NCBI RefSeq assembly: GCF_004375085.3
Contig: NZ_SNAQ03000012.1
Coordinates: forward strand, 124,001 to 188,000
Source: Lewinella sp. W8
Lineage (GTDB): Bacteria; Bacteroidota; Bacteroidia; Chitinophagales; Saprospiraceae
Direction: 5' to 3'
Length of the DNA: 64,000 bases
Below the pieces are notes generated by a model, which was not told the origin of the DNA, did no database searches, and saw only the letters and a program-made list of their open reading frames with translations. A program made the translations under genes and the position numbers. Positions 1 through 64,000 of the stretch are shown here, in pieces; positions within the stretch are counted from its first letter, which is position 1; every line of letters begins with the position of its first letter.

Positions 1-2279
1 ACGGCGACGCACGCAACCTTACTGCTTCCTCCGGGGCCGCGGATCGAGCACCCCTCTGGTCGCCCAAAGGCGACCAGATCGCCTGGTTTTCGGACGCCGG
101 CGGGAACGGATACGGCCTGTACCTGAACGATCAGGACGGACGAGGCACGCCCCGGGTCCTGTCCATCGGTGCCTCCAAAATGGCCTGGGACCCGGCCTGG
201 AGTCCGGACGGGAAACACATTGCCTTCACGGATGATGACGTCCGGATTCGGGTCATTAACGTGGAGACGGGAGATCTGAAAACCGTGGACGTCGGCGGTA
301 CCAACCTCGACCGTGGCGGTACCAGCCTGACCTGGTCTCCGGATTCCCGTTATCTGGCCTACGTGAAGTCGGGGGCTAATAATTTTCGGCGGATCATGAC
401 CTGGGACCAGGAAGACGATGAAGTGCGCCCCCTGACGAACGCCTTCGCTGATTCCTTTGCGCCCTCCTGGGACCGTGATAAAAAGCATTTCTATTTCCTG
501 GCCAGTACCAACCTCGCCCTCGGCTCGGGTTGGGCCAATACCAGCGCCATCCAGGCGGACCCCACCTACGCCGCTTACGTGATCGTGCTGCCTTCGGACG
601 AGGATTCCCCCTTCATTCCCCGAAGCGACGAGGAGGAAGTGGAAGAAGAGGAAAAGAAGGAAGGGGACAGTAGCGAAAAAGAAGAAGACAAAGAAGACGA
701 AAAGGAAGAGGGAGAGGCTAAAGAAAAGAAGAAGGATGGCGTCACCATTGACTTTAACCGGCTGGACCGTCGCACCATTGCCCTGCCGGTGCCCACGGCC
801 AATTACCGGCTGACGGCAACCGGTGGACCGGGTAGCCTCTTCCTGGGAGAACGGAAACCCGGTTCTCCGGGACTGACCCTCCATAAATTCACCCTCAAGG
901 AGCGTGAGGCCAAGGAATTCGCTGCGGGAGTCCGGGGACTGGCGGTTTCCGCCGACGGCAAGCAGATGATTCTGCGCAGCGGCCCGGGATGGAAAAGGGT
1001 GAAGACCGGTGGCCCCAGTGGCAAGAACGGGGATTCCTTCAGTCCCAAGTTACGCATGAAGCTCGACCGCATGGCCGAGTGGAAGCAAATGTTTGACGAA
1101 GCCTGGCGCTACGAACGCGATTATTTCTACGATCCGGGCCTGCACGGCCGGGACTGGGACAAAGTGTACGCCCGGTATGCTCCGCTCTTGCCCTACGTTC
1201 GGCACCGGGCGGATCTGACCTACCTGCTGGATCAAATTAACGGAGAACTTAGTGTGGGGCATAGCTTCGTTTTCGGAGGCGATTACCCCGACACGGAGCC
1301 CTCCCAGGTAGGGTTACTCGGAGCAGATTTGGCCATCGAATCCGGCCGTTGGCGGATCACCCGCATCTACACCACCGAGAGCTGGAACCCCGGCCTATCC
1401 AGTCCGCTGGACCGACCGGGACTTGAGGTAAGTGAAGGGGATTACCTGGTGGGGATCAACGGAACCGAGTTGACGGCGACCATGAATCCCTTTGCGCTGC
1501 TAGACGGAACTTCCGGGAAGCAGACGATTCTGCACGTGAATTCCGCGGCCAGCTTTGATGGCCACCGGGAAATTGTCGTGGAGCCCATCCGGAGTGAGAA
1601 TGCTCTGCGGCAGCGGGGCTGGGTGGAAGACAACCGCCGCAAGGTGGATGAACTCTCCGGTGGCCGGCTGGCCTACATCTGGGTACCCAATACCGGTGGA
1701 CCGGGATTCGTGAACTTTAACCGCTACTACTTCGCCCAGCAGGACAAGGAAGGGGCCGTCATTGACGAACGCTTCAACGGTGGTGGACTGCTGGACGATT
1801 ACATGGTTGATCTCATGACCCGATCGCTGCGGGCGGCGATCACCAATGAAGTCCCGAACGGTAAACCTTTCCGTCTTCCCGCGGGCATTCTGGGCCCCAA
1901 GGTGCTGTTGATCAATGAACGTGCCGGATCGGGGGGAGACTTCTTCCCCTGGGTTTTCCGCCAGCAGAAGGCCGGCCCCCTCATCGGGGCGACTACCTGG
2001 GGTGGGCTGGTGAAATCTTCGGTGCATTACGGACTCGTGGATGGGGGAGCACTCACCGCTCCCGACAACGCGGTATTCGATCCGGCGAAGGGGCAGTACA
2101 TCGGAGAAAACACCGGTATTGCTCCCGACATTGCCGTGCGGCAGGATGCCCAGTCGCTCAGTAACGGCCGGGATCCCCAACTGGAACGCGGGGTGCGGGA
2201 AGTCCTTAAAATGCTGGAGGCCCAGCAGAAGACGGAGGTGAAGAATCCTCCCTACCCAAAACCGGCGATTAAAAACTAG
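1..2279 (+). CDS. Tricorn-like S41 family protease, 5' truncated by window
   Basis: The reading frame is open from base 3, so the start codon lies upstream; about 758 residues are visible. The N-terminal part shows TolB/WD40-like beta-propeller repeats (WSPKGDQIAW, WSPDGKHIAF, WSPDSRYLAY). A PDZ-like domain follows (about 1300-1530), then a C-terminal S41 tail-specific protease domain. The nucleophilic serine is in AGSGGD (codon 1929-1931), preceded by DERFNGGG. This order is that of tricorn core proteases, which degrade peptides, and of their bacterial relatives, which are often periplasmic; the export signal cannot be checked here. A highly charged Glu/Lys run (627-740) sits between propeller repeats and is probably a surface loop. 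An inverted repeat follows the stop codon. The family is confident; the substrate is unknown. Confidence 0.9.
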   Translation, partial: GDARNLTASSGAADRAPLWSPKGDQIAWFSDAGGNGYGLYLNDQDGRGTPRVLSIGASKMAWDPAWSPDGKHIAFTDDDVRIRVINVETGDLKTVDVGGTNLDRGGTSLTWSPDSRYLAYVKSGANNFRRIMTWDQEDDEVRPLTNAFADSFAPSWDRDKKHFYFLASTNLALGSGWANTSAIQADPTYAAYVIVLPSDEDSPFIPRSDEEEVEEEEKKEGDSSEKEEDKEDEKEEGEAKEKKKDGVTIDFNRLDRRTIALPVPTANYRLTATGGPGSLFLGERKPGSPGLTLHKFTLKEREAKEFAAGVRGLAVSADGKQMILRSGPGWKRVKTGGPSGKNGDSFSPKLRMKLDRMAEWKQMFDEAWRYERDYFYDPGLHGRDWDKVYARYAPLLPYVRHRADLTYLLDQINGELSVGHSFVFGGDYPDTEPSQVGLLGADLAIESGRWRITRIYTTESWNPGLSSPLDRPGLEVSEGDYLVGINGTELTATMNPFALLDGTSGKQTILHVNSAASFDGHREIVVEPIRSENALRQRGWVEDNRRKVDELSGGRLAYIWVPNTGGPGFVNFNRYYFAQQDKEGAVIDERFNGGGLLDDYMVDLMTRSLRAAITNEVPNGKPFRLPAGILGPKVLLINERAGSGGDFFPWVFRQQKAGPLIGATTWGGLVKSSVHYGLVDGGALTAPDNAVFDPAKGQYIGENTGIAPDIAVRQDAQSLSNGRDPQLERGVREVLKMLEAQQKTEVKNPPYPKPAIKN

Positions 2280-2287
2280 ATTATCGG

Positions 2288-2346
2288 GGCGACGGAGCGC
2301 AGGTGCCAGCTTGACTGGAAATTGCCCGGCACCTGCGCTCGTCGCC
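2288..2346. repeat. Imperfect inverted repeat downstream of the tricorn gene
   Basis: The arms 2288-2307 and 2328-2346 pair over 19 bp with one bulged base and a 20-nt loop. The left arm contains GCGACGGAGCGCAGGTGCC. Related sequences occur in other intergenic regions of this window (26269, 33450, 43100, 52808), so this is a REP-like dispersed element that may also act as a weak terminator. There is no T-run after the stem. Confidence 0.6.
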
Positions 2347-2432
2347 TGCTGTAATAACTCGATGCCCCGCGACTTAATCTAGAACCCGGAGGCATCACCA
2401 AAATTCCATCGACCCTGCAATCAACCACCTCC

Positions 2433-3461
2433 TTGAGAATCTTACTTTCCGCAGTTTTTTGCCTGGCCATTTTTGCCTGCGCCCCGGAAGATCCCGTCGA
2501 TCCGACTTACCACATTTCCGGTGCGGTGAACGGTGATTATTCCGGTAACATTTACCTCAGCTACGGTGACTTCCGGGACACCGCCGAGGTAGTGGATGGA
2601 GCCTATACCTTTACGGGCTCGGTGGACAAGCCCGTGCAGGCCTGGCTCACCCTCGAACCACCGGCTAACGTCGCCTGGATTTACCTGGAAAACGGAGAGA
2701 TTTCCGTGGTCGGAGACTTCTGGACTTCCGAACAGAACAACGAAACGTATAATATTTACAATCTCAAGAGCATCGAGGGCTCGGTGGCTCAGCGGGTACT
2801 GGATGAATTCAGCGACTTTGTGAAGGAACACCGTGATTCTTCCCTCTACCCGGACCTTCTCTACGAGCGACTCAATACTCTCGTGGATGCGCACCCGGAA
2901 AATTCCGTGGTGGGTAAACTTCTGGCCGATCAGTGTGCCGGAAGCAGCGTCCTGTCCTTTCCGCAGCTGGAACAACTGGCGGCCAAATTGGATACGGCGC
3001 ACCAGCAGGCCGGGGATCTGAAGATGATTCGAACCGGATTGACGGCCATGGGGAAATACCAGGTAGGGAAACCCTTCCCAGCCTACGCCGATTTGCCGGC
3101 CCATCATCCGGTTACGCCCAATCCATCGGCCTCCCTGACCCTGGTTGATTTCTGGGCGTCCTGGTGCGGTCCCTGCCGGAAGAAGCACCCCGAAATGGTG
3201 GCGCTGGCGACGGAGGCGGCCAATCAGCTCCAAATCATCGGCATTTCCATTGACGAGGACCGGGAAGCCTGGGAGAAAGCCATTCGGGAAGACGGACTGC
3301 CCTGGCTCAATTTATTGGACGATGAACAAATCCTTCAGGAGGAGATGGGAATACAGGTCATCCCCTTCAACTATCTGCTCGATCGGGAGGGCATCATTCA
3401 GGCCGTTAACCTCAGCCTGGAAGAAGTTACTTTGTTTCTGGATGACCAAACGCCATCTTAG
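2433..3461 (+). CDS. TlpA-like thioredoxin-fold lipoprotein
   Basis: A 342-residue protein with a lipoprotein signal peptide (MRILLSAVFCLAIFAC, probable lipid-modified Cys16). An N-terminal DUF4369-like beta region is followed by a helical linker and a C-terminal TlpA/AhpC-TSA thioredoxin domain. The redox motif is WCGPC (Cys245, Cys248) in the context DFWASWCGPCRKKHP, with the conserved cis-proline loop in VIPFNYL. Such proteins are membrane-anchored periplasmic thiol-disulfide oxidoreductases. The start is TTG at 2433, because no in-frame ATG precedes the signal peptide; that start is reasonable but not certain. The gene appears to stand alone, about 150 bp after the tricorn gene. Confidence 0.85.
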   Translation: MRILLSAVFCLAIFACAPEDPVDPTYHISGAVNGDYSGNIYLSYGDFRDTAEVVDGAYTFTGSVDKPVQAWLTLEPPANVAWIYLENGEISVVGDFWTSEQNNETYNIYNLKSIEGSVAQRVLDEFSDFVKEHRDSSLYPDLLYERLNTLVDAHPENSVVGKLLADQCAGSSVLSFPQLEQLAAKLDTAHQQAGDLKMIRTGLTAMGKYQVGKPFPAYADLPAHHPVTPNPSASLTLVDFWASWCGPCRKKHPEMVALATEAANQLQIIGISIDEDREAWEKAIREDGLPWLNLLDDEQILQEEMGIQVIPFNYLLDREGIIQAVNLSLEEVTLFLDDQTPS

Positions 3462-3575
3462 GTTACTGGTAAATTGACAATCAACTTCGAGGGTTAGGGA
3501 AAAAATAATTTGATACAGGTGTAACAAACTGAATTTCCCCTAAATTAAGGGGCAGTTCACCTTACACACTATATC

Positions 3576-3677
3576 ATGTCCGAAAATCGCAATCGCCCGT
3601 TTGTCTGCGTCGCCTGTATCACCTTTTTTCCCCTGGTTTACGTTTTTGGTACCCTAATCAGAATGGCGCTGGGGTAA
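3576..3677 (+). CDS. Possible 33-residue single-pass membrane peptide
   Basis: A short ATG-initiated frame encodes MSENRNRP followed by about 20 hydrophobic residues (from FVCVACITFF to about TLI) and ends in RMALG. It lies alone in the 343-bp gap between the thioredoxin lipoprotein and the GH109-like gene. Upstream at about 3503-3511 is TAATTTG, one base short of the Bacteroidota -7 box. Charged N-terminus plus one membrane segment is typical of small membrane proteins, but a frame this short can arise by chance. The rest of 3462-3805 shows nothing recognisable. Confidence 0.3.
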   Translation: MSENRNRPFVCVACITFFPLVYVFGTLIRMALG

Positions 3678-3814
3678 AAGCGGTCCCTGACCGAAACCTT
3701 ACCCCATACCAGTAGACGTCAGTGACACTGGCGCAGGAAGTTTGACATTTATCCTGTGGTCGATTTGGGGGGAGCGGGGTCGAAGTGTATTTTACCCTCA
3801 AGTAAATGCACATT

Positions 3815-5212
3815 ATGGCTCGTCTGGATCGCAGAAAATTCCTGAAAAAATCTACGCTTGGGGCTGCCGCCCTGGCGGCGGGTGCCCGATTGGCGGGACA
3901 GTCCGATACTCCTTCGTCACGTCCACAGAACGCCCAGTACATGGGGGATTTTGCGGCACCTCCGATAGAAAAAATCCGTGCGGCCTTCATCGGGGTGGGG
4001 GCCCGTGGGGGCTACCACCTGCAATTCTTTGCGGGGCTACCCGGCACGGAAGTGGTGGCCATCAGTGACCTGTATGAGGACAACGTCATGAAATGGAAGT
4101 CCGTTGCCGGTAAAACCGGGGAGCCCGGACAGCACGCCAACGTGGAAACCTATCACGGAGAGGAAGACCTCTGGCGTACGATGCTGCGAGAGGTAAAACC
4201 GGACGTGGTATTCATCTCTACCAACTGGCACAACCACGCCCCGATGGCGATCGCCTCGATGGAAGCCGGCGCTCATGCCTTTGTGGAAGTGCCCATTGCC
4301 GTGACCCTCGATGAGATGTGGCAAATCGTGGATACTTCGGAACGCACCCGCAAGCACTGCATGATGATGGAGAACGTCAATTACAGTCGGGATGAGTTGA
4401 TGTTCCTGAACATGTGCCGGCAGGGGCTGTTGGGGGACTTACTCCACGCCGAGGCCGCCTACATCCACGAATTGCGTTGGCAGATGGCGGAGGAGGAGCG
4501 TGGAACGGGCTCATGGCGGACCCATCACTACGCCAAAAGGAACGGTAATCTTTATCCTACCCACGGACTGGGGCCGGTCGCCCAGTACATGAACCTGGGG
4601 CGGGGAGAGGATACCTTCGGTAGCCTGGTGTCCTTCTCGACGCCGGCCCTGGGCCGGCAGGCCTACGCCAAGAAGAATTACCCGGAAGATCATAAGTGGA
4701 ATGCCCTGGATTTCAAGGGGGGAGATTTGAACACTTCCATCATTAAGACCCAGCTCGGACGAACCATTATGGTACAGTGGGACGAAACCAGCCCCAGGCC
4801 CTATTCCCGGCTGAACCTCATCCAGGGAACCAAAGGAGCCCTGGCCGGATTTCCGACCCGGGTGGCCCTGGAGGGAGGCGTTATGGGGATTACGGAAGAC
4901 CACCATCGTTGGGTGCAGGGAGAGAAGCTGGCGGCGGTCTACGAAAAATACGATCACCCCCTCTACAAGCGACTGAACGATAAGACCAGAAACAGTGGCC
5001 ACGGAGGAATGGACGGTATGATGATGTACCGGATTGTGGAATGCCTTCAGCAAGGCCAACCCCTGGACCAGAACGTATATGAGGGCTGCCTGTGGAGCGC
5101 GGTGGCCCCGCTGAGTGAACGATCGGTGGCCAGCGGGGGGGCTCCGCAACCCTTCCCGGATTTCACCCGGGGTAACTGGGTGGATACCCAGCCGCTGAGC
5201 ATCATCTCCTAG
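3815..5212 (+). CDS. GH109-like Gfo/Idh/MocA-fold glycosidase, Tat-exported
   Basis: A 465-residue protein starting with a twin-arginine signal (DRRKFLKK followed by an Ala-rich hydrophobic stretch). The start at 3815 places the Tat motif directly at the N-terminus; an ATG at 3806 adds only three residues. A Rossmann NAD(P)-binding motif (FIGVGARGGYH) is followed by the Gfo/Idh/MocA C-terminal domain. The segment NLYPTHGLGPVAQYMN and the spacing around it resemble GH109 alpha-N-acetylgalactosaminidases, which use tightly bound NAD in a redox-assisted hydrolysis. Folded export through Tat fits a protein carrying a bound cofactor. Sugar specificity is inferred. The AspH-type gene follows after 15 bp, so the two may be co-transcribed. 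Confidence 0.85.
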   Translation: MARLDRRKFLKKSTLGAAALAAGARLAGQSDTPSSRPQNAQYMGDFAAPPIEKIRAAFIGVGARGGYHLQFFAGLPGTEVVAISDLYEDNVMKWKSVAGKTGEPGQHANVETYHGEEDLWRTMLREVKPDVVFISTNWHNHAPMAIASMEAGAHAFVEVPIAVTLDEMWQIVDTSERTRKHCMMMENVNYSRDELMFLNMCRQGLLGDLLHAEAAYIHELRWQMAEEERGTGSWRTHHYAKRNGNLYPTHGLGPVAQYMNLGRGEDTFGSLVSFSTPALGRQAYAKKNYPEDHKWNALDFKGGDLNTSIIKTQLGRTIMVQWDETSPRPYSRLNLIQGTKGALAGFPTRVALEGGVMGITEDHHRWVQGEKLAAVYEKYDHPLYKRLNDKTRNSGHGGMDGMMMYRIVECLQQGQPLDQNVYEGCLWSAVAPLSERSVASGGAPQPFPDFTRGNWVDTQPLSIIS

Positions 5213-5227
5213 CGTAAAGCCCAGAGC

Positions 5228-5971
5228 ATGGAATCGATTATCGTCAGGGCGACTCCCTTTTTGCGACTGCCATATCAGTTTGACGTGGCCAGAATGGTGT
5301 CCGAACTGGATGACCTGTTGCGTCTTGACTGGAAGGCTCACTACAACGAAGAGTGCTTTTCCGGAAGTTGGCGGGGCATTTCTTTCCTTTCCCCTTCCGG
5401 CCAATTTCAGGACATTACGCTCGGTAACCCGAACGTGGAGGAGCCACTAAAGGCTACCGAGTTATTGGACCGGTGCCCCTATTTCGCTTCCGTATTGTCC
5501 ACCTTTAAGTGTACGCTGACCAGTGCGAGGCTGCTTTGGCTTCGTCCGGGAGCCATCATCAAGGAGCATTCCGACGGGCAGATGGGCTACGAGGACGGCA
5601 ACTTTCGGCTCCATATTCCGGTCAAAACGAACGATGGGGTAGAGTTTGTGCTGGCGGGAGAGCAATTGGTAATGGAACCGGGTAGCTGCTGGTATACCAA
5701 CGTCAATCACCTGCACCGGGTCGTCAACCGTGGCACTACCGATCGGGTGCACCTGGTAATTGATGGTCTGAGAAATTCCTGGACCGATGAGCTGTTCTTT
5801 TCCCTGGCCCCGAAGGAAGAGCTGTTGGCCTCGCCGTCCTATCCGGTCCGTTCGGCCGACCGAGAACGGGTTCTGGAGCAATTGCGTCTTATGGGCGGTC
5901 CCCATCAGGACGAGATCATCGAGCAGCTGTTGGCTTCCTGGGAGGATTCCACTGATCGGCGAAATGCCTGA
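5228..5971 (+). CDS. Aspartyl/asparaginyl beta-hydroxylase-like dioxygenase
   Basis: A 247-residue cytoplasmic protein of the AspH family (Fe(II)/2-oxoglutarate dioxygenases). The double-stranded beta-helix core is visible: KEHSDGQMGYE supplies the first metal histidine, RLHIPVKTN follows, and HRVVNRGTTDRVHLVIDG carries the second histidine and the 2-oxoglutarate-binding arginine. There is no signal peptide. Short bacterial AspH proteins of this size hydroxylate amino acids, peptides or small metabolites; the substrate cannot be read here. It follows the GH109-like gene by 15 bp and converges with the glycosyltransferase gene ending at 5984. Confidence 0.8.
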   Translation: MESIIVRATPFLRLPYQFDVARMVSELDDLLRLDWKAHYNEECFSGSWRGISFLSPSGQFQDITLGNPNVEEPLKATELLDRCPYFASVLSTFKCTLTSARLLWLRPGAIIKEHSDGQMGYEDGNFRLHIPVKTNDGVEFVLAGEQLVMEPGSCWYTNVNHLHRVVNRGTTDRVHLVIDGLRNSWTDELFFSLAPKEELLASPSYPVRSADRERVLEQLRLMGGPHQDEIIEQLLASWEDSTDRRNA

Positions 5972-5983
5972 GAAGATTAGGTG

Positions 5984-7201
5984 CTAGTACGCCAGGGCGG
6001 GCACCGGCTGGAAAGCCGGTGCGGGCATCAGGTTTTCGAAGTGCAGCAGGTACCAGTCGGCGATGTCGGCCATCGGCAGGCCGGCGGAAGCTGCGTAGTT
6101 TTTCTGGGCAAGGTCCAGAATCTGATCCTCGTTTTCGAGCAGCTTCTGAATGGCGTCGGCCAGGCTTTCCACGGATCCGGGCTGGAAGAACTCTCCGGCG
6201 TATCCTTCCTCTTCAATCAGCGTCTTCAGGTCGCCGATGTTGGGCAGGATGCAGGCGCAGCCGTAGCTGCCCGCCTGGTGAAGTACGCCGGAACTTCCGG
6301 TGGTACTCGTGTAGGGGAATACCGTGATGGCGCTATCACCAAATACCGTCGGGACGTCCTCTTCGGCCACGTAGCCCGTAAAGCGAATCTGGTCCACTTT
6401 AGCGTATTGCTGCTTGATCTCCTCGAGGTATCCGACGCGGTTGGGGGAGTCCGTACCGGCGATAACGATTTCAATGTTCTCGTCGGTGCGGCTGCGCACG
6501 AGCTCGACGGCTTCAATCATTTCTTCCACCTTTTTGTAGGTGCCGAATTTCCCGAAGGCCATGATCTGCCGCGGTCCGGCCGGGAGCCGGAAATCGGGCG
6601 TTTCGGTGGTCTCAAAGGTGCCGTGGGGAACCAGGGCCACGTTCTTGGCGCCGTACTTCTTCTCCAGGATGTTGACGTACTTGGAGATGGTTACCGTGAG
6701 CAAATTGGACTGCAGCAGAATGAACGTCAGCAGGGTCCCGATCAGGCCAAAGATGGATTGCAACAGACGGTTATTCGTGATTCCTGCGGAGGAAAGGTCT
6801 ACCGTTTCGGTCAGGTTGTGCAGCAGCACCACCGAAGGGACGCCCATCAGGCGACAGAAGAGGGGCGTGAGGAGTCCTAATCCTGCCGCCAGCTTTTTAT
6901 CTCCGAAGGAGAGGAAGTGAATATTAAAGAAGGCAACGTCGGCTTTGGAGGTCCTAACTGCTTTGAGGATCTTGAATAGATTACTCAGGCTGTTGAATTT
7001 CCAAACGTCCTGCAGGTTCACCGGAACTTTTCCCTCGGGAATCTCGTACTGTTCGCCTTCCGGGAGCTGGTCCGTAATCAGGACAATTTCTTCAATCTGT
7101 TCCTTTTCCCGGAACTGTGCCACCAGGTGGTAGGCATATTCATTGAGGGTACCCTTACTTGGTGGATAGGGTGAGATAAGGGCGATTTTTTGCTTGTGCA
7201 T
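5984..7201 (-). CDS. GT4-type glycosyltransferase
   Basis: About 405 residues with a GT-B fold. The N-terminus (KIALISPYPPSKG) is typical of glycosyltransferase family 4, and the C-terminal half carries the sugar-nucleotide region (FGKFGTYKKVEEMIEA, then PYTSTTGSSGVLHQAGSYG in the acceptor/donor loop). It probably adds a sugar to a lipid-linked or polysaccharide intermediate at the inner membrane. The start at 7201 puts the conserved strand next to the N-terminus; ATG at 7222 is also possible. In both cases the 5' end overlaps the end of the flippase gene, which implies translational coupling. It is the last gene of the minus-strand arm of the polysaccharide locus. Confidence 0.85.
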   Translation of the reverse strand: MHKQKIALISPYPPSKGTLNEYAYHLVAQFREKEQIEEIVLITDQLPEGEQYEIPEGKVPVNLQDVWKFNSLSNLFKILKAVRTSKADVAFFNIHFLSFGDKKLAAGLGLLTPLFCRLMGVPSVVLLHNLTETVDLSSAGITNNRLLQSIFGLIGTLLTFILLQSNLLTVTISKYVNILEKKYGAKNVALVPHGTFETTETPDFRLPAGPRQIMAFGKFGTYKKVEEMIEAVELVRSRTDENIEIVIAGTDSPNRVGYLEEIKQQYAKVDQIRFTGYVAEEDVPTVFGDSAITVFPYTSTTGSSGVLHQAGSYGCACILPNIGDLKTLIEEEGYAGEFFQPGSVESLADAIQKLLENEDQILDLAQKNYAASAGLPMADIADWYLLHFENLMPAPAFQPVPALAY

Positions 7202-8426
7202 CTTCTCGTTGTTTAAGGGCATGAACCACCGTCATGGTGAGGAAGAGTCCTCCCATCAGGATGATCTGCAGGTATATGATGGAAATAATACTGTCGTGGA
7301 AATAGGAGATCAGAATGATCTGCAGGATTCCCGTTATGCCCGAGAGCACCACGGGGAGGTAGTAGTTCAGGGATAGGTAGTAGTAGGCGAAGACGTTCGC
7401 GCAGGCGAACAGGGTTGTCGCCAGGGCATAGAGCCAGAGCACCTGGCCAATGCTGTGAAACGCTTGTCCGAAAAGCAGGTGGACAATCAGATCCGAAGCC
7501 CCGAAGCAGGTCATCGTGATGACCACGCCCATCGTCATCACGATGAGCAGGGAGCGGTAGAACAGGTGGCGGTGGGGCTCACCGGCTTTCTCGGCCTGGA
7601 TTACCTTGGGAAAAAGCAGCGTTACGACCGACCAGGTGGCAAAAAATACCACCCGTCCAATGAGCGCCAGCGCTGCGTACAGTCCGGCTTCTTCGGCATT
7701 AAAGTAATGCTTTACCAGAATGACGTCACTGTGACTGATGAGAATCTGACTGAGTTCATAGGCTCCCATCACCAGGATAAAGTTGATCATCCCGCGACGG
7801 AGCTTCCGGGAAGGAAGCCCGGTGGGGAGTGATTTCTCCAGTTTGAAGGTGGGCACGTAAGCCGCCACAAAGGCGGCCAGGAAACCCAGGGTAACCGCCA
7901 GCGTAGCCCAGTCGCCGCCCAGGGTGATGAGCAGACCGATGAGTAGGCAGGTGATGACCAGCCGGCCAAGCATTTCCAGTAGGTAGCTGGCGGCCAAGCG
8001 GCCAAATTGAAGATCGCCCTGCAGCAGTCCCCGCCCAACGCTCATCCGCAGGTAGAGGGGGATGGCGGGTGCGAGCACCAGAAAGGGGACGACCGAGCTG
8101 AACTGAAGGTAGTCCCGGAGAATTTCGCTGCCCAGCACCATCACCAGACTAATGACCGTACCCACCAGGGTGGCCCGGTGGAGCAGCCACTTTTTAAACC
8201 CGGCTGCGGAATCCTGTGCGCCAAACTTGGCGGCCGTGAGCTGAAAGCCCAGGGCCACGAAGGACAGCATCAGCACGCCGGTGGCCAGTACGCCAGCCTC
8301 CGCGAAGGCTTCGGGTCCAAGGATGCGCCCTAGGAGCAAGTTGATCAGGTAATTCCCGGCGTTCACCACCACAATGGCGGCAAACAGTAGCGTCGAGGCG
8401 GGGATGGTGAGGTTGCGAATCTTCAT
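7155..8426 (-). CDS. Oligosaccharide flippase (MOP/Wzx-like membrane protein)
   Basis: A 423-residue polytopic protein with about 12 hydrophobic segments. The N-terminus (TLLFAAIVVVNAGNYLINLLLGRILGPEAF) has the pattern of polysaccharide flippases: a first helix, then a conserved loop with R-x-L-G-P-E. Proteins of this superfamily move lipid-linked oligosaccharides across the inner membrane. It sits 9 bp downstream of the STAS gene and overlaps the GT4 gene, so STAS, flippase and GT4 look like one operon. Wzx-type flippases vary strongly in sequence, so the substrate is unknown. Confidence 0.85.
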   Translation of the reverse strand: MKIRNLTIPASTLLFAAIVVVNAGNYLINLLLGRILGPEAFAEAGVLATGVLMLSFVALGFQLTAAKFGAQDSAAGFKKWLLHRATLVGTVISLVMVLGSEILRDYLQFSSVVPFLVLAPAIPLYLRMSVGRGLLQGDLQFGRLAASYLLEMLGRLVITCLLIGLLITLGGDWATLAVTLGFLAAFVAAYVPTFKLEKSLPTGLPSRKLRRGMINFILVMGAYELSQILISHSDVILVKHYFNAEEAGLYAALALIGRVVFFATWSVVTLLFPKVIQAEKAGEPHRHLFYRSLLIVMTMGVVITMTCFGASDLIVHLLFGQAFHSIGQVLWLYALATTLFACANVFAYYYLSLNYYLPVVLSGITGILQIILISYFHDSIISIIYLQIILMGGLFLTMTVVHALKQREDAQAKNRPYLTLSTK

Positions 8427-8435
8427 GACCGGAGA

Positions 8436-8771
8436 TTAGGCGGCTTGCATTCTGCGAATCGGCAGGCAAGTGTGCAGTTTCGTCAGGTTGATGAGTTCAT
8501 CCAGGGGACTGGTTTCTGACAGGATCAGGCTCAGTTGCCGCTGGCGTTGCCGCATCTCACGGGCAATGACCGTAAGGGCGTTCAGGCCCGCTAGGTCAAA
8601 TTTTTCGATCTCCCTCAGGTCGATAATCAGGGGCTGAGGACGGTTGCGGAGGGTCTCGAGGATGCCCTTCTTGAAGTTGATGGCCTCCAGGCCGCTGAGG
8701 TTACCACTCAGGCGCAGCATGCTCACTTCGCAGGGACCGGAAAGGGTAAGTTCTATTTGTAGCGTTGACAT
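8436..8771 (-). CDS. STAS-domain protein without the usual phosphoacceptor serine
   Basis: A 111-residue single-domain STAS protein of the anti-sigma-factor-antagonist (SpoIIAA-like) type: LRLSGNLSGLEA forms the first strands, PLIIDLREIEKFDLAGLNALTVIA the central strand and helix. SpoIIAA-type proteins normally have D-S-S/T-G at the phosphorylation site; here the site reads D59-L60-A61-G62, so the usual Ser/Thr is absent. The protein may therefore act as an unswitched partner-binding module. A single STAS protein (SypA) controls the syp biofilm polysaccharide locus of Vibrio fischeri, which makes its place directly before a flippase notable. The start ATG is at 8771, 24 bp after a strong hairpin. 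Confidence 0.8.
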   Translation of the reverse strand: MSTLQIELTLSGPCEVSMLRLSGNLSGLEAINFKKGILETLRNRPQPLIIDLREIEKFDLAGLNALTVIAREMRQRQRQLSLILSETSPLDELINLTKLHTCLPIRRMQAA

Positions 8772-8795
8772 TGGTCAATGGTTTTTTTTTGAAAG

Positions 8796-8819
8796 GTGGC
8801 GCTCCCGAAGGAGCGCCAC
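8796..8819. promoter_or_regulatory. Perfect 10-bp hairpin upstream of the STAS gene
   Basis: GTGGCGCTCC and GGAGCGCCAC pair perfectly around a CGAA loop. On the minus strand it lies 24 nt before the STAS start and is followed by an A-run rather than a T-run, so it is not a normal terminator for the upstream GT2 gene. A leader or mRNA-stability role is possible. The surrounding gap 8772-9016 holds nothing else recognisable. Confidence 0.35.
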
Positions 8820-9016
8820 TGAGACAGGTCTATTTGCAAAAATGAGAGTGTGGTTTACAGCCACAGTTTTGAGAGAGACACACAATTGAACAGTTAGATC
8901 TTGGGGAGCTTTCTCCCTTTGTTGACACAAATCTATCGCCGGAAATAGCCGGCCCGAGGAATTCTCGATGAATGGTAGACCGCTGCCGTTTTTTGGCAGA
9001 ATCGCCCGTTTTTTGG

Positions 9017-9829
9017 TTAGAGCAGGTTCAGGCTGGCCCGCAGGCGGTACGACCAGCGGTTGATGCGCTGGGGAGACAGCGTCAGGGCCGGACGCAGATC
9101 ATAGGCCAGGAAGATTTTCATGAGTTGTACGGGAATCATGACCGAGTCCTTCAGGGTGAGTTTGGAGCCCTCAACGTGGACCCACTCCCGCAGCGGCTGT
9201 TCGTGAATCCGGTACATGATGTTACGGCGTCCATACTGCTTCCGGGCCCGGATGAACAACTCCACGTCGAAGAGCCACCGCGTCACGAATCCTTGCCGGA
9301 AACAGCTGCGGGCCAGATCGGCATCAAACACCTTGGCGCCGCACTGGGTGTCCTGCACGGGAAGGCGGAGGATGGCGCGGATCATGGTGCCCGCTACGCC
9401 ACTGGCGATGGTGCGGAACAGTGACCGGTCCACCTTACTGTCTTCGCTGATCTTGCGGGAACCGAAAACCAGTTTCTTCGGACCGGTCGGGGACCGCAGA
9501 ATGTCCACCAGCGTGGCGTAATCTTCAAAGCTGGTCGACAGGTCGGCATCCATGAAGCCGACGTTGTGGATTTTTGGATCGGCCACCAACCGTAAAGTGC
9601 CGGCCCGTACGGCTTCCGCCTTTCCCCGGTTGCGGGGCATATCGTGCACGATTACCCGTTCGGGGTACAGTTGTTGAAATTGCTGGAGCTCCTCCAGGGT
9701 GCTGTCCGTGCTGCCGTCATTAACGAAACACAGTTGAAACGGGGCATTATTGTTCAGGAATTCCGCGAAGGCGTCGAAGCGTAAACGTTTGGCTTCATTG
9801 TAGCAGGGGATGACGATTCCGTTAATCAT
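9017..9829 (-). CDS. GT2 glycosyltransferase, dolichyl-phosphate glucosyltransferase-like
   Basis: A 270-residue GT-A protein. GIVIPCYNEAKRL is the N-terminal nucleotide-binding strand, VNDGSTDSTLEEL the uracil-binding region and FMDADLSTS the D-x-D metal site. QDTQCGAKVF and TRWLFDVELFIRA are typical of the DPG-synthase branch, which transfers glucose from UDP-glucose to polyprenyl phosphate. No C-terminal transmembrane segments are visible. A polyprenyl-phosphate-sugar product would suit a GT-C enzyme, and a GT-C-like membrane protein starts divergently 192 bp away. The gene is separated from the STAS gene by 245 bp, so it may form its own transcript. Confidence 0.85.
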   Translation of the reverse strand: MINGIVIPCYNEAKRLRFDAFAEFLNNNAPFQLCFVNDGSTDSTLEELQQFQQLYPERVIVHDMPRNRGKAEAVRAGTLRLVADPKIHNVGFMDADLSTSFEDYATLVDILRSPTGPKKLVFGSRKISEDSKVDRSLFRTIASGVAGTMIRAILRLPVQDTQCGAKVFDADLARSCFRQGFVTRWLFDVELFIRARKQYGRRNIMYRIHEQPLREWVHVEGSKLTLKDSVMIPVQLMKIFLAYDLRPALTLSPQRINRWSYRLRASLNLL

Positions 9830-10021
9830 AATTGGATCATTTGCTCACAAATTTGCCGTGAGTCAATGCCCGGAATCGCCGTAATTCGATGTTCTGTCCC
9901 TTCCTCCCTGTAATTGGAGAGATTGCTTCTTTTTTTGGTTTTTTCCGGCTTTGGGGCCGTTTCGCGGCCGCTTCCGGCCGAATTATTTGTAATACTTTAG
10001 CCCCTGATCGTAAGCAATTCT
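9830..10021. promoter_or_regulatory. Divergent intergenic region between the two polysaccharide arms
   Basis: The 192-bp region separates the minus-strand GT2 gene from the plus-strand membrane-protein gene and must hold both 5' control regions. It contains a T-rich stretch and a small inverted repeat (CGGCCG at 9965-9970 and 9975-9980). No exact TAnnTTTG box was found. Confidence 0.4.
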
Positions 10022-13000
10022 ATGTCCCGGAACATTCGTAAGTACTACTATTTGGCCCTGTTTGGTGGCCTGGTGCTTCACGGAGGAACGTTACTGTTCA
10101 CCTTCGAGGGGACTTACGATGCCTTCGTCCATTTGTTCTTTGCGGACCACTACGCTTCCCACTGGTTCGAGACCTGGAACTACCAGTGGTACACGGGCTT
10201 TACGGTTACGAGTTACCCGCCCCTGGTGCATCACGTCATTGCGCTCCTGTCAAAAGTCGTCGGCCTCAAGGCCGGATTTTTGCTTTGGTCCTTTTTTGTC
10301 ATTCTGGTCTTCATCCGCGGAGTGTTTCAGTTTTCTCGCATCTGGGTGGGGGAGGAAGCGGCGGCCTATGCCGCTATCCTGGCCGTGTTTTCTACTTCCT
10401 TCGGCGAGGCACTACACATCTTCGGCCAGCTGCCCAGCATTACCGGGGTAGCTTTTTTGCTGAATGCCTGTCCGGAACTCTACGCCTGGTTACGCCACGA
10501 TGAGCGCTGGCGCTTATTTACCGGCCTGTCGATCCTGGCCATCACCAGCTCCGCTCATCACGTCACGACCATTTTCGGCATGGTCTTTTTCGTTCTGCCC
10601 ACCCTCGGCCTGGCGGTAATGAATCGCGCCGCGGATCGGTCGGGGGACGATGATATTCACTTTCGGGATATTTTCGCGGAGGTGATCCGGGTGTTGCCCC
10701 GGGCCGTATTTTTCGGAATCGCGGTCATCACCATCACCGCCATCGTAATATTCCCTTACTGGTACTGGTCTAAATCCGATCCCATCACCCAGGTTTCCAT
10801 CCCCCACGGCTCCCGGGATAACTTCCTGGAGGTCACCTCCTCCGGGCTGGTTTTCTTCCTGATTCCCTGGGGCATGATGCTCTTTTTCCTGCCCTTCCTG
10901 TTTCGGGAATTGTTCCGCAAGCGGAATATTTTCCTGGGGCTCAGCATCGGGCTGGCCTTCCTGCTGGGGACGGGAGGAACGACGCCCCTGCCCCGAATGA
11001 TGCTCGGGGAGACGGCCTTCAACATCCTCACCCTTGATCGCTTCACCTACTGGGCCTCCCTGCTATCCCTGCCTTTCTGGGGCTACTTTTTTTATCATTT
11101 GGCCGAAGGCAGGTGCCGGGAATATCTGGTACGGCAATGGGGCCGGGTAATCCACGGGCTTTGCCTGGCTTTTTTTATCGGGGGCACGGTCATCTCGGCA
11201 CTGGTAGTGGTAAATTTTCAGAACTTCCGGGCCACGCAACCCACGGCCATCGACATGGACCCCATCGTCAGCTTTCTGGAACGCGACCAGCACCACAAGT
11301 GGCGCTTTCTCACCCTCGGGTTTGGCGACCAGATGGCCTGGCTTTCCTCCCAGACCGATGCCCTGAGCGTAGACGGAAACTACCATTCCGTGCGCCGCCT
11401 TCCGGAGCTGACCTCCCGGGCGGTCGAGCGATTAGAGAACGCCAAGTATCTCGGAGCTGACGGCATCAGCTCCCTGCAGCAATTCCTCACGGTTCCGGAA
11501 AAATATCACCTCAAGTACATTTTCTCGAACGACAAGTTTTACGACCCCCTGCTCTTCTTTTGCGGCTGGAACCGGGTGCAGCAGCTAGAGAATAATATCG
11601 TCATTTGGGAGAAGCCGGATATTCCTACGCTTCCTTCCGTGCTGCCCAGGAAGAACCAATCCAGTGTTCACCGGCTGATGTGGGGCATCTTGCCCATCAG
11701 TTGCCTCCTTTTCGGGCTGCTCCTGAACGTCGTGGTGCGGCTGCGCTTCGGGTCACTCATGGAAAAGCAGGTTGTTCTTCCCCGCGGGGAACGGCAGCTC
11801 TGGACCGTCAACCTGATTTGGGCCGTCCTGCTCTTTGCGGTCGTCAGCGGGACTTCGTTGGTTGCCGCCTACCAGCATTATGATCACGCCACCCCCGAGC
11901 AATTAATCGATGCTTATTTTGGTCATCTTGACTTCAAGCGATTCCAGGCGGCCCACCAGTGTTTTGACCCGGATAACCGTCCGAGTCTGGAGCAGTACCT
12001 GCTCGAGTTATCGGTTGAGGGCGGTATTCTGTCTTCCTACGCAAAACTTGATACTCTGGAAGTGGAGTGGTTGCCTACCGAAGGTGCTGAAGAAAAACAC
12101 GCCATGGTTACCGCCACCTGGCTCACGGCGATTCGCACTTATCGGTCGGTGCACGATATTCAGCTGGTTCGTCGGGGACTGCGGTGGTATCTCCGCCCTT
12201 TCACGCTGGAGCAACGTACTCCTCCCGACCAGTTCGTTCGCTTACCTAGCGTGGACTTTCACTCCCAGGGAAAACGCCGCACGGTGGCCACCACGGTGGA
12301 GAAACGAGACGTTCGGGACCGCCCCGACGTATATGTCCTGTCGGCAGCACTGGTCAATGGCGGTGGCACTTTTGCCGTTACCGGGCAGATCCTGAACGTG
12401 GATAATGACCCCGCCTACCTGACGGTAGAGGCTACCGTATACGATAGTCTGGGGCAGGAAATCGGGCGGTACAATGCCCGCGATGTTGTGCAGCACATCC
12501 TGTACCCGAAAGAACATACGGGCTTCCGGGTGGACGTGGAGGAAGGAATGCTCGACGCCGGAGCCGTTCCCGCGAGCTTCGACCTATCGGTTAGGTCCAT
12601 GGTCGCTGCGAACGAAACCTATAAACGCACGGGCGTGCAGGGGCTCCGACTGGACCAGGACCGCCGCTTGCACGGAGAATTGCTCAATTATGGTGCCCGA
12701 CAAATCATCGTCCCGCAGGGCATCATCAACTATTACGATCAGGGGGGAGATATGGTCTGGGCCGACGCTTTTTTTCTGGAGGGCGGCATCCGTCCCCAGC
12801 GGCGAAAAGCTTTCACCTTTTCCCTAAAGGACTTAACGGACTTCCGCATCGTCCAACGGGGAAATGATGACCGGCTGCGGGTAAACGGTGTGTCCCGGCG
12901 GGCATACCGGGAAGCCCTGAACTTTCCCGCTTCACCGGACGCCTACCGTCGGCATACCTTCCGCCTTCCGGGCGAAGGCTCGCTTGACCTGAGCATAACG

Positions 13001-13030
13001 GCACAAATGGCAAGCTTCAGTGATGAGTAG
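10022..13030 (+). CDS. Large polytopic PTPS-related/GT-C-like membrane protein
   Basis: A 1002-residue protein with about ten hydrophobic segments in the first 400 residues, one more near residue 565 and one near 605. The N-terminal segment (TYDAFVHLFFADHY, then WNYQWYTGFTVTSYPPL) has the acidic periplasmic loop and W-x-x-G-x-x-x-x-x-Y-P-P-L pattern of the 6-pyruvoyl-tetrahydropterin-synthase-related membrane family, which resembles GT-C glycosyltransferases using polyprenyl-phosphate sugars. The C-terminal periplasmic part has an NTF2-like region (about 625-740) and an FxLYD-like beta region (about 775-860). It heads an operon whose next genes overlap it and each other. A polymerase or sugar-transfer role is inferred from fold pattern and context. 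Confidence 0.7.
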   Translation: MSRNIRKYYYLALFGGLVLHGGTLLFTFEGTYDAFVHLFFADHYASHWFETWNYQWYTGFTVTSYPPLVHHVIALLSKVVGLKAGFLLWSFFVILVFIRGVFQFSRIWVGEEAAAYAAILAVFSTSFGEALHIFGQLPSITGVAFLLNACPELYAWLRHDERWRLFTGLSILAITSSAHHVTTIFGMVFFVLPTLGLAVMNRAADRSGDDDIHFRDIFAEVIRVLPRAVFFGIAVITITAIVIFPYWYWSKSDPITQVSIPHGSRDNFLEVTSSGLVFFLIPWGMMLFFLPFLFRELFRKRNIFLGLSIGLAFLLGTGGTTPLPRMMLGETAFNILTLDRFTYWASLLSLPFWGYFFYHLAEGRCREYLVRQWGRVIHGLCLAFFIGGTVISALVVVNFQNFRATQPTAIDMDPIVSFLERDQHHKWRFLTLGFGDQMAWLSSQTDALSVDGNYHSVRRLPELTSRAVERLENAKYLGADGISSLQQFLTVPEKYHLKYIFSNDKFYDPLLFFCGWNRVQQLENNIVIWEKPDIPTLPSVLPRKNQSSVHRLMWGILPISCLLFGLLLNVVVRLRFGSLMEKQVVLPRGERQLWTVNLIWAVLLFAVVSGTSLVAAYQHYDHATPEQLIDAYFGHLDFKRFQAAHQCFDPDNRPSLEQYLLELSVEGGILSSYAKLDTLEVEWLPTEGAEEKHAMVTATWLTAIRTYRSVHDIQLVRRGLRWYLRPFTLEQRTPPDQFVRLPSVDFHSQGKRRTVATTVEKRDVRDRPDVYVLSAALVNGGGTFAVTGQILNVDNDPAYLTVEATVYDSLGQEIGRYNARDVVQHILYPKEHTGFRVDVEEGMLDAGAVPASFDLSVRSMVAANETYKRTGVQGLRLDQDRRLHGELLNYGARQIIVPQGIINYYDQGGDMVWADAFFLEGGIRPQRRKAFTFSLKDLTDFRIVQRGNDDRLRVNGVSRRAYREALNFPASPDAYRRHTFRLPGEGSLDLSITAQMASFSDE

Positions 13031-14282
13031 GTGGAAGATCAACATACTGGGATTACTACTCCTGAGCGGGCTGCTGGGTTGCCGGGGCGGGGAGCCTTCC
13101 CCGGAAGACATCCCCACGGTGGTGGCCGAATTTGTCAATGCCCCCCGGGGATTATCCGTTGGCACACCACTGTCCGTAACTGCCCGGGGAAGCGGGGTGG
13201 AACATTCGTTGCTTACCTGGACCAATGTGTTCGGGATCCGGGTAATCCCCGGGGGTAGCCTGAAGGCTGAAGGAGAAATTTACGCATGGCCAATCCCCGA
13301 GGATTTGCTGCGGGTTGCGGGAAAGGTGGATCTGGTCCTGGCGCATAACGGAAGCGTGTTGGCTACCCACAATCTGCTTATCCGCCCTGGCCCCCCGACG
13401 GGGATTATGGAGACCTACGTCGGCCCCAAAACCCTGGTGGTCAACAGTGAGCAACCGGCCATGATGATCACCGTACCCCTGGATACCTTCGGCAATCCGG
13501 TGGACAATCAACGGTCGGTGACGCAGCAAGTGAAGTATCCCGGTCGGGAAACGATCTCTCGGGAACTGCGAACGACCAATCTCGTGAGCAGCTACGAACT
13601 GGCCGCGGGTCCCCAAACGGGCAAGATATTGCTGGCCGCTTCGGCGGACGCTTCCCGGACGGTAGAAGAGAACATTGAACTGACTCCCGCCTGGCCCGAA
13701 ACCACCGTGATCCAACTCGATCAGTTCTATCCCTTTGCCGACAGTCGCCAGGAATACTGGGTGAGCACTGCGCCCGTGATGGACGTATACGGCAACCCCG
13801 TGGCCGACGGCACGGTAGTAGAATTTGTCTTGCGCAACGGAGACGGAAGTTTGTACGGAAAGTATCGTGCCTTTACCACCGGAGGGGTCGCGCAGGCTCA
13901 TCTACTGAATCCGGTAGCGCCGACCAACTTGCGGTTATCGGCCAACGTACCGGGCGGCGCAACGTCCAACAGTTTGGCGCTGGAGTTTGCCGCCTACGTG
14001 ACGCAGATGCCCTTCCGGGTCGAACCCGATGCGAGAAGGGTTGAGGTAGGTCCCCTGGGGGCGGTCATGGGGCAGGTGGTTGGCGATGATTTGCCGGTGT
14101 CACTGCAAATAGCGGGAGGTGGGCAGCAATATGCTGCGGAAAAACTGACCTACGAGGGCCAATGTACCTTTGAGCTTCCCGCCAATCTTCCTCCCGGTGA
14201 GTACACCGGCGAGCTACGCGCGGGAGGACTGATCAAACCCCTCCGGATAACCCTGACAGAAATCCCGCGGAATGGATTCTAG
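13023..14282 (+). CDS. Ig-like-domain lipoprotein of the polysaccharide locus
   Basis: About 419 residues with a clear lipoprotein signal (ILGLLLLSGLLGC). The rest is beta-rich and lacks catalytic motifs: VPLDTFGNPVDNQ and APVMDVYGNPVADGT have the D-x-x-G-N-P-V-x-x-G/N pattern of bacterial Ig-like (invasin/Big_1) domains, suggesting two or three such domains. The ATG at 13023 overlaps the upstream stop codon by 8 nt and the gene's own end overlaps the next gene by 11 nt, so translational coupling is likely. It is probably a periplasmic or outer-membrane scaffold for the polymer machinery. The function is not recognised beyond the fold. Confidence 0.7.
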   Translation: MSRWKINILGLLLLSGLLGCRGGEPSPEDIPTVVAEFVNAPRGLSVGTPLSVTARGSGVEHSLLTWTNVFGIRVIPGGSLKAEGEIYAWPIPEDLLRVAGKVDLVLAHNGSVLATHNLLIRPGPPTGIMETYVGPKTLVVNSEQPAMMITVPLDTFGNPVDNQRSVTQQVKYPGRETISRELRTTNLVSSYELAAGPQTGKILLAASADASRTVEENIELTPAWPETTVIQLDQFYPFADSRQEYWVSTAPVMDVYGNPVADGTVVEFVLRNGDGSLYGKYRAFTTGGVAQAHLLNPVAPTNLRLSANVPGGATSNSLALEFAAYVTQMPFRVEPDARRVEVGPLGAVMGQVVGDDLPVSLQIAGGGQQYAAEKLTYEGQCTFELPANLPPGEYTGELRAGGLIKPLRITLTEIPRNGF

Positions 14283-15855
14283 AGCAAGAAATATTGCGGG
14301 GCGAAGGACCCTGATGGCACTGGGCACGGCCCTGTTGCTGGCCCTCACCATCTGGGTAATGAGTATGGTGCTGGTGTACTTCCGAAGTGGGGCCACCTGG
14401 GGAATCCCTTTTGGACAATCGGGCAGTTATCTACTGGAATTTTCTCCGGTGACCACCTGGGTGGATACGGTGCCGGAAAACGGAGAGCCCCGGCCGGGAA
14501 ACTACGTGCTGCGGGAAATCAAGGAGGAGTATCTCCGGGCCTGGTCCGCGCTAAATCTGGCGACGGTCCAGCGGGATTCTGCCCTGCTGAAGGACCATTT
14601 TGCGGAGAATTTATGGCCATCCTTAAACCTTATGCTGGCGGCGGAAGAAGACTATACCGTTGAGCAGGTTGACCTGAACCACGCCCTGGACCTGCACACC
14701 ATTGCCTTCGATAAGCAGACGGTGGCGCTGAAGGACGTGGGCGTCAAGGTTGTCCGGGAGGTCCGGGATTCTGAGACCCAAAGCCTGCTCCATCGCGCCC
14801 AGGATACGGCTGACTACGAGGTGGTCATGACTCTTGATGATGGCCGCTGGCGTATCCGCCACTGGCGGAAAAACGTGGCGTCTGCTCCGATGGCTCAGCA
14901 GGACTCCCTAACTGGTCCGGTAACCCTCGACGGTCAGTCCTTTTACCTGAACGGCAATCGGTTTGAGCCCCAAGGCATCAACTACTACGCGCAGGATGCG
15001 GCCTGGTTTGAGTTCTGGGAAGCATATGATCCGGGTACGGTGCGGGAGGACCTGGCCATCATTCGCGGCCTCGGATTTAATGTGGTCCGGATTTTTGTGC
15101 AGTATGAATTGTTCGGCGGGGCGGAGGTACTTCCTGGCGAATTAGCCAAACTCCGGGACCTGCTGGACGCCGCTGAGGACCAGGGAGTCATGGTTATGGT
15201 CACGCTTTTCGACTTTCTGCCGGAATACCGATTGCTGCACTACGGAGCACACGAAAGGCACTTACGGAGCATCATTCTGGAGCTCAGGGATCACCCGGCA
15301 CTTTTTGCGTGGGACCTCAAAAACGAACCCGACCTGGATTTCGAACGACAGGGGCGGCGTAACGTAATCAACTGGCTGGACTACATGCTGGGGCGGGTTC
15401 GGCATTACGATGGCGGGCACCCCGTAACCATTGGTTGGTCTACCGCCGGGGAAGCTGATTTACTGTCTGCGGGTGTCGACTTCCCGTCCTTCCACTACTA
15501 CGAGGCCATTGATGACCTGCCCGCAGTGCTTGAAAACGTAAAGGAGAAAGTGCCCGGACGACCCATTATGGTGAGTGAGTTCGGAATGTCAACCTATAAC
15601 CCGTTCTGGTTCCCCTACGGTCACTCCCGGGAGGATCAGGCCGTCTATTACCGGCGGGGACTGGAGGTTATGCAGCAAACTCCCGGAGTAAGTTTTGCCT
15701 GCTGGACCCTGTATGATTTCCCGCGATTGCCCGATGGAGTATTCAGCGGGCCTTTCTGGCGTAAACGGATACAACAGCGCTTCGGGTTGCTGGAAGACCG
15801 GCAACACGAGAAGCCCGCTGCCCAGGTGGTCCGGGAAGAGCTGACGGTGGAATGA
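14272..15855 (+). CDS. Membrane-anchored GH5-like glycoside hydrolase with NTF2-like domain
   Basis: A 527-residue protein: one N-terminal transmembrane helix (about 14-36), an NTF2-like region (about 80-200) and a (beta/alpha)8 glycoside hydrolase domain of GH5/clan GH-A type (about 215-515). The acid/base glutamate is Glu352 in WDLKNEPD and the nucleophile Glu436 in MVSEFGMS, the usual strand 4 and strand 7 positions. Orientation implies a periplasmic catalytic domain held at the inner membrane. Many exopolysaccharide export operons include such a hydrolase (for example BcsZ or PelA) to trim the polymer. The start overlaps the upstream lipoprotein gene by 11 nt. Substrate unknown. Confidence 0.8.
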   Translation: MDSRARNIAGRRTLMALGTALLLALTIWVMSMVLVYFRSGATWGIPFGQSGSYLLEFSPVTTWVDTVPENGEPRPGNYVLREIKEEYLRAWSALNLATVQRDSALLKDHFAENLWPSLNLMLAAEEDYTVEQVDLNHALDLHTIAFDKQTVALKDVGVKVVREVRDSETQSLLHRAQDTADYEVVMTLDDGRWRIRHWRKNVASAPMAQQDSLTGPVTLDGQSFYLNGNRFEPQGINYYAQDAAWFEFWEAYDPGTVREDLAIIRGLGFNVVRIFVQYELFGGAEVLPGELAKLRDLLDAAEDQGVMVMVTLFDFLPEYRLLHYGAHERHLRSIILELRDHPALFAWDLKNEPDLDFERQGRRNVINWLDYMLGRVRHYDGGHPVTIGWSTAGEADLLSAGVDFPSFHYYEAIDDLPAVLENVKEKVPGRPIMVSEFGMSTYNPFWFPYGHSREDQAVYYRRGLEVMQQTPGVSFACWTLYDFPRLPDGVFSGPFWRKRIQQRFGLLEDRQHEKPAAQVVREELTVE

Positions 15856-15984
15856 GGTGGGGAACGGGCAGGAAATTATGCGTTTGGCAGCAGAAATTCT
15901 GAGTTTGGGCCAATGGCTTCGTTTTTTGGTTATTGAGGGCGGTTAACTGGTTGTTCCGCTGCAATCGGAGCCAATAAGTGCCGG

Positions 15985-15992
15985 TAGTTTTG
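15985..15992 (+). promoter_or_regulatory. Candidate -7 promoter box before the TPR/barrel gene
   Basis: TAGTTTTG matches the Bacteroidota -7 consensus TAnnTTTG exactly and lies 24 bp before the ATG at 16017, leaving a leader of about 15-20 nt. No TTG was found at the usual -33 spacing. It suggests that the TPR/barrel gene has its own promoter besides the operon transcript. Confidence 0.4.
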
Positions 15993-16016
15993 TGGACGTA
16001 TCCGCAAGACACTAGC

Positions 16017-18086
16017 ATGAAACCTTTCATTTTTCTTTTCGCATTTACCCTGATTTACTCGGGTTTATTCGCTCAGCTTGCGCTGGAGCCTGGCTTCGCG
16101 ATGCTGGAAGCCGGCGAGGTAGCGGAGGCCGAAACCTTCTTTGGTGAGGTCCTTCGAAAGGAGCCCGATAACCTGACGGCCAACATCTGTTACGGCCGGG
16201 CGGTTGGGCTTAATGGTCGGGCAGACGTAGCCGTTGACCGATTCAAAAAGCTGCGGGAGGTACATCCGGAGAACCTGGAAGTGGCCCTGAACCTGGCGGA
16301 AGCTTTCATGTGGAAAAAGGATTACGGTACTGCGGTTACGCATTACGAAGAACTCATCGCTTCCCACCCCGATAATTTTACGGCGATTCTGGGGGGCGCT
16401 AACGCCCAGGCTTCGGTCAGGAACTACCCACAGGCGTGGCACCTGATTGGTCGGGCACTGCACCTGCGTCCTCGCCATGAAAGTGCGTTGCGATCACGAA
16501 AATTTATCCTGTTCGGGCGAGCGGGAAAGGCAAAGGAAGACTGGAATTATCGGGCGGCGCACCGCATTCTCGATTCCCTGGAGTTGCTCTATCCGGGGGA
16601 GTTGAATACCCTGCTTATTCGGGGTGACGTCTTGCTAGCGGAGCAAAAGATTGGGGCCGCCGCCCGGCATTTTTCTACCATGGTTGCGGACAGCACGGCG
16701 CTCGACCGCGCCTACGGAGGATTGTCCTACACCAGTATGCTGAAGCGGCAGAAAAAACAGGCCATCAAGTTTGCCCGTTTGGCCCTGGAGCATCATCAGG
16801 GGGACGACGTATCTCCACAGCTGCAACTGGTCAACGCCCTGGGTTTTGCGGGGCGGTTCAGGGAAGCTTTTGCCCTGCTGGATTCATTGGAAAGTACCAC
16901 CGAGGCACTGGAAAAGGTCCGCCTCGCCCGGGCCAGGATGCTGCTCTGGAGCCGGGAAATTCGGGACAGCAAGGGGCTGTATGATTCCCTTCTGCTCGCC
17001 ACCAAACCTGACTTCGACCTCCTGATGGGGGCGGCGGACGCCCAGCGGGCTAATCACGAGCTGGACCGGGCCATCGACCTGCTGACGGAGGCCAGAAACC
17101 TCCGTCCGGAATCACCTGATGCCTTCCGGGTGTGGCGGCAACTGCTGCAGGAGGACCGGCCAACCGTAGCGTTGGGGGCCAATATGTTGGAAGACAACGG
17201 TGGAAACCGTGGATTGGGCAAAAACGCCCGGATCACCTTTGCTCGCTACGGGAAATTTCGTCCCCACTTCGGGGTGGATCAGTGGGAAGCCCAGAGTATA
17301 AACGGCGATGGCCCTCCCGCCGATCAACTGACCATCGAGGCGGGAGGAAGGTACCGCGTGAACGCCACTACCGAAGCCCGGATAAGTGGAGGAGTGACCA
17401 ATTTTGCCGTTGCAGATAGCCTGCGGCAATCCGTCCTTCGGGGAGAAGCGGGGGTAAACTTCCGGCTGGGAAAATACCATTCGCTGGACGTAGCCGCGAG
17501 TCGTGATCTGCACAACTATACGGCCAGTCTGGTGCGGGCGGGAATATTGCGTAATCACCTGACGGCAACCTACAATTTCTCCAGCCAGGGGCCCCTGGGG
17601 CTGTACGCCCAGTACATCCGCACGGCTCAATCGGACGGAAACCAGCGCTCCCTGTTGTTCCTTTCGCTCTACTGGCAGGTCATGGAGTCTCCCTGGCTTA
17701 AGGTGGGACTGAACTACAACCAATTTGGGTTCAAAGAACAGGTGCCAAGTCTGTACTTCAGCCCCCGGGCAGCCCGGGGAGCAGAGATTTTCCTGCAGTT
17801 GAATAGCGACAAAGCTCCGGGTAAGCGCTTCTTCTTTGATCTCTTGCTGGCTGCCGGGAACCAACGGGTGGAAGAAAATGCTGCAGAAATGGCCGTTCGC
17901 GGGAATCTGGACCTGGGCTTCCGGCCCACCCAAACGCTTGAGCTGCTGGCGCAAGCTTCGGTAGGCAATACGGTGCAATCCGTCGCTTCGGGCTACGCTT
18001 ACCAGCGCTTCGGCCTGGCCTTGCGCTACCACTTGCCCGTAACGAAAAAGCAGAAAAACGGGCTGGATCGGTCAAAAACCGAATAG
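16017..18086 (+). CDS. TPR plus outer-membrane beta-barrel protein (polymer export candidate)
   Basis: About 689 residues. A signal peptide (MKPFIFLFAFTLIYSGLFAQ) fixes the start at 16017 rather than the in-frame GTG at 15978. The first 380 residues form tetratricopeptide repeats. The C-terminal 300 residues alternate aromatic and polar residues as in an outer-membrane beta-barrel, ending in YQRFGLALRYHL. A periplasmic TPR superhelix joined to an outer-membrane barrel is the architecture of PgaA and BcsC, which export poly-N-acetylglucosamine and cellulose. Following a GT-C-like protein and a periplasmic hydrolase, an export-porin role is plausible. Family identity needs a profile search. Confidence 0.7.
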   Translation: MKPFIFLFAFTLIYSGLFAQLALEPGFAMLEAGEVAEAETFFGEVLRKEPDNLTANICYGRAVGLNGRADVAVDRFKKLREVHPENLEVALNLAEAFMWKKDYGTAVTHYEELIASHPDNFTAILGGANAQASVRNYPQAWHLIGRALHLRPRHESALRSRKFILFGRAGKAKEDWNYRAAHRILDSLELLYPGELNTLLIRGDVLLAEQKIGAAARHFSTMVADSTALDRAYGGLSYTSMLKRQKKQAIKFARLALEHHQGDDVSPQLQLVNALGFAGRFREAFALLDSLESTTEALEKVRLARARMLLWSREIRDSKGLYDSLLLATKPDFDLLMGAADAQRANHELDRAIDLLTEARNLRPESPDAFRVWRQLLQEDRPTVALGANMLEDNGGNRGLGKNARITFARYGKFRPHFGVDQWEAQSINGDGPPADQLTIEAGGRYRVNATTEARISGGVTNFAVADSLRQSVLRGEAGVNFRLGKYHSLDVAASRDLHNYTASLVRAGILRNHLTATYNFSSQGPLGLYAQYIRTAQSDGNQRSLLFLSLYWQVMESPWLKVGLNYNQFGFKEQVPSLYFSPRAARGAEIFLQLNSDKAPGKRFFFDLLLAAGNQRVEENAAEMAVRGNLDLGFRPTQTLELLAQASVGNTVQSVASGYAYQRFGLALRYHLPVTKKQKNGLDRSKTE

Positions 18087-18151
18087 GGGCAACCAAAAAT
18101 CGAAAAAAGGGGAATGCCCGGACGGAACCCCCCAATTTTGATGAAAATTAA

Positions 18152-20452
18152 ATGATGAAAAACTCAATTCTCCATACCTGCCTGCTGCTCGTTTTCTTCC
18201 TTTTGGGAGCGAGTGATCGTGCTAGTGCGCAGTGTGACGGCTGTAACGTCATGGTTTGTGACGGCAATGCCTGTGACGATGGATCTCCCGCGGACGGCGT
18301 GCAGACCTCCCGGAACTGCGGCTGTGGTCAGGAAATCCGGGGAGCGTGTGCCTACGTGGAGATTGACATGACGCTTAACCCTTATTTTGATCCGAACGAT
18401 CCGTCGTGTAGCCTGATTTTTTCCACCCAGGAATCCGGTAATTTTTCCATCTATTTACTGGAAGCCGGCTGTGACCTGACCGATTGCGGCAATCCCGATT
18501 TCGTCATTACCGGTGGCGGAGCCATCAGTGGGTTTCCGAGTTCCGGTCAATTCGAGGTGATGGTTTGTAAGAACGGCGGTAATGCCGGTCGGCGGGACTT
18601 TTCCTTCGGGGTTAGTTGTTCCAGCGTGGAAAATTGTCTTAATGCCATCGACGACAATCTGGATGGCTTCATTGACTGCGACGATGCGGATTGTAGCCTG
18701 GATACCAATTGCAGTGCCCAGTACACCACCACCTCCAGTGGAGAGGACGGCGGGTTAGAGAGTAACCGTCGGTTATCCCAGAAAATCGCCCGGAGAAATT
18801 ACCAGCGTAGCCGGAATGCTTCCCCACGGGCAATCAACGTAAACGAACGACTTTTCGAACGCGATCACGAGCGGCTGAAGCGGGGAGTGGTAACCAAATC
18901 CAACGACTTTTCGTTAGCGGACTTTATCCCCGAAGGAGCCATCGCGGAAACCCAAACGTACGTGAGTACCCCCGACGATATCGTGGACATCACCAACGCC
19001 GTGGAAGTTTTAAGTGTGGATGTGTTCCGCCGGGATCTGAGAGTAGGTTCAGTCTTTGCGACAAAATCTACTGATGGTGTTTATGAGCACACCAAGCTGG
19101 TCTGTGACCGGTTGCACGGCGCGAGTATTGATGCCGTGTGGGAGCACCCCATCGGCGGAGACGAAAAATACCTCATTACCCGGTTCTCCCGTGCCGACGG
19201 TACCGTAGAATACGCGACGAACTTTTCCTTCTTCCGGTACGCTGACGGATCCTTTCAGGTCGAGAGCCACTGGAACCTTTCGGACTACACGCCGGACATG
19301 ACTTACGGAAATTTTCAGCTGTGGTCCAATAACCTGGCCAATCTGGAGGCACTCGTGATGGAGCTGAAGGAACTGCTGATGGAGCAGGGTAACGTCAAAG
19401 CCTTTCGATTTTCGGAAGCTCCCCGGGTACTCATCAAGCGTATGGATTATCTGGGTGAGGAACTCAGATTGAAAGTCCTGAATCGTTCCGGGGCTAAAGA
19501 ACTTATCCTGAGTGGAGAATACTTGCCAACGGAGACGGAACAGCCCAACTGGATGTTCGAAACCATTGCCCTAAGTGGGCGGGAGCAGGAGACCGTGACG
19601 GTGCCCATCAATGGACTGTACAATGCCGGCCTGAAGGTAAGCACGGACGTAGTGGACGTGGTGTACGACGGGATTTTTGTAGCGGATGGGACCTGGGCGG
19701 TAGATTATCCCGTTGGGGGTGCCATGATTTACGACTACGAGGTTTCTCCGGGGAAAACGTCCTGGGAAGAGGGAGAATTTACGGTGGAGCGCAACGTCCA
19801 CCTCATGGGACAATTGAGGGACTACGTAAATGTGTACCGGTCCTTTAATCCGGCCTTTAGTTCCGTAGACCTTAGCGCCTTCAACGAATTATCCTTCCGG
19901 GCCAGTGGAGTGGGAGACCTGACGGTCACCCTGGTTCGCGCCGGCATTCAGGACTGGGATAAGCAAATGAAAACGCGGGTCCGGCTGGAACCGGATGCCC
20001 GGGACATTTCCCTGCCCCTCCGGGCCTTTTCAGCCGGCGAAACGGCGGAACTGGACTGGTCGGACGTAACGATGATCGTTTTTACTCAGGAGGGAAACGG
20101 TCAGGATCGGCAACAGTTACTCCTGAATATTGAAGAAGCAACCTTCTCGCATAAGGAAGAGCGGTTTTTTGAATTGATGGAAATGGGTTCAGAGGAGTCC
20201 TGGGTTTTTCCTAACCCAATGGAAGCTCAGGGCTCCCTCTTTTTCCAGGCGAATACCGCCGGAACCTATCATTTCCAACTTATTGATCCCCGGGGAAGGG
20301 TGTTACAATCAAAAACCGGGGCTTGTGCTGCCGGCAATCACCAGATCCTTCTTCAGAATGATGATTACTTGCCGGGGGTATACTACTACCGGGTCAGTTT
20401 GTCGGACGGAAATTTGCTTTCCGGAAAGATAATGATGAGTGCCGCTCGCTAG
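18152..20452 (+). CDS. T9SS type A secreted surface protein
   Basis: A 766-residue protein with a signal peptide ending near ASAQC. The first 200 residues are Cys-rich and end in a CLNAIDDNLDGFIDCDDADC element, an Asp-rich motif common in Saprospiria surface proteins. The middle (about 250-670) is beta-rich and includes a region resembling a carbohydrate-binding jelly roll (about 530-670). The last 85 residues form a type A T9SS sorting domain: WVFPNPMEAQGSLFF, then LIDPRGRV and GVYYYRVSLSDG. It follows the TPR/barrel gene by 65 bp on the same strand, so it may be a surface partner of the exported polymer. Enzymatic activity is not apparent. Confidence 0.75.
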   Translation: MMKNSILHTCLLLVFFLLGASDRASAQCDGCNVMVCDGNACDDGSPADGVQTSRNCGCGQEIRGACAYVEIDMTLNPYFDPNDPSCSLIFSTQESGNFSIYLLEAGCDLTDCGNPDFVITGGGAISGFPSSGQFEVMVCKNGGNAGRRDFSFGVSCSSVENCLNAIDDNLDGFIDCDDADCSLDTNCSAQYTTTSSGEDGGLESNRRLSQKIARRNYQRSRNASPRAINVNERLFERDHERLKRGVVTKSNDFSLADFIPEGAIAETQTYVSTPDDIVDITNAVEVLSVDVFRRDLRVGSVFATKSTDGVYEHTKLVCDRLHGASIDAVWEHPIGGDEKYLITRFSRADGTVEYATNFSFFRYADGSFQVESHWNLSDYTPDMTYGNFQLWSNNLANLEALVMELKELLMEQGNVKAFRFSEAPRVLIKRMDYLGEELRLKVLNRSGAKELILSGEYLPTETEQPNWMFETIALSGREQETVTVPINGLYNAGLKVSTDVVDVVYDGIFVADGTWAVDYPVGGAMIYDYEVSPGKTSWEEGEFTVERNVHLMGQLRDYVNVYRSFNPAFSSVDLSAFNELSFRASGVGDLTVTLVRAGIQDWDKQMKTRVRLEPDARDISLPLRAFSAGETAELDWSDVTMIVFTQEGNGQDRQQLLLNIEEATFSHKEERFFELMEMGSEESWVFPNPMEAQGSLFFQANTAGTYHFQLIDPRGRVLQSKTGACAAGNHQILLQNDDYLPGVYYYRVSLSDGNLLSGKIMMSAAR

Positions 20453-20460
20453 AAGAAATT

Positions 20461-20478
20461 TTCGGGTGTAAACCCGAA
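20461..20478. terminator. Weak hairpin between convergent genes
   Basis: TTCGGGT and ACCCGAA form a 7-bp stem with a GTAA loop between the T9SS gene and the LytTR gene. The T-tract is poor in both directions, so termination is only a possibility. Confidence 0.3.
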
Positions 20479-20541
20479 GCAAAACCTTTAGGGTGCATTA
20501 AAGTGTCGCTTAGAGTTTAGTGTATTGGGATACAGGTATTT

Positions 20542-21243
20542 TTATAGCGGATCTATTTTTTCTAATAAGGCATTCCGGTGAGCTCTGCTCACTGGAATGA
20601 TTTTTTTTTCGATCAGTACACTGTTGTCTTCAATGTCCACAATCTTGGCCAGATTGATGATGTAGGAACGGTGGACCTTCAGAAAATTGGGGTGTTGGAG
20701 TTTTTCGGCGATACTCCGAAGGGTAGCGTGCACCAGATACTGATTGCTCTCGGTTTTGAATAGTACGTAATCGCCGACGTTTTCCACGTAGAGAAGTTCC
20801 GGTAGGTTGATCCGAATAAACCGTCCGTCAGAGCGAATGAAGATATAATCCTTAATCATGGATTGCATACCCTCTTCCGGTTGTAGTTTTTTGCGGACCC
20901 TTTCCATGGCCTTGAGCAAGCGGGGCAGGGTAGCGGGCTTGGGGATGTAGTCGGCCACCAACTCGCGATAAGAGAAGGCTTCGGCGGCGTATTCCCTTTT
21001 TGAACTGATAAAAATAATGATGGGCAGGTTCCGGGAGCTTTGCATCAGGTCCACTCCGGTCAGACCGGGCATTTCTACGTCCAGGAAAAGTACGTCAACG
21101 TCATTGTCCTTAAGGAATTTCAGTGCCTCCAGGCCGTCAGCGCAGGTGCCAACGATCGTCAGGTCATCAATTTTTTCACAGAACTTCTGCAGGGAAGCCC
21201 GTGAAAGTTTGTCATCGTCGACAATCAGTCCTTTTAGGTTCAT
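20542..21243 (-). CDS. LytTR-family response regulator
   Basis: A 233-residue protein with an N-terminal receiver domain (KGLIVDDDKLSR acidic pocket, phosphoacceptor Asp in VLFLDVEMPGLTGV, Lys in YIPKPATL) and a C-terminal LytTR DNA-binding domain (DYIFIRSDGRFIRI, LLYVENVGDYVLF, FLKVHRSYIINL). It probably binds promoter repeats after phosphorylation. Its ATG overlaps the stop codon of the hybrid kinase gene by 4 nt (ATGA), so the two are translationally coupled and very likely form one signalling pathway. The target genes cannot be read; the nearest large locus is the polysaccharide region ending at 20452. Confidence 0.93.
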   Translation of the reverse strand: MNLKGLIVDDDKLSRASLQKFCEKIDDLTIVGTCADGLEALKFLKDNDVDVLFLDVEMPGLTGVDLMQSSRNLPIIIFISSKREYAAEAFSYRELVADYIPKPATLPRLLKAMERVRKKLQPEEGMQSMIKDYIFIRSDGRFIRINLPELLYVENVGDYVLFKTESNQYLVHATLRSIAEKLQHPNFLKVHRSYIINLAKIVDIEDNSVLIEKKIIPVSRAHRNALLEKIDPL

Positions 21244-24110
21244 GGGGTATTTTTTTCTTGCACGAATTCGTTAATGCCGGAAGTAATCTCGGCTGATACG
21301 GTCAGTAATTGTTCGAACATTCCGGGAAAGGGGGCTTCCTCCAACGGCTTGCCCCCACGGCAATGATCTTCCAGTTGCTGGACCATCTCCGTAAGGTCCT
21401 TTCTCCCTACCATGCTGAAGTGCGGTTTGATCTGATGCAGGAGACTGCCCAGGGCTTCCTGGTCTTGTGCTTTGATGTATGCGGTCAGACTTTCAAGTTG
21501 CTCGGGCATCTCCTCCGCAAACATTTCCAACATCATCATGGCGTGTTCCTGATCATCGTCGTAGAGTTCCCGCAGCTCTTCCTCGTTCAGAATGGGTGGG
21601 CAGGAGAAACCAACTTCGTTTACTGGAGTAGTCTCCTCCGGGAGGGAAGTAACTTCCCGAATGGCTTCTTTGAGTTGTTCGGGACTAAAAGGTTTGGTCA
21701 GATGGTAATTCATGCCAGCCTTCAGGGCTTTGGCTTTTTCATCCGTAAGGGCCGAGGCCGTCAGGGCAATGATCGGGACTTGCTGGTTAGGGTTTTCGGA
21801 CTTACTCCGCAACCTGATGGTTGCTTCGTAGCCGTCCATGACGGGCATACGGATGTCCATAAGAATCATATGGTACTTATGCCGATCGAGGGCATCGAGA
21901 GCTTCCTGTCCATTTTTAGTGGAGTGAAAACGGTAGCCCCAACGGGAAAGGGTACGTTCGAGGTAGAGCCGGTTCATGTCGTTGTCCTCCACGATGAGGA
22001 AGGAAAGATTTTCCTCACTGCCGTTGGGTGACGGGATGCCGGGGAGTTGCCTGGCGTACACCTGTTCCTGACTTAGGTTGAACTCCAGGGCGAAGTTGAA
22101 GCGCGTGTACTGCCCGGGTTCACTTTTGACCGAAATTTCCCCACCCAGGAGCTCAATCAACTCTTTGGTGATGGGCAGGCCAAGACCGGTCCCGCCGTAC
22201 TGACTGGCGGTAGCTTTTCCGGCCTGATTGAAACGATCAAAAATGTGGGGAAGCTGATCCTGGGCGATGCCGATGCCCGTATCCCAGATTTCGAAGCCGA
22301 CCACTACGGCCGAATCGTTCTGTTCGATCAGCTCGGTTCGAAGCCCGACTTCACCCTGGTGAGTGAATTTCGTGGCGTTCCCCAAAAGATTCATCAGAAT
22401 TTGATTAACCATGGTGGTGTCCGTGAGGAGCGGAGAGGGTATTCGATGGTCGTAATCCAGTTTAAAGTCTACCTCAGAGGACGATAATCTGAACTTGGTG
22501 GCATTGCTGATCGCAGTCACCAGCCCTTCCAGATCGAAAGTCTGCAGGTTTACTTCGAGTTGTCCGGCCGTGATTTTTGAAATGTCAAGGATGTCGGAGA
22601 TGAGGGCCAGGAGCAAGTCCGATGAATATTTGATGGTATTGAGGTACTCCTTTTGTTCGGGATTCAGGGGAGTATCGAACAGCAAGTTGGTCATGCCGAC
22701 CACGGCATTAATCGGATTACGGATTTCGTGACTCATGTTCGCCAGGAAACCCTTCTCAGCGTCGCGGGCGCGTTCGGCTTCTTCGCGGGCGAGCTCCAGT
22801 TGTTCCTGCAGCTCTTTCTGGTGGGTAATGTCGTAGTGAATTCCGATGGACCCGGCTACTTCGCCCTCAATGTTGTAAAAGGGAGCTCCGCTGATCATTA
22901 CCCACTTGAATTGCCCGTCTTTAAGCTTTAGTTTGATCTCGTAGACATCCCCCTGACCTTCCATCCGGTTGCTGTCCTGCTCCTGCATAAGGGCCAGGAA
23001 CTCGGGCGTAAGAAATACGTCGTTAGCTTTTTTGCCGATCAGTTCTTCGGGGGCGTAGCCCGTCATTTCGCAGAATCTGGGGTAGGGCTTGACGATCACG
23101 CCATCGGGGTCAACCTCCATGAGGCCCAATCGCATGTTTTCGATAATGCCCCGGTACTTTTCTTCGCTTTGCTGAATCTTTAAGTTGGCCTGACGTTGCT
23201 GGGTGACGTCCTGGTACCTCCAAACGTGCCCCACGTAGCGGTCTCCCTCGAAGATGGGGATGAAGTCGCGTTCGATCAGGGAACCATTCCTGAATTCCAG
23301 GAGATCACCGGTGATGACCTTCCGATCCTTCAAAATGGCGGCTTCCCGTTGCACGAATGCCAGGGGTTCCCGGAAATGCCGCTGTACGTCCGGAGCCAGA
23401 TCAATGATGGGCTTTCCGATGAGGGTAGCGGGGGTTTCCTCAATCTGAAAGAGCTCGCAGAACAGCTGATTGGCCAGGATGATGACCTGGTTTTCGTCCA
23501 CCACCAGGATGCCTTCCTGAAGATTCTGCAGGATGGTGCTGAGGCGAAGGTTGAGCTCGGCAATCTTCCGGTCACTGATTACGCGATCGGAGATGTCGCG
23601 GGCAATGGCGGTCCATTCCATGACTTCCCCTTCGGCACTCTGTAAGCTGACGTTTTGCCCAATCCAGATGGACTCGCCGGAAGCCGTCTGGATGGGGAAT
23701 TCCAGATAGGAAATCTCGGTCTTTTGGGCGACCTGATGCCGGTAGAAATCCGTAACCCGCTCCAGATGATCCGGGCGGATAATTTCTTTGAAGTGCAGAC
23801 GCTTCAGGGTCGCTTCTGCGTAGCCCGTCACCTTCATGGCGATGGGGTTGACGTATTTGAAATAACCCTCCCGGGAAATCACGAAAATGATGTCCTGCGC
23901 GGAATTGACCAGCATTTGGTAGCGCTGGTGTTGCTGGGCTAATTCGGCCGTTTTTTTGCGGACTTCGTCCTCAAGGTTCGTGTTAAGTCGAAGGAGGGCC
24001 TGATTGGCGTTGTAGAGTTCGAGCGCCCGCTCTTCCAGTAGCCTTTCGGCTTCCTGCCTGGCGGCTCTTTCCCGCGCAATTTTCCGACGAAAAATATCAG
24101 CTTCCTCCAT
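21240..24110 (-). CDS. Hybrid histidine kinase with three PAS, receiver and HPt domains
   Basis: A 956-residue cytoplasmic protein without transmembrane segments. The order is: N-terminal coiled coil (ERAARQEAERLLEERALELY), three PAS domains (about 62-180, 188-310, 316-440), HisKA with the phospho-His in FLANMSHEIRNPINA (about residue 460), HATPase (NLLGNATKF, DTGIGI, GGTGLGLPI), a receiver domain (Asp in MILMDIRMPVMDGYE) and a C-terminal HPt domain with His in LLHQIKPHFSMVG. This is a full phosphorelay in one chain. It begins 6 nt after the H-NOX gene and overlaps the LytTR gene, so NO-loaded H-NOX is expected to control its activity. A soluble kinase fits a membrane-permeable gas signal. 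Confidence 0.93.
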   Translation of the reverse strand: MEEADIFRRKIARERAARQEAERLLEERALELYNANQALLRLNTNLEDEVRKKTAELAQQHQRYQMLVNSAQDIIFVISREGYFKYVNPIAMKVTGYAEATLKRLHFKEIIRPDHLERVTDFYRHQVAQKTEISYLEFPIQTASGESIWIGQNVSLQSAEGEVMEWTAIARDISDRVISDRKIAELNLRLSTILQNLQEGILVVDENQVIILANQLFCELFQIEETPATLIGKPIIDLAPDVQRHFREPLAFVQREAAILKDRKVITGDLLEFRNGSLIERDFIPIFEGDRYVGHVWRYQDVTQQRQANLKIQQSEEKYRGIIENMRLGLMEVDPDGVIVKPYPRFCEMTGYAPEELIGKKANDVFLTPEFLALMQEQDSNRMEGQGDVYEIKLKLKDGQFKWVMISGAPFYNIEGEVAGSIGIHYDITHQKELQEQLELAREEAERARDAEKGFLANMSHEIRNPINAVVGMTNLLFDTPLNPEQKEYLNTIKYSSDLLLALISDILDISKITAGQLEVNLQTFDLEGLVTAISNATKFRLSSSEVDFKLDYDHRIPSPLLTDTTMVNQILMNLLGNATKFTHQGEVGLRTELIEQNDSAVVVGFEIWDTGIGIAQDQLPHIFDRFNQAGKATASQYGGTGLGLPITKELIELLGGEISVKSEPGQYTRFNFALEFNLSQEQVYARQLPGIPSPNGSEENLSFLIVEDNDMNRLYLERTLSRWGYRFHSTKNGQEALDALDRHKYHMILMDIRMPVMDGYEATIRLRSKSENPNQQVPIIALTASALTDEKAKALKAGMNYHLTKPFSPEQLKEAIREVTSLPEETTPVNEVGFSCPPILNEEELRELYDDDQEHAMMMLEMFAEEMPEQLESLTAYIKAQDQEALGSLLHQIKPHFSMVGRKDLTEMVQQLEDHCRGGKPLEEAPFPGMFEQLLTVSAEITSGINEFVQEKNTP

Positions 24111-24116
24111 TTGGGC

Positions 24117-24653
24117 TTATCGGATTAGGGTAAACTGTACCTTTCCACCAGTATCATCGAGCCATTCTTCTTCCAATTGTACCTCCTGCTCCGGATAGTG
24201 GTCAATGGAGGCCTGCAGCAAGCCGCGGGCGAGATCCGCCATTTTCCTGGGGGATTCGTAGAGCAGCACCAGGCGGTTGGGTTGGTGATCCAGTACGACC
24301 AGGCTCGGAAGCTCAGCATCCCGATATAACTTTTTCACCTCAACGTGAATGTAGGTGTGGATGGAAGCCAGAAACTCAAACAAGTCACCGGATTCAAAGA
24401 AGTGAGGATAGTTACGGTGCAAGCCGAGGAAGAGGGAGTGGCCGAACTTTTCCAGGAGGGTAGATACGGGAATTTGTTGGTGTTTACTCAGGGTCGAAAC
24501 CAGCTGAACCATTTCCGAAGCGGGATAGGATCCGACGGCGGTGTAGGCACCGCCACTGGGTACTTCGGCCCCGTCGATCACTTCCTCAACGGTGATCTCG
24601 CCGAACTCCCGTTCGACCATGTCCAAGAATTCGGTAAAAACAATGCCTTTCAT
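24117..24653 (-). CDS. H-NOX haem nitric-oxide sensor
   Basis: A 178-residue stand-alone haem-NO-binding domain. The proximal haem ligand is His103 in YIHVEVKKLY and the haem-propionate motif Y-x-S-x-R is YESPR (132-136). The N-terminus MKGIVFTEFLDMVE is typical, so the start is ATG 24653, not the upstream in-frame codon at 24686. Overall it resembles facultative-anaerobe/aerobe-type H-NOX proteins that bind NO and regulate a partner kinase encoded next to them. The order H-NOX, hybrid kinase, LytTR with gaps of 6 and -4 nt makes a compact NO-response operon. Ligand selectivity (NO versus O2) is inferred from the family. Confidence 0.92.
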   Translation of the reverse strand: MKGIVFTEFLDMVEREFGEITVEEVIDGAEVPSGGAYTAVGSYPASEMVQLVSTLSKHQQIPVSTLLEKFGHSLFLGLHRNYPHFFESGDLFEFLASIHTYIHVEVKKLYRDAELPSLVVLDHQPNRLVLLYESPRKMADLARGLLQASIDHYPEQEVQLEEEWLDDTGGKVQFTLIR

Positions 24654-24797
24654 ATTCTGAGCAGTTCTGACAACAAAAGAAAACATACCGGGGAAATCCA
24701 GGGGATTTACACCAGCGATGAAGATACAGCTTTAGACGTTGACCGGGATGGGAAGTCACCTCCCCGGAAGGAAGCACCTTTTGATGGATGGGCCTGC

Positions 24798-26123
24798 TTA
24801 TTCTTCCTCCAGTAAATATTTGGGAAGTTGCTTGCGCGTTCTGGCCCCCAGGGTCCGTAGGCGTTCGGCTCTGCCGACCAGAGTTGCCCCCTTTTTGGCA
24901 CCAGTGTGTAGTTTATCCATGGCTTCCCCATAGACCTGTTGTGCCCGGTCCAATTGATGGCCCACCTTTTGCAGGTCTTCGGTGAAGGCCACGAACTTAT
25001 CGTACAGTAACCCACTCTGGCGGGCGATTTCGAGGACGTTGCGCTTCTGATTTTCCTGTTTCCAGATGTAGTTGACGGTGCGCAGAGTGGCCAGCAGGGT
25101 AGAGGCCGTCACGAGCACCACGTTGCGCTCCAGGGCTTCGAGGAAAAGGTTCTTGTCCTGATTAAGGGCCAGGCCGAAGGCCGGCTCGATGGGGATAAAG
25201 AGGAGGAGGTAGTCGGGAGAATTTATCTGGTAGAGCCGGGTGTAATTTTTGCCCGCCAGATCAAGAATGTGCTGACGAACGGAGCGTAGATGCTCTTTAA
25301 GGGCAAGCTGACGCCCGGGGTCAGACTCGGGCAGACCACAAAAGCGTTCGTAGGCCGTCAGGGAAACCTTTGCGTCAATAATGAGGTGCTTCTTTTCGGG
25401 AAGGTTGACGATGAAGTCGGGGCGCTTTTGACGGCCGTCTTCATCCCGGAAACTTCCCTGACTGGTGAAGTGGATACCCTCCTGCAGTCCGCTGGCTTCC
25501 AGGAGGGTGAGCAGCTGCCATTCTCCCCAGTCTCCCTGGGTTTTGCTGCTGCCCCGGAGTGCCCCGGCCAGGTTATTGGCCTCCGCGCTGATCTGCACGT
25601 TGAGTTGTTGCAAATGCTTGATTTCCTGGCGCAGGCTCACCCGATCACGCGTTTCCTCCAAGAAACGCCTTTCGACCTGCTTTTCGAACCCTTCAATGCG
25701 CTCCCGCAGGGGGGTAAGTAGATTGCCGATCTGGGTGGCGTTCTGGGCGGTAAAGTGCTGACTCTTTTCCTGAAGCAAGCGGTTGGCCGTTTGCTCGAAC
25801 TGCGCCAAACTCGCCTGTTGCAGCCGGGCCATTTCTTCCCGCTGCCCATCAAGCTTTTCCCGGAGGTGTTCCAGGTCTTTTCTGGTCGCAGAAAGTTCGG
25901 CGTTTAGTCGGTTTTCGGCCACCAGTTTTTCCTGCAGGTTCTCGTAGTGCAGGTCCGCGTCACGTTCCAGTTTTTGGTAGAGCTCCCGCAGCACGTAGTC
26001 TGACTTGATCTGCTCCAGAGGAAGGTGGGTCTTGCGGAGGCGGAGTTGCAGGAATAGCCAACTGAGTAGTCCGCCGAGCACCAGCGCAATCAGGAACAGT
26101 AGCAAAACGAGCTCGAGCGACAT
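24798..26123 (-). CDS. rmuC: DNA recombination protein RmuC
   Basis: About 441 residues: an N-terminal membrane anchor (SLELVLLLFLIALVLGGLLSWLFL), a long coiled coil (about 60-180) and a nuclease-like C-terminal domain with RPDFIVNLPEKKHLIIDAKVSL, where the D...D-x-K pattern is that of restriction-endonuclease-like folds. RmuC limits inversions at short inverted repeats. The start at 26123 places the membrane helix at the N-terminus; the in-frame ATG at 26201 would add 26 unneeded residues. It precedes H-NOX on the same strand with a 144-bp gap. Long intergenic inverted repeats occur in this genome, which is the kind of DNA RmuC is linked to. Confidence 0.92.
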   Translation of the reverse strand: MSLELVLLLFLIALVLGGLLSWLFLQLRLRKTHLPLEQIKSDYVLRELYQKLERDADLHYENLQEKLVAENRLNAELSATRKDLEHLREKLDGQREEMARLQQASLAQFEQTANRLLQEKSQHFTAQNATQIGNLLTPLRERIEGFEKQVERRFLEETRDRVSLRQEIKHLQQLNVQISAEANNLAGALRGSSKTQGDWGEWQLLTLLEASGLQEGIHFTSQGSFRDEDGRQKRPDFIVNLPEKKHLIIDAKVSLTAYERFCGLPESDPGRQLALKEHLRSVRQHILDLAGKNYTRLYQINSPDYLLLFIPIEPAFGLALNQDKNLFLEALERNVVLVTASTLLATLRTVNYIWKQENQKRNVLEIARQSGLLYDKFVAFTEDLQKVGHQLDRAQQVYGEAMDKLHTGAKKGATLVGRAERLRTLGARTRKQLPKYLLEEE

Positions 26124-26485
26124 ATTGGGTGTTTGCAGCGGCTTGCCTTCAGAAGGGATAGTGGAGGAATAGTACGCTATCTTGTGGCCCAGTGCACCCA
26201 TCGTTTGTCAAGGGGTGGATACGGGGCCGAATCAAACGTACGGTAGCACGGCTTAGCGGAAAAACCGCGGCACCTGCGCTTGCGCCAAAATACAAATTTG
26301 TTTTTACTTGGTTAAAATAAAACAAATAAATACTCGGGTGCTTCCTTGCCTGAGGGCAGACAAGGCACTGGACTTTAGGAGATTGAATTAAACTTTACGT
26401 ACAATACCGGGTTATTTGGGCCGTTACACTTGGACCTTTTTTGACGGATATTAGCCTGGGACCCGCGAGTTTTTACCCCAACTCC
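26124..26485. other. Divergent intergenic region with a dispersed-repeat copy
   Basis: This 362-bp region lies between rmuC (minus) and the serine hydrolase gene (plus). GGCACCTGCGCTTGCGCC at 26269-26286 matches the dispersed repeat seen at 2288 and 33450. An AT-rich stretch follows (about 26287-26335) and may be the promoter zone, although no exact TAnnTTTG was found. A weak inverted repeat around CCTTGCCTG/CAGACAAGG lies near 26346-26368. Confidence 0.5.
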
Positions 26486-28450
26486 ATGAAAACTAAAGTA
26501 ACCTCAGTTATCGTACTGGTGCTGTTTCTATTCAGCTCCCCGCTTGCGGCGGAGGGCTGGGCGGATACGCTATGGGACTGGTTTTCCGGACTTTTTGGTC
26601 GGGAGGATGCAGTCTATACGGAAGAATATACCGATCGGCAGATGGATAGCCTGCGGCTAACGCCGCAGGGGGCTAACCTCCTGGAGATACCCCTTTCCGA
26701 TACGCTGCTGATCGGGGCAAACTGGCCCCGGGCTACCGTCGATGTGGCCGGAACCCTGGAACGGCACAACCGGATGCTTTCCCAGACGGTGCTGCTGCGT
26801 AACCCCGCCGATCAGCTCCCTTATTTCGGGGTGCCGGCGGTGCGGGTGGTGTACCGATACGACCAGCGGCCGGTGCATTTTCTGCGGATGGCCCGGCGAT
26901 TTGCCGACGTTCAGGAAGTGGCCTTTGACGAATCCGTGCTTCCGCTGTTTGCCATTGCAGCGGAGTTGCCGACGATCATCATGGTCGACGATCCCCCAAA
27001 CCAGTCGCCCTTCAACGCCGATTGGTACCGGGTACTGAAAAGCCGGACCGGTAGCGAGACCAGTCTGGTCCATTTCGGTGATCCCGCCCTCCTGAAGGAA
27101 CTGCGTTCTTCCTGGGCGGTGCTCAATACCCCCATGCGTACCCCGGAAACGGAGCACCTTACCGCCCAGGCGCTCTTTGGTGCCCAGACCATTGACGGTC
27201 GCCTGGAAACCGGCACGGCCCTCTTCTCGGCGGGGGAAGGAGAGCGTCTCGATGCCGTCCGGGATGGCTTTCGGATGCCCGAGGAAGTCGGGATCGACCG
27301 AATGAATCTGGAGCGGGTCGACTATCAGGTTAACCGGGCCATCCGGTACCGCGCTACGCCGGGAGCCCAGTTGGCCATCTTCAAGGACGGCCATCTGGTG
27401 TACGAACGGGCCTACGGGCACCATCGCTACCGCTCCCAGGCCGTTGATCCCGGTGATCTCTATGACCTCGCCTCGGTGACGAAGGCGGCCGCTACCACGC
27501 TGGCGGTCATGAAACTCTACGATCAGCAGCGGATTGAACTTGACGCCAAGGTAAAGGATTATCTTCCGGAATTTGCGGAGTCCATCGTCGGGCGCTATAA
27601 AATTGAACACCTGTTGGCCCACCATACGGGGTTGCAGTCGGACCTGCCCCTCTACGATTACCTGGGCCGCCAGTACGTATCCACTACGGAGAACGGGGAT
27701 TTTCTGTTGCCCATTGCGGCGGATCGTTGGTTGGACCGTACCGTGCCCAACCTCATTCGCGGCCAGCTGGGCCGCCGACTGCAGTATACCCGGCGACTGA
27801 AGTACCAGTACAGCGACATCAATTACGTACTGCTGCAGTACGTGGTGGAGGGCATTACGGGAGAAACCCTGGACGATTTCGTTAGCCGAGAGTTCTACGA
27901 GCCCCTTGGATTGCAGCGCCTGACGTTCCGGCCGCACGAGAAGTATCCGGACGTACAGACCGTTCCCACGGCCCGGGATACCTGGATGCGTGGCGGCGTG
28001 GTGCGGGGCTACGTGCACGATGAGGGAGCCGCGCTGATGGGCGGCGTTGCCGGCCACGCGGGGCTGTTCGCCAACGCCCACGACCTCGGGCGGCTGTTTC
28101 AGCTCCTCGTAGACGAAGGAGAGTTTGCCGGTCAGCAACTGCTTTCCCCCGAAACGATCGCACGCTTTACCCGCAAGAATACCTACAATTACCGGGCCCT
28201 GGGCTTCGATCGACTTGTCGGGGGCTGGCGCTCCGTTGTACGGTCGGGGGCTTCGCCGAATACCTTCGGTCACCTGGGCTTTTCCGGTACCGCGGTGTGG
28301 GCCGATCCGGATAATGACCTGGTCTTTGTGCTGCTGACCAACCGGATTCACCCCGACCCCAAGAATGAACGCTTCAACAAAATGAACGTCCGCGGACGGA
28401 CCCACCGGGCGGTATATGGTGCGTTGGGAAGTTGGGGGATGACGCTTTAG
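26486..28450 (+). CDS. GH3 C-terminal domain fused to class C beta-lactamase-fold serine hydrolase
   Basis: A 654-residue exported protein (signal peptide ending near LAAEG; start ATG 26486). Residues about 60-245 resemble the C-terminal domain of GH3 beta-N-acetylglucosaminidases (AELPTIIMVDDP, VLNTPMRTPETEHLTAQALFGA). Residues about 275-650 are a serine hydrolase of the class C beta-lactamase/esterase family with the S-x-x-K motif Ser330-Val-Thr-Lys333, YQYSDINYV as the Tyr motif and GHLGFSGTAVW near the third motif. Bacteroidota commonly encode a protein of roughly 1000 residues with a GH3 catalytic barrel before these parts; here the barrel is absent. The role may be in peptidoglycan metabolism. 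Reduction of a larger fusion is inferred. Confidence 0.8.
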   Translation: MKTKVTSVIVLVLFLFSSPLAAEGWADTLWDWFSGLFGREDAVYTEEYTDRQMDSLRLTPQGANLLEIPLSDTLLIGANWPRATVDVAGTLERHNRMLSQTVLLRNPADQLPYFGVPAVRVVYRYDQRPVHFLRMARRFADVQEVAFDESVLPLFAIAAELPTIIMVDDPPNQSPFNADWYRVLKSRTGSETSLVHFGDPALLKELRSSWAVLNTPMRTPETEHLTAQALFGAQTIDGRLETGTALFSAGEGERLDAVRDGFRMPEEVGIDRMNLERVDYQVNRAIRYRATPGAQLAIFKDGHLVYERAYGHHRYRSQAVDPGDLYDLASVTKAAATTLAVMKLYDQQRIELDAKVKDYLPEFAESIVGRYKIEHLLAHHTGLQSDLPLYDYLGRQYVSTTENGDFLLPIAADRWLDRTVPNLIRGQLGRRLQYTRRLKYQYSDINYVLLQYVVEGITGETLDDFVSREFYEPLGLQRLTFRPHEKYPDVQTVPTARDTWMRGGVVRGYVHDEGAALMGGVAGHAGLFANAHDLGRLFQLLVDEGEFAGQQLLSPETIARFTRKNTYNYRALGFDRLVGGWRSVVRSGASPNTFGHLGFSGTAVWADPDNDLVFVLLTNRIHPDPKNERFNKMNVRGRTHRAVYGALGSWGMTL

Positions 28451-28461
28451 GAATAGGCGAT

Positions 28462-29103
28462 CTACTCCTCCACCAACGGCACAAACCGGCAAGTTCCTAA
28501 ATCCTCTTCCGTCCATTCCGATTCCGAAACCCGCCGAATTTTAAGGAGGGTCTGGTCGGCGTCTTCGGGACCGACGGGAATGACCATAATCCCACCCACC
28601 TTGAGTTGTTCCCGCAGGGCCGGCGGCACGGCCGCCGCGCCGGCCGTAGCGATGATCCGATCAAAGGGAGCCATTTCCGCCAGCCCCTTGGAGCCGTCAC
28701 GCAGGTAGGTGCGGATGCGACGGTCCAGCTTGAGCCGCTTGAAGGTCAGTTTGGCCTTCTGGTAAAGGGGCTTGTGCCGCTCCACCGTAAATACCCTGGC
28801 GCCCAGAAGGGAAAGGACGGCCGCCTGGTAGCCCGATCCGGTGCCGATTTCCAGCACGTGCTGACGGGGCAGCACCTCCAGTTCGGTGGTCTGCCAGGCT
28901 ACGGTCCGGGGCTGAGAGATGGTTTGCTCGCAATCAATGGGAAAGGCTTCGTCCTGGTAGGCGTAGGCGTGAAAACCGGATTCCAGGAAAACGTGCCGGG
29001 GGAGGTTCTCCATAACCTGAAGTACCTTCTCGTCAAAGCGGCCCGTCTGGCGCAGGCTCTCGATGAGTTGTCGGCGTTTTCCCCGAAAGTGAAATTCGTC
29101 CAT
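28462..29103 (-). CDS. pcm: Protein-L-isoaspartate O-methyltransferase
   Basis: A 213-residue protein repairing isoaspartyl residues with S-adenosylmethionine. RHVFLESGFHAYAYQDEAFPI and QTISQPRTVAWQTTELE correspond to the PCMT substrate region, and VLEIGTGSGYQAAVL is SAM motif I; IIATAGAAAVPPAL matches the post-motif region. The start ATG 29103 (MDEFHFRGKRRQL) is the family's usual N-terminus; an upstream in-frame codon at 29166 would overlap the neighbouring gene. The MazG-like gene ends 44 bp upstream on the same strand, so the pair may be co-transcribed. Confidence 0.93.
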   Translation of the reverse strand: MDEFHFRGKRRQLIESLRQTGRFDEKVLQVMENLPRHVFLESGFHAYAYQDEAFPIDCEQTISQPRTVAWQTTELEVLPRQHVLEIGTGSGYQAAVLSLLGARVFTVERHKPLYQKAKLTFKRLKLDRRIRTYLRDGSKGLAEMAPFDRIIATAGAAAVPPALREQLKVGGIMVIPVGPEDADQTLLKIRRVSESEWTEEDLGTCRFVPLVEE

Positions 29104-29146
29104 TCCGTGTCTTTCGATTGTACTGCAGGATAGTTGCCTGCTGGCG

Positions 29147-29611
29147 CTACTGAAGTTGACCGGCAAGATCTGCCGGACTGTAATGTACGTTTTTCAGCAC
29201 TTTCCGGTCGGCCTGGCGGTAGACCAGAAAGACGTCGCCGGAGGCTTCGATCATGCCTTCCTGACCGCGCTCACGATAGTGTGCGAGGGTCGCTTCGGCT
29301 TCTTCCATGGTGGCGCAGGTCTTGCTCATGTTGGAGCGGTGCACCTCGTCGAACAGCGCCTTGAATTTTTCCCCCAGTCCAAATTCGAGGATGGCGCCGC
29401 TGAGGACGTACTGCAAATCCGCGAAGGCATCCGCAGCTTCCACGAGATCATTGTCCGCGATGGCCTCCTCCAATTCCTTAAGTTCTTCCCGCAGCAAATT
29501 GATCCGTAAGCGACAGCGGTCGGCGTCGGGAATTTGCGGATGGTCGAGCACGGGCAGATGAAAGGTGCGGTGAAATTCCGCAACGTCGTTCAGGGAATCG
29601 GGGGTGGTCAT
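29147..29611 (-). CDS. MazG-like NTP pyrophosphohydrolase
   Basis: A 154-residue all-alpha protein. The Mg-binding pattern E-E-x-x-E...D is visible in LLREELKELEEAIADN and ADAFADLQYVLSG, as in MazG/HisE-type nucleotide pyrophosphohydrolases. SNMSKTCATMEEAE and the following strand-like tail (VFLVYRQADRKVLK) match a family often annotated as phosphoribosyl-ATP pyrophosphohydrolase-like. It probably hydrolyses a nucleoside triphosphate to the monophosphate, as in house-cleaning. An exact -7 box lies just upstream and pcm follows on the same strand. Confidence 0.85.
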   Translation of the reverse strand: MTTPDSLNDVAEFHRTFHLPVLDHPQIPDADRCRLRINLLREELKELEEAIADNDLVEAADAFADLQYVLSGAILEFGLGEKFKALFDEVHRSNMSKTCATMEEAEATLAHYRERGQEGMIEASGDVFLVYRQADRKVLKNVHYSPADLAGQLQ

Positions 29612-29633
29612 GGACGCGATGTATGGTTCGCGG

Positions 29634-29641
29634 CAAATATA
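29634..29641 (-). promoter_or_regulatory. Candidate -7 promoter box for the MazG-like gene
   Basis: On the minus strand TATATTTG matches TAnnTTTG exactly, 22 bp before the ATG at 29611. Transcription would then start within about 16 nt of the start codon. No -33 TTG at proper spacing was seen. Confidence 0.4.
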
Positions 29642-29683
29642 TACTAGGATGGAGGATTTAGGCCGGAGGATTCAGGAAAGGCT

Positions 29684-29865
29684 AAGGAGAAGTGCCCGGA
29701 AAAGGCTTGCTCCGCAAGCTGGTCGCAAGGCTGAGGAGAAGGCTCAGGCTGAGGAGAAGTGCCCGGAAAAGGCTTGCTCCGCAAGCCGGTCGCAAGGCTG
29801 AGGAGAAGGCTCAGGCTGAGGAGAAGTGCCCGGAAAAGGCTTGCTCCGCAAGCCGGTCGCAAGGC
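29684..29865. repeat. 67-bp tandem repeat, about 2.7 copies, with internal hairpin
   Basis: Units begin at 29684, 29751 and 29818, exactly 67 bp apart, and are nearly identical; the last copy stops at 29865. Each contains GGCTTGC-TCC-GCAAGCC, a 7-bp stem with a 3-nt loop (one stem base altered in the first copy). The array lies between the divergent 5' end of the MazG-like gene and the 3' end of the lipoprotein gene. Short frames through it encode Lys/Arg/Ala-rich repeats and are probably not genes. Confidence 0.85.
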
Positions 29866-29906
29866 GAAGGATGAGGAACCGACTTTAGTCCGTCGAAACC
29901 CATTCC

Positions 29907-30299
29907 CTACCGCACCGGCCACAACGGGTGGACACTTTTCTCCTCGGTGTACTGCACCACACCATAATTTTTGTCGGTGACGAAGGTGAGCTGGCCCTCT
30001 TTCCACTTATCGGAGGGAAAGAAATGCTGGGTGATCTCCCCGACGCGGATTGCCGTTTGATCCTTGTCGGACTTGCTGCTTTCGCTTCGTTCCGAATTAG
30101 TGAAGGATACGCGGATGTGGGTTCCGTTGGAGATCTTTACGCCGATCTTTTCCTCGGGGAAAGCCAGCTGCAGGCTGTCGTGTAAACTGTTCATCGATTG
30201 GACATCGCCGATAAATCCGTCGATACAGGAACTCAGCGTCAGCAGGGCGATAAAAGGTACGCTCAGAAGAAACAGGGATTTGAAGGGAAAGCTTTTCAT
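29907..30299 (-). CDS. Small hypothetical lipoprotein
   Basis: A 130-residue protein with a lipoprotein signal peptide (FIALLTLSSC, lipid-modified Cys25). The mature part has no recognised domain; it contains a central Ser/Lys-rich stretch (NSERSESSKSDKDQ) and alternating hydrophobic strands such as QLTFVTDKNYGVVQYT. Location in the periplasm or outer membrane is inferred from the signal. It follows the FtsE-like gene on the same strand after a 141-bp gap containing a GGCTAGC/GCTAGCC inverted repeat near 30320-30348. Function unknown. Confidence 0.7.
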   Translation of the reverse strand: MKSFPFKSLFLLSVPFIALLTLSSCIDGFIGDVQSMNSLHDSLQLAFPEEKIGVKISNGTHIRVSFTNSERSESSKSDKDQTAIRVGEITQHFFPSDKWKEGQLTFVTDKNYGVVQYTEEKSVHPLWPVR

Positions 30300-30440
30300 G
30301 GTAATCGGGTTTTTGTGGGGCTAGCAGTCCCGGCTGGGGGGCGCTAGCCACCAGTATTCATTTCCCGATTACGGACGGCGAGGAAATCTTACCGCAGGTA
30401 CAAAAAAATCTGCCGGTCGCGTATTGGGGCGTGATCCTCC

Positions 30441-31112
30441 CTACACATTAAACAGTTTCCCCGCTTCGCACTTGACCACCCGGGCCTGAAAGGTGTCGAT
30501 GAGCCGGTAGTCGTGGGTGGCGAACAGCACGGCGCTGCCGTGTTCCTGGCCGAGCTGCCGCATGAGCATGAGGATTTCACGACTGGTTTCGGGGTCCAGG
30601 TTACCGGTCACCTCGTCCGCGATCAGCAGGGAGGGGTGGTTCAGGAGGGCCCGGGCGAAGGCAATCCGCTGTTTCTCTCCACCGCTGAGGGTGTGGGGCA
30701 TGGAGCGCACGCGGTCCGCCAGGCCCACGGCGGTGAGGACTTCCGTGATCCGCTGTTCGGCCTCCTTGCCCTTCTTCCAGCCGGTGGCCCGCAGCGCAAA
30801 CCGGAGGTTGTCGCCCACGGAGCGGTCCATGAGCAGGTTAAAGTCCTGAAAGACGATGCCCAGCTGGCGGCGAAGCTTCGGGATGCGCCGCCGGTTGAGT
30901 TTGCGGAGGTCGTGACCGGCCACGGTGCCCTGTCCGCGCTGGAGGGGGAGGGCCGCGTAGAGCGTTTTGAGGAGGCTGGACTTTCCCGCCCCCGTTTTCC
31001 CAATGAGGTAAACGAACTCTCCGGCAGCAATGCGAAGATCAGCCTTAGGGATGATCGTCAGATCGCCCTGTTGAATGCTTGCTCCCCTTAAGTCCACTAC
31101 CGCTTCGGTCAT
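30441..31112 (-). CDS. ftsE: FtsE-like ABC transporter ATP-binding protein
   Basis: About 223 residues with Walker A GKTGAGKSS, Q-loop VFQDFNLL, signature LSGGEKQR, Walker B LLIADEVTGNLD and H-loop FATHDY. The A-D-E-x-T-G-N-L-D form and the short length are characteristic of FtsE, the cell-division ATPase that works with FtsX to control peptidoglycan hydrolases; the usual P in ADEPTGNLD is V here. No FtsX-like permease is adjacent, so the partner must be encoded elsewhere. LolD/MacB-type ATPases share these motifs, so the symbol is probable, not certain. The start MTEAVVDL at 31112 is preferred over 31133. Confidence 0.8.
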   Translation of the reverse strand: MTEAVVDLRGASIQQGDLTIIPKADLRIAAGEFVYLIGKTGAGKSSLLKTLYAALPLQRGQGTVAGHDLRKLNRRRIPKLRRQLGIVFQDFNLLMDRSVGDNLRFALRATGWKKGKEAEQRITEVLTAVGLADRVRSMPHTLSGGEKQRIAFARALLNHPSLLIADEVTGNLDPETSREILMLMRQLGQEHGSAVLFATHDYRLIDTFQARVVKCEAGKLFNV

Positions 31113-31236
31113 ACTATTCGATTTCTGTCGCAAGATAACGTCTTCGTGCTTCGGGGTATCATTATTTTAGCGCCGCAAAGACGCTGAACGCACTTGAGGC
31201 GTTCCTACCAAGAAGCCGAAAATCGTTCTCCGGCCC

Positions 31237-32343
31237 ATGCTTATGTCCCCAAAGTACTACTTCTTCCTTTTTACCCTTTTCTTTTTGGCGTTACCGCAGG
31301 ATGCCGTGTCCCAAAAGTACAGCAATGAATTCCTGACCATTGGGGTGGGGGCCCGGGCGCACGCCATGGGCACCGCCGTGGTGGCGAGCCAGCAGGACGT
31401 CTACGCTGCGGCCTGGAATCCCGCCGGACTGGCGGGGCTGCCGGCAGAAGCCGGCCTGGAAATTGGCGCCATGCACGCCGAATGGTTCGGTGGGGTAGGG
31501 AACTACGACTTCCTGGGTTTTACCCTGCCCCTGTCCAGCAAAAACCAACGCATCGGGGTGAGCCTCATCCGCTTCGGCATCGATCAGATACCCAACACCC
31601 TTTCCCTCTACGAAGCCGACGGTACGATAAACTTTGATAACGTTACCGAATTTTCCTCGGCCGACTATGCCTTCCTGGGTACCTACGCCCGCAGCTTCCC
31701 GAAGGCCAAGGGTAACCTCCGGCTGGGGGGCAACGTCAAGATCGTGCACCGGGCCATTGGCCAGTTTGCCACCAGCTGGGGCTTCGGCCTGGACCTCGGT
31801 GCCCAACTGGAGCGGGGCGACTGGACCTTCGCCTTCCTGGCCCGCGACATCACCACCACCTTCAACGCATGGTCCTTCAACTTCACCGAGGAAGAACGGG
31901 AAGTGCTGGAATTGACGAATAATTCGGTGCCGATCAACAGCGTGGAAACCACCAACCCAACCCTGGTGCTCGGCCTGGCCCGGAACTTCTCCATCACGGA
32001 GCAAATCGGACTCAACGCTGAGTTTAACCTCATTGCCACCACCGACGGCCGCCGCAACACCCTGATCTCCGGTGACCCCTTCAGCCTCGATCCGGCTCTG
32101 GGGCTGGAAGCCAGCTACGATGATTTTATTTTCGTCCGCGCCGGAGTGTCCCAGCTCCAGCGCATCCAGGATTTTGATCAGGTAGAACGCCTCAATTCGC
32201 GCCCCGCCCTCGGGCTGGGCCTGAAGGTGGGCAAACTCTTCGTAGACTACGCATACACCGACCTCGGCGAAGACGACGGCCGGAGTACCTACAGCCACAT
32301 CGTCAGCGTCCGCCTGGGCATCCAGCCGAAGGAACGCCGATAG
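31237..32343 (+). CDS. PorV/PorQ-family outer-membrane barrel protein
   Basis: A 368-residue protein with a signal peptide (LFTLFFLALPQDAVSQ). The segment FLTIGVGARAHAMGTAVVA and AAAWNPAGLAGL are the hallmark of the FadL-like PorV/PorQ family: a G-x-G-A-R-x-x-x-M-G start and a W-N-P-A-G-L turn. The remainder alternates strand-like segments and ends in RLGIQPKERR. PorV is the T9SS shuttle that delivers cargo carrying C-terminal sorting domains to the cell surface; PorQ-like relatives have related roles. It diverges from ftsE, and a long repeat region follows. Which paralogue it is cannot be decided here. Confidence 0.8.
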   Translation: MLMSPKYYFFLFTLFFLALPQDAVSQKYSNEFLTIGVGARAHAMGTAVVASQQDVYAAAWNPAGLAGLPAEAGLEIGAMHAEWFGGVGNYDFLGFTLPLSSKNQRIGVSLIRFGIDQIPNTLSLYEADGTINFDNVTEFSSADYAFLGTYARSFPKAKGNLRLGGNVKIVHRAIGQFATSWGFGLDLGAQLERGDWTFAFLARDITTTFNAWSFNFTEEEREVLELTNNSVPINSVETTNPTLVLGLARNFSITEQIGLNAEFNLIATTDGRRNTLISGDPFSLDPALGLEASYDDFIFVRAGVSQLQRIQDFDQVERLNSRPALGLGLKVGKLFVDYAYTDLGEDDGRSTYSHIVSVRLGIQPKERR

Positions 32344-32364
32344 GTATAACATGAAATGGTGTTT

Positions 32365-33395
32365 CCTTTCTCGGAAAGGGTACCCCATCGGACTGGGATT
32401 ACTAACTATGCGCTGCGCATGTCGCACGCTTCGAAGTCCCGGGGAAACGCACCCCAAACCGGTCGAGGCGTTCCACGCCGAGCCATTCTTCAAGCCGAAC
32501 ATCTTTCCGGAAAAGATTTGCTCTAGATAGCAAAATAGACCTTTCATTTTTCAGCCGATGAAGGAGTTTCACCTCCCGCCTAATGGTACGGTATCTAGGA
32601 CTAGGCTATTCCTTCAGGTTTCATCAGCGATTCCTGCGGAATCGCGGCAGTTCAGTGAGGCAAACGGTAGCGGCAAGGCATGTGTGGGTTAGCGCAAAGT
32701 TGTAACTCTTACGGTGGCGTAGAGTTACGACCGTAGTACGCTTTGTATTCTGTGCCCCACGAATACCTTTTTTCACCTTTAGTTTTGTGGCCAGTAGTCT
32801 GACAGACTACATACTTATCCTGACTCCCACTTAAGGAAATATCAAATGATTGGAGGCAGGTGGTGTTTCCTTTCCACGAAAGGAAACCGAATCAGACTGG
32901 GATAACTAAAGGACCTTCCGCGAAAGAATGTGGCCAATCGATCTTGTACAATTCTTCCTTCTTTGATGGAGTGGTCGCCTTTCGGGGAAAGGCGACACCA
33001 GATACTTACCGCTCGGATGAGTGATCTCTACTGTAAGGTGATCATGATTTTCGTAAATCCCACAACCTAAGAGAGTTGGATGAAACCATTCCTGGATAAG
33101 CTACAGATATTGAAAAGGTATAATTCTACGCCATCCCACACATGCCTTGCCGCTACTAAAACATTCAAGGACTTGATTGCCAGGTGATTAATTCACGGAA
33201 CAGCATAGATATGGAACCCCTTCCCCGGTAAAAAAACTTCGCAAAACGATGCTGTTATTATGAAAAATCAATGTGCTTACCTACCTAAAGAGAACCCCAT
33301 CGGACTGGGGTAACTAACTAACTTTCCGCGAAAAAGTGTAGCCAATCGATCTTGTACTCTTACCATCTTTGGTGGTGCGGTCGCCTTTCGGGCTT
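32365..33395. repeat. Degenerate direct repeat, three copies
   Basis: A unit with CGGACTGGG-x-TAACTAA (about 32385, 32891 and 33299) recurs. Copies two and three also share TTCCGCGAAA followed by GGCCAATCGATCTTGTAC or its one-base variant (GTAGCC...), and later GGTCGCCTTTCGG; they align over about 110 bp. Copies one and two are preceded by CCTTTC-x3-GAAAGG hairpins (32365-32379 and 32865-32887, the latter a perfect 10-bp stem). A second perfect 10-bp stem, GTCGCCTTTC/GAAAGGCGAC, lies at 32974-32996. Confidence 0.7.
32667..33156. mobile_element. 490-bp non-coding segment bounded by perfect 22-bp inverted repeats
   Basis: The arms 32667-32688 (GTAGCGGCAAGGCATG...) and 33135-33156 (...CATGCCTTGCCGCTAC) are perfect reverse complements over 22 bp. 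Just inside the left arm lies another stem, GTTGTAACTCT against AGAGTTACGAC. No transposase frame is present, so a MITE-like or REP-derived element is the best description. No clear target-site duplication was identified. Confidence 0.5.
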
Positions 33396-33449
33396 GCCCG
33401 GCCAGATGGACGGGGAAAGGCCCGCACCGGCATAGCCGAGTATTCCACT

Positions 33450-33466
33450 GCACCTGCGCTTGCGCC
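33450..33466. repeat. Copy of the dispersed CACCTGCGCTTGCGCC element
   Basis: GCACCTGCGCTTGCGCC matches 26269-26286 except at its first base and continues into the same CAAA. A preceding GCCGAGTATTCCACTG is found in inverted form in the 36738-36790 region. Confidence 0.6.
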
Positions 33467-33507
33467 AAATTCGCTTTACCCTATCTTGCCCCAAATCTGA
33501 CTTCCTT

Positions 33508-33939
33508 ATGTTCAAAGCTGTTTCCCGCAAAGGACGAATCCGGCACATCTACTGCCCTCACCCCATGACCCTCGACAAGAGCAGTAGTTGGGGCCCGGGG
33601 AACGTGCAACATTTTCCGAAGGGCTGTTTTCTACAGCTTAACGACCGTGGAGAAGTGACCCACGGCGTGCAGGCCAATAGCACTGGCAAGGCTCCGGTGG
33701 GTTGGCACCACGTGGAGGGAGAGTACTTTGAAAAAGACCTGGTGTGGGCCGAACAACGCAGCGAAACCTCCATCCGGCTGACCACCCTCGACGGACCGAT
33801 GACCTACGATAACCCTTCGGCTGATGGCTTCGTCCTGTACAATTCCACCCCGGAAGGTGCACCGGATTACGACGATCCCTGGTTTATGCCCGCCGCCAAG
33901 TTCCATCGGGTCTACCGACCCGAAAGCGAAGAGGAATAG
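33508..33939 (+). CDS. Hypothetical protein, 143 residues
   Basis: A soluble 143-residue protein starting MFKAVSRKGRIRHIYCPHP; no signal peptide or membrane segment. The sequence is rich in aromatic and Asp/Pro residues (GWHHVEGEYFEKDLVW, SADGFVLYNSTPEGAPDYDDPWFMP), which suggests a small beta fold, but no family was recognised. The start at 33508 is preferred because the frame upstream to 33460 runs through the dispersed repeat. TATCTTGC at about 33482-33489 may be a degenerate -7 box. The lectin gene follows after 81 bp on the same strand. Confidence 0.65.
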   Translation: MFKAVSRKGRIRHIYCPHPMTLDKSSSWGPGNVQHFPKGCFLQLNDRGEVTHGVQANSTGKAPVGWHHVEGEYFEKDLVWAEQRSETSIRLTTLDGPMTYDNPSADGFVLYNSTPEGAPDYDDPWFMPAAKFHRVYRPESEEE

Positions 33940-34020
33940 GTTAATTTCGGTGGGCACTTGAACTGCGGTGCGGTAAACCCTATTTTAGGAGCAACCACGT
34001 ACCCCGAAAAATCGAATTTC

Positions 34021-34755
34021 ATGACCCAGCTCCGTCCTTTACTCCTGTTGCTTCCACTCATTTTTTGTTCCGGATGGATCACCGCCCAGTCCAGTCCCCA
34101 GGACTTCGCCCTGGGCATGAGTGCGCGCATCTTAAACGAGGAGTGCATTCGTCTGGTTCCGGATGCCCCCTACGTCAGCGGCTCGGCCTGGTACAAAACG
34201 CCCATCGATCTCAACCGCCCCTTCAGTATGGAATTATGTCTGGTGCTGGGCTGCAAGGACGACGACGGTGCGGACGGTATGGTATTCATCTTCCACCCCC
34301 GGATGCTGACGGGCTGGCGGGGAGAAGGAATGGGGTTCGCCGGCCTGCGGCCGGCCCTGGGCATCGAGTTCGATACCTACCGCAACTACCACCTGGCCGA
34401 TCCCGAAGAGGACCACCTGGCCATCATGCCCAACGGCCGGACCCACCACGCCGGGAGCCTCCTGGGGCCGCTGAAGCTGCCCAATCTTGAGGATTGCAAG
34501 AAGCACCCCCTTTCCATTACCTGGGACCCCGGCAACCAGTTGCTCGAAATTTACCTGGATCAGGAACGACAGGCAGCCTACACCATCGATCTGGTTAACA
34601 ACGTCTTCGGCGGCAATCCCGTCGTCTACTGGGGCGTTTCCGCCGCCACCGGCCGCCTGAGCAACTTCCACGATATCTGCATCAAGCGCCTCGTTTATGC
34701 GGAAGGGACGCCAGCGGAGGCACCCGCAAATAATGCGGGCAAGGGAAAGGAATAA
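34021..34755 (+). CDS. Secreted L-type (legume-like) lectin domain protein
   Basis: A 244-residue protein with a signal peptide (LLLLLPLIFCSGWITAQ; start ATG 34021). The mature part is a legume-lectin-like beta sandwich: GADGMVFIFHPR holds the conserved Asp of the carbohydrate site, GIEFDTYRNYHLADPEEDHLAIM holds the metal-binding D-T-x-x-N...D-P-x-x-D-H pattern, and VYWGVSAATGRLSNFHDI closes the sandwich. It probably binds glycans in the periplasm or outside the cell. TATTTTAG at 33981-33988 differs by one base from the -7 consensus. A strong terminator follows. Confidence 0.85.
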   Translation: MTQLRPLLLLLPLIFCSGWITAQSSPQDFALGMSARILNEECIRLVPDAPYVSGSAWYKTPIDLNRPFSMELCLVLGCKDDDGADGMVFIFHPRMLTGWRGEGMGFAGLRPALGIEFDTYRNYHLADPEEDHLAIMPNGRTHHAGSLLGPLKLPNLEDCKKHPLSITWDPGNQLLEIYLDQERQAAYTIDLVNNVFGGNPVVYWGVSAATGRLSNFHDICIKRLVYAEGTPAEAPANNAGKGKE

Positions 34756-34783
34756 TGGTTGCCGAGCCTTCTGGGAAAAAGAA

Positions 34784-34813
34784 AAGGCGTCCGTCAAGAT
34801 TGACGGACGCCTT
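34784..34813. terminator. Strong bidirectional terminator between lectin gene and tRNA-His
   Basis: AAGGCGTCCGTCAA and TTGACGGACGCCTT are perfect reverse complements (14 bp; about 12 pairs can form). On the minus strand the stem is followed by TTTTCTTTTT, an excellent intrinsic terminator for tRNA-His. On the plus strand CGTTTT follows, so it can also end the lectin transcript. Confidence 0.85.
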
Positions 34814-34818
34814 CGTTT

Positions 34819-34895
34819 TGGGGTGGAAGACCGGGTTCGAACCGGCGACCTCTGGAATCACAATCCAGCGCTCTAACCAACTGAGCTACAACCAC
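34819..34895 (-). tRNA. tRNA-His (anticodon GTG), CCA encoded
   Basis: On the minus strand the cloverleaf reads D-arm GCTCAGTTGGTTAGAGC, anticodon stem-loop CTGGA-TTGTGAT-TCCAG with anticodon GTG, and T-arm GCCGG-TTCGAAC-CCGGT. The discriminator is C and CCA is encoded (34819-34821). A genomic G at 34896 would supply the G-1 identity base opposite C73. The acceptor stem (GTGGTTG against CTTCCAC) has two adjacent T-T mismatches at pairs 5-68 and 6-67, which is unusual. The gene has its own terminator. Confidence 0.9.
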
Positions 34896-34978
34896 CAGAT
34901 TAGCTTGAAAAACCAAAGTTTCGAGCACTTTAGTAGTAAAGCGCGGCAAAGGTAAATAGTTCCCCTGAATTGCAAAAA

Positions 34979-35788
34979 TCAGGATAAATATTTTTCTAGT
35001 GCTTTCGCCATTTTATCGCTCAGCGACTGGGCGGAAGCTCGGGCGGCTTCCGCGAAATCTTCCCCGGAGCCGGCGTAGAGGATTCCCCGACTGCTGTTGA
35101 CCAGCAGTCCGCAGTGGTCGTTCATTCCGTAGCGGCAAACACCCTCCAGATCGCCTCCCTGGGCACCGATGCCGGGCACGAGGAAGAAGTGGTCCGGAGC
35201 AAGGCTCCGAAGTTCCGAAAATTTCTCCGCCTGGGTGGCGCCACAGACGAACATCAATTGTTCCGGGCTGCCCCACTGGGCGGCCTTCTGCATGACCTTG
35301 GCGTAGAGCGGGGCGCCCCCGTCCTGGGTCGCGTGCTGGAAATCGTGGCTGCCCCGATTGCTGGTCAGGGCCAGCAGAATCACCCACTTGCCGTCGTATT
35401 CCAGAAACGGCCCCACGGAATCTTCGCCCATGTAGGGAGCCACCGTCACCGCGTCGGCACCGAGGGTGTGGAAGGCGGAGCTGGCGTAATACCGACTGGT
35501 GTTGCCGATGTCGCCGCGCTTGGCGTCGGCAATGACGAAGTGTTCGTCGCCGATGTAATCAATCGTTTCCTTCAGAATGGTCATGCCATTCAGCCCGAGT
35601 GCCTCGTAAAAGGCGGTGTTGGGCTTGTAGGCCACACAGAGATCTCGGGTAGCGTCAATGATGGCCTTGTTGAAGGCCAGTACGTCACCGTTCAGGTGAG
35701 CCGGCATCCGGCTGGGGTCGGGGTCCAGGCCTACGCACAGAAAGGAGTTCTTGTGCTTGATCTGGGCAAAAAGTTCCTGGCGGGTCAT
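34979..35788 (-). CDS. pyrF: Orotidine 5'-phosphate decarboxylase
   Basis: A 269-residue enzyme making UMP from OMP in pyrimidine synthesis. The catalytic signature is DAKRGDIGNTS (Asp88, Lys90) in IADAKRGDIGNT; FLCVGLDPDPSRMP at the N-terminus and the length near 270 are typical of the longer, mycobacterial-type PyrF family. VPGIGAQGGDLEGV corresponds to the phosphate-binding loop. Its ATG overlaps the stop of the GyrI-like lipoprotein gene by 4 nt (ATGA), so the two are translationally coupled. Confidence 0.95.
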   Translation of the reverse strand: MTRQELFAQIKHKNSFLCVGLDPDPSRMPAHLNGDVLAFNKAIIDATRDLCVAYKPNTAFYEALGLNGMTILKETIDYIGDEHFVIADAKRGDIGNTSRYYASSAFHTLGADAVTVAPYMGEDSVGPFLEYDGKWVILLALTSNRGSHDFQHATQDGGAPLYAKVMQKAAQWGSPEQLMFVCGATQAEKFSELRSLAPDHFFLVPGIGAQGGDLEGVCRYGMNDHCGLLVNSSRGILYAGSGEDFAEAARASAQSLSDKMAKALEKYLS

Positions 35789-36387
35789 TCTACGGGGGCT
35801 TGAATAGGGTAGAGGATTCGGGTGCGGAACTCGGCTTCTTCGACCGAATCCTGGGGCCCAACGGGGTATTCCTCAATCGAGGGCATCTGGGCCCGGTAGC
35901 CGCGCCGTTGCATTTCGGCGTCCAGCGCGAAGTGCATCGCACTGAGGCGATCGTAGGAACCCGCAAATTCCAGGCTGAGGGCTTTGGTGGCGGGCAGGGA
36001 AATGGTAACGTAGGGCGGTAACTTCGTTTCTGCCGTCACTGGAAGGGCCACCGCAGCTTCCCCCCGGCCGGTGTCGGTGTCCCATTTGTAGAACAGACTG
36101 GTGGGTGGTCCCAGCGGGGCAACGCCCGCCGCCCTGGCGGCCTGCCGGAGAGCACTGCTTTCTTCCGCCAGAAAACCCTCCATGTCGAGTAAGGATAATT
36201 CCTGTTGAAAGACGAGATAATGTCTTTCGGGAAGCATAACCTCTTCGTAGTTGAGTTCCAGGGTATTGGTTTGTTCTTCCCCTCCCGTCTCCTCTACGGA
36301 GAGAATTTCCTCCTTGGGTGCTTGATCACCGGTACAGCCAGACAGGAGTCCTCCCAGCAGACTGACAATCCAAAATACTTTGCGCAT
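35785..36387 (-). CDS. Lipoprotein with GyrI-like effector-binding domain
   Basis: About 200 residues: lipoprotein signal (VSLLGGLLSGC; start 36387 preferred over 36414) followed by a GyrI-like/AraC-effector-binding domain. Visible family features are PPTSLFYKWDTDTGRGEAAVALPV, KALSLEFAGSYDRLSAMHFALDAEMQ and the C-terminal DSVEEAEFRTRILYPI, where the last Glu-rich strand usually lines the ligand pocket. Most members are cytoplasmic regulators or DNA-gyrase inhibitors; here the domain is exported and lipid-anchored, so it is likely a small-molecule-binding protein. It is the first gene of a pair with pyrF. Confidence 0.75.
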   Translation of the reverse strand: MRKVFWIVSLLGGLLSGCTGDQAPKEEILSVEETGGEEQTNTLELNYEEVMLPERHYLVFQQELSLLDMEGFLAEESSALRQAARAAGVAPLGPPTSLFYKWDTDTGRGEAAVALPVTAETKLPPYVTISLPATKALSLEFAGSYDRLSAMHFALDAEMQRRGYRAQMPSIEEYPVGPQDSVEEAEFRTRILYPIQAPVE

Positions 36388-36411
36388 CACAGCTTGCATT
36401 ACTTTCGCTGG

Positions 36412-36419
36412 CAAAGGTA
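36412..36419 (-). promoter_or_regulatory. Candidate -7 promoter box for the lipoprotein-pyrF operon
   Basis: On the minus strand TACCTTTG matches TAnnTTTG exactly and lies 24 bp before the ATG at 36387. It is the only promoter-like signal seen for the pair. Confidence 0.4.
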
Positions 36420-36860
36420 CAATGTCAGTTCCAAGCGGACGTGAGTAATCCGATTTCGCTTAGGGAGCGTGTCAATGGGGACGTTTGACGTAGAGGTTGG
36501 GCCGTGAGTACTGGGGAGGTGATGCTGGTGGGAGGACGTTTGACGTTTGATGTAGAGGTTGGGTCGTGAGTACTGGGGAGATGATGCCGTGGGAGGACGT
36601 TTGACGTTTGATGTAGGGGTTGGGTCGTGGGTGCTGGGGTGGTGATGCCGTGGGAGGACGTTTGATTCGGACGTTTGTTCCTGGGGGCAGGGCCTTTCGG
36701 CGTAGCCGGATACAGAGCACTAGGGACCTGATCTTTTTGTCGCAAGCGTGAAGCGCAGCGGAATACTCGGCTCAGCCGGTGCAGGTGCCAAGGGAGTACC
36801 CGAAGCAAAGTCAATTACTCGGTAATTTTAGGGGAATTCCTCCGGGTGGTTTATTCGTAC
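36420..36860. other. Gene-free region with tandem repeats
   Basis: The 441-bp stretch contains a 61-62-bp tandem repeat (36480-36662) and a scrambled copy of the dispersed element (36738-36790: CGCAAGCG, GAATACTCGGCT, GTGCAGGTGCC). Pro/His/Thr-rich frames on the minus strand follow the repeat period and are judged spurious. Confidence 0.6.
36480..36662. repeat. 61-62-bp tandem repeat, three copies
   Basis: GACGTTTGA(C/T)GTAG starts copies at 36480, 36542 and 36603. The first spacing is 62 bp because of one extra base, the second 61 bp. Copies also share GGTTGGG(C/T)CGTG and TGGGAGGACG. A partial GGACGTTTG follows the third copy. Confidence 0.8.
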
Positions 36861-37094
36861 CTATTCGGCCGATTGATTCAACCTCCGGAAGGGGTGTCGG
36901 GCCTGAATTTTAAAGCGAATGCAGGCATCCGGAAAACTACTGGAACACAATTCCTCAAATAACTTTTGCTCTACTCCCTGGTAGGCAATAACGGTTTTTC
37001 CGCTTTGGTAGGTGAGCAATAACTCATTGGTTCCCGGGTCGTAATTGGCGTACGACACCATCTGGGACAGGTTCTGTAGATTGATGGTTTCCAT
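36861..37094 (-). CDS. KTSC-domain-like small protein
   Basis: A 77-residue protein. The pattern SYANYDPGTNELLLTYQSG, then VIAYQGVEQKLFEELCSS and a final R-F-K-I-Q-x-R resembles the KTSC domain (two strands, then Y-x-Y-x-G-V-x-x-x-x-F-x-x-L, then a basic tail). KTSC proteins are small and often found near nucleic-acid-related genes; no biochemical role can be assigned here. Upstream, TATTTTAG (37122-37129, minus strand) differs by one base from the -7 consensus. The gene stands alone. Confidence 0.75.
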   Translation of the reverse strand: METINLQNLSQMVSYANYDPGTNELLLTYQSGKTVIAYQGVEQKLFEELCSSSFPDACIRFKIQARHPFRRLNQSAE

Positions 37095-37204
37095 GGTTAA
37101 GGGCTTTATCCTCTCTACTACCTAAAATAGGGATTTGTTCCCTGGAAAACAGTTAAAAATTTGGAAAATGACTTATTTAATAAATTTTTCTTCTAACAAA
37201 TGAT

Positions 37205-40200
37205 TTACATCACCAACACGAAGCTTCCCTGAATAACTTCCGTCGTGCCGTCGTATAGGGTGACGGATACACTGAAAACGTACACTGCCGGTGGAGCAGA
37301 CTTTCCGCGGATGGTCCCGTCCCAGCCGCTGGATTCCTCGTTGACGGGGAAGTTGTCGTTCTCAAAGAGCAGGTTCCCCCACCGATCAAATATGCGGAGG
37401 AAGTTCACCTGCTGTACGAAGTCTTCCCGGCCAAATACGACAAAACGATCGTTCACTCCGTCCTGATTTCCGGGACTGAAGGCAGTTGGCAGGTAGACCA
37501 GTTCACGTTCATCAACCAGTACATTCTGCCGTAGTTGCAGTACGCATCCATTTGAATCCGTTACGGTGAGGGCCGCAATGAAGGATTCAAGGGGCCGTAC
37601 CATCGGGTTTGGACAATCAACACAACTCATGCTGTCCGGAAGATTGGCCCACTCCCAGGTCATGAGCGCGTCCGGATCCCGGTTCGTATTAACGCCCAGT
37701 TCGGCCTCGTCACCGAGTCTTACCGTGATCTCATCCGCTTCTCCGACGAAGACATCAGGGTCGAACATTTGGAAGGTATCCACCAGCTGGCAACCCAGGG
37801 CATCGGTTACCACCAGGGCGTGGGTGCCGGTGAATATGTCCCGGAGCCCGTCGCCCGTAGGACTGGACGTAGCGGAAGGGCTGCTGAAGGTAAACGGACC
37901 GTTATCACCGTCAACGTCCAGAATGGTAAGTCGGCCACCAACTTCCGGACAGGGCGGTTGCTGCAGCGAATAGGTTACGCTGCGGGGAGCCTCCAGAATT
38001 AATTCCAGCGTATCAAAGCTGGAACAACCAGATTGCGGGTGAATTACCTCAAAAACGTACTGTCCCGCCTCACGGCCAAAGGCCGTGAACCCTTCGGATA
38101 CGGTAACTCCGTCCGGACCAATCCACCGTCCCGTGGCTCCTCCCAGTTGGGGCGAGAAGCTACCCCTTAAGGTGTTACCGATGCCGTCACATACCAGGGT
38201 TTGGTCCGGGCCAGCGTCCGGCGTCAGCTGAGCACCATCGGGAACCACCGTAATGGTTTGCGTTGCGAAGCAATTGTTGCTGGTGTCGGTGACCGTCACC
38301 ACGTAAATGCCTTCCTGGTCTGCCGTCGTGGTAGCAGCGGAAACGTCTCCCGTCAGGTTGCCGTTGGTGGTGGACCAGGCGTACTGGACGTCCGGTGAGG
38401 ACAGCACGCGAAGCTCCACTTCGGGCGAAAGGCAATTGAGATTTACTACGCTGTTGGGCACAGAAACAGTCGGGGGCACCTGGTCAATGATCACCTGGGT
38501 GGAAATGGTGGTGGGGCATCCATTGTCTCGCCGGGTTACCGTGACTTCGTAGGTTCCGGCCGCGTCAATTCCTGGAAGAGAAGCAGCATTGCCTCCAACC
38601 GTATTGGGCCCCAGCCGCCACTCATAATCAACCGGATCCGTGTAGGTCGGATGGCTGACCAGTAGGTCGACGCTGGACATGCCGCAAATAATGGTATACA
38701 CTGCGGGCAATTCTAAATCCAGCAGATCGTCGCTCCGCTGAATGGTGATGGAGTCCAAAGCACTACACCCACTAGCCGGGTCCGTCGCCGAGACGTAGTA
38801 TTTCCCCGGACTGCTAATCTGAATACTCCTCGTAGCCCCTAGGTCATTGCCGGTCTCATCCGTCCATTGGTAATTCACCGGCTGGACGTTCTGCTGGGCA
38901 CTGAGGGTGATCATCGGAAGGTTACAACTCAATTCCGTGGCCGAAGCAGAGATTCGGGCCACTACCGTACTGCGCTGATCGGGCAAATTGAAGGTCTGCA
39001 CGATTTCGCAGCCGTTCTCGTCGGTAACGGAGACTTCATAATTTCCCGCATCCACGTCACCGAGGACGTTGCCGGTGGTTCCGTTACTCCAGGCATAGGT
39101 CAGGTTACCCGTTCCGCCGGTGTAGCTGACGGAGGCGTAGGCCGGTGCTACGCAATCCTGCACCCGCGTACTGTCCTCCACCAGGGTGATGGCCGTAGCG
39201 GGTTCGGTGATCTGGATTAAGGTGTCCCAGGTACAGGCATCGGGGCTACGGTCGGTGATGGTTAATCCATACGTTCCGGCCGTCAGGCCGGAAGGTTGTG
39301 AGCCGCTCACGCCCGGCCGACTCCACTGGTAATCGTAGGCCGCGGCGTTCCCGTTGGGGACGACCGTAATGGCCCCTTCCGGCCGACCATTGCAACTGAC
39401 GTTGGTTACCGTAACGGCCACTTCCCAGTCAGCATCCGTAATGGTGGCGGTTCCGGTGGCTACTCCGGGACAACCGTCTGCTCCGCTTACGGATTGCAGG
39501 GTCAGGGAAACGCCGGTATCGTAGGTGAGGAGGGTATCCTGACTGATGGTGAGTGTCCTGGCCACACCGTCTTCCAGCAGCACTACCTCGTAACGGTTAG
39601 AGCCGCTGACCTGAAGGGGAACGTCGACCGTTGGCTGATTACACACCGAATAACTTCCCCCGATGGAGGCCCGTACGTCGGGGAAGTCGAAGCGCACCGT
39701 ATCCCGCACCGTATCTCCACAGGCATCCGTGATGAGCAGAGGATAAACGGACATTCCCGTCTGGGTCATCCCGCTAAGGATGCTGTCCGTCGAAGTACCG
39801 TTGGACCAGTCAAAGTTATAGGGTGGGGTGCCACCGCTCACCGTGGCAAACAACCGTAGGGGCTGGTTGCCGCAAGTAACGTTGTCCGCATTTGCGCTCC
39901 CCGTCAGCGCGTCGGGTTCGGCAAGCGTAAAGGTGGTATCCCGACTACATCCCGGGTCGGCCGCATCCGTGATGGTCAGGCCGTAGGTTCCCGCCGTCAG
40001 TCCCGTTCGGGTGGCAGTCGCTGGCCCTCCGTCACTCCAGCTAAAGGTCAGGGGAACATTGCCGGGATTCGTTAGTGAAATACTGCCGGTGGCTGCTCCA
40101 CGACAGTCAATCTGATTCACCGTAGCGCTAAAATTGATCCGGGGGTCCACGACCGTGGCCAGGCTGTCCGTGATGAGGCCGGAACAACCGTCTTCGTTGG

Positions 40201-42898
40201 TGATACCCAGCAACCGGATGGCAGCGGCTTCACTAACGGGCAAATTCAGGGTGCCGGGACTAAGCGTCACGGTGGTCGTATCAATTCCCGAGGAAGTCTC
40301 AAAGGCCACTTCCAGAAAGTAAGTTCCGCCGGGTCCGCCGATGATCAGTGGAACGTCTACGGAGTTTTGGTTGCAGAGCGAATACCGTCCCGCTACGTTG
40401 GCGCTGAATATCGGCAGGTTGATGGTTACGCTTCCCGAGACTTCCACGTCACAGGCATCACGGATGATGACCGGATACTGGTGGTTGCCGAAGGTGGAGG
40501 TGATAACCAACTGGCTGTCCGTAACCATACTGTCGGGCCAGGAAAACCGGTAGGGCGCTTGTCCCCCAGAAACTGCCGGGCTCAACGTAAGGATTTCCCC
40601 GGGACACTGGGGCTCCTCAAATACGATGGAATCCAGACGCAGTGCGGCGGGGTCCACCAGGGAGAAGGTAGTGTCTTGCGGACAGCTCGGGTCCGCGTTG
40701 GGGATAATGCTGACCGTGTAAGTGCCCGCCACGAGACCGTTTCTTGTCGGCCCGTTAAATCCGTCATCCCAGACAAATTGATAGTCGGCATCTGATGGCG
40801 CCCCCATTAGTTGTATGGAGCCCGTGTTGTCGCCCGGGCAATCCGGGTTGACGAGATCAAAGTCAAATACCACGCTGGTTTCGGTTACCTGCGCCGTACC
40901 GGAGACGCCGCCTCCGCAACCATTTTCGTCCTCCACCGACAGTATCTCCAGAGTAGCCGCCTGGTCGATCGTCAGGATTGAGTCTCCCGTGATGACGTAG
41001 GTGTTGGTATCCGAAATTCCGGCGGAGTCTATCCGGATGGTCAACTCGTACCGACTGGCACCGGTCACCGTAATGGGAACGTCTACGCTGGGATCGTTAC
41101 AGAGGGCATAGGTCCCCCCGATTCCGGCGGAAAATGTGGGGGCTCCGATGTTGATGGTGTCCCTACCCACCAGTCCACACCCGTCTTCAATGATCACGAT
41201 GATGCTCGTGTCCCGCCCGTCGCTCACGTAGGTGATGGTGCTGGTATCCTGATTGTCCGGCCACTGGTAGGAATATTCCCCGTTACCGCCCATTACGTTA
41301 GGAGAGAGCTGGATCTCGGCTCCCGCACAGGTACCGATGTCGGGGCCAAGCTCGACTTCCAGCGCCGTTGCGTCCTGAATGTAAAAGGTATCCCGGTTGA
41401 CGTCGCAATTACAGGTCCCTTCGTACCGGATGACGAAGGCCTCCACGCCCTCGTTGGGGTCGGCGTCGGCGTTGATCGGGATTTTCAGCACCCCGGTGGT
41501 GTCTCCGGCGGGAATGACGAAGGGGGAAGGGGGAAGGTCGTAATCCACACCATTAATGGCCCGGTTCAGGCCCGTAGTCGTGATTACGCTGTATTCTACG
41601 GAAAGGGGGACGGCCAGATCCGTGGAGTCAAAAAATAAGCGCGAAAAGGTCAGCGTGGCGGTGTCACATCCCTCCACGGGGGTAACGCCTCCGGCCACGG
41701 CCGTCGTGGAAGGGACGGGCTCGGCAATCAGACCAGCCGTGAAGGAGCCCGCTTCCAGCATGACGCCCGAATCAAAGGTCGGATCACCGGCATCGACCAC
41801 AATCATTTTCAGGGTGTGGGTGTCGCAGGGCGTCACGGCGGCCTTGGCCGTTAATTTGACGGAAAACCCGTCGTAGTTCACCGCCGCCAGCCGCTCTGGC
41901 GGAATGGGGTCATTGGTGCAGGGGGAGAAGCCTCCCGGTGGACTGTTGTCCACGAATAGCCCCGGCGTGGTTACGTGGTTCAGGGTGGCTGCCGTGATGA
42001 TGTCTCCGTTGGGCAAACGGGCAATATTTCTGCGACCGTTTGGCTGTACGTTGGGGCCTTCCAGGAAGAAAGCGAAGGCATCATTGCCGAAGGCGGCATC
42101 GATGGCGAAACAGTATTCTTCCGAAAAGAACACGTAATCAAAACTGATGGTGTCCGTGGTGGGCACGAACTTGAATTCAATGATGCCGACGTCAAAGGGA
42201 GTGTTACCTGCTCCGACGAGCGCTACGGCATCGGGATCGTTGTAGGTCGGACCCGGATAAGAGCCACCGGCCGGGAAGAAGGGGTCATTGGGTCCGGGAG
42301 CGTCGTCCACAAATCCCGTGGAGAGAATAATGCCGTCTTCGATGCCGACGAAATCCCGGCCGTTACCAAAAACTCCCGTCTGGGATACCCGGCGGTTGCC
42401 GCCCAGCATCCGGTCGCCGCCCACCAGTTGGACGGGGTCCAGGGTAAAACAACTTTCGTCCCGGAAGACGGTATTCAGCAGAGAATCCAGGTTGCTGCTG
42501 TTGACGATGGTCAGGGCGTTGCGCTTGGCCGCACTTGCGGTTGCCGACGATTTTTTGCGGACCGAAACCAGGAGTGGGCCGGGTATCCGTAACCGATTCA
42601 CCAGACAAACTTCCACCGGGCGGCCATCGTAGACGCCCTGAATGTGGTCGGGATTGATGAGGGTGGTGCCGGCCGGATAGTTGCCTACTTCATAGCGGTT
42701 TTCGCGGCGGTCGTTAGCGATAAAAATCTCGTACTGATCGCCTAAAGCAAGATTTTCCAGTCGCAGCTGGATTTCTTCCTGTCCGGTCACGGTGAGTTCG
42801 AACCGATCCGGCTTGTCAAAGGCCTTCAGTGAAAAGGATTGCCCCAAAACGGCAGTAAAGCTGCCGAAAAGCAACGTAAAGAAGATCGAATATTTCAT
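37205..42898 (-). CDS. Giant T9SS type B adhesin-like protein with choice-of-anchor-L domain
   Basis: About 1897 residues; start ATG 42898 begins the signal peptide (MKYSIFFTLLFGSFTAVLGQ), so the in-frame codon at 42952 is discarded. Residues about 130-400 form a choice-of-anchor-L domain (VFFSEEYCFAIDAAFGNDAFAFFL). A Calx-beta-like part follows, then numerous SprB-type repeats (DCRGAATGSISL, GLTAGTYGLTITD) and Ig/PKD-like repeats. The last 90 residues are a gliding-motility-associated CHU_C sorting domain (YLPTAFSPGNQDGVNDRF, IFDRWGNLLFEN, GWDGTIRG). Such proteins are secreted by T9SS and held on the surface with a PorP/SprF partner, encoded next door. Adhesion or gliding is inferred. Confidence 0.9.
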   Translation of the reverse strand: MKYSIFFTLLFGSFTAVLGQSFSLKAFDKPDRFELTVTGQEEIQLRLENLALGDQYEIFIANDRRENRYEVGNYPAGTTLINPDHIQGVYDGRPVEVCLVNRLRIPGPLLVSVRKKSSATASAAKRNALTIVNSSNLDSLLNTVFRDESCFTLDPVQLVGGDRMLGGNRRVSQTGVFGNGRDFVGIEDGIILSTGFVDDAPGPNDPFFPAGGSYPGPTYNDPDAVALVGAGNTPFDVGIIEFKFVPTTDTISFDYVFFSEEYCFAIDAAFGNDAFAFFLEGPNVQPNGRRNIARLPNGDIITAATLNHVTTPGLFVDNSPPGGFSPCTNDPIPPERLAAVNYDGFSVKLTAKAAVTPCDTHTLKMIVVDAGDPTFDSGVMLEAGSFTAGLIAEPVPSTTAVAGGVTPVEGCDTATLTFSRLFFDSTDLAVPLSVEYSVITTTGLNRAINGVDYDLPPSPFVIPAGDTTGVLKIPINADADPNEGVEAFVIRYEGTCNCDVNRDTFYIQDATALEVELGPDIGTCAGAEIQLSPNVMGGNGEYSYQWPDNQDTSTITYVSDGRDTSIIVIIEDGCGLVGRDTINIGAPTFSAGIGGTYALCNDPSVDVPITVTGASRYELTIRIDSAGISDTNTYVITGDSILTIDQAATLEILSVEDENGCGGGVSGTAQVTETSVVFDFDLVNPDCPGDNTGSIQLMGAPSDADYQFVWDDGFNGPTRNGLVAGTYTVSIIPNADPSCPQDTTFSLVDPAALRLDSIVFEEPQCPGEILTLSPAVSGGQAPYRFSWPDSMVTDSQLVITSTFGNHQYPVIIRDACDVEVSGSVTINLPIFSANVAGRYSLCNQNSVDVPLIIGGPGGTYFLEVAFETSSGIDTTTVTLSPGTLNLPVSEAAAIRLLGITNEDGCSGLITDSLATVVDPRINFSATVNQIDCRGAATGSISLTNPGNVPLTFSWSDGGPATATRTGLTAGTYGLTITDAADPGCSRDTTFTLAEPDALTGSANADNVTCGNQPLRLFATVSGGTPPYNFDWSNGTSTDSILSGMTQTGMSVYPLLITDACGDTVRDTVRFDFPDVRASIGGSYSVCNQPTVDVPLQVSGSNRYEVVLLEDGVARTLTISQDTLLTYDTGVSLTLQSVSGADGCPGVATGTATITDADWEVAVTVTNVSCNGRPEGAITVVPNGNAAAYDYQWSRPGVSGSQPSGLTAGTYGLTITDRSPDACTWDTLIQITEPATAITLVEDSTRVQDCVAPAYASVSYTGGTGNLTYAWSNGTTGNVLGDVDAGNYEVSVTDENGCEIVQTFNLPDQRSTVVARISASATELSCNLPMITLSAQQNVQPVNYQWTDETGNDLGATRSIQISSPGKYYVSATDPASGCSALDSITIQRSDDLLDLELPAVYTIICGMSSVDLLVSHPTYTDPVDYEWRLGPNTVGGNAASLPGIDAAGTYEVTVTRRDNGCPTTISTQVIIDQVPPTVSVPNSVVNLNCLSPEVELRVLSSPDVQYAWSTTNGNLTGDVSAATTTADQEGIYVVTVTDTSNNCFATQTITVVPDGAQLTPDAGPDQTLVCDGIGNTLRGSFSPQLGGATGRWIGPDGVTVSEGFTAFGREAGQYVFEVIHPQSGCSSFDTLELILEAPRSVTYSLQQPPCPEVGGRLTILDVDGDNGPFTFSSPSATSSPTGDGLRDIFTGTHALVVTDALGCQLVDTFQMFDPDVFVGEADEITVRLGDEAELGVNTNRDPDALMTWEWANLPDSMSCVDCPNPMVRPLESFIAALTVTDSNGCVLQLRQNVLVDERELVYLPTAFSPGNQDGVNDRFVVFGREDFVQQVNFLRIFDRWGNLLFENDNFPVNEESSGWDGTIRGKSAPPAVYVFSVSVTLYDGTTEVIQGSFVLVM

Positions 42899-43019
42899 GT
42901 CATGGGGGCTTAGTCCGGAAACTTCGGCCTTAAGACGCAAAACAGAGACCAAAAGTCATTCTGGCCTCAACAAAAAGTGAGTCGTGGGGTCGTCCCGATG
43001 TGTTGTTCAAAGTATTGGG

Positions 43020-43027
43020 CAAATATA
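43020..43027 (-). promoter_or_regulatory. Candidate -7 promoter box for the giant adhesin gene
   Basis: On the minus strand TATATTTG matches TAnnTTTG exactly. It lies 121 bp before the ATG at 42898, giving a leader of about 115 nt. The gene may thus be transcribed separately from the upstream PorP/SprF gene. Confidence 0.4.
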
Positions 43028-43099
43028 CCAAGCGTAACACGGTTTTTACACCCCATTTCCGTTAAGGGCGGAAAGGGTCGGTAGGGTATCGTCGTGGGG

Positions 43100-43119
43100 G
43101 CGACGGAGCGCAGGATGCC
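43100..43119. repeat. Copy of the dispersed GCGACGGAGCGCAGG element
   Basis: GCGACGGAGCGCAGGATGCC differs from 2289-2307 only by an inserted A. A short GGGGC-AAA-GCCCC hairpin follows at 43139-43151, just after the PorP/SprF stop codon on the minus strand. Confidence 0.55.
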
Positions 43120-43160
43120 ATCAATCCTCTGATTAGCAGGGGCAAAGCCCCCGCCTAGGC

Positions 43161-44234
43161 CTAAAAGGTTGGACAAATAACGCGCTCCCGGTAGGAAGCG
43201 GGCTGAACGTAAATCACGCTTAACTCCCAACCCCCGCGACCATCGGATACGGTATTCAGTGCGCCGGCGGAAATGTCGTAACTCACGCCAAACTGCAAAC
43301 GCTCGGTTTCCAGGGCCGCCGAAACGATGAGGGCGTTTAGGCCGGGGCTGCCACCGGTTTGGTTGCTCATTTGCCCCCATAAGCCTACCCGCAGGGCAAC
43401 TTCCCGCCAGGCGCGTTCCGTATACCGCAGGTTAGTGCCAAAGAGAATTTCCTGTGAGGGCCCCTGCAACATCACCCGGGCGGCGGGCAGCAGGCTCATG
43501 TCTCCCCGGCCGAGGGGCAATTCTCCGCCGCCGTGGATCACGTAGCGGCGGTCGAGGCGGTCCTCATTTCCCTGTACGGGCGAAACGTTTGGCGTGGTGA
43601 GGTGATACACGGCGCCACCGAAATAAGCGCCCGTCCGGTCGCCGAGGTTAGCAAACCAACCGATCCCGGCGTTCACGTCCAGGTAAAGATTACTGCCACT
43701 GCCGGCGATTGGTTCGCCGGTGGGTAGGGTTTGGTCCAGGTAAGCTTCCCGGGTAAGTGGATCCACGAAATACTGCTGGGAGAACCAGACCTTGTTCAGG
43801 TCGAAACCTCGCTGGCCAAAGCCAACCTGTCCACCCCCGACGAGGAAGTGCCCGGTTCCCCGCCGGCGGGAGCCCCCCACTTGCTGCTGGTAACTGAGTC
43901 CCACGAGCCCCTGGGTGCGCACGAAGTCGCTGGAGCCCATTTCGTCGCGTTGCAGCTGGAGCCCGAGCCCAAAATAATTGCCGTTGCCCGCCGGCAGCCG
44001 GAATTCGGCGCCCGCACCCACACTCCGGTAGCCTTCCGTGCTCAGCAGGGAGGTGTACAACTCCCGATAGTTGGCCGTGATGCGCAGCTGACCACTCATG
44101 ACGCCCGTCATGGCGGGGTTCATCAACTGAGGAGCCGCGGCCATCTGGGCGTACCTGGCATCCTGCGCTTGCGTCCAAAAAGAGGTAGCCAGCGCCAGGC
44201 AAAAAATGATAATCTGGGGGAATACGCGTTTCAT
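43161..44234 (-). CDS. PorP/SprF family T9SS outer-membrane protein
   Basis: A 357-residue protein with a signal peptide (FCLALATSFWTQAQ). The N-terminal segment QMAAAPQLMNPAMTGVMSGQLRITANYRELY is the PorP/SprF hallmark: N-P-A-x-x-G followed by R-x-x-x-x-Y-R. The rest is strand-rich (GAGAEFRLPAGNGNYFGLGL, ATSFW excluded) and fits an outer-membrane barrel. SprF-like proteins are dedicated partners for secretion and surface anchoring of proteins with type B sorting domains. Here the gene lies 5 bp after one such giant protein and before another on the same strand, so it probably serves both. Confidence 0.9.
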   Translation of the reverse strand: MKRVFPQIIIFCLALATSFWTQAQDARYAQMAAAPQLMNPAMTGVMSGQLRITANYRELYTSLLSTEGYRSVGAGAEFRLPAGNGNYFGLGLQLQRDEMGSSDFVRTQGLVGLSYQQQVGGSRRRGTGHFLVGGGQVGFGQRGFDLNKVWFSQQYFVDPLTREAYLDQTLPTGEPIAGSGSNLYLDVNAGIGWFANLGDRTGAYFGGAVYHLTTPNVSPVQGNEDRLDRRYVIHGGGELPLGRGDMSLLPAARVMLQGPSQEILFGTNLRYTERAWREVALRVGLWGQMSNQTGGSPGLNALIVSAALETERLQFGVSYDISAGALNTVSDGRGGWELSVIYVQPASYRERVICPTF

Positions 44235-44239
44235 AGGAA

Positions 44240-47200
44240 TTAGCGGATTAGGGTCGTTTCGCCGGCAATGGTTTCCTGTGACCGGTCTTCGTATTCAATG
44301 ACTACTTTGAAGAGGTAAACGCCGGCGTTCAGCACCTTGCCCTCGTGGGTGCCGTCCCAGCCCCGGTTCGGATCGTTGACTTCCCACTGGCCATCATGAA
44401 AGAGGACGTTGCCCCAGCGATCCAGGATCATCATGTCAATGACCTGAGTACCCGGCCTTCCGTGCACCAGCAGGCGGTCGTTGCGGCTGTCTCCGTTAGG
44501 ACTAAAGGCCGTCGGTACGGCCACCTCACGAATCTTCCGGACGCTGACGCGCACCCGGTCTTCGGCCTCACATCCATTGTCGTCGGTCAGGGAAAGGGTG
44601 TAGTCAATCTCAAATTCTGGCTTGGCCGTAGGTGCCGGGCAATCCGTACAATCAAGGGTGCCGTCAAAGGCGCCCCGCCAGCGGTATTCCAGCATGCCAA
44701 TTCCACCAACAATGCTGGGCTGTAGTTGCAGGCTGTCACCGAAGATTATGGTCGTGTCCTGCCCCAGGTCCAGGCTGAAGAAGGGACCGTCATTGACGAT
44801 AACGTTTTCACTGATCTGGCAACCCGCACTATCGCGGACGAAGGCAATGTATTCTCCGGCGGGAAGGCCGAGGAAATCCGGGCTCCGCGTAAATCCACGG
44901 TTTTCCAGGCCGTACACGAAGGGCGGCCTACCACCACTCCCCATGATGGAGATGGTGCCGGTGGCCTCGCCCGCACAGAGGGCGGCCTGAGCCGAGGTGG
45001 CGATGCCTACCGGCGTGGGCTCCGCGATCACGATGGTGGTGTCGTTTACGCAGTTGTTCGCGTCCGTGAGTTGCAGGTCGTAGCTTCCGGCCACCAGTCC
45101 GGTGATCTGGTTGTCCGTGCTGCCCGTGGACCAGAGGTACTGGTAGCCACCAACCCCACCGGTTCCCAGCGCGGAAATTCGTCCATCCGCTTCGCCGAAG
45201 CAGGAGACGTCCAGGCGGTTGATGTCGGCCTGCAGGCGATTGGGCTGGGTGATGACCAGGGTGGTATCCAGGCGGCAATTGTCTACGTCCGTGATTTGCA
45301 GGCCGTAGTTTCCGGCCGGCAGGTTACTGATGGTGTTGGCCTGGCTGAAACCGGCATTTGCTCCCCACTGAATCATGAAGGTACCGGGATTGGGCCCGTC
45401 AATATTGCTGAGGCTGAGCCCGCCCGTACTGTTGCCGAAGCAATCGACGGGGTCCTCCGTTGCCGTGAAGGTGATGGGGGGCGGAGCGGGCAGGAACCGC
45501 TCTCCGGTTCCCTGACATCCCCGGGGGTCGGTCACCGTCACGCCGTAGTTGACGTTGCCGGGTAAATTCGTGATGACGATGCCCGTTGCACCGGTGGACC
45601 AGTTGAAGGAGTAGTCCGAATCTTGCTGTCCGGCGCCACCGCCGGGAACCACGCCCAGCTGACCGTCGTCCCGGTTGCTACAGGTCGGCTGGGTGGCCAG
45701 GATGTTTACGGTGACCTCCGGGAGGTCATTTACCGTTTCGGTAAATACTTGGGTACATCCGCGGGTGTCGGTCACCGAAACGGTGGCCGTGCCGTTTGGC
45801 AGGGCGACGGCCGTGGCTGCCGTTTCTCCACTGTTCCATTCGTAGGTGAAGCTGCCCGCTCCGCCGCTGGCCATGACGGTCGCCACATTAGCCGAAGCCC
45901 CGAAGCACCCCTGTTGATCCTGGGTAATGGTTGCCGTAATGGCCGTGGCCGGTTCGGTGATGGTCACCATATCGGTGGTCTGGCAACCCCGCCGGTCGGT
46001 GATGGTCAGTTCGTAGGTTCCGGCGGGAACGTCGACGATGCTGTCCTGGGTACCCCCGTTGGACCAGTTGAACTGGTACCCGCCGTTGCCACCGGTAGGG
46101 AGGGCGACAATTCGTCCGTCGCTGCCGTTGAAACAGGCCACGTCAGTGGTTCGGAATGAATTGCCCAGCGGAGTGGGCTCTGCCACCATGGCCGTCAGGG
46201 TGGCCGTACACATATTGGCGTCGGTCACCACCAGCCGGTAGGTACCTACGGTCAGGGCGCCGGCGTCTTCGTCAATCTGCGCGTTCGGATCGTCCCAGAG
46301 GTAGGTGTAGGGACCGGTTCCGCCGGCGGTGGTCACAAAAATTTCCCCGTTGGAGCCTCCGAAGCAACTCACATCACGCACGGAATCCAACCTGACGGTC
46401 AGGGCCGGAGGGTCGGTGAGGGTATAATTGAAGGTTTCCGAACATCCATCCGCGTTGATCACCTCCACCGAGTAAGGACCGGCCGACAGACCGGAAATAT
46501 CTTCGGTGACCGCTCCGGTACTCCAGCGGTAGGTATAGCTGGCGGCCGGACCGGTAACCGTCAGGTCGATGGCTCCGGTGCTGTTGCCGTTACAGTCGGG
46601 GTTGGTTAGGTCGTCCGCCACCGTAGCCTGCAGGGAATTGAAGGTCACCTCCACGCTCGCCTGATCGGTACAACCATCCAGGGTGCTTACGGTCAGGGTG
46701 TAGGTCCCGGCGGCACTGGGCGTAATGGTTGGATTGGGACAGTCCGTGCAGGAAAGGTCACCATTAGCGGGCGTCCAGGAGTAGGTGTATCCCGGATCGT
46801 GCCGGAAGGTGATGGACCACTTGATAAACTCGCCAACGTCGTTGCCCAGGCGGTCCCAGGCGCGGAGGGTCCAGGCACCGTTAATCGGCGCGGTATTGAA
46901 TCCCGTCCATCCGCTGCCCTGCGACCGGAAGGTTCCCGTATACGGGGCCGTGCCGCTACTGATGGGGTTGGTGGCCGTGGGGCTGAAACAGGTACTGGTC
47001 AGGCTTTCTCCGGGACCGCCATCCCCCTCCATCAGGGTGAGGCTACGGCCATTGGGCCCGACGAGTTGCAGAGAAATATCGCGTAAATCGCCGTTGTTTT
47101 CCAGGTCAACACAAACACTGACGATGTCGGTGCTGGCGTCGGAAATCACCGCTGGATTGTGGTAATCCACCATGATGGTGTTCGTGTAGGGAGACAGCAG

Positions 47201-48973
47201 GCTTTCGTACAGCGCGTTGCTGAATTCGTCTTCGGCGGTCACCTCCCAGGTGATCATCGTGTCCGACCGTAAACTGGCCACGTTGGGTTCGAAGGAAGAA
47301 CCCTCACAGATGGCGGTATCCAGGCGGGGACGGTCCACCAAAGCGGTACAGTTGACGCACTGGGGAGCCATGGGCGGAAGCACCGAAAGAAAAATGGTCG
47401 TATCGTACGTACACCCGAAATCATCTTCGGAGCCTATTCTGATGGGAACGTTGCCGGGATTGCTCTGCTGCACCACAATGCTGTCCGTACTGTAGAATGG
47501 GTAGGCAGAGTTTGGGACGAAGGAAACCGTGGATACGGGGACGGTAAAGGTCTCCTGATCGGGGTAAACACTGTTTTCAAACTCAATCGTCCACTCGTAA
47601 ATCGAGCCATTGTCCCGGGGGATGTTGTCCCGGATGTTTAGCGTCCACTCGCCATTCAGGGGACATCCGATCAGGGTGTTGAAGGATTCTTCCGCGGCGT
47701 AATCGATGCCGGGCATACTTTGGTTATCACCGACGTTGAAGAACGTGACGTGCTCGGCCATCGTGCGGGGGGCGGTAGCCGTCCAGCAGTAGGTCTCCGG
47801 AGGGTCTGGCGTGGTGGTGTTTTCGCGTCCCTGTCCGAGCAGTTGCCGGTCTACATTGTCGTTACCGTCGTAGCGGTGGAGATCGAGCCGGCTGCCGTCC
47901 GGGCATTCAATCCACATGTCCAGGTCCCCCAGGTAGCTGTGTTCCATGCGGGCACAAATGCGCACGATGTCCGAGCCCCGTTCGAGGGTTTGTCCGGGAC
48001 GAAAATTGGAGAAGGTCAGCGGACTACTGTACTCGGCACCGTCTCCGTCCGGTAACAGGGTAAGTTCCGTCAGGGTCTGACTGGTGTTGAAGGAAAGCTC
48101 CTGGGGCTCGGTAACCACGCCGGTGGAGCCATTGCCCGTCGTTTTTACCGTGAGGGAAACGGCTTCGTCGGAACATATTTCGGTCGGGAAGTCAGGCGTG
48201 AGGTTAAAATTTGGGGGAGGAGATACGCGAATGCGCTGGCTGATGCGGTTGCTGTTAGTGCACCCCTGAACGTCTTCGATGGTGAGCTGCACGACGTAGC
48301 CTCCGGGCTCCTCGTAGGTGTGGGTGATGGTCTGCCCGGTCAGGATGGTTCCGTCCTGCATGTTCCAGGTGAAAATGGAGGTGGCATCACTCTGGGCGTA
48401 TACCGAATTGTTGGCGTCGTAGATGCCGCGGCCCGTAAGCGTAATTGGTTCGCCCGGACAAATGTCGATGTAGCCGTCAACGGCGGGCACCGGAGCGGGG
48501 ATGGCACTGTCGAGAATGGCTTCAATGGGCTGACAGGCCGGCACACAGTTGATGTTGGCCGCCCAGCCCGGTGCAATGCCCGTACTGTTGTAGCGAATAA
48601 ACAGGCAGCCGGAAGTGTTGGGTAGTTTTGCCTCGACAAAGAAGCTCTGCCCGTTGGAACTTCCGTTGATGCGGGTGATTTCCGGGGCCGTAGCGTCCTG
48701 ACCATTATAGATGATCATCTCTCCGTCAATGTTCAGTTCCGTAAAAAACAGCTGCATATGGGTCGCCCCGGAACCGTCCGCACAGAGGGTGATCTCCTGA
48801 AATTGTCCGTTACCCACCGTATTCCCGTTGGGGCCGCCCGTATCAAAAAAGGTGCCGGAACAGGCATTTTCCTGGCCACCCTGAGAAATTCGGATATTCT
48901 GGGCGCTGATCAATGCCGGCAGAAAGAACAGTACAACTAGGCCAGGGAATAAACGGGAGTAATGCTGCTGCAT
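44240..48973 (-). CDS. Giant T9SS type B surface protein with CUB-like, P-domain and SprB repeats
   Basis: About 1577 residues; start ATG 48973 precedes the signal peptide (LFPGLVVLFFLPALISAQ). Order: a CUB-like domain (about 20-145, YNGQDATAPEITRING), a PKD domain (FTWNMQDGTILTGQTITHTYEEPGGY), two proprotein-convertase P-domain-like regions (HSYLGDLDMWIECPDGS with GEWTLNIRDN; GDLRDISLQLVGPNGRS with GAWTLRAWDR), then about eight SprB-type repeats (DVSCFGGSNGEI, DVACFNGSDGRI, DVSCFGEADGRI) and a CHU_C sorting domain (AVPTAFSPNGDSRNDRL, GWDGTHEG). It is followed after 5 bp by the PorP/SprF gene. A cell-surface adhesin or structural role is inferred; no protease motif was recognised. Confidence 0.9.
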   Translation of the reverse strand: MQQHYSRLFPGLVVLFFLPALISAQNIRISQGGQENACSGTFFDTGGPNGNTVGNGQFQEITLCADGSGATHMQLFFTELNIDGEMIIYNGQDATAPEITRINGSSNGQSFFVEAKLPNTSGCLFIRYNSTGIAPGWAANINCVPACQPIEAILDSAIPAPVPAVDGYIDICPGEPITLTGRGIYDANNSVYAQSDATSIFTWNMQDGTILTGQTITHTYEEPGGYVVQLTIEDVQGCTNSNRISQRIRVSPPPNFNLTPDFPTEICSDEAVSLTVKTTGNGSTGVVTEPQELSFNTSQTLTELTLLPDGDGAEYSSPLTFSNFRPGQTLERGSDIVRICARMEHSYLGDLDMWIECPDGSRLDLHRYDGNDNVDRQLLGQGRENTTTPDPPETYCWTATAPRTMAEHVTFFNVGDNQSMPGIDYAAEESFNTLIGCPLNGEWTLNIRDNIPRDNGSIYEWTIEFENSVYPDQETFTVPVSTVSFVPNSAYPFYSTDSIVVQQSNPGNVPIRIGSEDDFGCTYDTTIFLSVLPPMAPQCVNCTALVDRPRLDTAICEGSSFEPNVASLRSDTMITWEVTAEDEFSNALYESLLSPYTNTIMVDYHNPAVISDASTDIVSVCVDLENNGDLRDISLQLVGPNGRSLTLMEGDGGPGESLTSTCFSPTATNPISSGTAPYTGTFRSQGSGWTGFNTAPINGAWTLRAWDRLGNDVGEFIKWSITFRHDPGYTYSWTPANGDLSCTDCPNPTITPSAAGTYTLTVSTLDGCTDQASVEVTFNSLQATVADDLTNPDCNGNSTGAIDLTVTGPAASYTYRWSTGAVTEDISGLSAGPYSVEVINADGCSETFNYTLTDPPALTVRLDSVRDVSCFGGSNGEIFVTTAGGTGPYTYLWDDPNAQIDEDAGALTVGTYRLVVTDANMCTATLTAMVAEPTPLGNSFRTTDVACFNGSDGRIVALPTGGNGGYQFNWSNGGTQDSIVDVPAGTYELTITDRRGCQTTDMVTITEPATAITATITQDQQGCFGASANVATVMASGGAGSFTYEWNSGETAATAVALPNGTATVSVTDTRGCTQVFTETVNDLPEVTVNILATQPTCSNRDDGQLGVVPGGGAGQQDSDYSFNWSTGATGIVITNLPGNVNYGVTVTDPRGCQGTGERFLPAPPPITFTATEDPVDCFGNSTGGLSLSNIDGPNPGTFMIQWGANAGFSQANTISNLPAGNYGLQITDVDNCRLDTTLVITQPNRLQADINRLDVSCFGEADGRISALGTGGVGGYQYLWSTGSTDNQITGLVAGSYDLQLTDANNCVNDTTIVIAEPTPVGIATSAQAALCAGEATGTISIMGSGGRPPFVYGLENRGFTRSPDFLGLPAGEYIAFVRDSAGCQISENVIVNDGPFFSLDLGQDTTIIFGDSLQLQPSIVGGIGMLEYRWRGAFDGTLDCTDCPAPTAKPEFEIDYTLSLTDDNGCEAEDRVRVSVRKIREVAVPTAFSPNGDSRNDRLLVHGRPGTQVIDMMILDRWGNVLFHDGQWEVNDPNRGWDGTHEGKVLNAGVYLFKVVIEYEDRSQETIAGETTLIR

Positions 48974-49193
48974 GGTTCGTGGGATATGTTCTTGCGGGAT
49001 GCTGGGATGGGGAACCACCATTGTGATCTTAAAAAAGGGCCTCCTTCGGTACACCAATTTTGTGGCTGCCAACTAGTTCCGGACTCGGGCGTGGACGCTG
49101 ACGGCTGACCTCAATCGGCGGGAGGTAAGATCAAAGGTACTTGGTCATCGATAAAGTCCGGTGCGTACGTGCGACAAAAAAGGTTGTTGCGGC

Positions 49194-49201
49194 TATCTTT
49201 G
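49194..49201 (+). promoter_or_regulatory. Candidate -7 promoter box for folD
   Basis: TATCTTTG matches TAnnTTTG exactly and lies 19 bp before the folD ATG at 49221. It argues for the short leader and against the upstream in-frame start at 49161. Confidence 0.5.
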
Positions 49202-49220
49202 GCGAAAAACGAAAAAGTCT

Positions 49221-50090
49221 ATGCAAGTATTGGATGGGAAGGCCCTATCGGAGCAGATAAAGGAGGAATTAAAACAGGAAGTTGATACCATCCGTCTGGC
49301 GGGAGGTAAAATCCCTCATCTGGCGGCCGTACTGGTGGGCGATAATCCCGCCTCTCAGGTGTACGTGCGTAACAAAGTCAGAAGTTGTGAACAGGTCGGA
49401 TTTCAGTCCACCCTCATCCGCCGCCCCGCGGACGTTTCCCAAAGCGAAATCCTGGACATCGTCAAGCGGCTCAACGAAGACCCGGACGTAGATGGCTTCA
49501 TCGTACAGCTTCCTCTGCCGGACCATATTGATGAAGACGCCGTGAATCTGGCCATCAGTCCGGAAAAGGACGTCGATGGGTTCACCCCCATCAACATTGG
49601 TAAGATGACCCTCGGGCTGCCCAGCTACCTGCCCGCTACCCCCAACGGTATTCTGGAGATCCTCCACCGTAATAATATCGAAACGAGTGGCAAGGAAGTG
49701 GTGGTTCTGGGCCGGTCCAACATTGTGGGCAAACCAATGTCCATTCTGCTGAGCCGAAAGGGACAACCGGGCAACGCCACGGTCACCATGTGTCACAGCC
49801 GCACCAAAAACCTGGCTGAGCATACGCGTCGGGCCGACATCCTGGTGGCGGCCATCGGTATTCCGGAGATGGTGACGGCCGACATGGTGAAGGACGGGGC
49901 GGTAATCATCGACGTGGGTATCAACCGGGTGGAAGACGCCAGCCGGAAACGCGGTTACCGCCTGGTCGGTGACGTTGACTACGCTGGATTGGAAGATAAG
50001 GTCAGCGCCATGACGCCCGTTCCCGGTGGGGTGGGGCCGATGACGGTCGTGAGCCTGCTGATGAATACGCTGAAGGCCAGTCAGCGGTAG
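49221..50090 (+). CDS. folD: Bifunctional methylene-THF dehydrogenase/cyclohydrolase
   Basis: A 289-residue enzyme interconverting 5,10-methylene-, methenyl- and 10-formyl-tetrahydrofolate with NADP. The catalytic Tyr48 and Lys52 lie in SQVYVRNKVRSCEQVG, the folate site includes VQLPLPDHID, and VVVLGRSNIVGKPMSILL with PVPGGVGPMTVVSLLMNT are the two FolD signatures. The start at 49221 (MQVLDGKALSEQIK) is the family's usual N-terminus. A strong terminator follows and separates it from the convergent trxB. Confidence 0.97.
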   Translation: MQVLDGKALSEQIKEELKQEVDTIRLAGGKIPHLAAVLVGDNPASQVYVRNKVRSCEQVGFQSTLIRRPADVSQSEILDIVKRLNEDPDVDGFIVQLPLPDHIDEDAVNLAISPEKDVDGFTPINIGKMTLGLPSYLPATPNGILEILHRNNIETSGKEVVVLGRSNIVGKPMSILLSRKGQPGNATVTMCHSRTKNLAEHTRRADILVAAIGIPEMVTADMVKDGAVIIDVGINRVEDASRKRGYRLVGDVDYAGLEDKVSAMTPVPGGVGPMTVVSLLMNTLKASQR

Positions 50091-50100
50091 GTATAAATAA

Positions 50101-50139
50101 AAAGTCCTGCGGTGGGGAAGACCCCGTCCGCAGGACTTT
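50101..50139. terminator. Bidirectional terminator between folD and trxB
   Basis: AAAGTCCTGCGG and CCGCAGGACTTT form a perfect 12-bp stem with a 15-nt loop. TTTGTTTT follows on the plus strand and TTTTTATTTAT on the minus strand, so both convergent genes can terminate here. Confidence 0.9.
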
Positions 50140-50162
50140 GTTTTAGCTGCTAATTCCGGCCA

Positions 50163-51101
50163 CTAGATGATGCCCACCTCGCCGAGGTAACGTTCCGCGT
50201 CCAGGGCGGCCATACAGCCCGTGCCGGCCGCCGTAATGGCTTGACGGTACACGTGGTCCGAAGCGTCTCCGGAAACGAATACGCCGGGGACGTTGGTTTT
50301 CGTGGAGTTCGGCTCGTGAATCAGGTAGCCCGTTTCTTCCATATCGAGCCAGTCCTTGAAGATTTGGGTGTTTGGCGTGTGGCCAATGGCCACAAAGAAA
50401 CCGGCAATGGGAATTTCCTGCTTCTCGCCCGTCTTATTGTTGAAGACCCGAACGCCGGTGACGACCTCATCTCCCAGGATTTCCTCCGTCTCCGTGTTCC
50501 AGTAAATTTTGATGTTCTTCTGCTTTTTCACCCGCTCCTGCATGATGGCCGAAGCCCGCATTTCGTCCCGACGAACAAACATATGTACGGTAGGACAGAG
50601 GTTACTCAGGTACAGCGCCTCCTCGGCGGCACTGTCGCCGGCACCGACGATGGCCACCTCCTTGCCACGGTAGAAGAAACCGTCGCACACGGCACAGGCG
50701 CTTACGCCGTTATTCGCCAGGCGCTGCTCACTTTCAAGACCCAACCATTTGGCGCTGGCTCCGGTAGAAATAATCACCGTATGGGCCTCAATTTCCTCGC
50801 CGGCTTCGGTATATAATTTATGAACCGGACCGGTAAAGTCCACGCGCTCAATCAATTCATACTTCACTTCGGTATCAAAACGTTCGGCCTGCTTTTTGAG
50901 GTCCTCCATCATCTGGGGCCCCATAATGCCGTCGGGATAGCCAGGAAAGTTTTCTACGTCCGTAGTAATCATCAACTGACCACCGGGTTCCTTACCCGTG
51001 TAGAGTACGGGGCTCATATTGGCCCGGGCGGCGTAAATGGCGGCAGTGTATCCGGCGGGACCGGATCCAATGATGACGGTTTTCAGGGGTTCTTTTCCCA
51101 T
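50163..51101 (-). CDS. trxB: Thioredoxin reductase
   Basis: A 312-residue flavoenzyme passing electrons from NADPH through FAD to thioredoxin. The FAD motif is IIGSGPAGYTAAIYAAR, the redox pair Cys136-x-x-Cys139 is in SACAVCDGFF, the NADPH motif is VAIVGAGDSAAEEA, and VFVSGDASDHVYRQAITAAGTGCMAALDAERYL is the C-terminal FAD site. Length and order are standard for the low-molecular-weight TrxB family. Upstream, TACCTTCG (51126-51133, minus) is one base off the -7 consensus. It would support the thioredoxin-fold lipoprotein and other thiol systems. Confidence 0.96.
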   Translation of the reverse strand: MGKEPLKTVIIGSGPAGYTAAIYAARANMSPVLYTGKEPGGQLMITTDVENFPGYPDGIMGPQMMEDLKKQAERFDTEVKYELIERVDFTGPVHKLYTEAGEEIEAHTVIISTGASAKWLGLESEQRLANNGVSACAVCDGFFYRGKEVAIVGAGDSAAEEALYLSNLCPTVHMFVRRDEMRASAIMQERVKKQKNIKIYWNTETEEILGDEVVTGVRVFNNKTGEKQEIPIAGFFVAIGHTPNTQIFKDWLDMEETGYLIHEPNSTKTNVPGVFVSGDASDHVYRQAITAAGTGCMAALDAERYLGEVGII

Positions 51102-51231
51102 GACAACATATTTTTTTGAGGGTGCGAAGGTAGTAAATACTTACCTACCAAAAACAGTTCTCCCGCCCGCCAGGTTGATCATCTTACCTGCGGTACCGCC
51201 GTAGTGTCGGATAGTGACGCTGGGCTGATAT

Positions 51232-52515
51232 TTATTCTCCCGTTCCGTAGCTTTCCGAAGGGTCTTTGCGTTCGGTTCCGCGAATGACCTTGTCGATTCT
51301 GGTGGCCAGCACCTGGTGGTCATAGGCCGAGTTCCGACTCAGGACGTTGGACATCAGCACCACCATGTACCGTTTCCCGTCGGGTTGCTCCACAATGCAG
51401 ACGCTGTTCATGTAGTTCATCCGGTTGCCCCGGTATTTTCCGCAGCTGGTGCCGGGAATACACCCGTAGAGGGAACCCGACTTGAAGTAGACCGCCGCGC
51501 TGTCCAGGGCCGGAGCGTGGGCGTAGCGAATCCGGCGGTCGGTCATGTACATGAGGCGCTTGATTTCCAGACTGGAATAGGGGTCGATCACCCGACCGCT
51601 CTCCAGCGCAACCAGCCACTTCATTAGTCCACGAGTGGTGCCGATGGAGCCTCCTTTGGGGGGCACAATACCGCTGGCACCCCGGGTGAACATGGTGCCC
51701 AGGCGCCACTCTTCGTGCTCGATCCCCATGTCCCGCAGCGGACCGTTAATGACGTCCTCGGCGATGTCGCGCTTTTCCTCGTAGGGGGTGGTTTTGAAGT
51801 AGTCCATCATCTGTTCGTGCGTCAGATTGGGGTATTCCTTGCCGAACACCCGCATCAGGATGGCTTCCCGCCACACGATGCTGGCCGCTCCGTTATTGCT
51901 GACCGATAGCATGTGGTCAATCCATTCGTAGAGGGAGAACTCGTCCCGCTCATTGACGATGCCGCGGGTGTAGCGGCTGGTCTCCACGTCGTAGCGGGGA
52001 ATGGTGTGATGGTCATAAACGCCGAAGGGTCCGGCCTTAACCACCCGCTCCTGCAAAATCTTGCGGCGGGCGTCCAGATCGTCGATGAAGAGGTTTTCGA
52101 GCTCACAGAACAGGGCCGTAACCACGGCCAGCTTGCCCACCGAACCGGGCTGGTAGCCCCGCTCGGGATTCCGTTCGGCGTAGCGTTCACTACCCGGGGT
52201 CATGTCGAACACCGCCAGGGAATAGCTGGGGTGAAAAATTGGCAGCATGCTTTCCAACTCTTGCTGGAGCTGGTCGTCGGTGGCGGGAAGGTCCAGGATG
52301 GGATCATCCATCAGGTTCAGCCGAATGTATTCCAGGGGGTGCCGGGCGCCGTAGGGTAGGGTGCGCACGAGCTGGGCGGAATCCATGTCCTGCAGCCGCT
52401 TGAGGCGGTCCATTCCCGTATTCTGATACCCGTCAATGGGGTAGCTGCCGGCGGGTTGCCAGGGATAGATCAGGGCGAGTAAAACGAGGACAAAGAGGAA
52501 AATCCGGGTGGGCAT
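51232..52515 (-). CDS. Class A beta-lactamase-like serine hydrolase
   Basis: A 427-residue exported protein (hydrophobic N-terminus IFLFVLVLLALIYPW). The serine penicilloyl-transferase-like motifs are present: S-x-x-K as Ser125-Val-Gly-Lys128, S-x-N as SNN (206-208) in MLSVSNNGAAS, and K-S-G as KSGS (345-348). The region around 97-135 (YSLAVFDMTPGSERYAERNPERGYQPGSVGK) suits the class A/PBP-like fold, and the protein is longer than class A beta-lactamases (about 290 residues). An Omega-loop Glu was not identified, so it may be a peptidase or esterase rather than a resistance enzyme. An exact -7 box lies 17 bp before the start. Confidence 0.8.
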   Translation of the reverse strand: MPTRIFLFVLVLLALIYPWQPAGSYPIDGYQNTGMDRLKRLQDMDSAQLVRTLPYGARHPLEYIRLNLMDDPILDLPATDDQLQQELESMLPIFHPSYSLAVFDMTPGSERYAERNPERGYQPGSVGKLAVVTALFCELENLFIDDLDARRKILQERVVKAGPFGVYDHHTIPRYDVETSRYTRGIVNERDEFSLYEWIDHMLSVSNNGAASIVWREAILMRVFGKEYPNLTHEQMMDYFKTTPYEEKRDIAEDVINGPLRDMGIEHEEWRLGTMFTRGASGIVPPKGGSIGTTRGLMKWLVALESGRVIDPYSSLEIKRLMYMTDRRIRYAHAPALDSAAVYFKSGSLYGCIPGTSCGKYRGNRMNYMNSVCIVEQPDGKRYMVVLMSNVLSRNSAYDHQVLATRIDKVIRGTERKDPSESYGTGE

Positions 52516-52531
52516 GTACGGGGCGTTTGAT

Positions 52532-52539
52532 CAAAGATA
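52532..52539 (-). promoter_or_regulatory. Candidate -7 promoter box for the class-A-like hydrolase
   Basis: On the minus strand TATCTTTG matches TAnnTTTG exactly, 16 bp before the ATG at 52515. It has the same eight bases as the folD box, giving a nearly leaderless transcript. Confidence 0.45.
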
Positions 52540-52599
52540 GGTTTGGGGAGTCGTATTCTGCGCCGAAGGGGGGAGCAGATTCGGTGGTTCTATTTTTGG

Positions 52600-52872
52600 G
52601 CGACGGTCCCGAGTTCCGTAACTCGTCGGGATCACCGACTTTTTTGAAAATGCGACGGCGCGCGGGTGCCGTGAAGTACGGGAAGGAGCTGAAGGAGAAA
52701 TGATTATTTATGCCGGGTGACGGAAGAATGTAGGTCCTTCCCCCATCTCCCCAACAATATTTGGTCATTTACCTATATCCCGGCTTCCCCGAGGATTACC
52801 TTGCACCGGCGCTCCGTCGCATTCTCTAAAGAATCGACGATCCCGACGAGTTACGGAACTCGGGGCCGTCGC
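52600..52872. repeat. 273-bp nested long inverted repeat
   Basis: The outer arms 52600-52633 and 52839-52872 match over 34 bp with one mismatch. Inner arms 52649-52669 and 52803-52823 match over 21 bp with two mismatches, so the whole segment can fold into one long hairpin. The right inner arm contains GCGCTCCGTCGC, the core of the dispersed element at 2288 and 43100. The element ends 14 bp before the GNAT start codon. No transposase is present and the 133 bp between the inner arms have no gene. Confidence 0.8.
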
Positions 52873-52886
52873 AAAAATTAGTACGC

Positions 52887-53405
52887 ATGAATATCCGTGG
52901 TGTTCGGTTTCGTCCGGCAACTCCCGAAGATCGGGCCATGCTGGAGGTCTGGGACCGTGATCTGGCCGTTTTCAACAGCGATCCCGACGACAGCTGGGAC
53001 TGGGAGCGGGAGCTGGCCCATGACCCCGATTGGCGGGAGCAGCTGGTGGCCATGGAAGGGGAGCGCCCCATCGGTTTTGTGCAGATTATCGATCCGGAAT
53101 TTGAAGAAACCCAGTACTGGGGACCGATGGCCTCCGGGTTTCGGGCCATCGATATCTGGATCGGAGCGGCGGAAGACCGTAACCGGGGCTGCGGAACGGC
53201 CATGATGCAACTAGCCCTGCACCGTTGTTTTGCTTCCCCGGAGGTCCAGACGGTGCTTATCGATCCCCTGCTCACCAATACGGCCGCTCAACGCTTTTAC
53301 CGGCGGCTTGGGTTTAAGGAGGTCGGACGGCGGCAATTTGACGACAGCGATTGCCTCGTTTTTCAATTGGATAGGTCTGGTTGGGAGGATACCTTAGAGC
53401 CATGA
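52887..53405 (+). CDS. GNAT acetyltransferase, AAC(6')/Acetyltransf_8-like
   Basis: A 172-residue GCN5-related N-acetyltransferase. The acetyl-CoA pyrophosphate loop is in AEDRNRGCGTAMMQLAL (R-x-x-G-x-G/A form), preceded by GFRAIDIWIG and followed by TVLIDPLLTNTAAQRFYRRLGFKEVG. The order I-D-x-x-I-G...R-G-x-G-T...D-P-x-x-x-N-x-x-A-x-R-x-Y-x-x-x-G-F is that of the AAC(6')-Ib/siderophore-acyltransferase branch. That resemblance does not show antibiotic acetylation. The stop codon overlaps the start of the FGE-like gene (ATGA), so the pair is coupled. The start is 14 bp after the long inverted repeat. Confidence 0.82.
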   Translation: MNIRGVRFRPATPEDRAMLEVWDRDLAVFNSDPDDSWDWERELAHDPDWREQLVAMEGERPIGFVQIIDPEFEETQYWGPMASGFRAIDIWIGAAEDRNRGCGTAMMQLALHRCFASPEVQTVLIDPLLTNTAAQRFYRRLGFKEVGRRQFDDSDCLVFQLDRSGWEDTLEP

Positions 53406-54319
53406 ACATTTATCGGTTGATCCTCACCCTTGTTGTTACCCTTACTTCTGCTCTGATGGTGGCCCAACTACCCACCGAAACGGTGCCGGTGCCCGGCACG
53501 GACGCCAGTCTGCAGTTGGTTAAAGTACCGGGCGGCTCCTTCACGATGGGAGAAGCGGAGAAAGCAGCCGTTACGCTGTCCCCATTCTGGATCACGACCC
53601 ACGAAATCACCCACGATGTCTACCGGGCCTTCCAGGAGCTGGGGCTCAATTCCGACAAAATGGCCGCGGCGGCCGCCGACAATGATGCCGACGGCATCAC
53701 CGGTCCCACGCCTCCGTACCTCGATCTGACCTACGGCATGGGAACCCGCGGCGGTTACCCCCAGGTCAACACCACCCAGCAGGCGGCGCTCCGCTACTGC
53801 GCCTGGCTTTACCGGGAAACGGGCGTGTTCTTCCGCCTGCCGACCGAAGCCGAATGGGAATACGCCTGCCTGGCCGGTGAGGAGGACCAACCCGCCGACC
53901 GCGATCACGCCTGGCTGGCGGAGAACGGTGAAGAAAAATACCACGTTGTGGGTCAGCTAAAGCCTAATCCCTGGGGGCTCTACGATATGCTTGGGAACGT
54001 CAGTGAATGGACGCTGGACCATTATAAATCGGATTACTTTGAGCTGCTCGGCGCCCAAGCCCGGGACCCCTGGATGAAGCCTACCCGCAAGCATACCCGT
54101 ACGGTGCGGGGCGGTTCCTATTATACCGAGTCGGCGGAGGCGGGCTGCCGGGTTCGGGAGAAATCCACCCCCCGATGGCAGGCCCGGGACCCCCAGGTGC
54201 CGAAGAGTAAATGGTGGAACGTCGATGCACCCTTCGTGGGTTTTCGTCTGGTGCGGCCGGTGGAGCAGCCTTCGGAGGCGGCCATCCGGGAATTTTTTCG
54301 GGAGGCGATCGTGGATTGA
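53402..54319 (+). CDS. Exported formylglycine-generating-enzyme-like (SUMF1) protein
   Basis: About 305 residues. A signal peptide (LILTLVVTLTSALMVAQ) is followed by an FGE-sulfatase domain: KVPGGSFTMGEAEKAAVTLSPFWITTHEITHDVY, PTEAEWEYACLAG, LYDMLGNVSEWTLD, VRGGSYYTESAEAGCRV and VGFRLVRP. The domain occurs in true formylglycine generators and in structural proteins such as GldJ/GldK of T9SS; here no lipobox is visible. Catalytic copper-binding cysteines are not evident, so a binding or structural role is as likely as sulfatase maturation. The start ATG 53402 overlaps the GNAT stop codon by 4 nt. Confidence 0.82.
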   Translation: MNIYRLILTLVVTLTSALMVAQLPTETVPVPGTDASLQLVKVPGGSFTMGEAEKAAVTLSPFWITTHEITHDVYRAFQELGLNSDKMAAAAADNDADGITGPTPPYLDLTYGMGTRGGYPQVNTTQQAALRYCAWLYRETGVFFRLPTEAEWEYACLAGEEDQPADRDHAWLAENGEEKYHVVGQLKPNPWGLYDMLGNVSEWTLDHYKSDYFELLGAQARDPWMKPTRKHTRTVRGGSYYTESAEAGCRVREKSTPRWQARDPQVPKSKWWNVDAPFVGFRLVRPVEQPSEAAIREFFREAIVD

Positions 54320-54403
54320 TCTCAGGGACAGGGAGACGAGGGGCTAGTATCGTCTTTTGGTGGTAGGATCATCAATTCTAACCGTCCATAAAAAGTTCTC
54401 TTC

Positions 54404-55720
54404 ATGCCCACGCCCATCAACCGCCGCTCCTTCTTGCAAAAGACCACCGCCCTGGCCGGTGGATTAGCCATTTCCAGTCAACTGGCCGCCGGGGCGCACG
54501 TTGACGGCAGTGACGTCATTAAAATCGGTTTGATCGGTTGCGGTGGCCGGGGTACGGGGGCCGCCGTGCAGGCCCTCCTCTCCGGACAGAACGTGCAGCT
54601 GGTGGCCATGGCCGACGCCTTTAAGGACCAGCTGGAGAACAGCCTTAAAAACATCAAGGGGCAAATGGAGGATTACGACATGGATGCCTCCGTTGTGGAG
54701 GTGCCCCAGGATCGTCAATTCGTGGGGTTTGATGCCTACAAGTCCGTCATTCCACTGGCGGACGTGCTGGTCATCGCCACGCCCCCGGGCTTTCGCCCGG
54801 AACACTTTGAAGCCGCCGTGGCCGCCGATAAACACGTTTTTATGGAAAAACCCGTGGCGGTTGACGGTCCCGGGGTGCGGCGCGTTTTGGCCGCCGCCAA
54901 GAAGGCTAAGGAGAAAAAGCTTAACGTGGTCGTGGGCCTGCAACGCCACTACCAGGATAAGTACACCGGCTGGGTGGACATGATGCAAAATGGCGTCATC
55001 GGAGACATCACCACCAGTTACGTGTACTGGAACAGCGGTGGCGTATGGGTGCGCCCCCGCCAGCCCGGACAGACGGAAATGGAATACCAGATGCGGAACT
55101 GGTACTACTTCAACTGGCTCTGTGGAGACCACATCACCGAGCAGCACATCCATAACCTCGACGTGGGCAACTGGGTGAAGGGCGCCTATCCCGTCACGGC
55201 CTCCGGCTACGGGGGGCGGCACATGCGCAACGGCAAGGAACACGGCGAGATTTTTGACCATCACTTCGTAGAGTACACCTATGCGGACGGCAGCCGGATG
55301 ATCTCCCAGTGCCGCCACTGGAAGGGGTGTACGGTGCAGGTGACCGAAGCCTTCCAGGGCACCAACGGGTCGGCCCCCGCTCCGGGGAAAATCCTCACCC
55401 CCAGTGGCTACGCCATCATGGATCACGACAGCCGCCAGGACCCCAATCCCTACCAGGTGGAGCACGACCTGCTCTTCGCAGCGGTCGCTAAGGGAGAGTA
55501 CAAATTTGCGGACGCGGAAAATGCCGCCAAGAGTACCCTGACCTCCATCATGGGCCGGATGGCCACCTACAGCGGGCAGATCATCGAATGGGATGCGGCC
55601 CTGAATTCGGACCTTGAGCTGAAACCCGATGGCTATACCTTTGCCTCAACGCCGCCCATCCTGCCCATGGACAATGGCTTCTATCCCGTGCCCGTTCCGG
55701 GAGAGACTAAGGTGATTTAA
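54404..55720 (+). CDS. Tat-exported Gfo/Idh/MocA family oxidoreductase
   Basis: A 438-residue protein with a twin-arginine signal (NRRSFLQKTTALAGG). The Rossmann motif is KIGLIGCGGRGTGAAVQAL; VIATPPGFRPEHFEAAVAADKHVFMEKPVAVDGPGVR gives the family's E-K-P motif with the catalytic-type lysine, and WNSGGVWVRP, YYFNWLCGDHITEQHIHNLDVGNW the substrate-side C-terminal domain. Many Planctomycetes and Bacteroidota encode such exported members for sugar metabolism. It is distinct from the GH109-like protein at 3815: there E-K-P is replaced by E-V-P and the C-terminal domain differs. The substrate is unknown. Confidence 0.88.
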   Translation: MPTPINRRSFLQKTTALAGGLAISSQLAAGAHVDGSDVIKIGLIGCGGRGTGAAVQALLSGQNVQLVAMADAFKDQLENSLKNIKGQMEDYDMDASVVEVPQDRQFVGFDAYKSVIPLADVLVIATPPGFRPEHFEAAVAADKHVFMEKPVAVDGPGVRRVLAAAKKAKEKKLNVVVGLQRHYQDKYTGWVDMMQNGVIGDITTSYVYWNSGGVWVRPRQPGQTEMEYQMRNWYYFNWLCGDHITEQHIHNLDVGNWVKGAYPVTASGYGGRHMRNGKEHGEIFDHHFVEYTYADGSRMISQCRHWKGCTVQVTEAFQGTNGSAPAPGKILTPSGYAIMDHDSRQDPNPYQVEHDLLFAAVAKGEYKFADAENAAKSTLTSIMGRMATYSGQIIEWDAALNSDLELKPDGYTFASTPPILPMDNGFYPVPVPGETKVI

Positions 55721-55884
55721 TGTCTTCCTTCCAGGAGGATGGAAAGGGGGCTTTGTCCCGCTTTTCTGCTGTCCGGGGTGTTGTTTCTGATTCTTTTCAC
55801 CCTTTGGTGCAACGGTCAACAATTTTTGCCGTCTATATCTACGTAGTCCATCTGCAAGACTACTGATAGTTTACGGTAGAGATT

Positions 55885-56307
55885 ATGAATACCACCCTGA
55901 AGATTGGTTTACTCCTGATTGTGTTCTTCCTGATTGGATGGGCCAAGAACAGCTGTTATGAGCTGATGTCCACCTCCGCGGATCGCTTGTTTTCTGCCAA
56001 GTTTGGTGAGTATGAATCCATGGCCGAATTCTGGGAGGGAAAAAGCCAGCTACTCGATTCAGTTTCTGATCAGGGGTTAACCTATCTGGACAGCACCGTG
56101 CTTCGACCAATGCAGGACATCAATTATCAGCCCATCGACTGGTCGGAATTTCGTGGCTTCTTCGGAGCCGGGCCGGGGCAAATCATCTATTTCGATCCCT
56201 ACGAACTGGAAGTGGAGGTCGAGGGCACAAAGCCCAATCCTGTTCGCTCGCTGGCGCTTGCGCCCGGACGCCTGATGGATCGGGTGCTGGCGATACTGGT
56301 TGAGTAA
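55885..56307 (+). CDS. Hypothetical membrane-anchored protein, 140 residues
   Basis: A 140-residue protein with one N-terminal hydrophobic helix (TLKIGLLLIVFFLIGWA) and a soluble C-terminal part containing FGEYESMAEFWEGKSQLLD and IIYFDPYELEVEVEG. No family was recognised. It stands between the Gfo/Idh/MocA gene (gap 164 bp, no other signal seen) and the carboxypeptidase-regulatory-like gene, on the same strand. The base composition and stop-free frame support it as a real gene, but its function cannot be given. Confidence 0.6.
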   Translation: MNTTLKIGLLLIVFFLIGWAKNSCYELMSTSADRLFSAKFGEYESMAEFWEGKSQLLDSVSDQGLTYLDSTVLRPMQDINYQPIDWSEFRGFFGAGPGQIIYFDPYELEVEVEGTKPNPVRSLALAPGRLMDRVLAILVE

Positions 56308-56408
56308 GCATTTGTCAGGATATCTCCTGTTGTCGTCGATTACTGGCCCGTTTCTACTGCTTCTTTGACGATATTAACCGGAGTTTTATATCCGGCTAAT
56401 CTTTTCGC

Positions 56409-57260
56409 ATGTTCCCAATCCGTTTTTTTGTTTTCCTTACGTTGTTCGCTTTGTGCGGAATTAACGCCAGTGCCCAGCGCCAACTGGTGGGCCAGGTGGT
56501 GGATGCCGACTCCGGTGCTCCCATTCCCTACGTTAGCATCGGAATCCGCGGAACGGAAAGCGGCACCATTGCCGACGGGGGTGGCCATTTCGCCATCCAG
56601 GTTGATGATCAAAGCGCCACTCTTGATCTGTCGGCCATTGGGTATCAATCTAAGGCCCTAGCTGCTTCCTCCTGGAAGTCTGGAGAGACCATTGCACTTA
56701 CCCCACTGGCTTATCAGCTCAACGCGGTAACCGTAGAGGCCGGACGATTTGACGGACCGGAGCGATTATTTGGTGCCAAGAACGAAAATGGCCGCGGCCC
56801 GGCCATTGCCCTGGGAAGCCCCCAGCTTGGCGCTCAGATCGGCTCGACCATTCAGTTCGATCGCCCGACCCTGATCAAGCGAGCCGGGTTCGTACTCAAT
56901 CACGCGAAGGGGGACAGTTTACTTTTTCGACTGAATATCTACCGTATGGAGGGAGAGGAAGTCGGGGAACAATTGCTGACGGAAAATATCCTGGTTCGCG
57001 AAAAACAGCGGCGGGGGACCTTCGAAATTGAGCTGGCGGAGTATGATCTGGTGCTGGAAGGAGAGGTGCTCTTTGCGTTGGAATGGCTCCGGGATTTTGA
57101 TGAACTGGGCAGTAAGGGCATCACCTTTGATCTGGCCAAAACCAAGCGCAAGTTTGCCGGGGTCTACATGACGAATTCAACCACCAGACCCCTGAGGAAA
57201 ATGCCCGTCCGGGCGAAGTATAAACCCTGTTTTTATCTCATGGGCAAACAGGCCCTTTAA
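56409..57260 (+). CDS. Exported CarboxypepD_reg-like domain protein
   Basis: A 283-residue protein with a signal peptide (FFVFLTLFALCGINASAQ). The N-terminal domain is a carboxypeptidase-regulatory-like beta sandwich: QLVGQVVDADSGAPIPYVSIGIRGTESGTIADGGGHFAIQV, then LDLSAIGYQSK. This domain usually precedes TonB-dependent receptors or surface proteins of Bacteroidota, but no plug or barrel follows. The C-terminal 160 residues are strand-rich (GSTIQFDRPTLIKRAGFVLNH, LLFRLNIYRMEGEEVGEQLL) and unassigned. It is 16 bp before the serine hydrolase gene and may be co-transcribed. Confidence 0.75.
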   Translation: MFPIRFFVFLTLFALCGINASAQRQLVGQVVDADSGAPIPYVSIGIRGTESGTIADGGGHFAIQVDDQSATLDLSAIGYQSKALAASSWKSGETIALTPLAYQLNAVTVEAGRFDGPERLFGAKNENGRGPAIALGSPQLGAQIGSTIQFDRPTLIKRAGFVLNHAKGDSLLFRLNIYRMEGEEVGEQLLTENILVREKQRRGTFEIELAEYDLVLEGEVLFALEWLRDFDELGSKGITFDLAKTKRKFAGVYMTNSTTRPLRKMPVRAKYKPCFYLMGKQAL

Positions 57261-57276
57261 CCAAAGCAATTATCCG

Positions 57277-58755
57277 ATGAAGTTCATGAAGAACCCCTTT
57301 CTCCCCTTTTTATCTCTGCTGATACTCTCAGCCCTTGCCGTTGGCTGCTCCGATGAGATGACGCCCCCCGAAGACGATCTTGCCGCCGAAATCACCGCGA
57401 TTGAAAACGGATTAACGCCGGGCCTGCAGGTGAAGGGAAACCCCGTCGATAGCTTTTCCATCGCGGAAGGGCTAGAGAAATACGGTGTACCGAACGTAAG
57501 TATTGCGGTAATTGAAAACGGCAAAGTGAAGTGGGCCAGGGGATACGGTATCAAGCATCCCGATCACGACGGGGAGGTGGATGCCAGCACCCTCTTTCAG
57601 GCGGCTTCCATCAGTAAGCCCGTCGCGGCGATGGGAGTTCACCGCCTGGCTCAAGAGGGAAAGGTTGACCTTGATGAAAACGTGAACAACTACCTTACCT
57701 CATGGAAGCTTCCGGAAAATAAGTTTACGGAGGAACAGCCCGTTACGCTGCGCCATCTGATGACGCATACCGGGGGGATTACGGTTCACGGTTTTCCGGG
57801 TTACGCCAAGACGGATAAGTTTCCCACCGACCTTGAAGTACTCAACGGCGAAGGGAACACGGACCCCATTCGGGTAGATACTTTCCCCGGAGTCATGAAT
57901 CGCTATTCCGGAGGCGGTTATACCATCATGGAAAGGGTGGTGGAGGACGTCAGCGGACAATCCTTCACGGATTACATGCAAGCGGCCGTGTTGGGGCCAC
58001 TCGGCATGGAGTTGAGTACCTACGCACAACCGCTGCCCGCCGCCCGGGAGGATGAGATTGCCGTGGCCATCCACGGAGACGGTAGCGTGTATGCAGGAGA
58101 CTTTCATAGCTACCCCGAGCAGGCCGCCGCAGGGCTGTGGACGACCCCCACGGACCTGGCCAAATTCGCCATTGGTGTGCAGCGGGCGTACGGCGGAACC
58201 GGGGATGAGGTCCTGAATCAGGAATACGCTAAAATTATGCTGACCCAGCATGAGCACGGCCACGGCCACGGTCCCGGCGTTGGCGATAACGAAGGTGACC
58301 TGGTATTCATGCACGGCGGGAAAAATGCCGGCTATACCTGTCATCTGTACGCCTGGGCCGAGCGGGGTACGGGAATGGTGGCCATGAGCAGTGCCGACAA
58401 CGCCCGGCCCTTAATCCAGGACATCGAACGCGCCATCGCCGAATATTATGGTTGGTCTTTTGAAAAACCCACCGTGGTCGAGTTGATTGAAATTCCCGCC
58501 GCGGACCTCCCTAAATTTGAAGGAACCTTCGTTTTCCGTCCGCAGGAGTACCAGGTTAGTGTCGTCGTTAAGGAAGGAAAGGTGACCATCATTGACGAGA
58601 ATGATGGAGTGGAGGAATATCCCCTGGACCCCACCGGACCCATGGAGTTCATTGACCTTTCTGACGGGGCCCGCATCAGTTTTGAAGCGGACGACACCGG
58701 TAAAATAGTCGCGGCCATCCAGGATGGGCGCTTCCGTTTTGACCGTGTGGAGTAA
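57277..58755 (+). CDS. Class C beta-lactamase-family serine hydrolase lipoprotein
   Basis: A 492-residue protein with a lipoprotein signal (LILSALAVGC, Cys24). The class C fold is shown by Ser111-Ile-Ser-Lys114 (S-x-x-K), the Tyr motif in NRYSGGGYTIME (Y-S-G rather than the usual Y-S-N) and FMHGGKNAGY as the third motif. TLRHLMTHTGGI is a typical conserved segment. A C-terminal extension (about 390-490) forms a beta domain common in esterase/D-aminopeptidase-like members. The His-rich stretch HEHGHGHGPG (about 328) may bind metal or be a surface loop. It is one of three hydrolases encoded in a row and is likely a periplasmic esterase or peptidase. Confidence 0.85.
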   Translation: MKFMKNPFLPFLSLLILSALAVGCSDEMTPPEDDLAAEITAIENGLTPGLQVKGNPVDSFSIAEGLEKYGVPNVSIAVIENGKVKWARGYGIKHPDHDGEVDASTLFQAASISKPVAAMGVHRLAQEGKVDLDENVNNYLTSWKLPENKFTEEQPVTLRHLMTHTGGITVHGFPGYAKTDKFPTDLEVLNGEGNTDPIRVDTFPGVMNRYSGGGYTIMERVVEDVSGQSFTDYMQAAVLGPLGMELSTYAQPLPAAREDEIAVAIHGDGSVYAGDFHSYPEQAAAGLWTTPTDLAKFAIGVQRAYGGTGDEVLNQEYAKIMLTQHEHGHGHGPGVGDNEGDLVFMHGGKNAGYTCHLYAWAERGTGMVAMSSADNARPLIQDIERAIAEYYGWSFEKPTVVELIEIPAADLPKFEGTFVFRPQEYQVSVVVKEGKVTIIDENDGVEEYPLDPTGPMEFIDLSDGARISFEADDTGKIVAAIQDGRFRFDRVE

Positions 58756-58797
58756 CAAAAGGGCGTTGATGGAGTTATTCAGGGGAATACACCGTTG

Positions 58798-59571
58798 ATG
58801 AAAACGACGCTCAAATACCTGGCGGGGGCGGGAATCACCCTGCCCCTGTTGCCCGTCATGTACCGCCAGGCCATGCGGGTTAAGGCCAGAGTGCCGATTT
58901 TGCCCGAAGCGGAGACCCCTTTCGGTACCGTAAGGGTGGGGGATACGCCCACCTTTCGGGTGATCCTCATCGGGGAAAGTACCCTGGCGGGGGTGGGTGT
59001 GAATACCCACGAGGAAGGCTTTGCGGGAACCTTGGGCCACGCCATCAGCCGGAGTCTGGGCCGTTCGGTCAGCTGGCGGGTCTACGCCCGCAGTGGCTAT
59101 ACGGCCAGCAGGAAGCTGGAGCGGCTACTCCCCAAAATTCGGGAAGAACACGCCGATCTAATTGTCATCGGTACCGGAGGAAACGACGCCTTCAAGTTGA
59201 GCACGCCCTGGGGCTTCCGGCGAGCCGCCGGAAAGATGATGGATCGCCTTCGGGAACGCTTTCCCCGGGCGCCCATCGCCTTCACCAATATGCCCCCCAT
59301 TCGGGATTTCCCCGCCTTTACGCCCCTGATCCAACGGACCATTGGCAGCCTGGTGGAACTCCACGGGGAAGCACTGGAGGCCGAGGTCACGAATCGTCCA
59401 AACGTGTACTTCAATCACGAAATTCTTCATCTGGAGGAATGGGCCAACCGCCTCGGCCTTCCCCCCGACCCTAAGCCCTTCTTCAGCGATGGGGTGCATC
59501 CCTCCAGATTAACCTACCAAACCTGGGCGCAGGATTTCGCGGAATTCTTACAACGGGAAGGGATCGTATAA
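58798..59571 (+). CDS. SGNH/GDSL-family hydrolase
   Basis: About 257 residues. The SGNH blocks are visible: block I as VILIGESTLAGVGV (G-E-S instead of G-D-S; Ser is the nucleophile), block III as VIGTGGNDAF and block V as DGVHPS with the catalytic Asp/His. A hydrophobic N-terminus (LAGAGITLPLLPVMYRQ) may be a signal or anchor. Members are esterases, lipases or carbohydrate deacetylases. The ATG at 58798 is used; the preceding TTG at 58795 adds one residue. It lies 42 bp after one class C-type hydrolase gene and 47 bp before the next. Confidence 0.85.
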   Translation: MKTTLKYLAGAGITLPLLPVMYRQAMRVKARVPILPEAETPFGTVRVGDTPTFRVILIGESTLAGVGVNTHEEGFAGTLGHAISRSLGRSVSWRVYARSGYTASRKLERLLPKIREEHADLIVIGTGGNDAFKLSTPWGFRRAAGKMMDRLRERFPRAPIAFTNMPPIRDFPAFTPLIQRTIGSLVELHGEALEAEVTNRPNVYFNHEILHLEEWANRLGLPPDPKPFFSDGVHPSRLTYQTWAQDFAEFLQREGIV

Positions 59572-59618
59572 TTGATCACCCTCCTGAACGCAGAGTATTT
59601 TTAATTTAAACCACCGAT

Positions 59619-60764
59619 ATGATGAAAGGCTACCTTCTTGTGTTCCTGATGACCTTCTTTTTGGCCCCAGTGTTACTGGCACAGGATTCGGATCGGGAAG
59701 AACTCATTTCTGCCATCAACGAACGTATCGATGAACTCTGGGAATCCTCCCGGGCGCCCGGACTTTCTTTTTCCGTAGCCTTCCCCGACGGGGAAGTGAA
59801 AACCTTTACCCGGGGATTCGCTAACGTGGAAAAAGGGGAAAGGATGTCGGCGAAGTCCAAAATGCTGGGCGGAAGCACCGGCAAGGTTTTCTATTCCGTG
59901 GTTGCCCTACAGTTAATTGAGGAAGGCAAGTTACAACTCGATGTTCCGATTATTAAGTGGATGTCGGACCTCGATTGGTTTACCAGAATCCCCAACGCCG
60001 AAGAGCTTACTGTGCGGGCGTTGATGCGCCACGAGTCCGGAATACCCCGCTACGTTTTTAAGGAAGACTTTCAGCGGGATGTTATCCGGGACGTGGACAA
60101 GGTCTGGAAGCCGAAAGAACTATTATCCTACGTGTTCGATGATGCACCCCTGTTTGCCGTGGGGGAAGATTTTAGCTATTCGGACACCAATTACATCATC
60201 CTTTGCGCGCTGATCGAAAAGCTAACGGGCAACAGCATTTACGCGGAAGTCCAAAAGAGGGTGCTGGATCGCGCGGGCTTAAAGGACGTTATCCCCCAAA
60301 CCGGCAGGTCATTTGACAACATTGCTCTGGGCTATCACAGTCCTTCCGATCCTTTTTATCCCGGAGTTCAGTTTGATGAGACGGGGAAAAGCAACTACAA
60401 TCTGCAATTTGAGTGGGCCGGAGGAGGACTGGTCATTACCACCCGCGATTTAGCGCTGCTGGGAAAGAAAATTTACGAAGGGCAAATGTTTGCCGGTGAC
60501 CTTCTGGACGAATACTTCAACGGCCGGGAGGCCGCCCAGTTAGGTGGGCAATGGGGCCTGGGAGTGCACATCCGGCAATCCCCCCTCGGCACTGTTTATG
60601 GACACAGCGGCTTCATGCCTGGCTACATCACCAATCTGCTGTACTATCCCGAACACAAGTTCTCCATTTGTTACCAGATCAATACTTCGGACCGGGAGAG
60701 AACCTCCATCCTCCGGGAGCTGCCCTCCGTGGGGAAGGTGATTGTTGACCAGTTAGATGAATAA
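59619..60764 (+). CDS. Class C beta-lactamase-family serine hydrolase
   Basis: A 381-residue exported protein (signal peptide ending LAPVLLAQ). Motifs: Ser86-Thr-Gly-Lys89 (S-x-x-K) in MLGGSTGKV, Y-S-D in FSYSDTNYIIL and H-S-G in YGHSGFMPGY. LTVRALMRHESGIPR is the conserved helix after the active-site serine. The size is that of single-domain DD-peptidase/esterase relatives, shorter than the neighbouring 492-residue paralogue. A secreted esterase or peptidase role is inferred; resistance is not implied. Either ATG (59619 or 59622) may be used. Confidence 0.85.
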   Translation: MMKGYLLVFLMTFFLAPVLLAQDSDREELISAINERIDELWESSRAPGLSFSVAFPDGEVKTFTRGFANVEKGERMSAKSKMLGGSTGKVFYSVVALQLIEEGKLQLDVPIIKWMSDLDWFTRIPNAEELTVRALMRHESGIPRYVFKEDFQRDVIRDVDKVWKPKELLSYVFDDAPLFAVGEDFSYSDTNYIILCALIEKLTGNSIYAEVQKRVLDRAGLKDVIPQTGRSFDNIALGYHSPSDPFYPGVQFDETGKSNYNLQFEWAGGGLVITTRDLALLGKKIYEGQMFAGDLLDEYFNGREAAQLGGQWGLGVHIRQSPLGTVYGHSGFMPGYITNLLYYPEHKFSICYQINTSDRERTSILRELPSVGKVIVDQLDE

Positions 60765-60818
60765 TATTGTTTCCGGAGACCAGAAGGGAACCGCCCCATC
60801 ACCCCAAGACGAGCGCAC

Positions 60819-61280
60819 ATGAAGTTTTTCAAAAAATTATTTGGTAAGAACGGCCAAGAGCCTTCCAATAAACCACCCGCACCCGATCTGCGACTGGAGT
60901 ACAGCGTGATGAGTAAGATCACCCTGAGGGGAGACGAAGAATACGGGCAATCGGATCGCTACCGCCCGATAGCGGAGGGAATTTATCAGGATTTGACGGA
61001 CGAGAGTACCGCCAAATTCCGGATGGCGATTTACTATGAATTGTCGAACGACGAGACCAATAATCAGTATCCGCTGGAAGATCTTCTGGACGAACACACG
61101 GTGCACGTGGAAGACTTTTTTCTGGAGGACGACAACAATGAACCCAATCGTTACCTCTACGGATTCGGCGGAAACCAGCGCAATCTGGAATCACTCAAGA
61201 CGATCATTGGCAAAAAGGTATACAATCAGGATTATTTTGGGGAAGATGGACAGGTGTACGTGCGGATGGTGGTGGAGTAA
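60819..61280 (+). CDS. Hypothetical acidic protein, 153 residues
   Basis: A soluble protein starting MKFFKKLFGKNGQEPSNK, a short basic-hydrophobic N-terminus that could be a weak membrane-binding helix, followed by a Pro-rich linker and an acidic domain (YYELSNDETNNQYPLEDLLDEHTVHVEDFFLEDDNNEP). No signal peptide with cleavage site and no family was recognised. It is between the class C-type hydrolase and the enolase-superfamily gene on the same strand, each gap about 50 bp, so it may be part of that transcript. Confidence 0.6.
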   Translation: MKFFKKLFGKNGQEPSNKPPAPDLRLEYSVMSKITLRGDEEYGQSDRYRPIAEGIYQDLTDESTAKFRMAIYYELSNDETNNQYPLEDLLDEHTVHVEDFFLEDDNNEPNRYLYGFGGNQRNLESLKTIIGKKVYNQDYFGEDGQVYVRMVVE

Positions 61281-61331
61281 GGGCAAAACCTATTCAATTC
61301 AGTCCTTCAATAACAGTACCCACCTTCCACC

Positions 61332-62492
61332 ATGACCATCGCCAAAGTTGAAGCCTACTGGCTTCGCTGTCCCATTCCTCAGCCGAAGCAGCACCGCTCT
61401 GATTACGGCTTGCTCACCGATTTTGACATGACCCTGGTGGTGGTCACCACGGAAGATGGCCAACGGGGCTTCGGGGAAGCCAAAGCAGCGGTGGGCTCCA
61501 GTGGCGTCTGTGCCTCCATCGTCACCTGCGTGGAGCACGAACTGGCGCCCATCCTGGTGGGCCGCGACGCCCGCAACATCAACGAACTTTGGGAGCGAAT
61601 GTACAATGGCGTCCGGGATCACTACGCCCTGGCCCGCGGCCGGGTCTTTCCCATCCTCGGTAACCGCGGACTGACGGTAGCCGCCATGAGTGGAGTGGAC
61701 ATGGCGCTGTGGGACCTCCTGGGAAAGTCACTCGATGCCCCCGTAGTACAGCTCCTCGGGGGCGCCATGCGCCCCAGCATGCCCGCCTACGCCAGTGGAG
61801 GCTGGGCCGATGCCGACGGCATCGGGGAGCAATTGCAATCCTACGTCAACAAGGGCTTTCGGGCCGTAAAAATGCGGGTTGGTGTAATGGACGAAACGGT
61901 CGCAAACAGCGTCGCCCGGGTGCGCGCCGCCCGCGAAGCCCTGGGGCCAGACATCAAGATCATGACTGATGCCCACGGCACCTTCAGCGTTCCGGAGGCC
62001 AAACAGTTCTGCCGGGGCGTGGAAGACTGCTCACTTTACTGGTTTGAGGAGCCCATCAGTCCCGACAACAAACGAGGCACCGCCGAAGTGCGGGCCAGCA
62101 CGAGCATTCCGATTGCGGCGGGAGAAAGTGAGTTCACCCGCTTCAACGTCCGCGAGCTCATCGACCATCGCGCCGTAGACGTCCTCCAGCCCGATGCGGC
62201 CATCATCGGGGGCATTTCGGAAGCCCGCCGGGTAGCGGCCCTGGCCGCTACTTACCAACTGGAACTAGCACCCCACTGCTGGGGCTCCGCCTTCAGTTTC
62301 ATGGCGGGGGTGAGCCTGGCCTTCGCCAGCCCCGCGGCCGTGATCATCGAGTTTTCTTCGGGGGGTAACCCGATGATGTACGATCTGGTCCACGAAAACA
62401 TCGTCGCCCCGGACGGGCAACTCCTCGCCCCCAACAAACCGGGACTCGGCCTTTCCCTCAACTGGGATTTCGTCAACGAATACAAACAGTAA
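61332..62492 (+). CDS. Mandelate-racemase-type enolase-superfamily enzyme
   Basis: A 386-residue cytoplasmic enzyme. The capping domain is at the N-terminus (ENOL-like EDGQRGFGEAKAA), followed by the barrel. Visible active-site elements: KMR at strand 2 (AVKMRVG), metal ligands Asp in MTDAHGTF, Glu in YWFEEPI and Glu in AAGESEFTRF, the Asp of QPDAAIIGG and His in LAPHCWGS. The Asp-His dyad and K-x-R place it in the MR subgroup, whose members dehydrate acid sugars or racemise hydroxy acids. With a VOC protein and a 2-hydroxyacid dehydrogenase directly downstream, acid-sugar catabolism is likely. The substrate is not determined. Confidence 0.9.
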   Translation: MTIAKVEAYWLRCPIPQPKQHRSDYGLLTDFDMTLVVVTTEDGQRGFGEAKAAVGSSGVCASIVTCVEHELAPILVGRDARNINELWERMYNGVRDHYALARGRVFPILGNRGLTVAAMSGVDMALWDLLGKSLDAPVVQLLGGAMRPSMPAYASGGWADADGIGEQLQSYVNKGFRAVKMRVGVMDETVANSVARVRAAREALGPDIKIMTDAHGTFSVPEAKQFCRGVEDCSLYWFEEPISPDNKRGTAEVRASTSIPIAAGESEFTRFNVRELIDHRAVDVLQPDAAIIGGISEARRVAALAATYQLELAPHCWGSAFSFMAGVSLAFASPAAVIIEFSSGGNPMMYDLVHENIVAPDGQLLAPNKPGLGLSLNWDFVNEYKQ

Positions 62493-62533
62493 CCCCTATC
62501 TTCCGCAACGGCACCACCAGAAACCACCATCCA

Positions 62534-63034
62534 ATGCCAAAGATCACCCGCATCAACCACGTCACGCTGATCGTAGATCAGTTAGAGGAAACGGCCCGCT
62601 TCTACGAAGAAGAGCTGGGTATGGAACCCATTCCGGCCTTCGTCTTCGATTACCCAACGGCCTTTTTTCGCATCAACGATGAACAGCAATTGCACCTCAC
62701 CGAATGGGAAGACGCGAAGTCCTTCCGTGGACACGTCTGCCTGGAAGTAGACGACTTCAACGGACTGTTCCACCGGGCAAAAGCGCTGGAGATCATCGAC
62801 GTGCGTCCCTGGGGCAAAGTCCGGCAGTTGCCGGATGGTGCCATGCAACTGTTCCTCCGGGATCCCTCCGATAATCTGGTAGAAATTACTTCGCCTCCTT
62901 CGTATCGGGACCAGGTGGATCCGGCCATCTTCAGTGACGAACTGTACGCGCCGGGCCTCTACGTATCCGGACGGGAAGATTTCCGGGGCTACAAGGCAGA
63001 AAACGCTACTTTGTACCACGGTCCCGAAGCCTGA
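62534..63034 (+). CDS. VOC (glyoxalase/dioxygenase) family protein
   Basis: A 166-residue protein with the beta-alpha-beta-beta-beta pattern of the vicinal oxygen chelate fold: RINHVTLIVDQLEETARFYEEELGMEPI, LHLTEWED, GHVCLEVDDFNGLFHRAKAL and MQLFLRDPSDNLVEIT. Potential metal ligands are His in INHVTL and Glu in NLVEIT, plus His in RGHVCLE. Members include glyoxalase I, epimerases and dioxygenases. It is 41 bp after the dehydratase gene and 4 bp before the dehydrogenase gene, so a role in the same catabolic route is likely. Confidence 0.87.
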   Translation: MPKITRINHVTLIVDQLEETARFYEEELGMEPIPAFVFDYPTAFFRINDEQQLHLTEWEDAKSFRGHVCLEVDDFNGLFHRAKALEIIDVRPWGKVRQLPDGAMQLFLRDPSDNLVEITSPPSYRDQVDPAIFSDELYAPGLYVSGREDFRGYKAENATLYHGPEA

Positions 63035-63038
63035 ATTC

Positions 63039-64000
63039 ATGGCCCTACCCACCATTCTTTTGCTGGAATCCCTTTCCGCCACCGCCGAAGACCAACTTCG
63101 GAGCGGGGCCAGGGTCATCGTGGCGGATCGTCCGGACAGCGGCCCGCAACACGTGGCCGGAGAAGCAGTACGGGGCATCATTACCCGGGGCAAGGGTAGG
63201 GTGGACCGGGAATTGATTGCGGCCTGTCCGGAACTGCGCGTCATCGCCCGCTGTGGGGTGGGACTGGATAACGTGGACGTCGCCTTTGCCACCGAGCGTG
63301 GCGTCCAGGTGATCAATGCGCCCGGCAGTAACGCCGATACGGTGGCGGAGCACACCATGGCCCTCATGCTGGGACTTCAACGGCGGCTTCCGCAGGCGCA
63401 CCGGGCCGTAAGCAGCGGGAACTGGCAGTACCGCGTCGGCTACGCGGGAAACGAAATCCGGGGGCAACGACTGCTCCTCCTCGGAGCGGGCAACATCGGT
63501 GTCCGTACCGGAAAACTCGCGGCGGCCTTTGGGATGGACATAAGCTTTTGGGCGCGAACGCAGGTGCCGGCCCCCCTCCCCAACAGCCGGGTAGTTACGG
63601 ATCTCCCCACGGCCCTCCGGCACGCGGATATCGTCAGCATCCACCTGCCACTCAACGAGGGCACGGAGAACCTGCTCAGTCGGGAAATGCTCGCCCACCT
63701 TCCTCCCCACGCCCTGATCATCAACACGGCCCGCGGAGCCATCGTGGACGAAACGGCGCTGGCTGATGCACTCCAGGCGGGCCTCCTCGGCGGCTACGCC
63801 GCCGACGTCTTCAGCCAGCAACCCCCGCCCCCGGACCACCCCCTCCTGGCCCTCCCCAACGTCCACCTGACGCCCCACATGGCCAGCCTCACGGCACGTA
63901 CCTTCGATGAAATGAGCCAGCTCACCGTCCAGAACACCCTGCACCTGCTGCAAAGCCAAAAAATTGACCCCCGATACCTCGCCAATTATATTCAGGATTA
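63039..64000 (+). CDS. D-isomer-specific 2-hydroxyacid dehydrogenase, reaches window end
   Basis: The frame starts at ATG 63039 and runs 320 codons to the window end; the last two bases are TA, so a stop codon may begin at 63999. The fold is the D-2-hydroxyacid dehydrogenase type: CGVGLDNVD, LLLGAGNIGVRTGK (NAD motif), NTARGAIVDE with the catalytic Arg, and LTPHMASLT with the catalytic His. The Glu that pairs with this His normally lies in D-V-F-x-x-E-P; here the segment is DVFSQQPPPPDHP, so Gln replaces Glu. It may be weakly active, a substrate-binding protein or use another acid. The gene is 4 bp after the VOC gene. Confidence 0.85.
   Translation, partial: MALPTILLLESLSATAEDQLRSGARVIVADRPDSGPQHVAGEAVRGIITRGKGRVDRELIAACPELRVIARCGVGLDNVDVAFATERGVQVINAPGSNADTVAEHTMALMLGLQRRLPQAHRAVSSGNWQYRVGYAGNEIRGQRLLLLGAGNIGVRTGKLAAAFGMDISFWARTQVPAPLPNSRVVTDLPTALRHADIVSIHLPLNEGTENLLSREMLAHLPPHALIINTARGAIVDETALADALQAGLLGGYAADVFSQQPPPPDHPLLALPNVHLTPHMASLTARTFDEMSQLTVQNTLHLLQSQKIDPRYLANYIQD

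Follow-up and report, generated by a model that had tools for sequence, protein, structure and literature searches.

A conserved seven-gene set of many Bacteroidota as a probable, undescribed assembly and export system for a surface sugar polymer

Seven genes that recur together in many Bacteroidota, and in part in Deinococcus, appear from their sequences to encode an undescribed apparatus for making a surface sugar polymer and moving it out of the cell. The core genes encode a GT2 glycosyltransferase, a GT-C-like membrane glycosyltransferase, a lipoprotein, a GH5 protein, a GT4 glycosyltransferase, a flippase and a TPR-barrel protein. Of the related loci, 52 span 22.5 kb of sequence or more (the long loci; the count took in L013 and L026-L104), and 44 of these have all seven. 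The explanation that we consider probable is a conserved machine for the two-compartment assembly and export of a surface polysaccharide, which in the lineage studied here would be under H-NOX/LytTR control. No account of such a locus was recognised in the titles and abstract openings of the open-licence papers that the searches returned.

Gene content and conservation of the locus

The window (the whole stretch of 64,000 nucleotides that was analysed) contains, at the positions claimed, all nine open reading frames that an earlier note had described as a candidate exopolysaccharide locus. They are listed here with three neighbouring genes and two candidate sites.

5984..7222, minus strand: GT4 glycosyltransferase, cytoplasmic (PF00534, 4.1e-21)
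7155..8426, minus strand: Wzx-type flippase (window protein without Pfam match; PF13440 in 12 of 18 members)
8436..8771, minus strand: single-domain STAS protein (PF01740, 8.3e-9)
8987..9016: CGTTTTTTGG twice, 20 bp apart, weak candidate regulator site (10-mer count)
9017..9829, minus strand: GT2, polyprenyl-phosphate-sugar-synthase-like, without receiver domain (PF00535, 1.1e-17)
10022..13030, plus strand: GT-C-like membrane glycosyltransferase with C-terminal FxLYD domain (hhalign to PMT_2 set; FxLYD NF038353, 1.2e-5)
13020..14282, plus strand: periplasmic lipoprotein, possibly Ig-like (PF09134, E 0.013)
14272..15855, plus strand: membrane-anchored GH5 protein with a TM segment, a conserved N-terminal domain and a GH5-type barrel (PF00150, 6.3e-7)
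15878..15907: TGCGTTTGG / TGAGTTTGG, 21 bp apart, weak candidate LytTR site (window promoter scan)
15978..18086, plus strand: TPR and outer-membrane beta-barrel protein, putative polymer exporter (TPRs; partial PgaA model)
18152..20452, plus strand: protein secreted by the T9SS, probably an adhesin on the surface or a matrix partner (TIGR04183, 1.1e-6; domains of relatives)
20542..21243, minus strand: REC-LytTR response regulator (PF00072 and PF04397)
21240..24110, minus strand: hybrid histidine kinase, PAS-HisKA-HATPase-REC-Hpt (Pfam)
24117..24686, minus strand: H-NOX haem-NO-binding sensor (PF07700, 1.3e-38)

The plus-strand overlaps hold: the GT-C and lipoprotein genes share 8 nt if the latter starts at the ATG at 13023, or 11 nt if it starts at the GTG at 13020, and the lipoprotein and GH5 genes share 11 nt. 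The two arms proposed in the earlier note are real in the window, but order and strands differ among loci and are not fixed.

Because the loci were picked through the GT-C gene, this gene is present in every locus by selection. Among the 52 long loci the lipoprotein occurs in all 52, the barrel in 50, GT4 in 49 and the flippase in 47; eight lack one or more core genes, which counts against our explanation. GT4 and the flippase are absent nearby in L037, L051 and L092, yet the latter two have the GT-C, lipoprotein, GH5 and barrel genes. The STAS protein (29 of 52) and the T9SS protein often accompany the core.

A search of genome contigs confirmed at least 550 relatives of the GT-C protein, and one is found in just 12 of the 395 sampled genomes of the phylum. 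In the host family 12 of 61 genomes are GT-C-positive; the lipoprotein is strong in exactly the same 12, and the barrel scores above 150 bits in these and in one other. Homologues of the plus-strand genes scattered apart, the pattern held to speak against a system, were sought for the lipoprotein and barrel in the GT-C-negative genomes, and the opposite was seen. The earlier reading is supported in part: the predicted co-occurrence of a conserved polysaccharide-type gene set, with a TPR-barrel and a GT-C-like enzyme, is borne out. The Saprospiria frame proved too narrow, as the spread of the locus extends beyond that group. Its gene content is retained in other families and, partly, in another phylum, which is more than chance.

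That other phylum is represented by Deinococcus megaplasmids, which carry part of the core and in which genes of the GT2/flippase/GT4 type and of the plus-strand type again occur together. The Deinococcus loci add a SpoIIE phosphatase and an ATPase, and one of them (L154) has an alginate-type acetylation cassette of an MBOAT protein, two ALGX proteins and AlgF adjoining GH5. For acetylation genes in the Bacteroidota loci, searches with four L154 proteins (phmmer) gave no match in the ORFs of 90 locus rows; the clustering made alongside excluded L014-L023 as copies of named loci. Counting against the explanation, no barrel was recognised in the 38 Deinococcus coding sequences tested out of 78 annotated.

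Gene fusions are seen directly in three forms: REC-GT2 in many loci, GT2-GT4 in L155/L156 and GH5-TM-GT4 in L085. They tie the cytoplasmic and periplasmic parts together and count for the explanation. By HMM, a receiver domain is found on GT2 in 45 of 74 locus rows, which hold a few loci twice (e.g. L017/L030 and L020/L045); a narrower regular expression gives 10, and the window GT2 has no such domain. Receiver domains joined to glycosyltransferases are also described in archaea, in excerpts of PMC5847659, but there the enzymes are BcsA-like (PF13641) and belong to Methanobacteriaceae, whereas here a polyprenyl-phosphate-type GT2 of Bacteroidota is concerned, and the window GT2 is without a receiver.

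Predicted enzymes, scaffold and exporter

The earlier GT2, STAS and GT4 assignments are confirmed by the Pfam matches listed above; for GT4 only generic GT4 models were matched. GT2 has relatives that make polyprenyl-phosphate sugars, which counts for the explanation; in the PDB it is related to DPM synthase (5mlz), sll0501 (5ekp) and chondroitin synthase, among others. Counting against the explanation, chondroitin synthase ranks first there (2.1e-4), with DPM synthase just behind (2.8e-4), and the best NCBIfam match is PgaC_IcaA, which scores 42.8 bits where the cut-off is 422.3. That low score, and a hydropathy profile with no TM stretch in the window GT2, agree with the earlier statement that the window locus has no membrane-embedded processive GT2.

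The flippase claim stands for the orthologues, PF13440 being matched in 12 and PF01943 in 10 of the 18 members scanned; the window protein itself has no Pfam domain match, which counts against the explanation. The window STAS protein has Ala at the position where Deinococcus STAS has Ser, presumably the usual phospho-Ser site. A STAS protein is likewise encoded among polysaccharide genes in the syp locus of Vibrio fischeri, with its SypA/SypE pair (excerpts of PMC4517449). The window differs in the Ala of its STAS protein, and no SypE-like gene was recognised there.

The GT-C-like character of the large membrane protein is supported by profile comparison, which points to a distant GT-C enzyme: hhalign to the PMT_2 set gives a probability of 95 and an E value of 3.4e-8 over 286 columns, with controls at 0.3 and 0.2. 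A TYD motif is invariant in 36 of 36 GT-C-like sequences, and its Asp would be the catalytic residue in the first periplasmic loop. A separate set of rows excluded L014-L023, the GT-C of L154 and every row no longer than 900 aa. The stretch W-WY-G-YPPL presumably resembles the PTPS_related family, to which the earlier note had linked the protein. This assignment is not supported and was rejected, as PF10131 gave no match to any of the 12 members even with E values of up to 1; a PF10131 family search that was silent in 20 genomes was equally silent in the controls and so is uninformative.

The Ig-like character of the lipoprotein depends on the PF09134 match at E 0.013, and no PDB relative is better than E 0.067. 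The GH5 protein has a TM segment at residues 17-35 by hydropathy. Both catalytic Glu residues are found, by eye, in 17 of 19 alignment rows, that is, in every row having the barrel, the remaining two being without it; together with PF00150 (6.3e-7) this upholds the claimed GH5-like hydrolase. Its relatives in the PDB comprise endoglucanases and mannanases, among others.

In the window TPR-barrel protein the TPRs are sure, and the PgaA model is matched partially, at 54 bits against a cut-off of 366.65. As whole proteins, the orthologues match the PgaA model in 25 of 26 cases, below cut-off, and the BcsC model in 8 of 26. The barrel part alone matches BCSC_C in 7 of 26 (best 3.5e-4, all near or below threshold), PgaA in two of six tested (E 0.044 and 0.18) and NanC by profile (6.8e-6). 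The likeness to Bcs and Pga would lie in the putative exporter, at scores below or near threshold; the difference is the membrane-embedded processive GT2 of those systems, which the window locus is without.

The T9SS cargo claimed earlier is confirmed by the sorting domain (TIGR04183, 1.1e-6). The family of its body is a recurrent partner: in 14 of 42 loci a member lies no more than 3.5 kb from the barrel gene, a count that left out L014-L023 as copies of named loci.

Proposed assembly and rival explanations

The flow that we infer would begin in the cytoplasm, where GT2 would put a sugar onto polyprenyl phosphate and GT4 would act on a lipid-linked intermediate on the cytoplasmic side. The Wzx-type flippase would carry lipid-linked material into the periplasm, and there the GT-C enzyme would transfer the polyprenyl-phosphate-linked sugar onto the chain. 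As a scaffold, the lipoprotein may act together with the N-terminal region of the GH5 protein, whose barrel, where present, would trim or transglycosylate. The TPR-barrel protein would be the exit of the polymer through the outer membrane, in a BcsC/PgaA-like manner, and the T9SS protein would serve as an adhesin at the surface or as a partner of the matrix. H-NOX in this lineage would signal through the hybrid kinase to a LytTR regulator, which would bind operon repeats spaced 21 bp apart; in other lineages control may lie in the receiver domain of GT2 itself, and in Deinococcus in a SpoIIE/STAS partner switch within the locus.

A more specific proposal, which we put forward as tentative and rather doubtful, is that of a separate exopolysaccharide route with periplasmic GT-C polymerisation from polyprenyl-phosphate sugars, without Wzy or a processive GT2. 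REC-GT2 would be a phosphorelay output in many lineages, and the Saprospiraceae operons would be under NO control via H-NOX/LytTR. Profile search recognised no Wzy, Wza or Wzc among the nine window proteins; the likeness to Wzx/Wzy systems lies in the flippase, which is of Wzx type by the matches of its orthologues, the window protein matching neither PF13440 nor PF01943. If the main explanation is right, an unrecognised polysaccharide of the surface or matrix would be common to many Bacteroidota. A single locus would unite lipid-linked sugar chemistry with a BcsC/PgaA-like exit and a T9SS adhesin, and REC-GT2 would place phosphorelay control on the polymer-synthesis enzyme itself. Nitric oxide control over matrix production in Bacteroidota could then be tested directly.

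Pel comprises a GT4, a flippase-like protein, a periplasmic hydrolase and a TPR and outer-membrane barrel protein, and PelF and PelG have been proposed to polymerise and translocate the chain together. The window locus has the same four kinds of protein, with GT4 adjoining the flippase, and GT4 is coupled to the hydrolase in L085. These likenesses favour a reading in which polymerisation and translocation of the chain fall to GT4 with the flippase-like protein, GT2 and GT-C adding only side groups. We regard it as unlikely, since the PelG model PF16933 is unmatched in the 18 flippase members and in the own genome (a Thermotoga control was positive), a result on which assignment to Pel was rejected, and since L051 and L092 keep GT-C, lipoprotein, GH5 and barrel without GT4 or flippase. 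The window locus also differs from Pel by its GT2, GT-C and STAS genes, and no Pel regulator was seen.

GT2 and GT-C pairs elsewhere serve protein and lipid glycosylation, and a T9SS protein often adjoins the locus; the pair might thus modify lipids or secreted proteins, such as the T9SS cargo, with no exported polymer. The TPR-barrel in 50 of 52 long loci, the polymer-type hydrolase and the alginate-type acetylation genes of L154 make this improbable; besides, only 14 of 42 loci have the T9SS protein close to the barrel. Least probable, indeed hardly credible, is that two independent loci, GT2/STAS/flippase/GT4 and the plus-strand genes, merely lie side by side. Order and orientation do differ among loci, and three loci have no GT4 or flippase nearby; but all seven genes are together in 44 of 52 long loci, both sets occur together in Deinococcus, and GH5 is fused to GT4. 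A polysaccharide assembly and export machine remains our preferred reading.

H-NOX module, promoter repeats and possible sugars

The H-NOX/kinase/LytTR module (20542-24686) lies outside the coordinates of the earlier note and was missed there. The H-NOX protein carries, as YESPR, what we take to be the H-NOX haem motif (YxSxR), and is likely a nitric-oxide sensor, as predicted from its domain match (PF07700, 1.3e-38); the module may control the polysaccharide locus in the window bacterium. Every one of the 12 GT-C-positive family genomes has H-NOX, as do 11 of the 49 GT-C-negative ones (Fisher 7.8e-7, kinship ignored), which counts for the explanation. Counting against such control, H-NOX occurs among the locus rows only in Saprospiraceae/Saprospirales (6 of 90, two being the same locus), and in G009, G032 and G033 it is off the GT-C contig. 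In Proteobacteria, H-NOX is likewise encoded with a histidine kinase, in NO signalling that regulates sessile life (excerpts of PMC8738867 and PMC10746521), whereas the window H-NOX adjoins polysaccharide genes and comes with a LytTR regulator.

In the 150 core promoter regions, 21 direct repeats have a start-to-start spacing of 21 bp, while other spacings average 2.25 repeats; control regions gave 4 in 179 and 2 in 124. This multi-locus test left out L015, L016, L018, L020, L030, L043 and L072 as well as regions that were nearly identical. With the nearly identical regions still included, one of the control classes had 8 such repeats among 166 regions, which counts against the explanation. 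LytTR targets are described, in excerpts of PMC11347149, as 9-bp direct repeats 10-13 bp apart at promoters, and the enriched spacing appears LytTR-like by this description. In the window promoters, a LytTR-consensus scan gave 2 pairs against 1.04 expected, which is not significant; the TGCGTTTGG / TGAGTTTGG pair falls below the threshold of the multi-locus test, and the CGTTTTTTGG 10-mer, with 9 copies in the window where 6.64 are expected, shows no over-representation. The window scan is not above chance; only the multi-locus spacing test is informative on the repeats.

Two details give hints to the sugars, neither of which we prefer. In 14 of 90 locus rows, limited to two flavobacterial groups, GT2 has a mannose-6-phosphate isomerase gene next to it on its own strand, which hints at mannose, and the annotators' label for the L154 GT2, dolichyl-phosphate beta-glucosyltransferase, hints at glucose.

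Gene content and conservation of the locus

All nine open reading frames claimed by the earlier note are present at their places, with the overlaps as described:

5984..20452, minus strand: GT4, flippase, STAS and GT2 genes
5984..20452, plus strand: GT-C-like, lipoprotein, GH5, TPR-barrel and T9SS-secreted protein genes

The observation itself stands, and the interpretation placed on it holds in part; the system is real, and broader than was supposed. Curated models are matched by the GT2, STAS, GT4, GH5 and TPR proteins of the window and by the T9SS sorting domain. The window flippase matches no curated model; its orthologues match PF13440 in 12 and PF01943 in 10 of the 18 members scanned. 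No account of this system was found in the open-licence literature searched.

Within the window's family, 12 of 61 genomes have the GT-C gene, and a phylum-wide sample of 395 genomes also gave 12 (the window's own genome is in both counts). Scanning genome contigs for a pattern confirmed at least 550 relatives, the best 80 of which are all Bacteroidota by title (Saprospiraceae, Flavobacteriaceae, Cytophagales and Chitinophagaceae). Eighty loci were tabulated, and the 52 with at least 22.5 kb were used for gene counts, with score thresholds of our own. Because loci were selected by the presence of GT-C, the counts are conditional on that gene: GT-C, lipoprotein and GH5 protein are each present in 52/52, the TPR-barrel in 50, GT4 in 49, GT2 in 47, flippase in 47 and STAS in 29. 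The full set of seven core genes (all but STAS) is in 44, and the GH5 protein is without its barrel in three of the 52.

As a reciprocal test, the 61 family genomes were searched with the lipoprotein and barrel profiles. Strong lipoprotein matches (E below 1e-70) coincide fully with GT-C: all 12 genomes that have GT-C give one, and no other genome does. Two GT-C-negative genomes give marginal matches (1.2e-4 and 8.1e-4). The barrel profile picks up TPR proteins in 60 of the 61; scores over 150 bits are confined to the 12 genomes with GT-C plus G010. The G010 relative (locus L153; 249 bits), in a genome without GT-C, contains one stop; it has a STAS-like gene nearby and is possibly a remnant.

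The GT-C-like protein and a proposed pathway

The GT-C-like membrane protein is 1002 aa long. The label "PTPS-related", given to it earlier, is unsupported, since none of 12 members has a convincing Pfam family (best E 0.021, to an unrelated family). Comparison with a PMT_2 (GT-C) profile, built from 20 proteins of the window's genome and its relatives, gives a probability of 95 and an E of 3.4e-8 over 286 columns; control comparisons with the flippase profile give 0.3 and 0.2. The PMT_2 alignment begins at a YPPL motif, directly before which T31, Y32, D33 and H37 are invariant in 36/36 sequences. A GT-C tree, made by a quick method and with long branches flagged, agrees broadly with taxonomy. 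Two contigs of one Saprospiraceae bin (L052 and L062) carry flavobacterial-type GT-C genes, through transfer or mis-binning.

No transmembrane stretch is seen in the window GT2. Among its six PDB matches are chondroitin synthase, which scores best at 2.1e-4, dolichol-phosphate-mannose synthase at 2.8e-4, and sll0501, the polyprenyl-phosphate enzyme GtrB. The donors of GT-C enzymes are lipid-phosphate sugars. A consistent reading is that GT2 would make the donor, GT4 would work on a lipid-linked intermediate, the flippase would move lipid-linked material and the GT-C protein would perform the transfer in the periplasm, with assisting roles for the lipoprotein and GH5 and export through the TPR-barrel. 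In L053, L054, L060 and 11 other flavobacterial loci, a mannose-6-phosphate isomerase gene adjoins GT2 on the same strand.

The TPR-barrel protein likely does contain a barrel. With the barrel part alone, BCSC_C is matched in 7 of 26 orthologues (best 3.5e-4), a profile of the part finds NanC (6.8e-6), and the PgaA model reaches 0.044 and 0.18, in two of six.

A search with the T9SS protein minus its sorting domain could be judged in 42 loci: in 14 of them, from Saprospiraceae and Flavobacteriaceae, a relative is encoded no more than 3.5 kb from the barrel gene, and in 28 none was found within that distance. The relatives that were scanned have Por_Secre_tail; their further domains vary, being DUF4114, DUF6923, or PKD repeats with an ice-binding-like adhesive domain. 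The protein is likely a surface adhesin or matrix partner. Elsewhere in the window are two very large repetitive secreted proteins, whose C-terminal ends resemble, by eye, gliding/T9SS sorting domains:

37205-42952, minus strand: 1915 aa
44240-49072, minus strand: 1610 aa

Deinococcus loci, fusions and the GH5 protein

A search of plasmids with the GT-C protein gave four records, each from Deinococcus and so from a different phylum; the matches share about 37% identity and cover 85-92% of the query. Three were examined (L154 to L156), with 38 of 78 annotated CDS translated; among these, flippase, GT2, GT4 and STAS are recognised by profile in all three loci, lipoprotein and GH5 in L154 alone, and a TPR-barrel in none. 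The loci also carry SpoIIE phosphatase and RsbW-like ATPase domains and a second STAS. In L154, GH5 is followed by MBOAT, two ALGX proteins and AlgF, which belong to exopolysaccharide acetylation in alginate producers and give independent support for a polysaccharide product. L155 (Deinococcus aquaticus) has a second, divergent GT-C homologue near the first (21000-24209, plus strand; 1069 aa, 278.7 bits), with no Pfam match.

GT2 and GT4 are fused into a single protein in L155 (651 aa; by Pfam also) and L156 (650 aa), and in Lacihabitans soyangensis, GH5 and, after a hydrophobic stretch, GT4 (domain found) form one 971-aa protein; through these fusions the hydrolase, GT2 and GT4 are connected across the membrane. 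The GH5 protein is shortened to about 192 aa, its N-terminal part retained, in L042, L043 and L045 (the same locus as L020), so that hydrolysis is dispensable there. Both catalytic Glu are kept in the other 17 of 19 rows aligned, by eye.

Regulatory neighbours and domains

Adjoining the window locus is a regulatory set:

20542-24686, minus strand: LytTR regulator, PAS-HisKA-HATPase-REC-Hpt kinase and H-NOX protein genes

H-NOX occurs in 12/12 GT-C-positive family genomes versus 11/49 GT-C-negative ones (Fisher 7.8e-7, kinship ignored). By gene maps, no more than one gene separates the set from the barrel gene in 8 of the 12 GT-C-positive genomes, and it adjoins the flippase in G042; in four of these (G019, G038, G050 and G052) it is on a contig other than that of GT-C. 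In G009, G032 and G033 H-NOX is located elsewhere. The three genes also occur together in GT-C-negative genomes (G006, G014, G016, G037 and others), and the set is therefore not exclusive to this locus. Of 90 locus rows, 6 were found to have H-NOX, every one from Saprospiraceae or Saprospirales.

The window's own repeat candidates are weak. In 150 core-gene upstream regions, direct repeats spaced by 21 bp number 21; for the remaining spacings between 12 and 40 the same regions give a mean of 2.25 and a maximum of 6, and controls at 21 bp give 4 in 179 other-gene promoters and 2 in 124 convergent regions. Without collapsing near-identical regions, the counts were 11 in 44 where LytTR is adjacent and 16 in 132 where none was seen, with 0 in 49 and 8 in 166 for the controls. 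LytTR sites consist of direct repeats of 9 bp separated by 10-13 bp (PMC11347149).

In Vibrio fischeri, the syp biofilm polysaccharide is under the control of a STAS protein (PMC4517449). The window STAS has Ala where Deinococcus STAS proteins have Ser, which makes phospho-switching by it doubtful.

The window GT2 has no receiver domain. Outside the window, 46 of 78 GT2 proteins have an N-terminal response-regulator receiver (L047, L057, L070, L076, L084, L085 and others), and among the 74 locus rows whose GT2 is intact, 45 have the domain on it (by Pfam too). Its phospho-acceptor Asp is kept in all 41 rows aligned there, five rows being gapped. In archaea, PMC5847659 describes a receiver joined to a glycosyltransferase of another kind than the locus GT2. 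Next to the receiver-GT2 gene in L054, L056, L058-L061 and others is a short GT2-like reading frame of about 140-195 aa, without the D-D-L motif, and the Lacihabitans locus (L085) holds a separate 120-aa receiver protein (9697-10059, minus strand).
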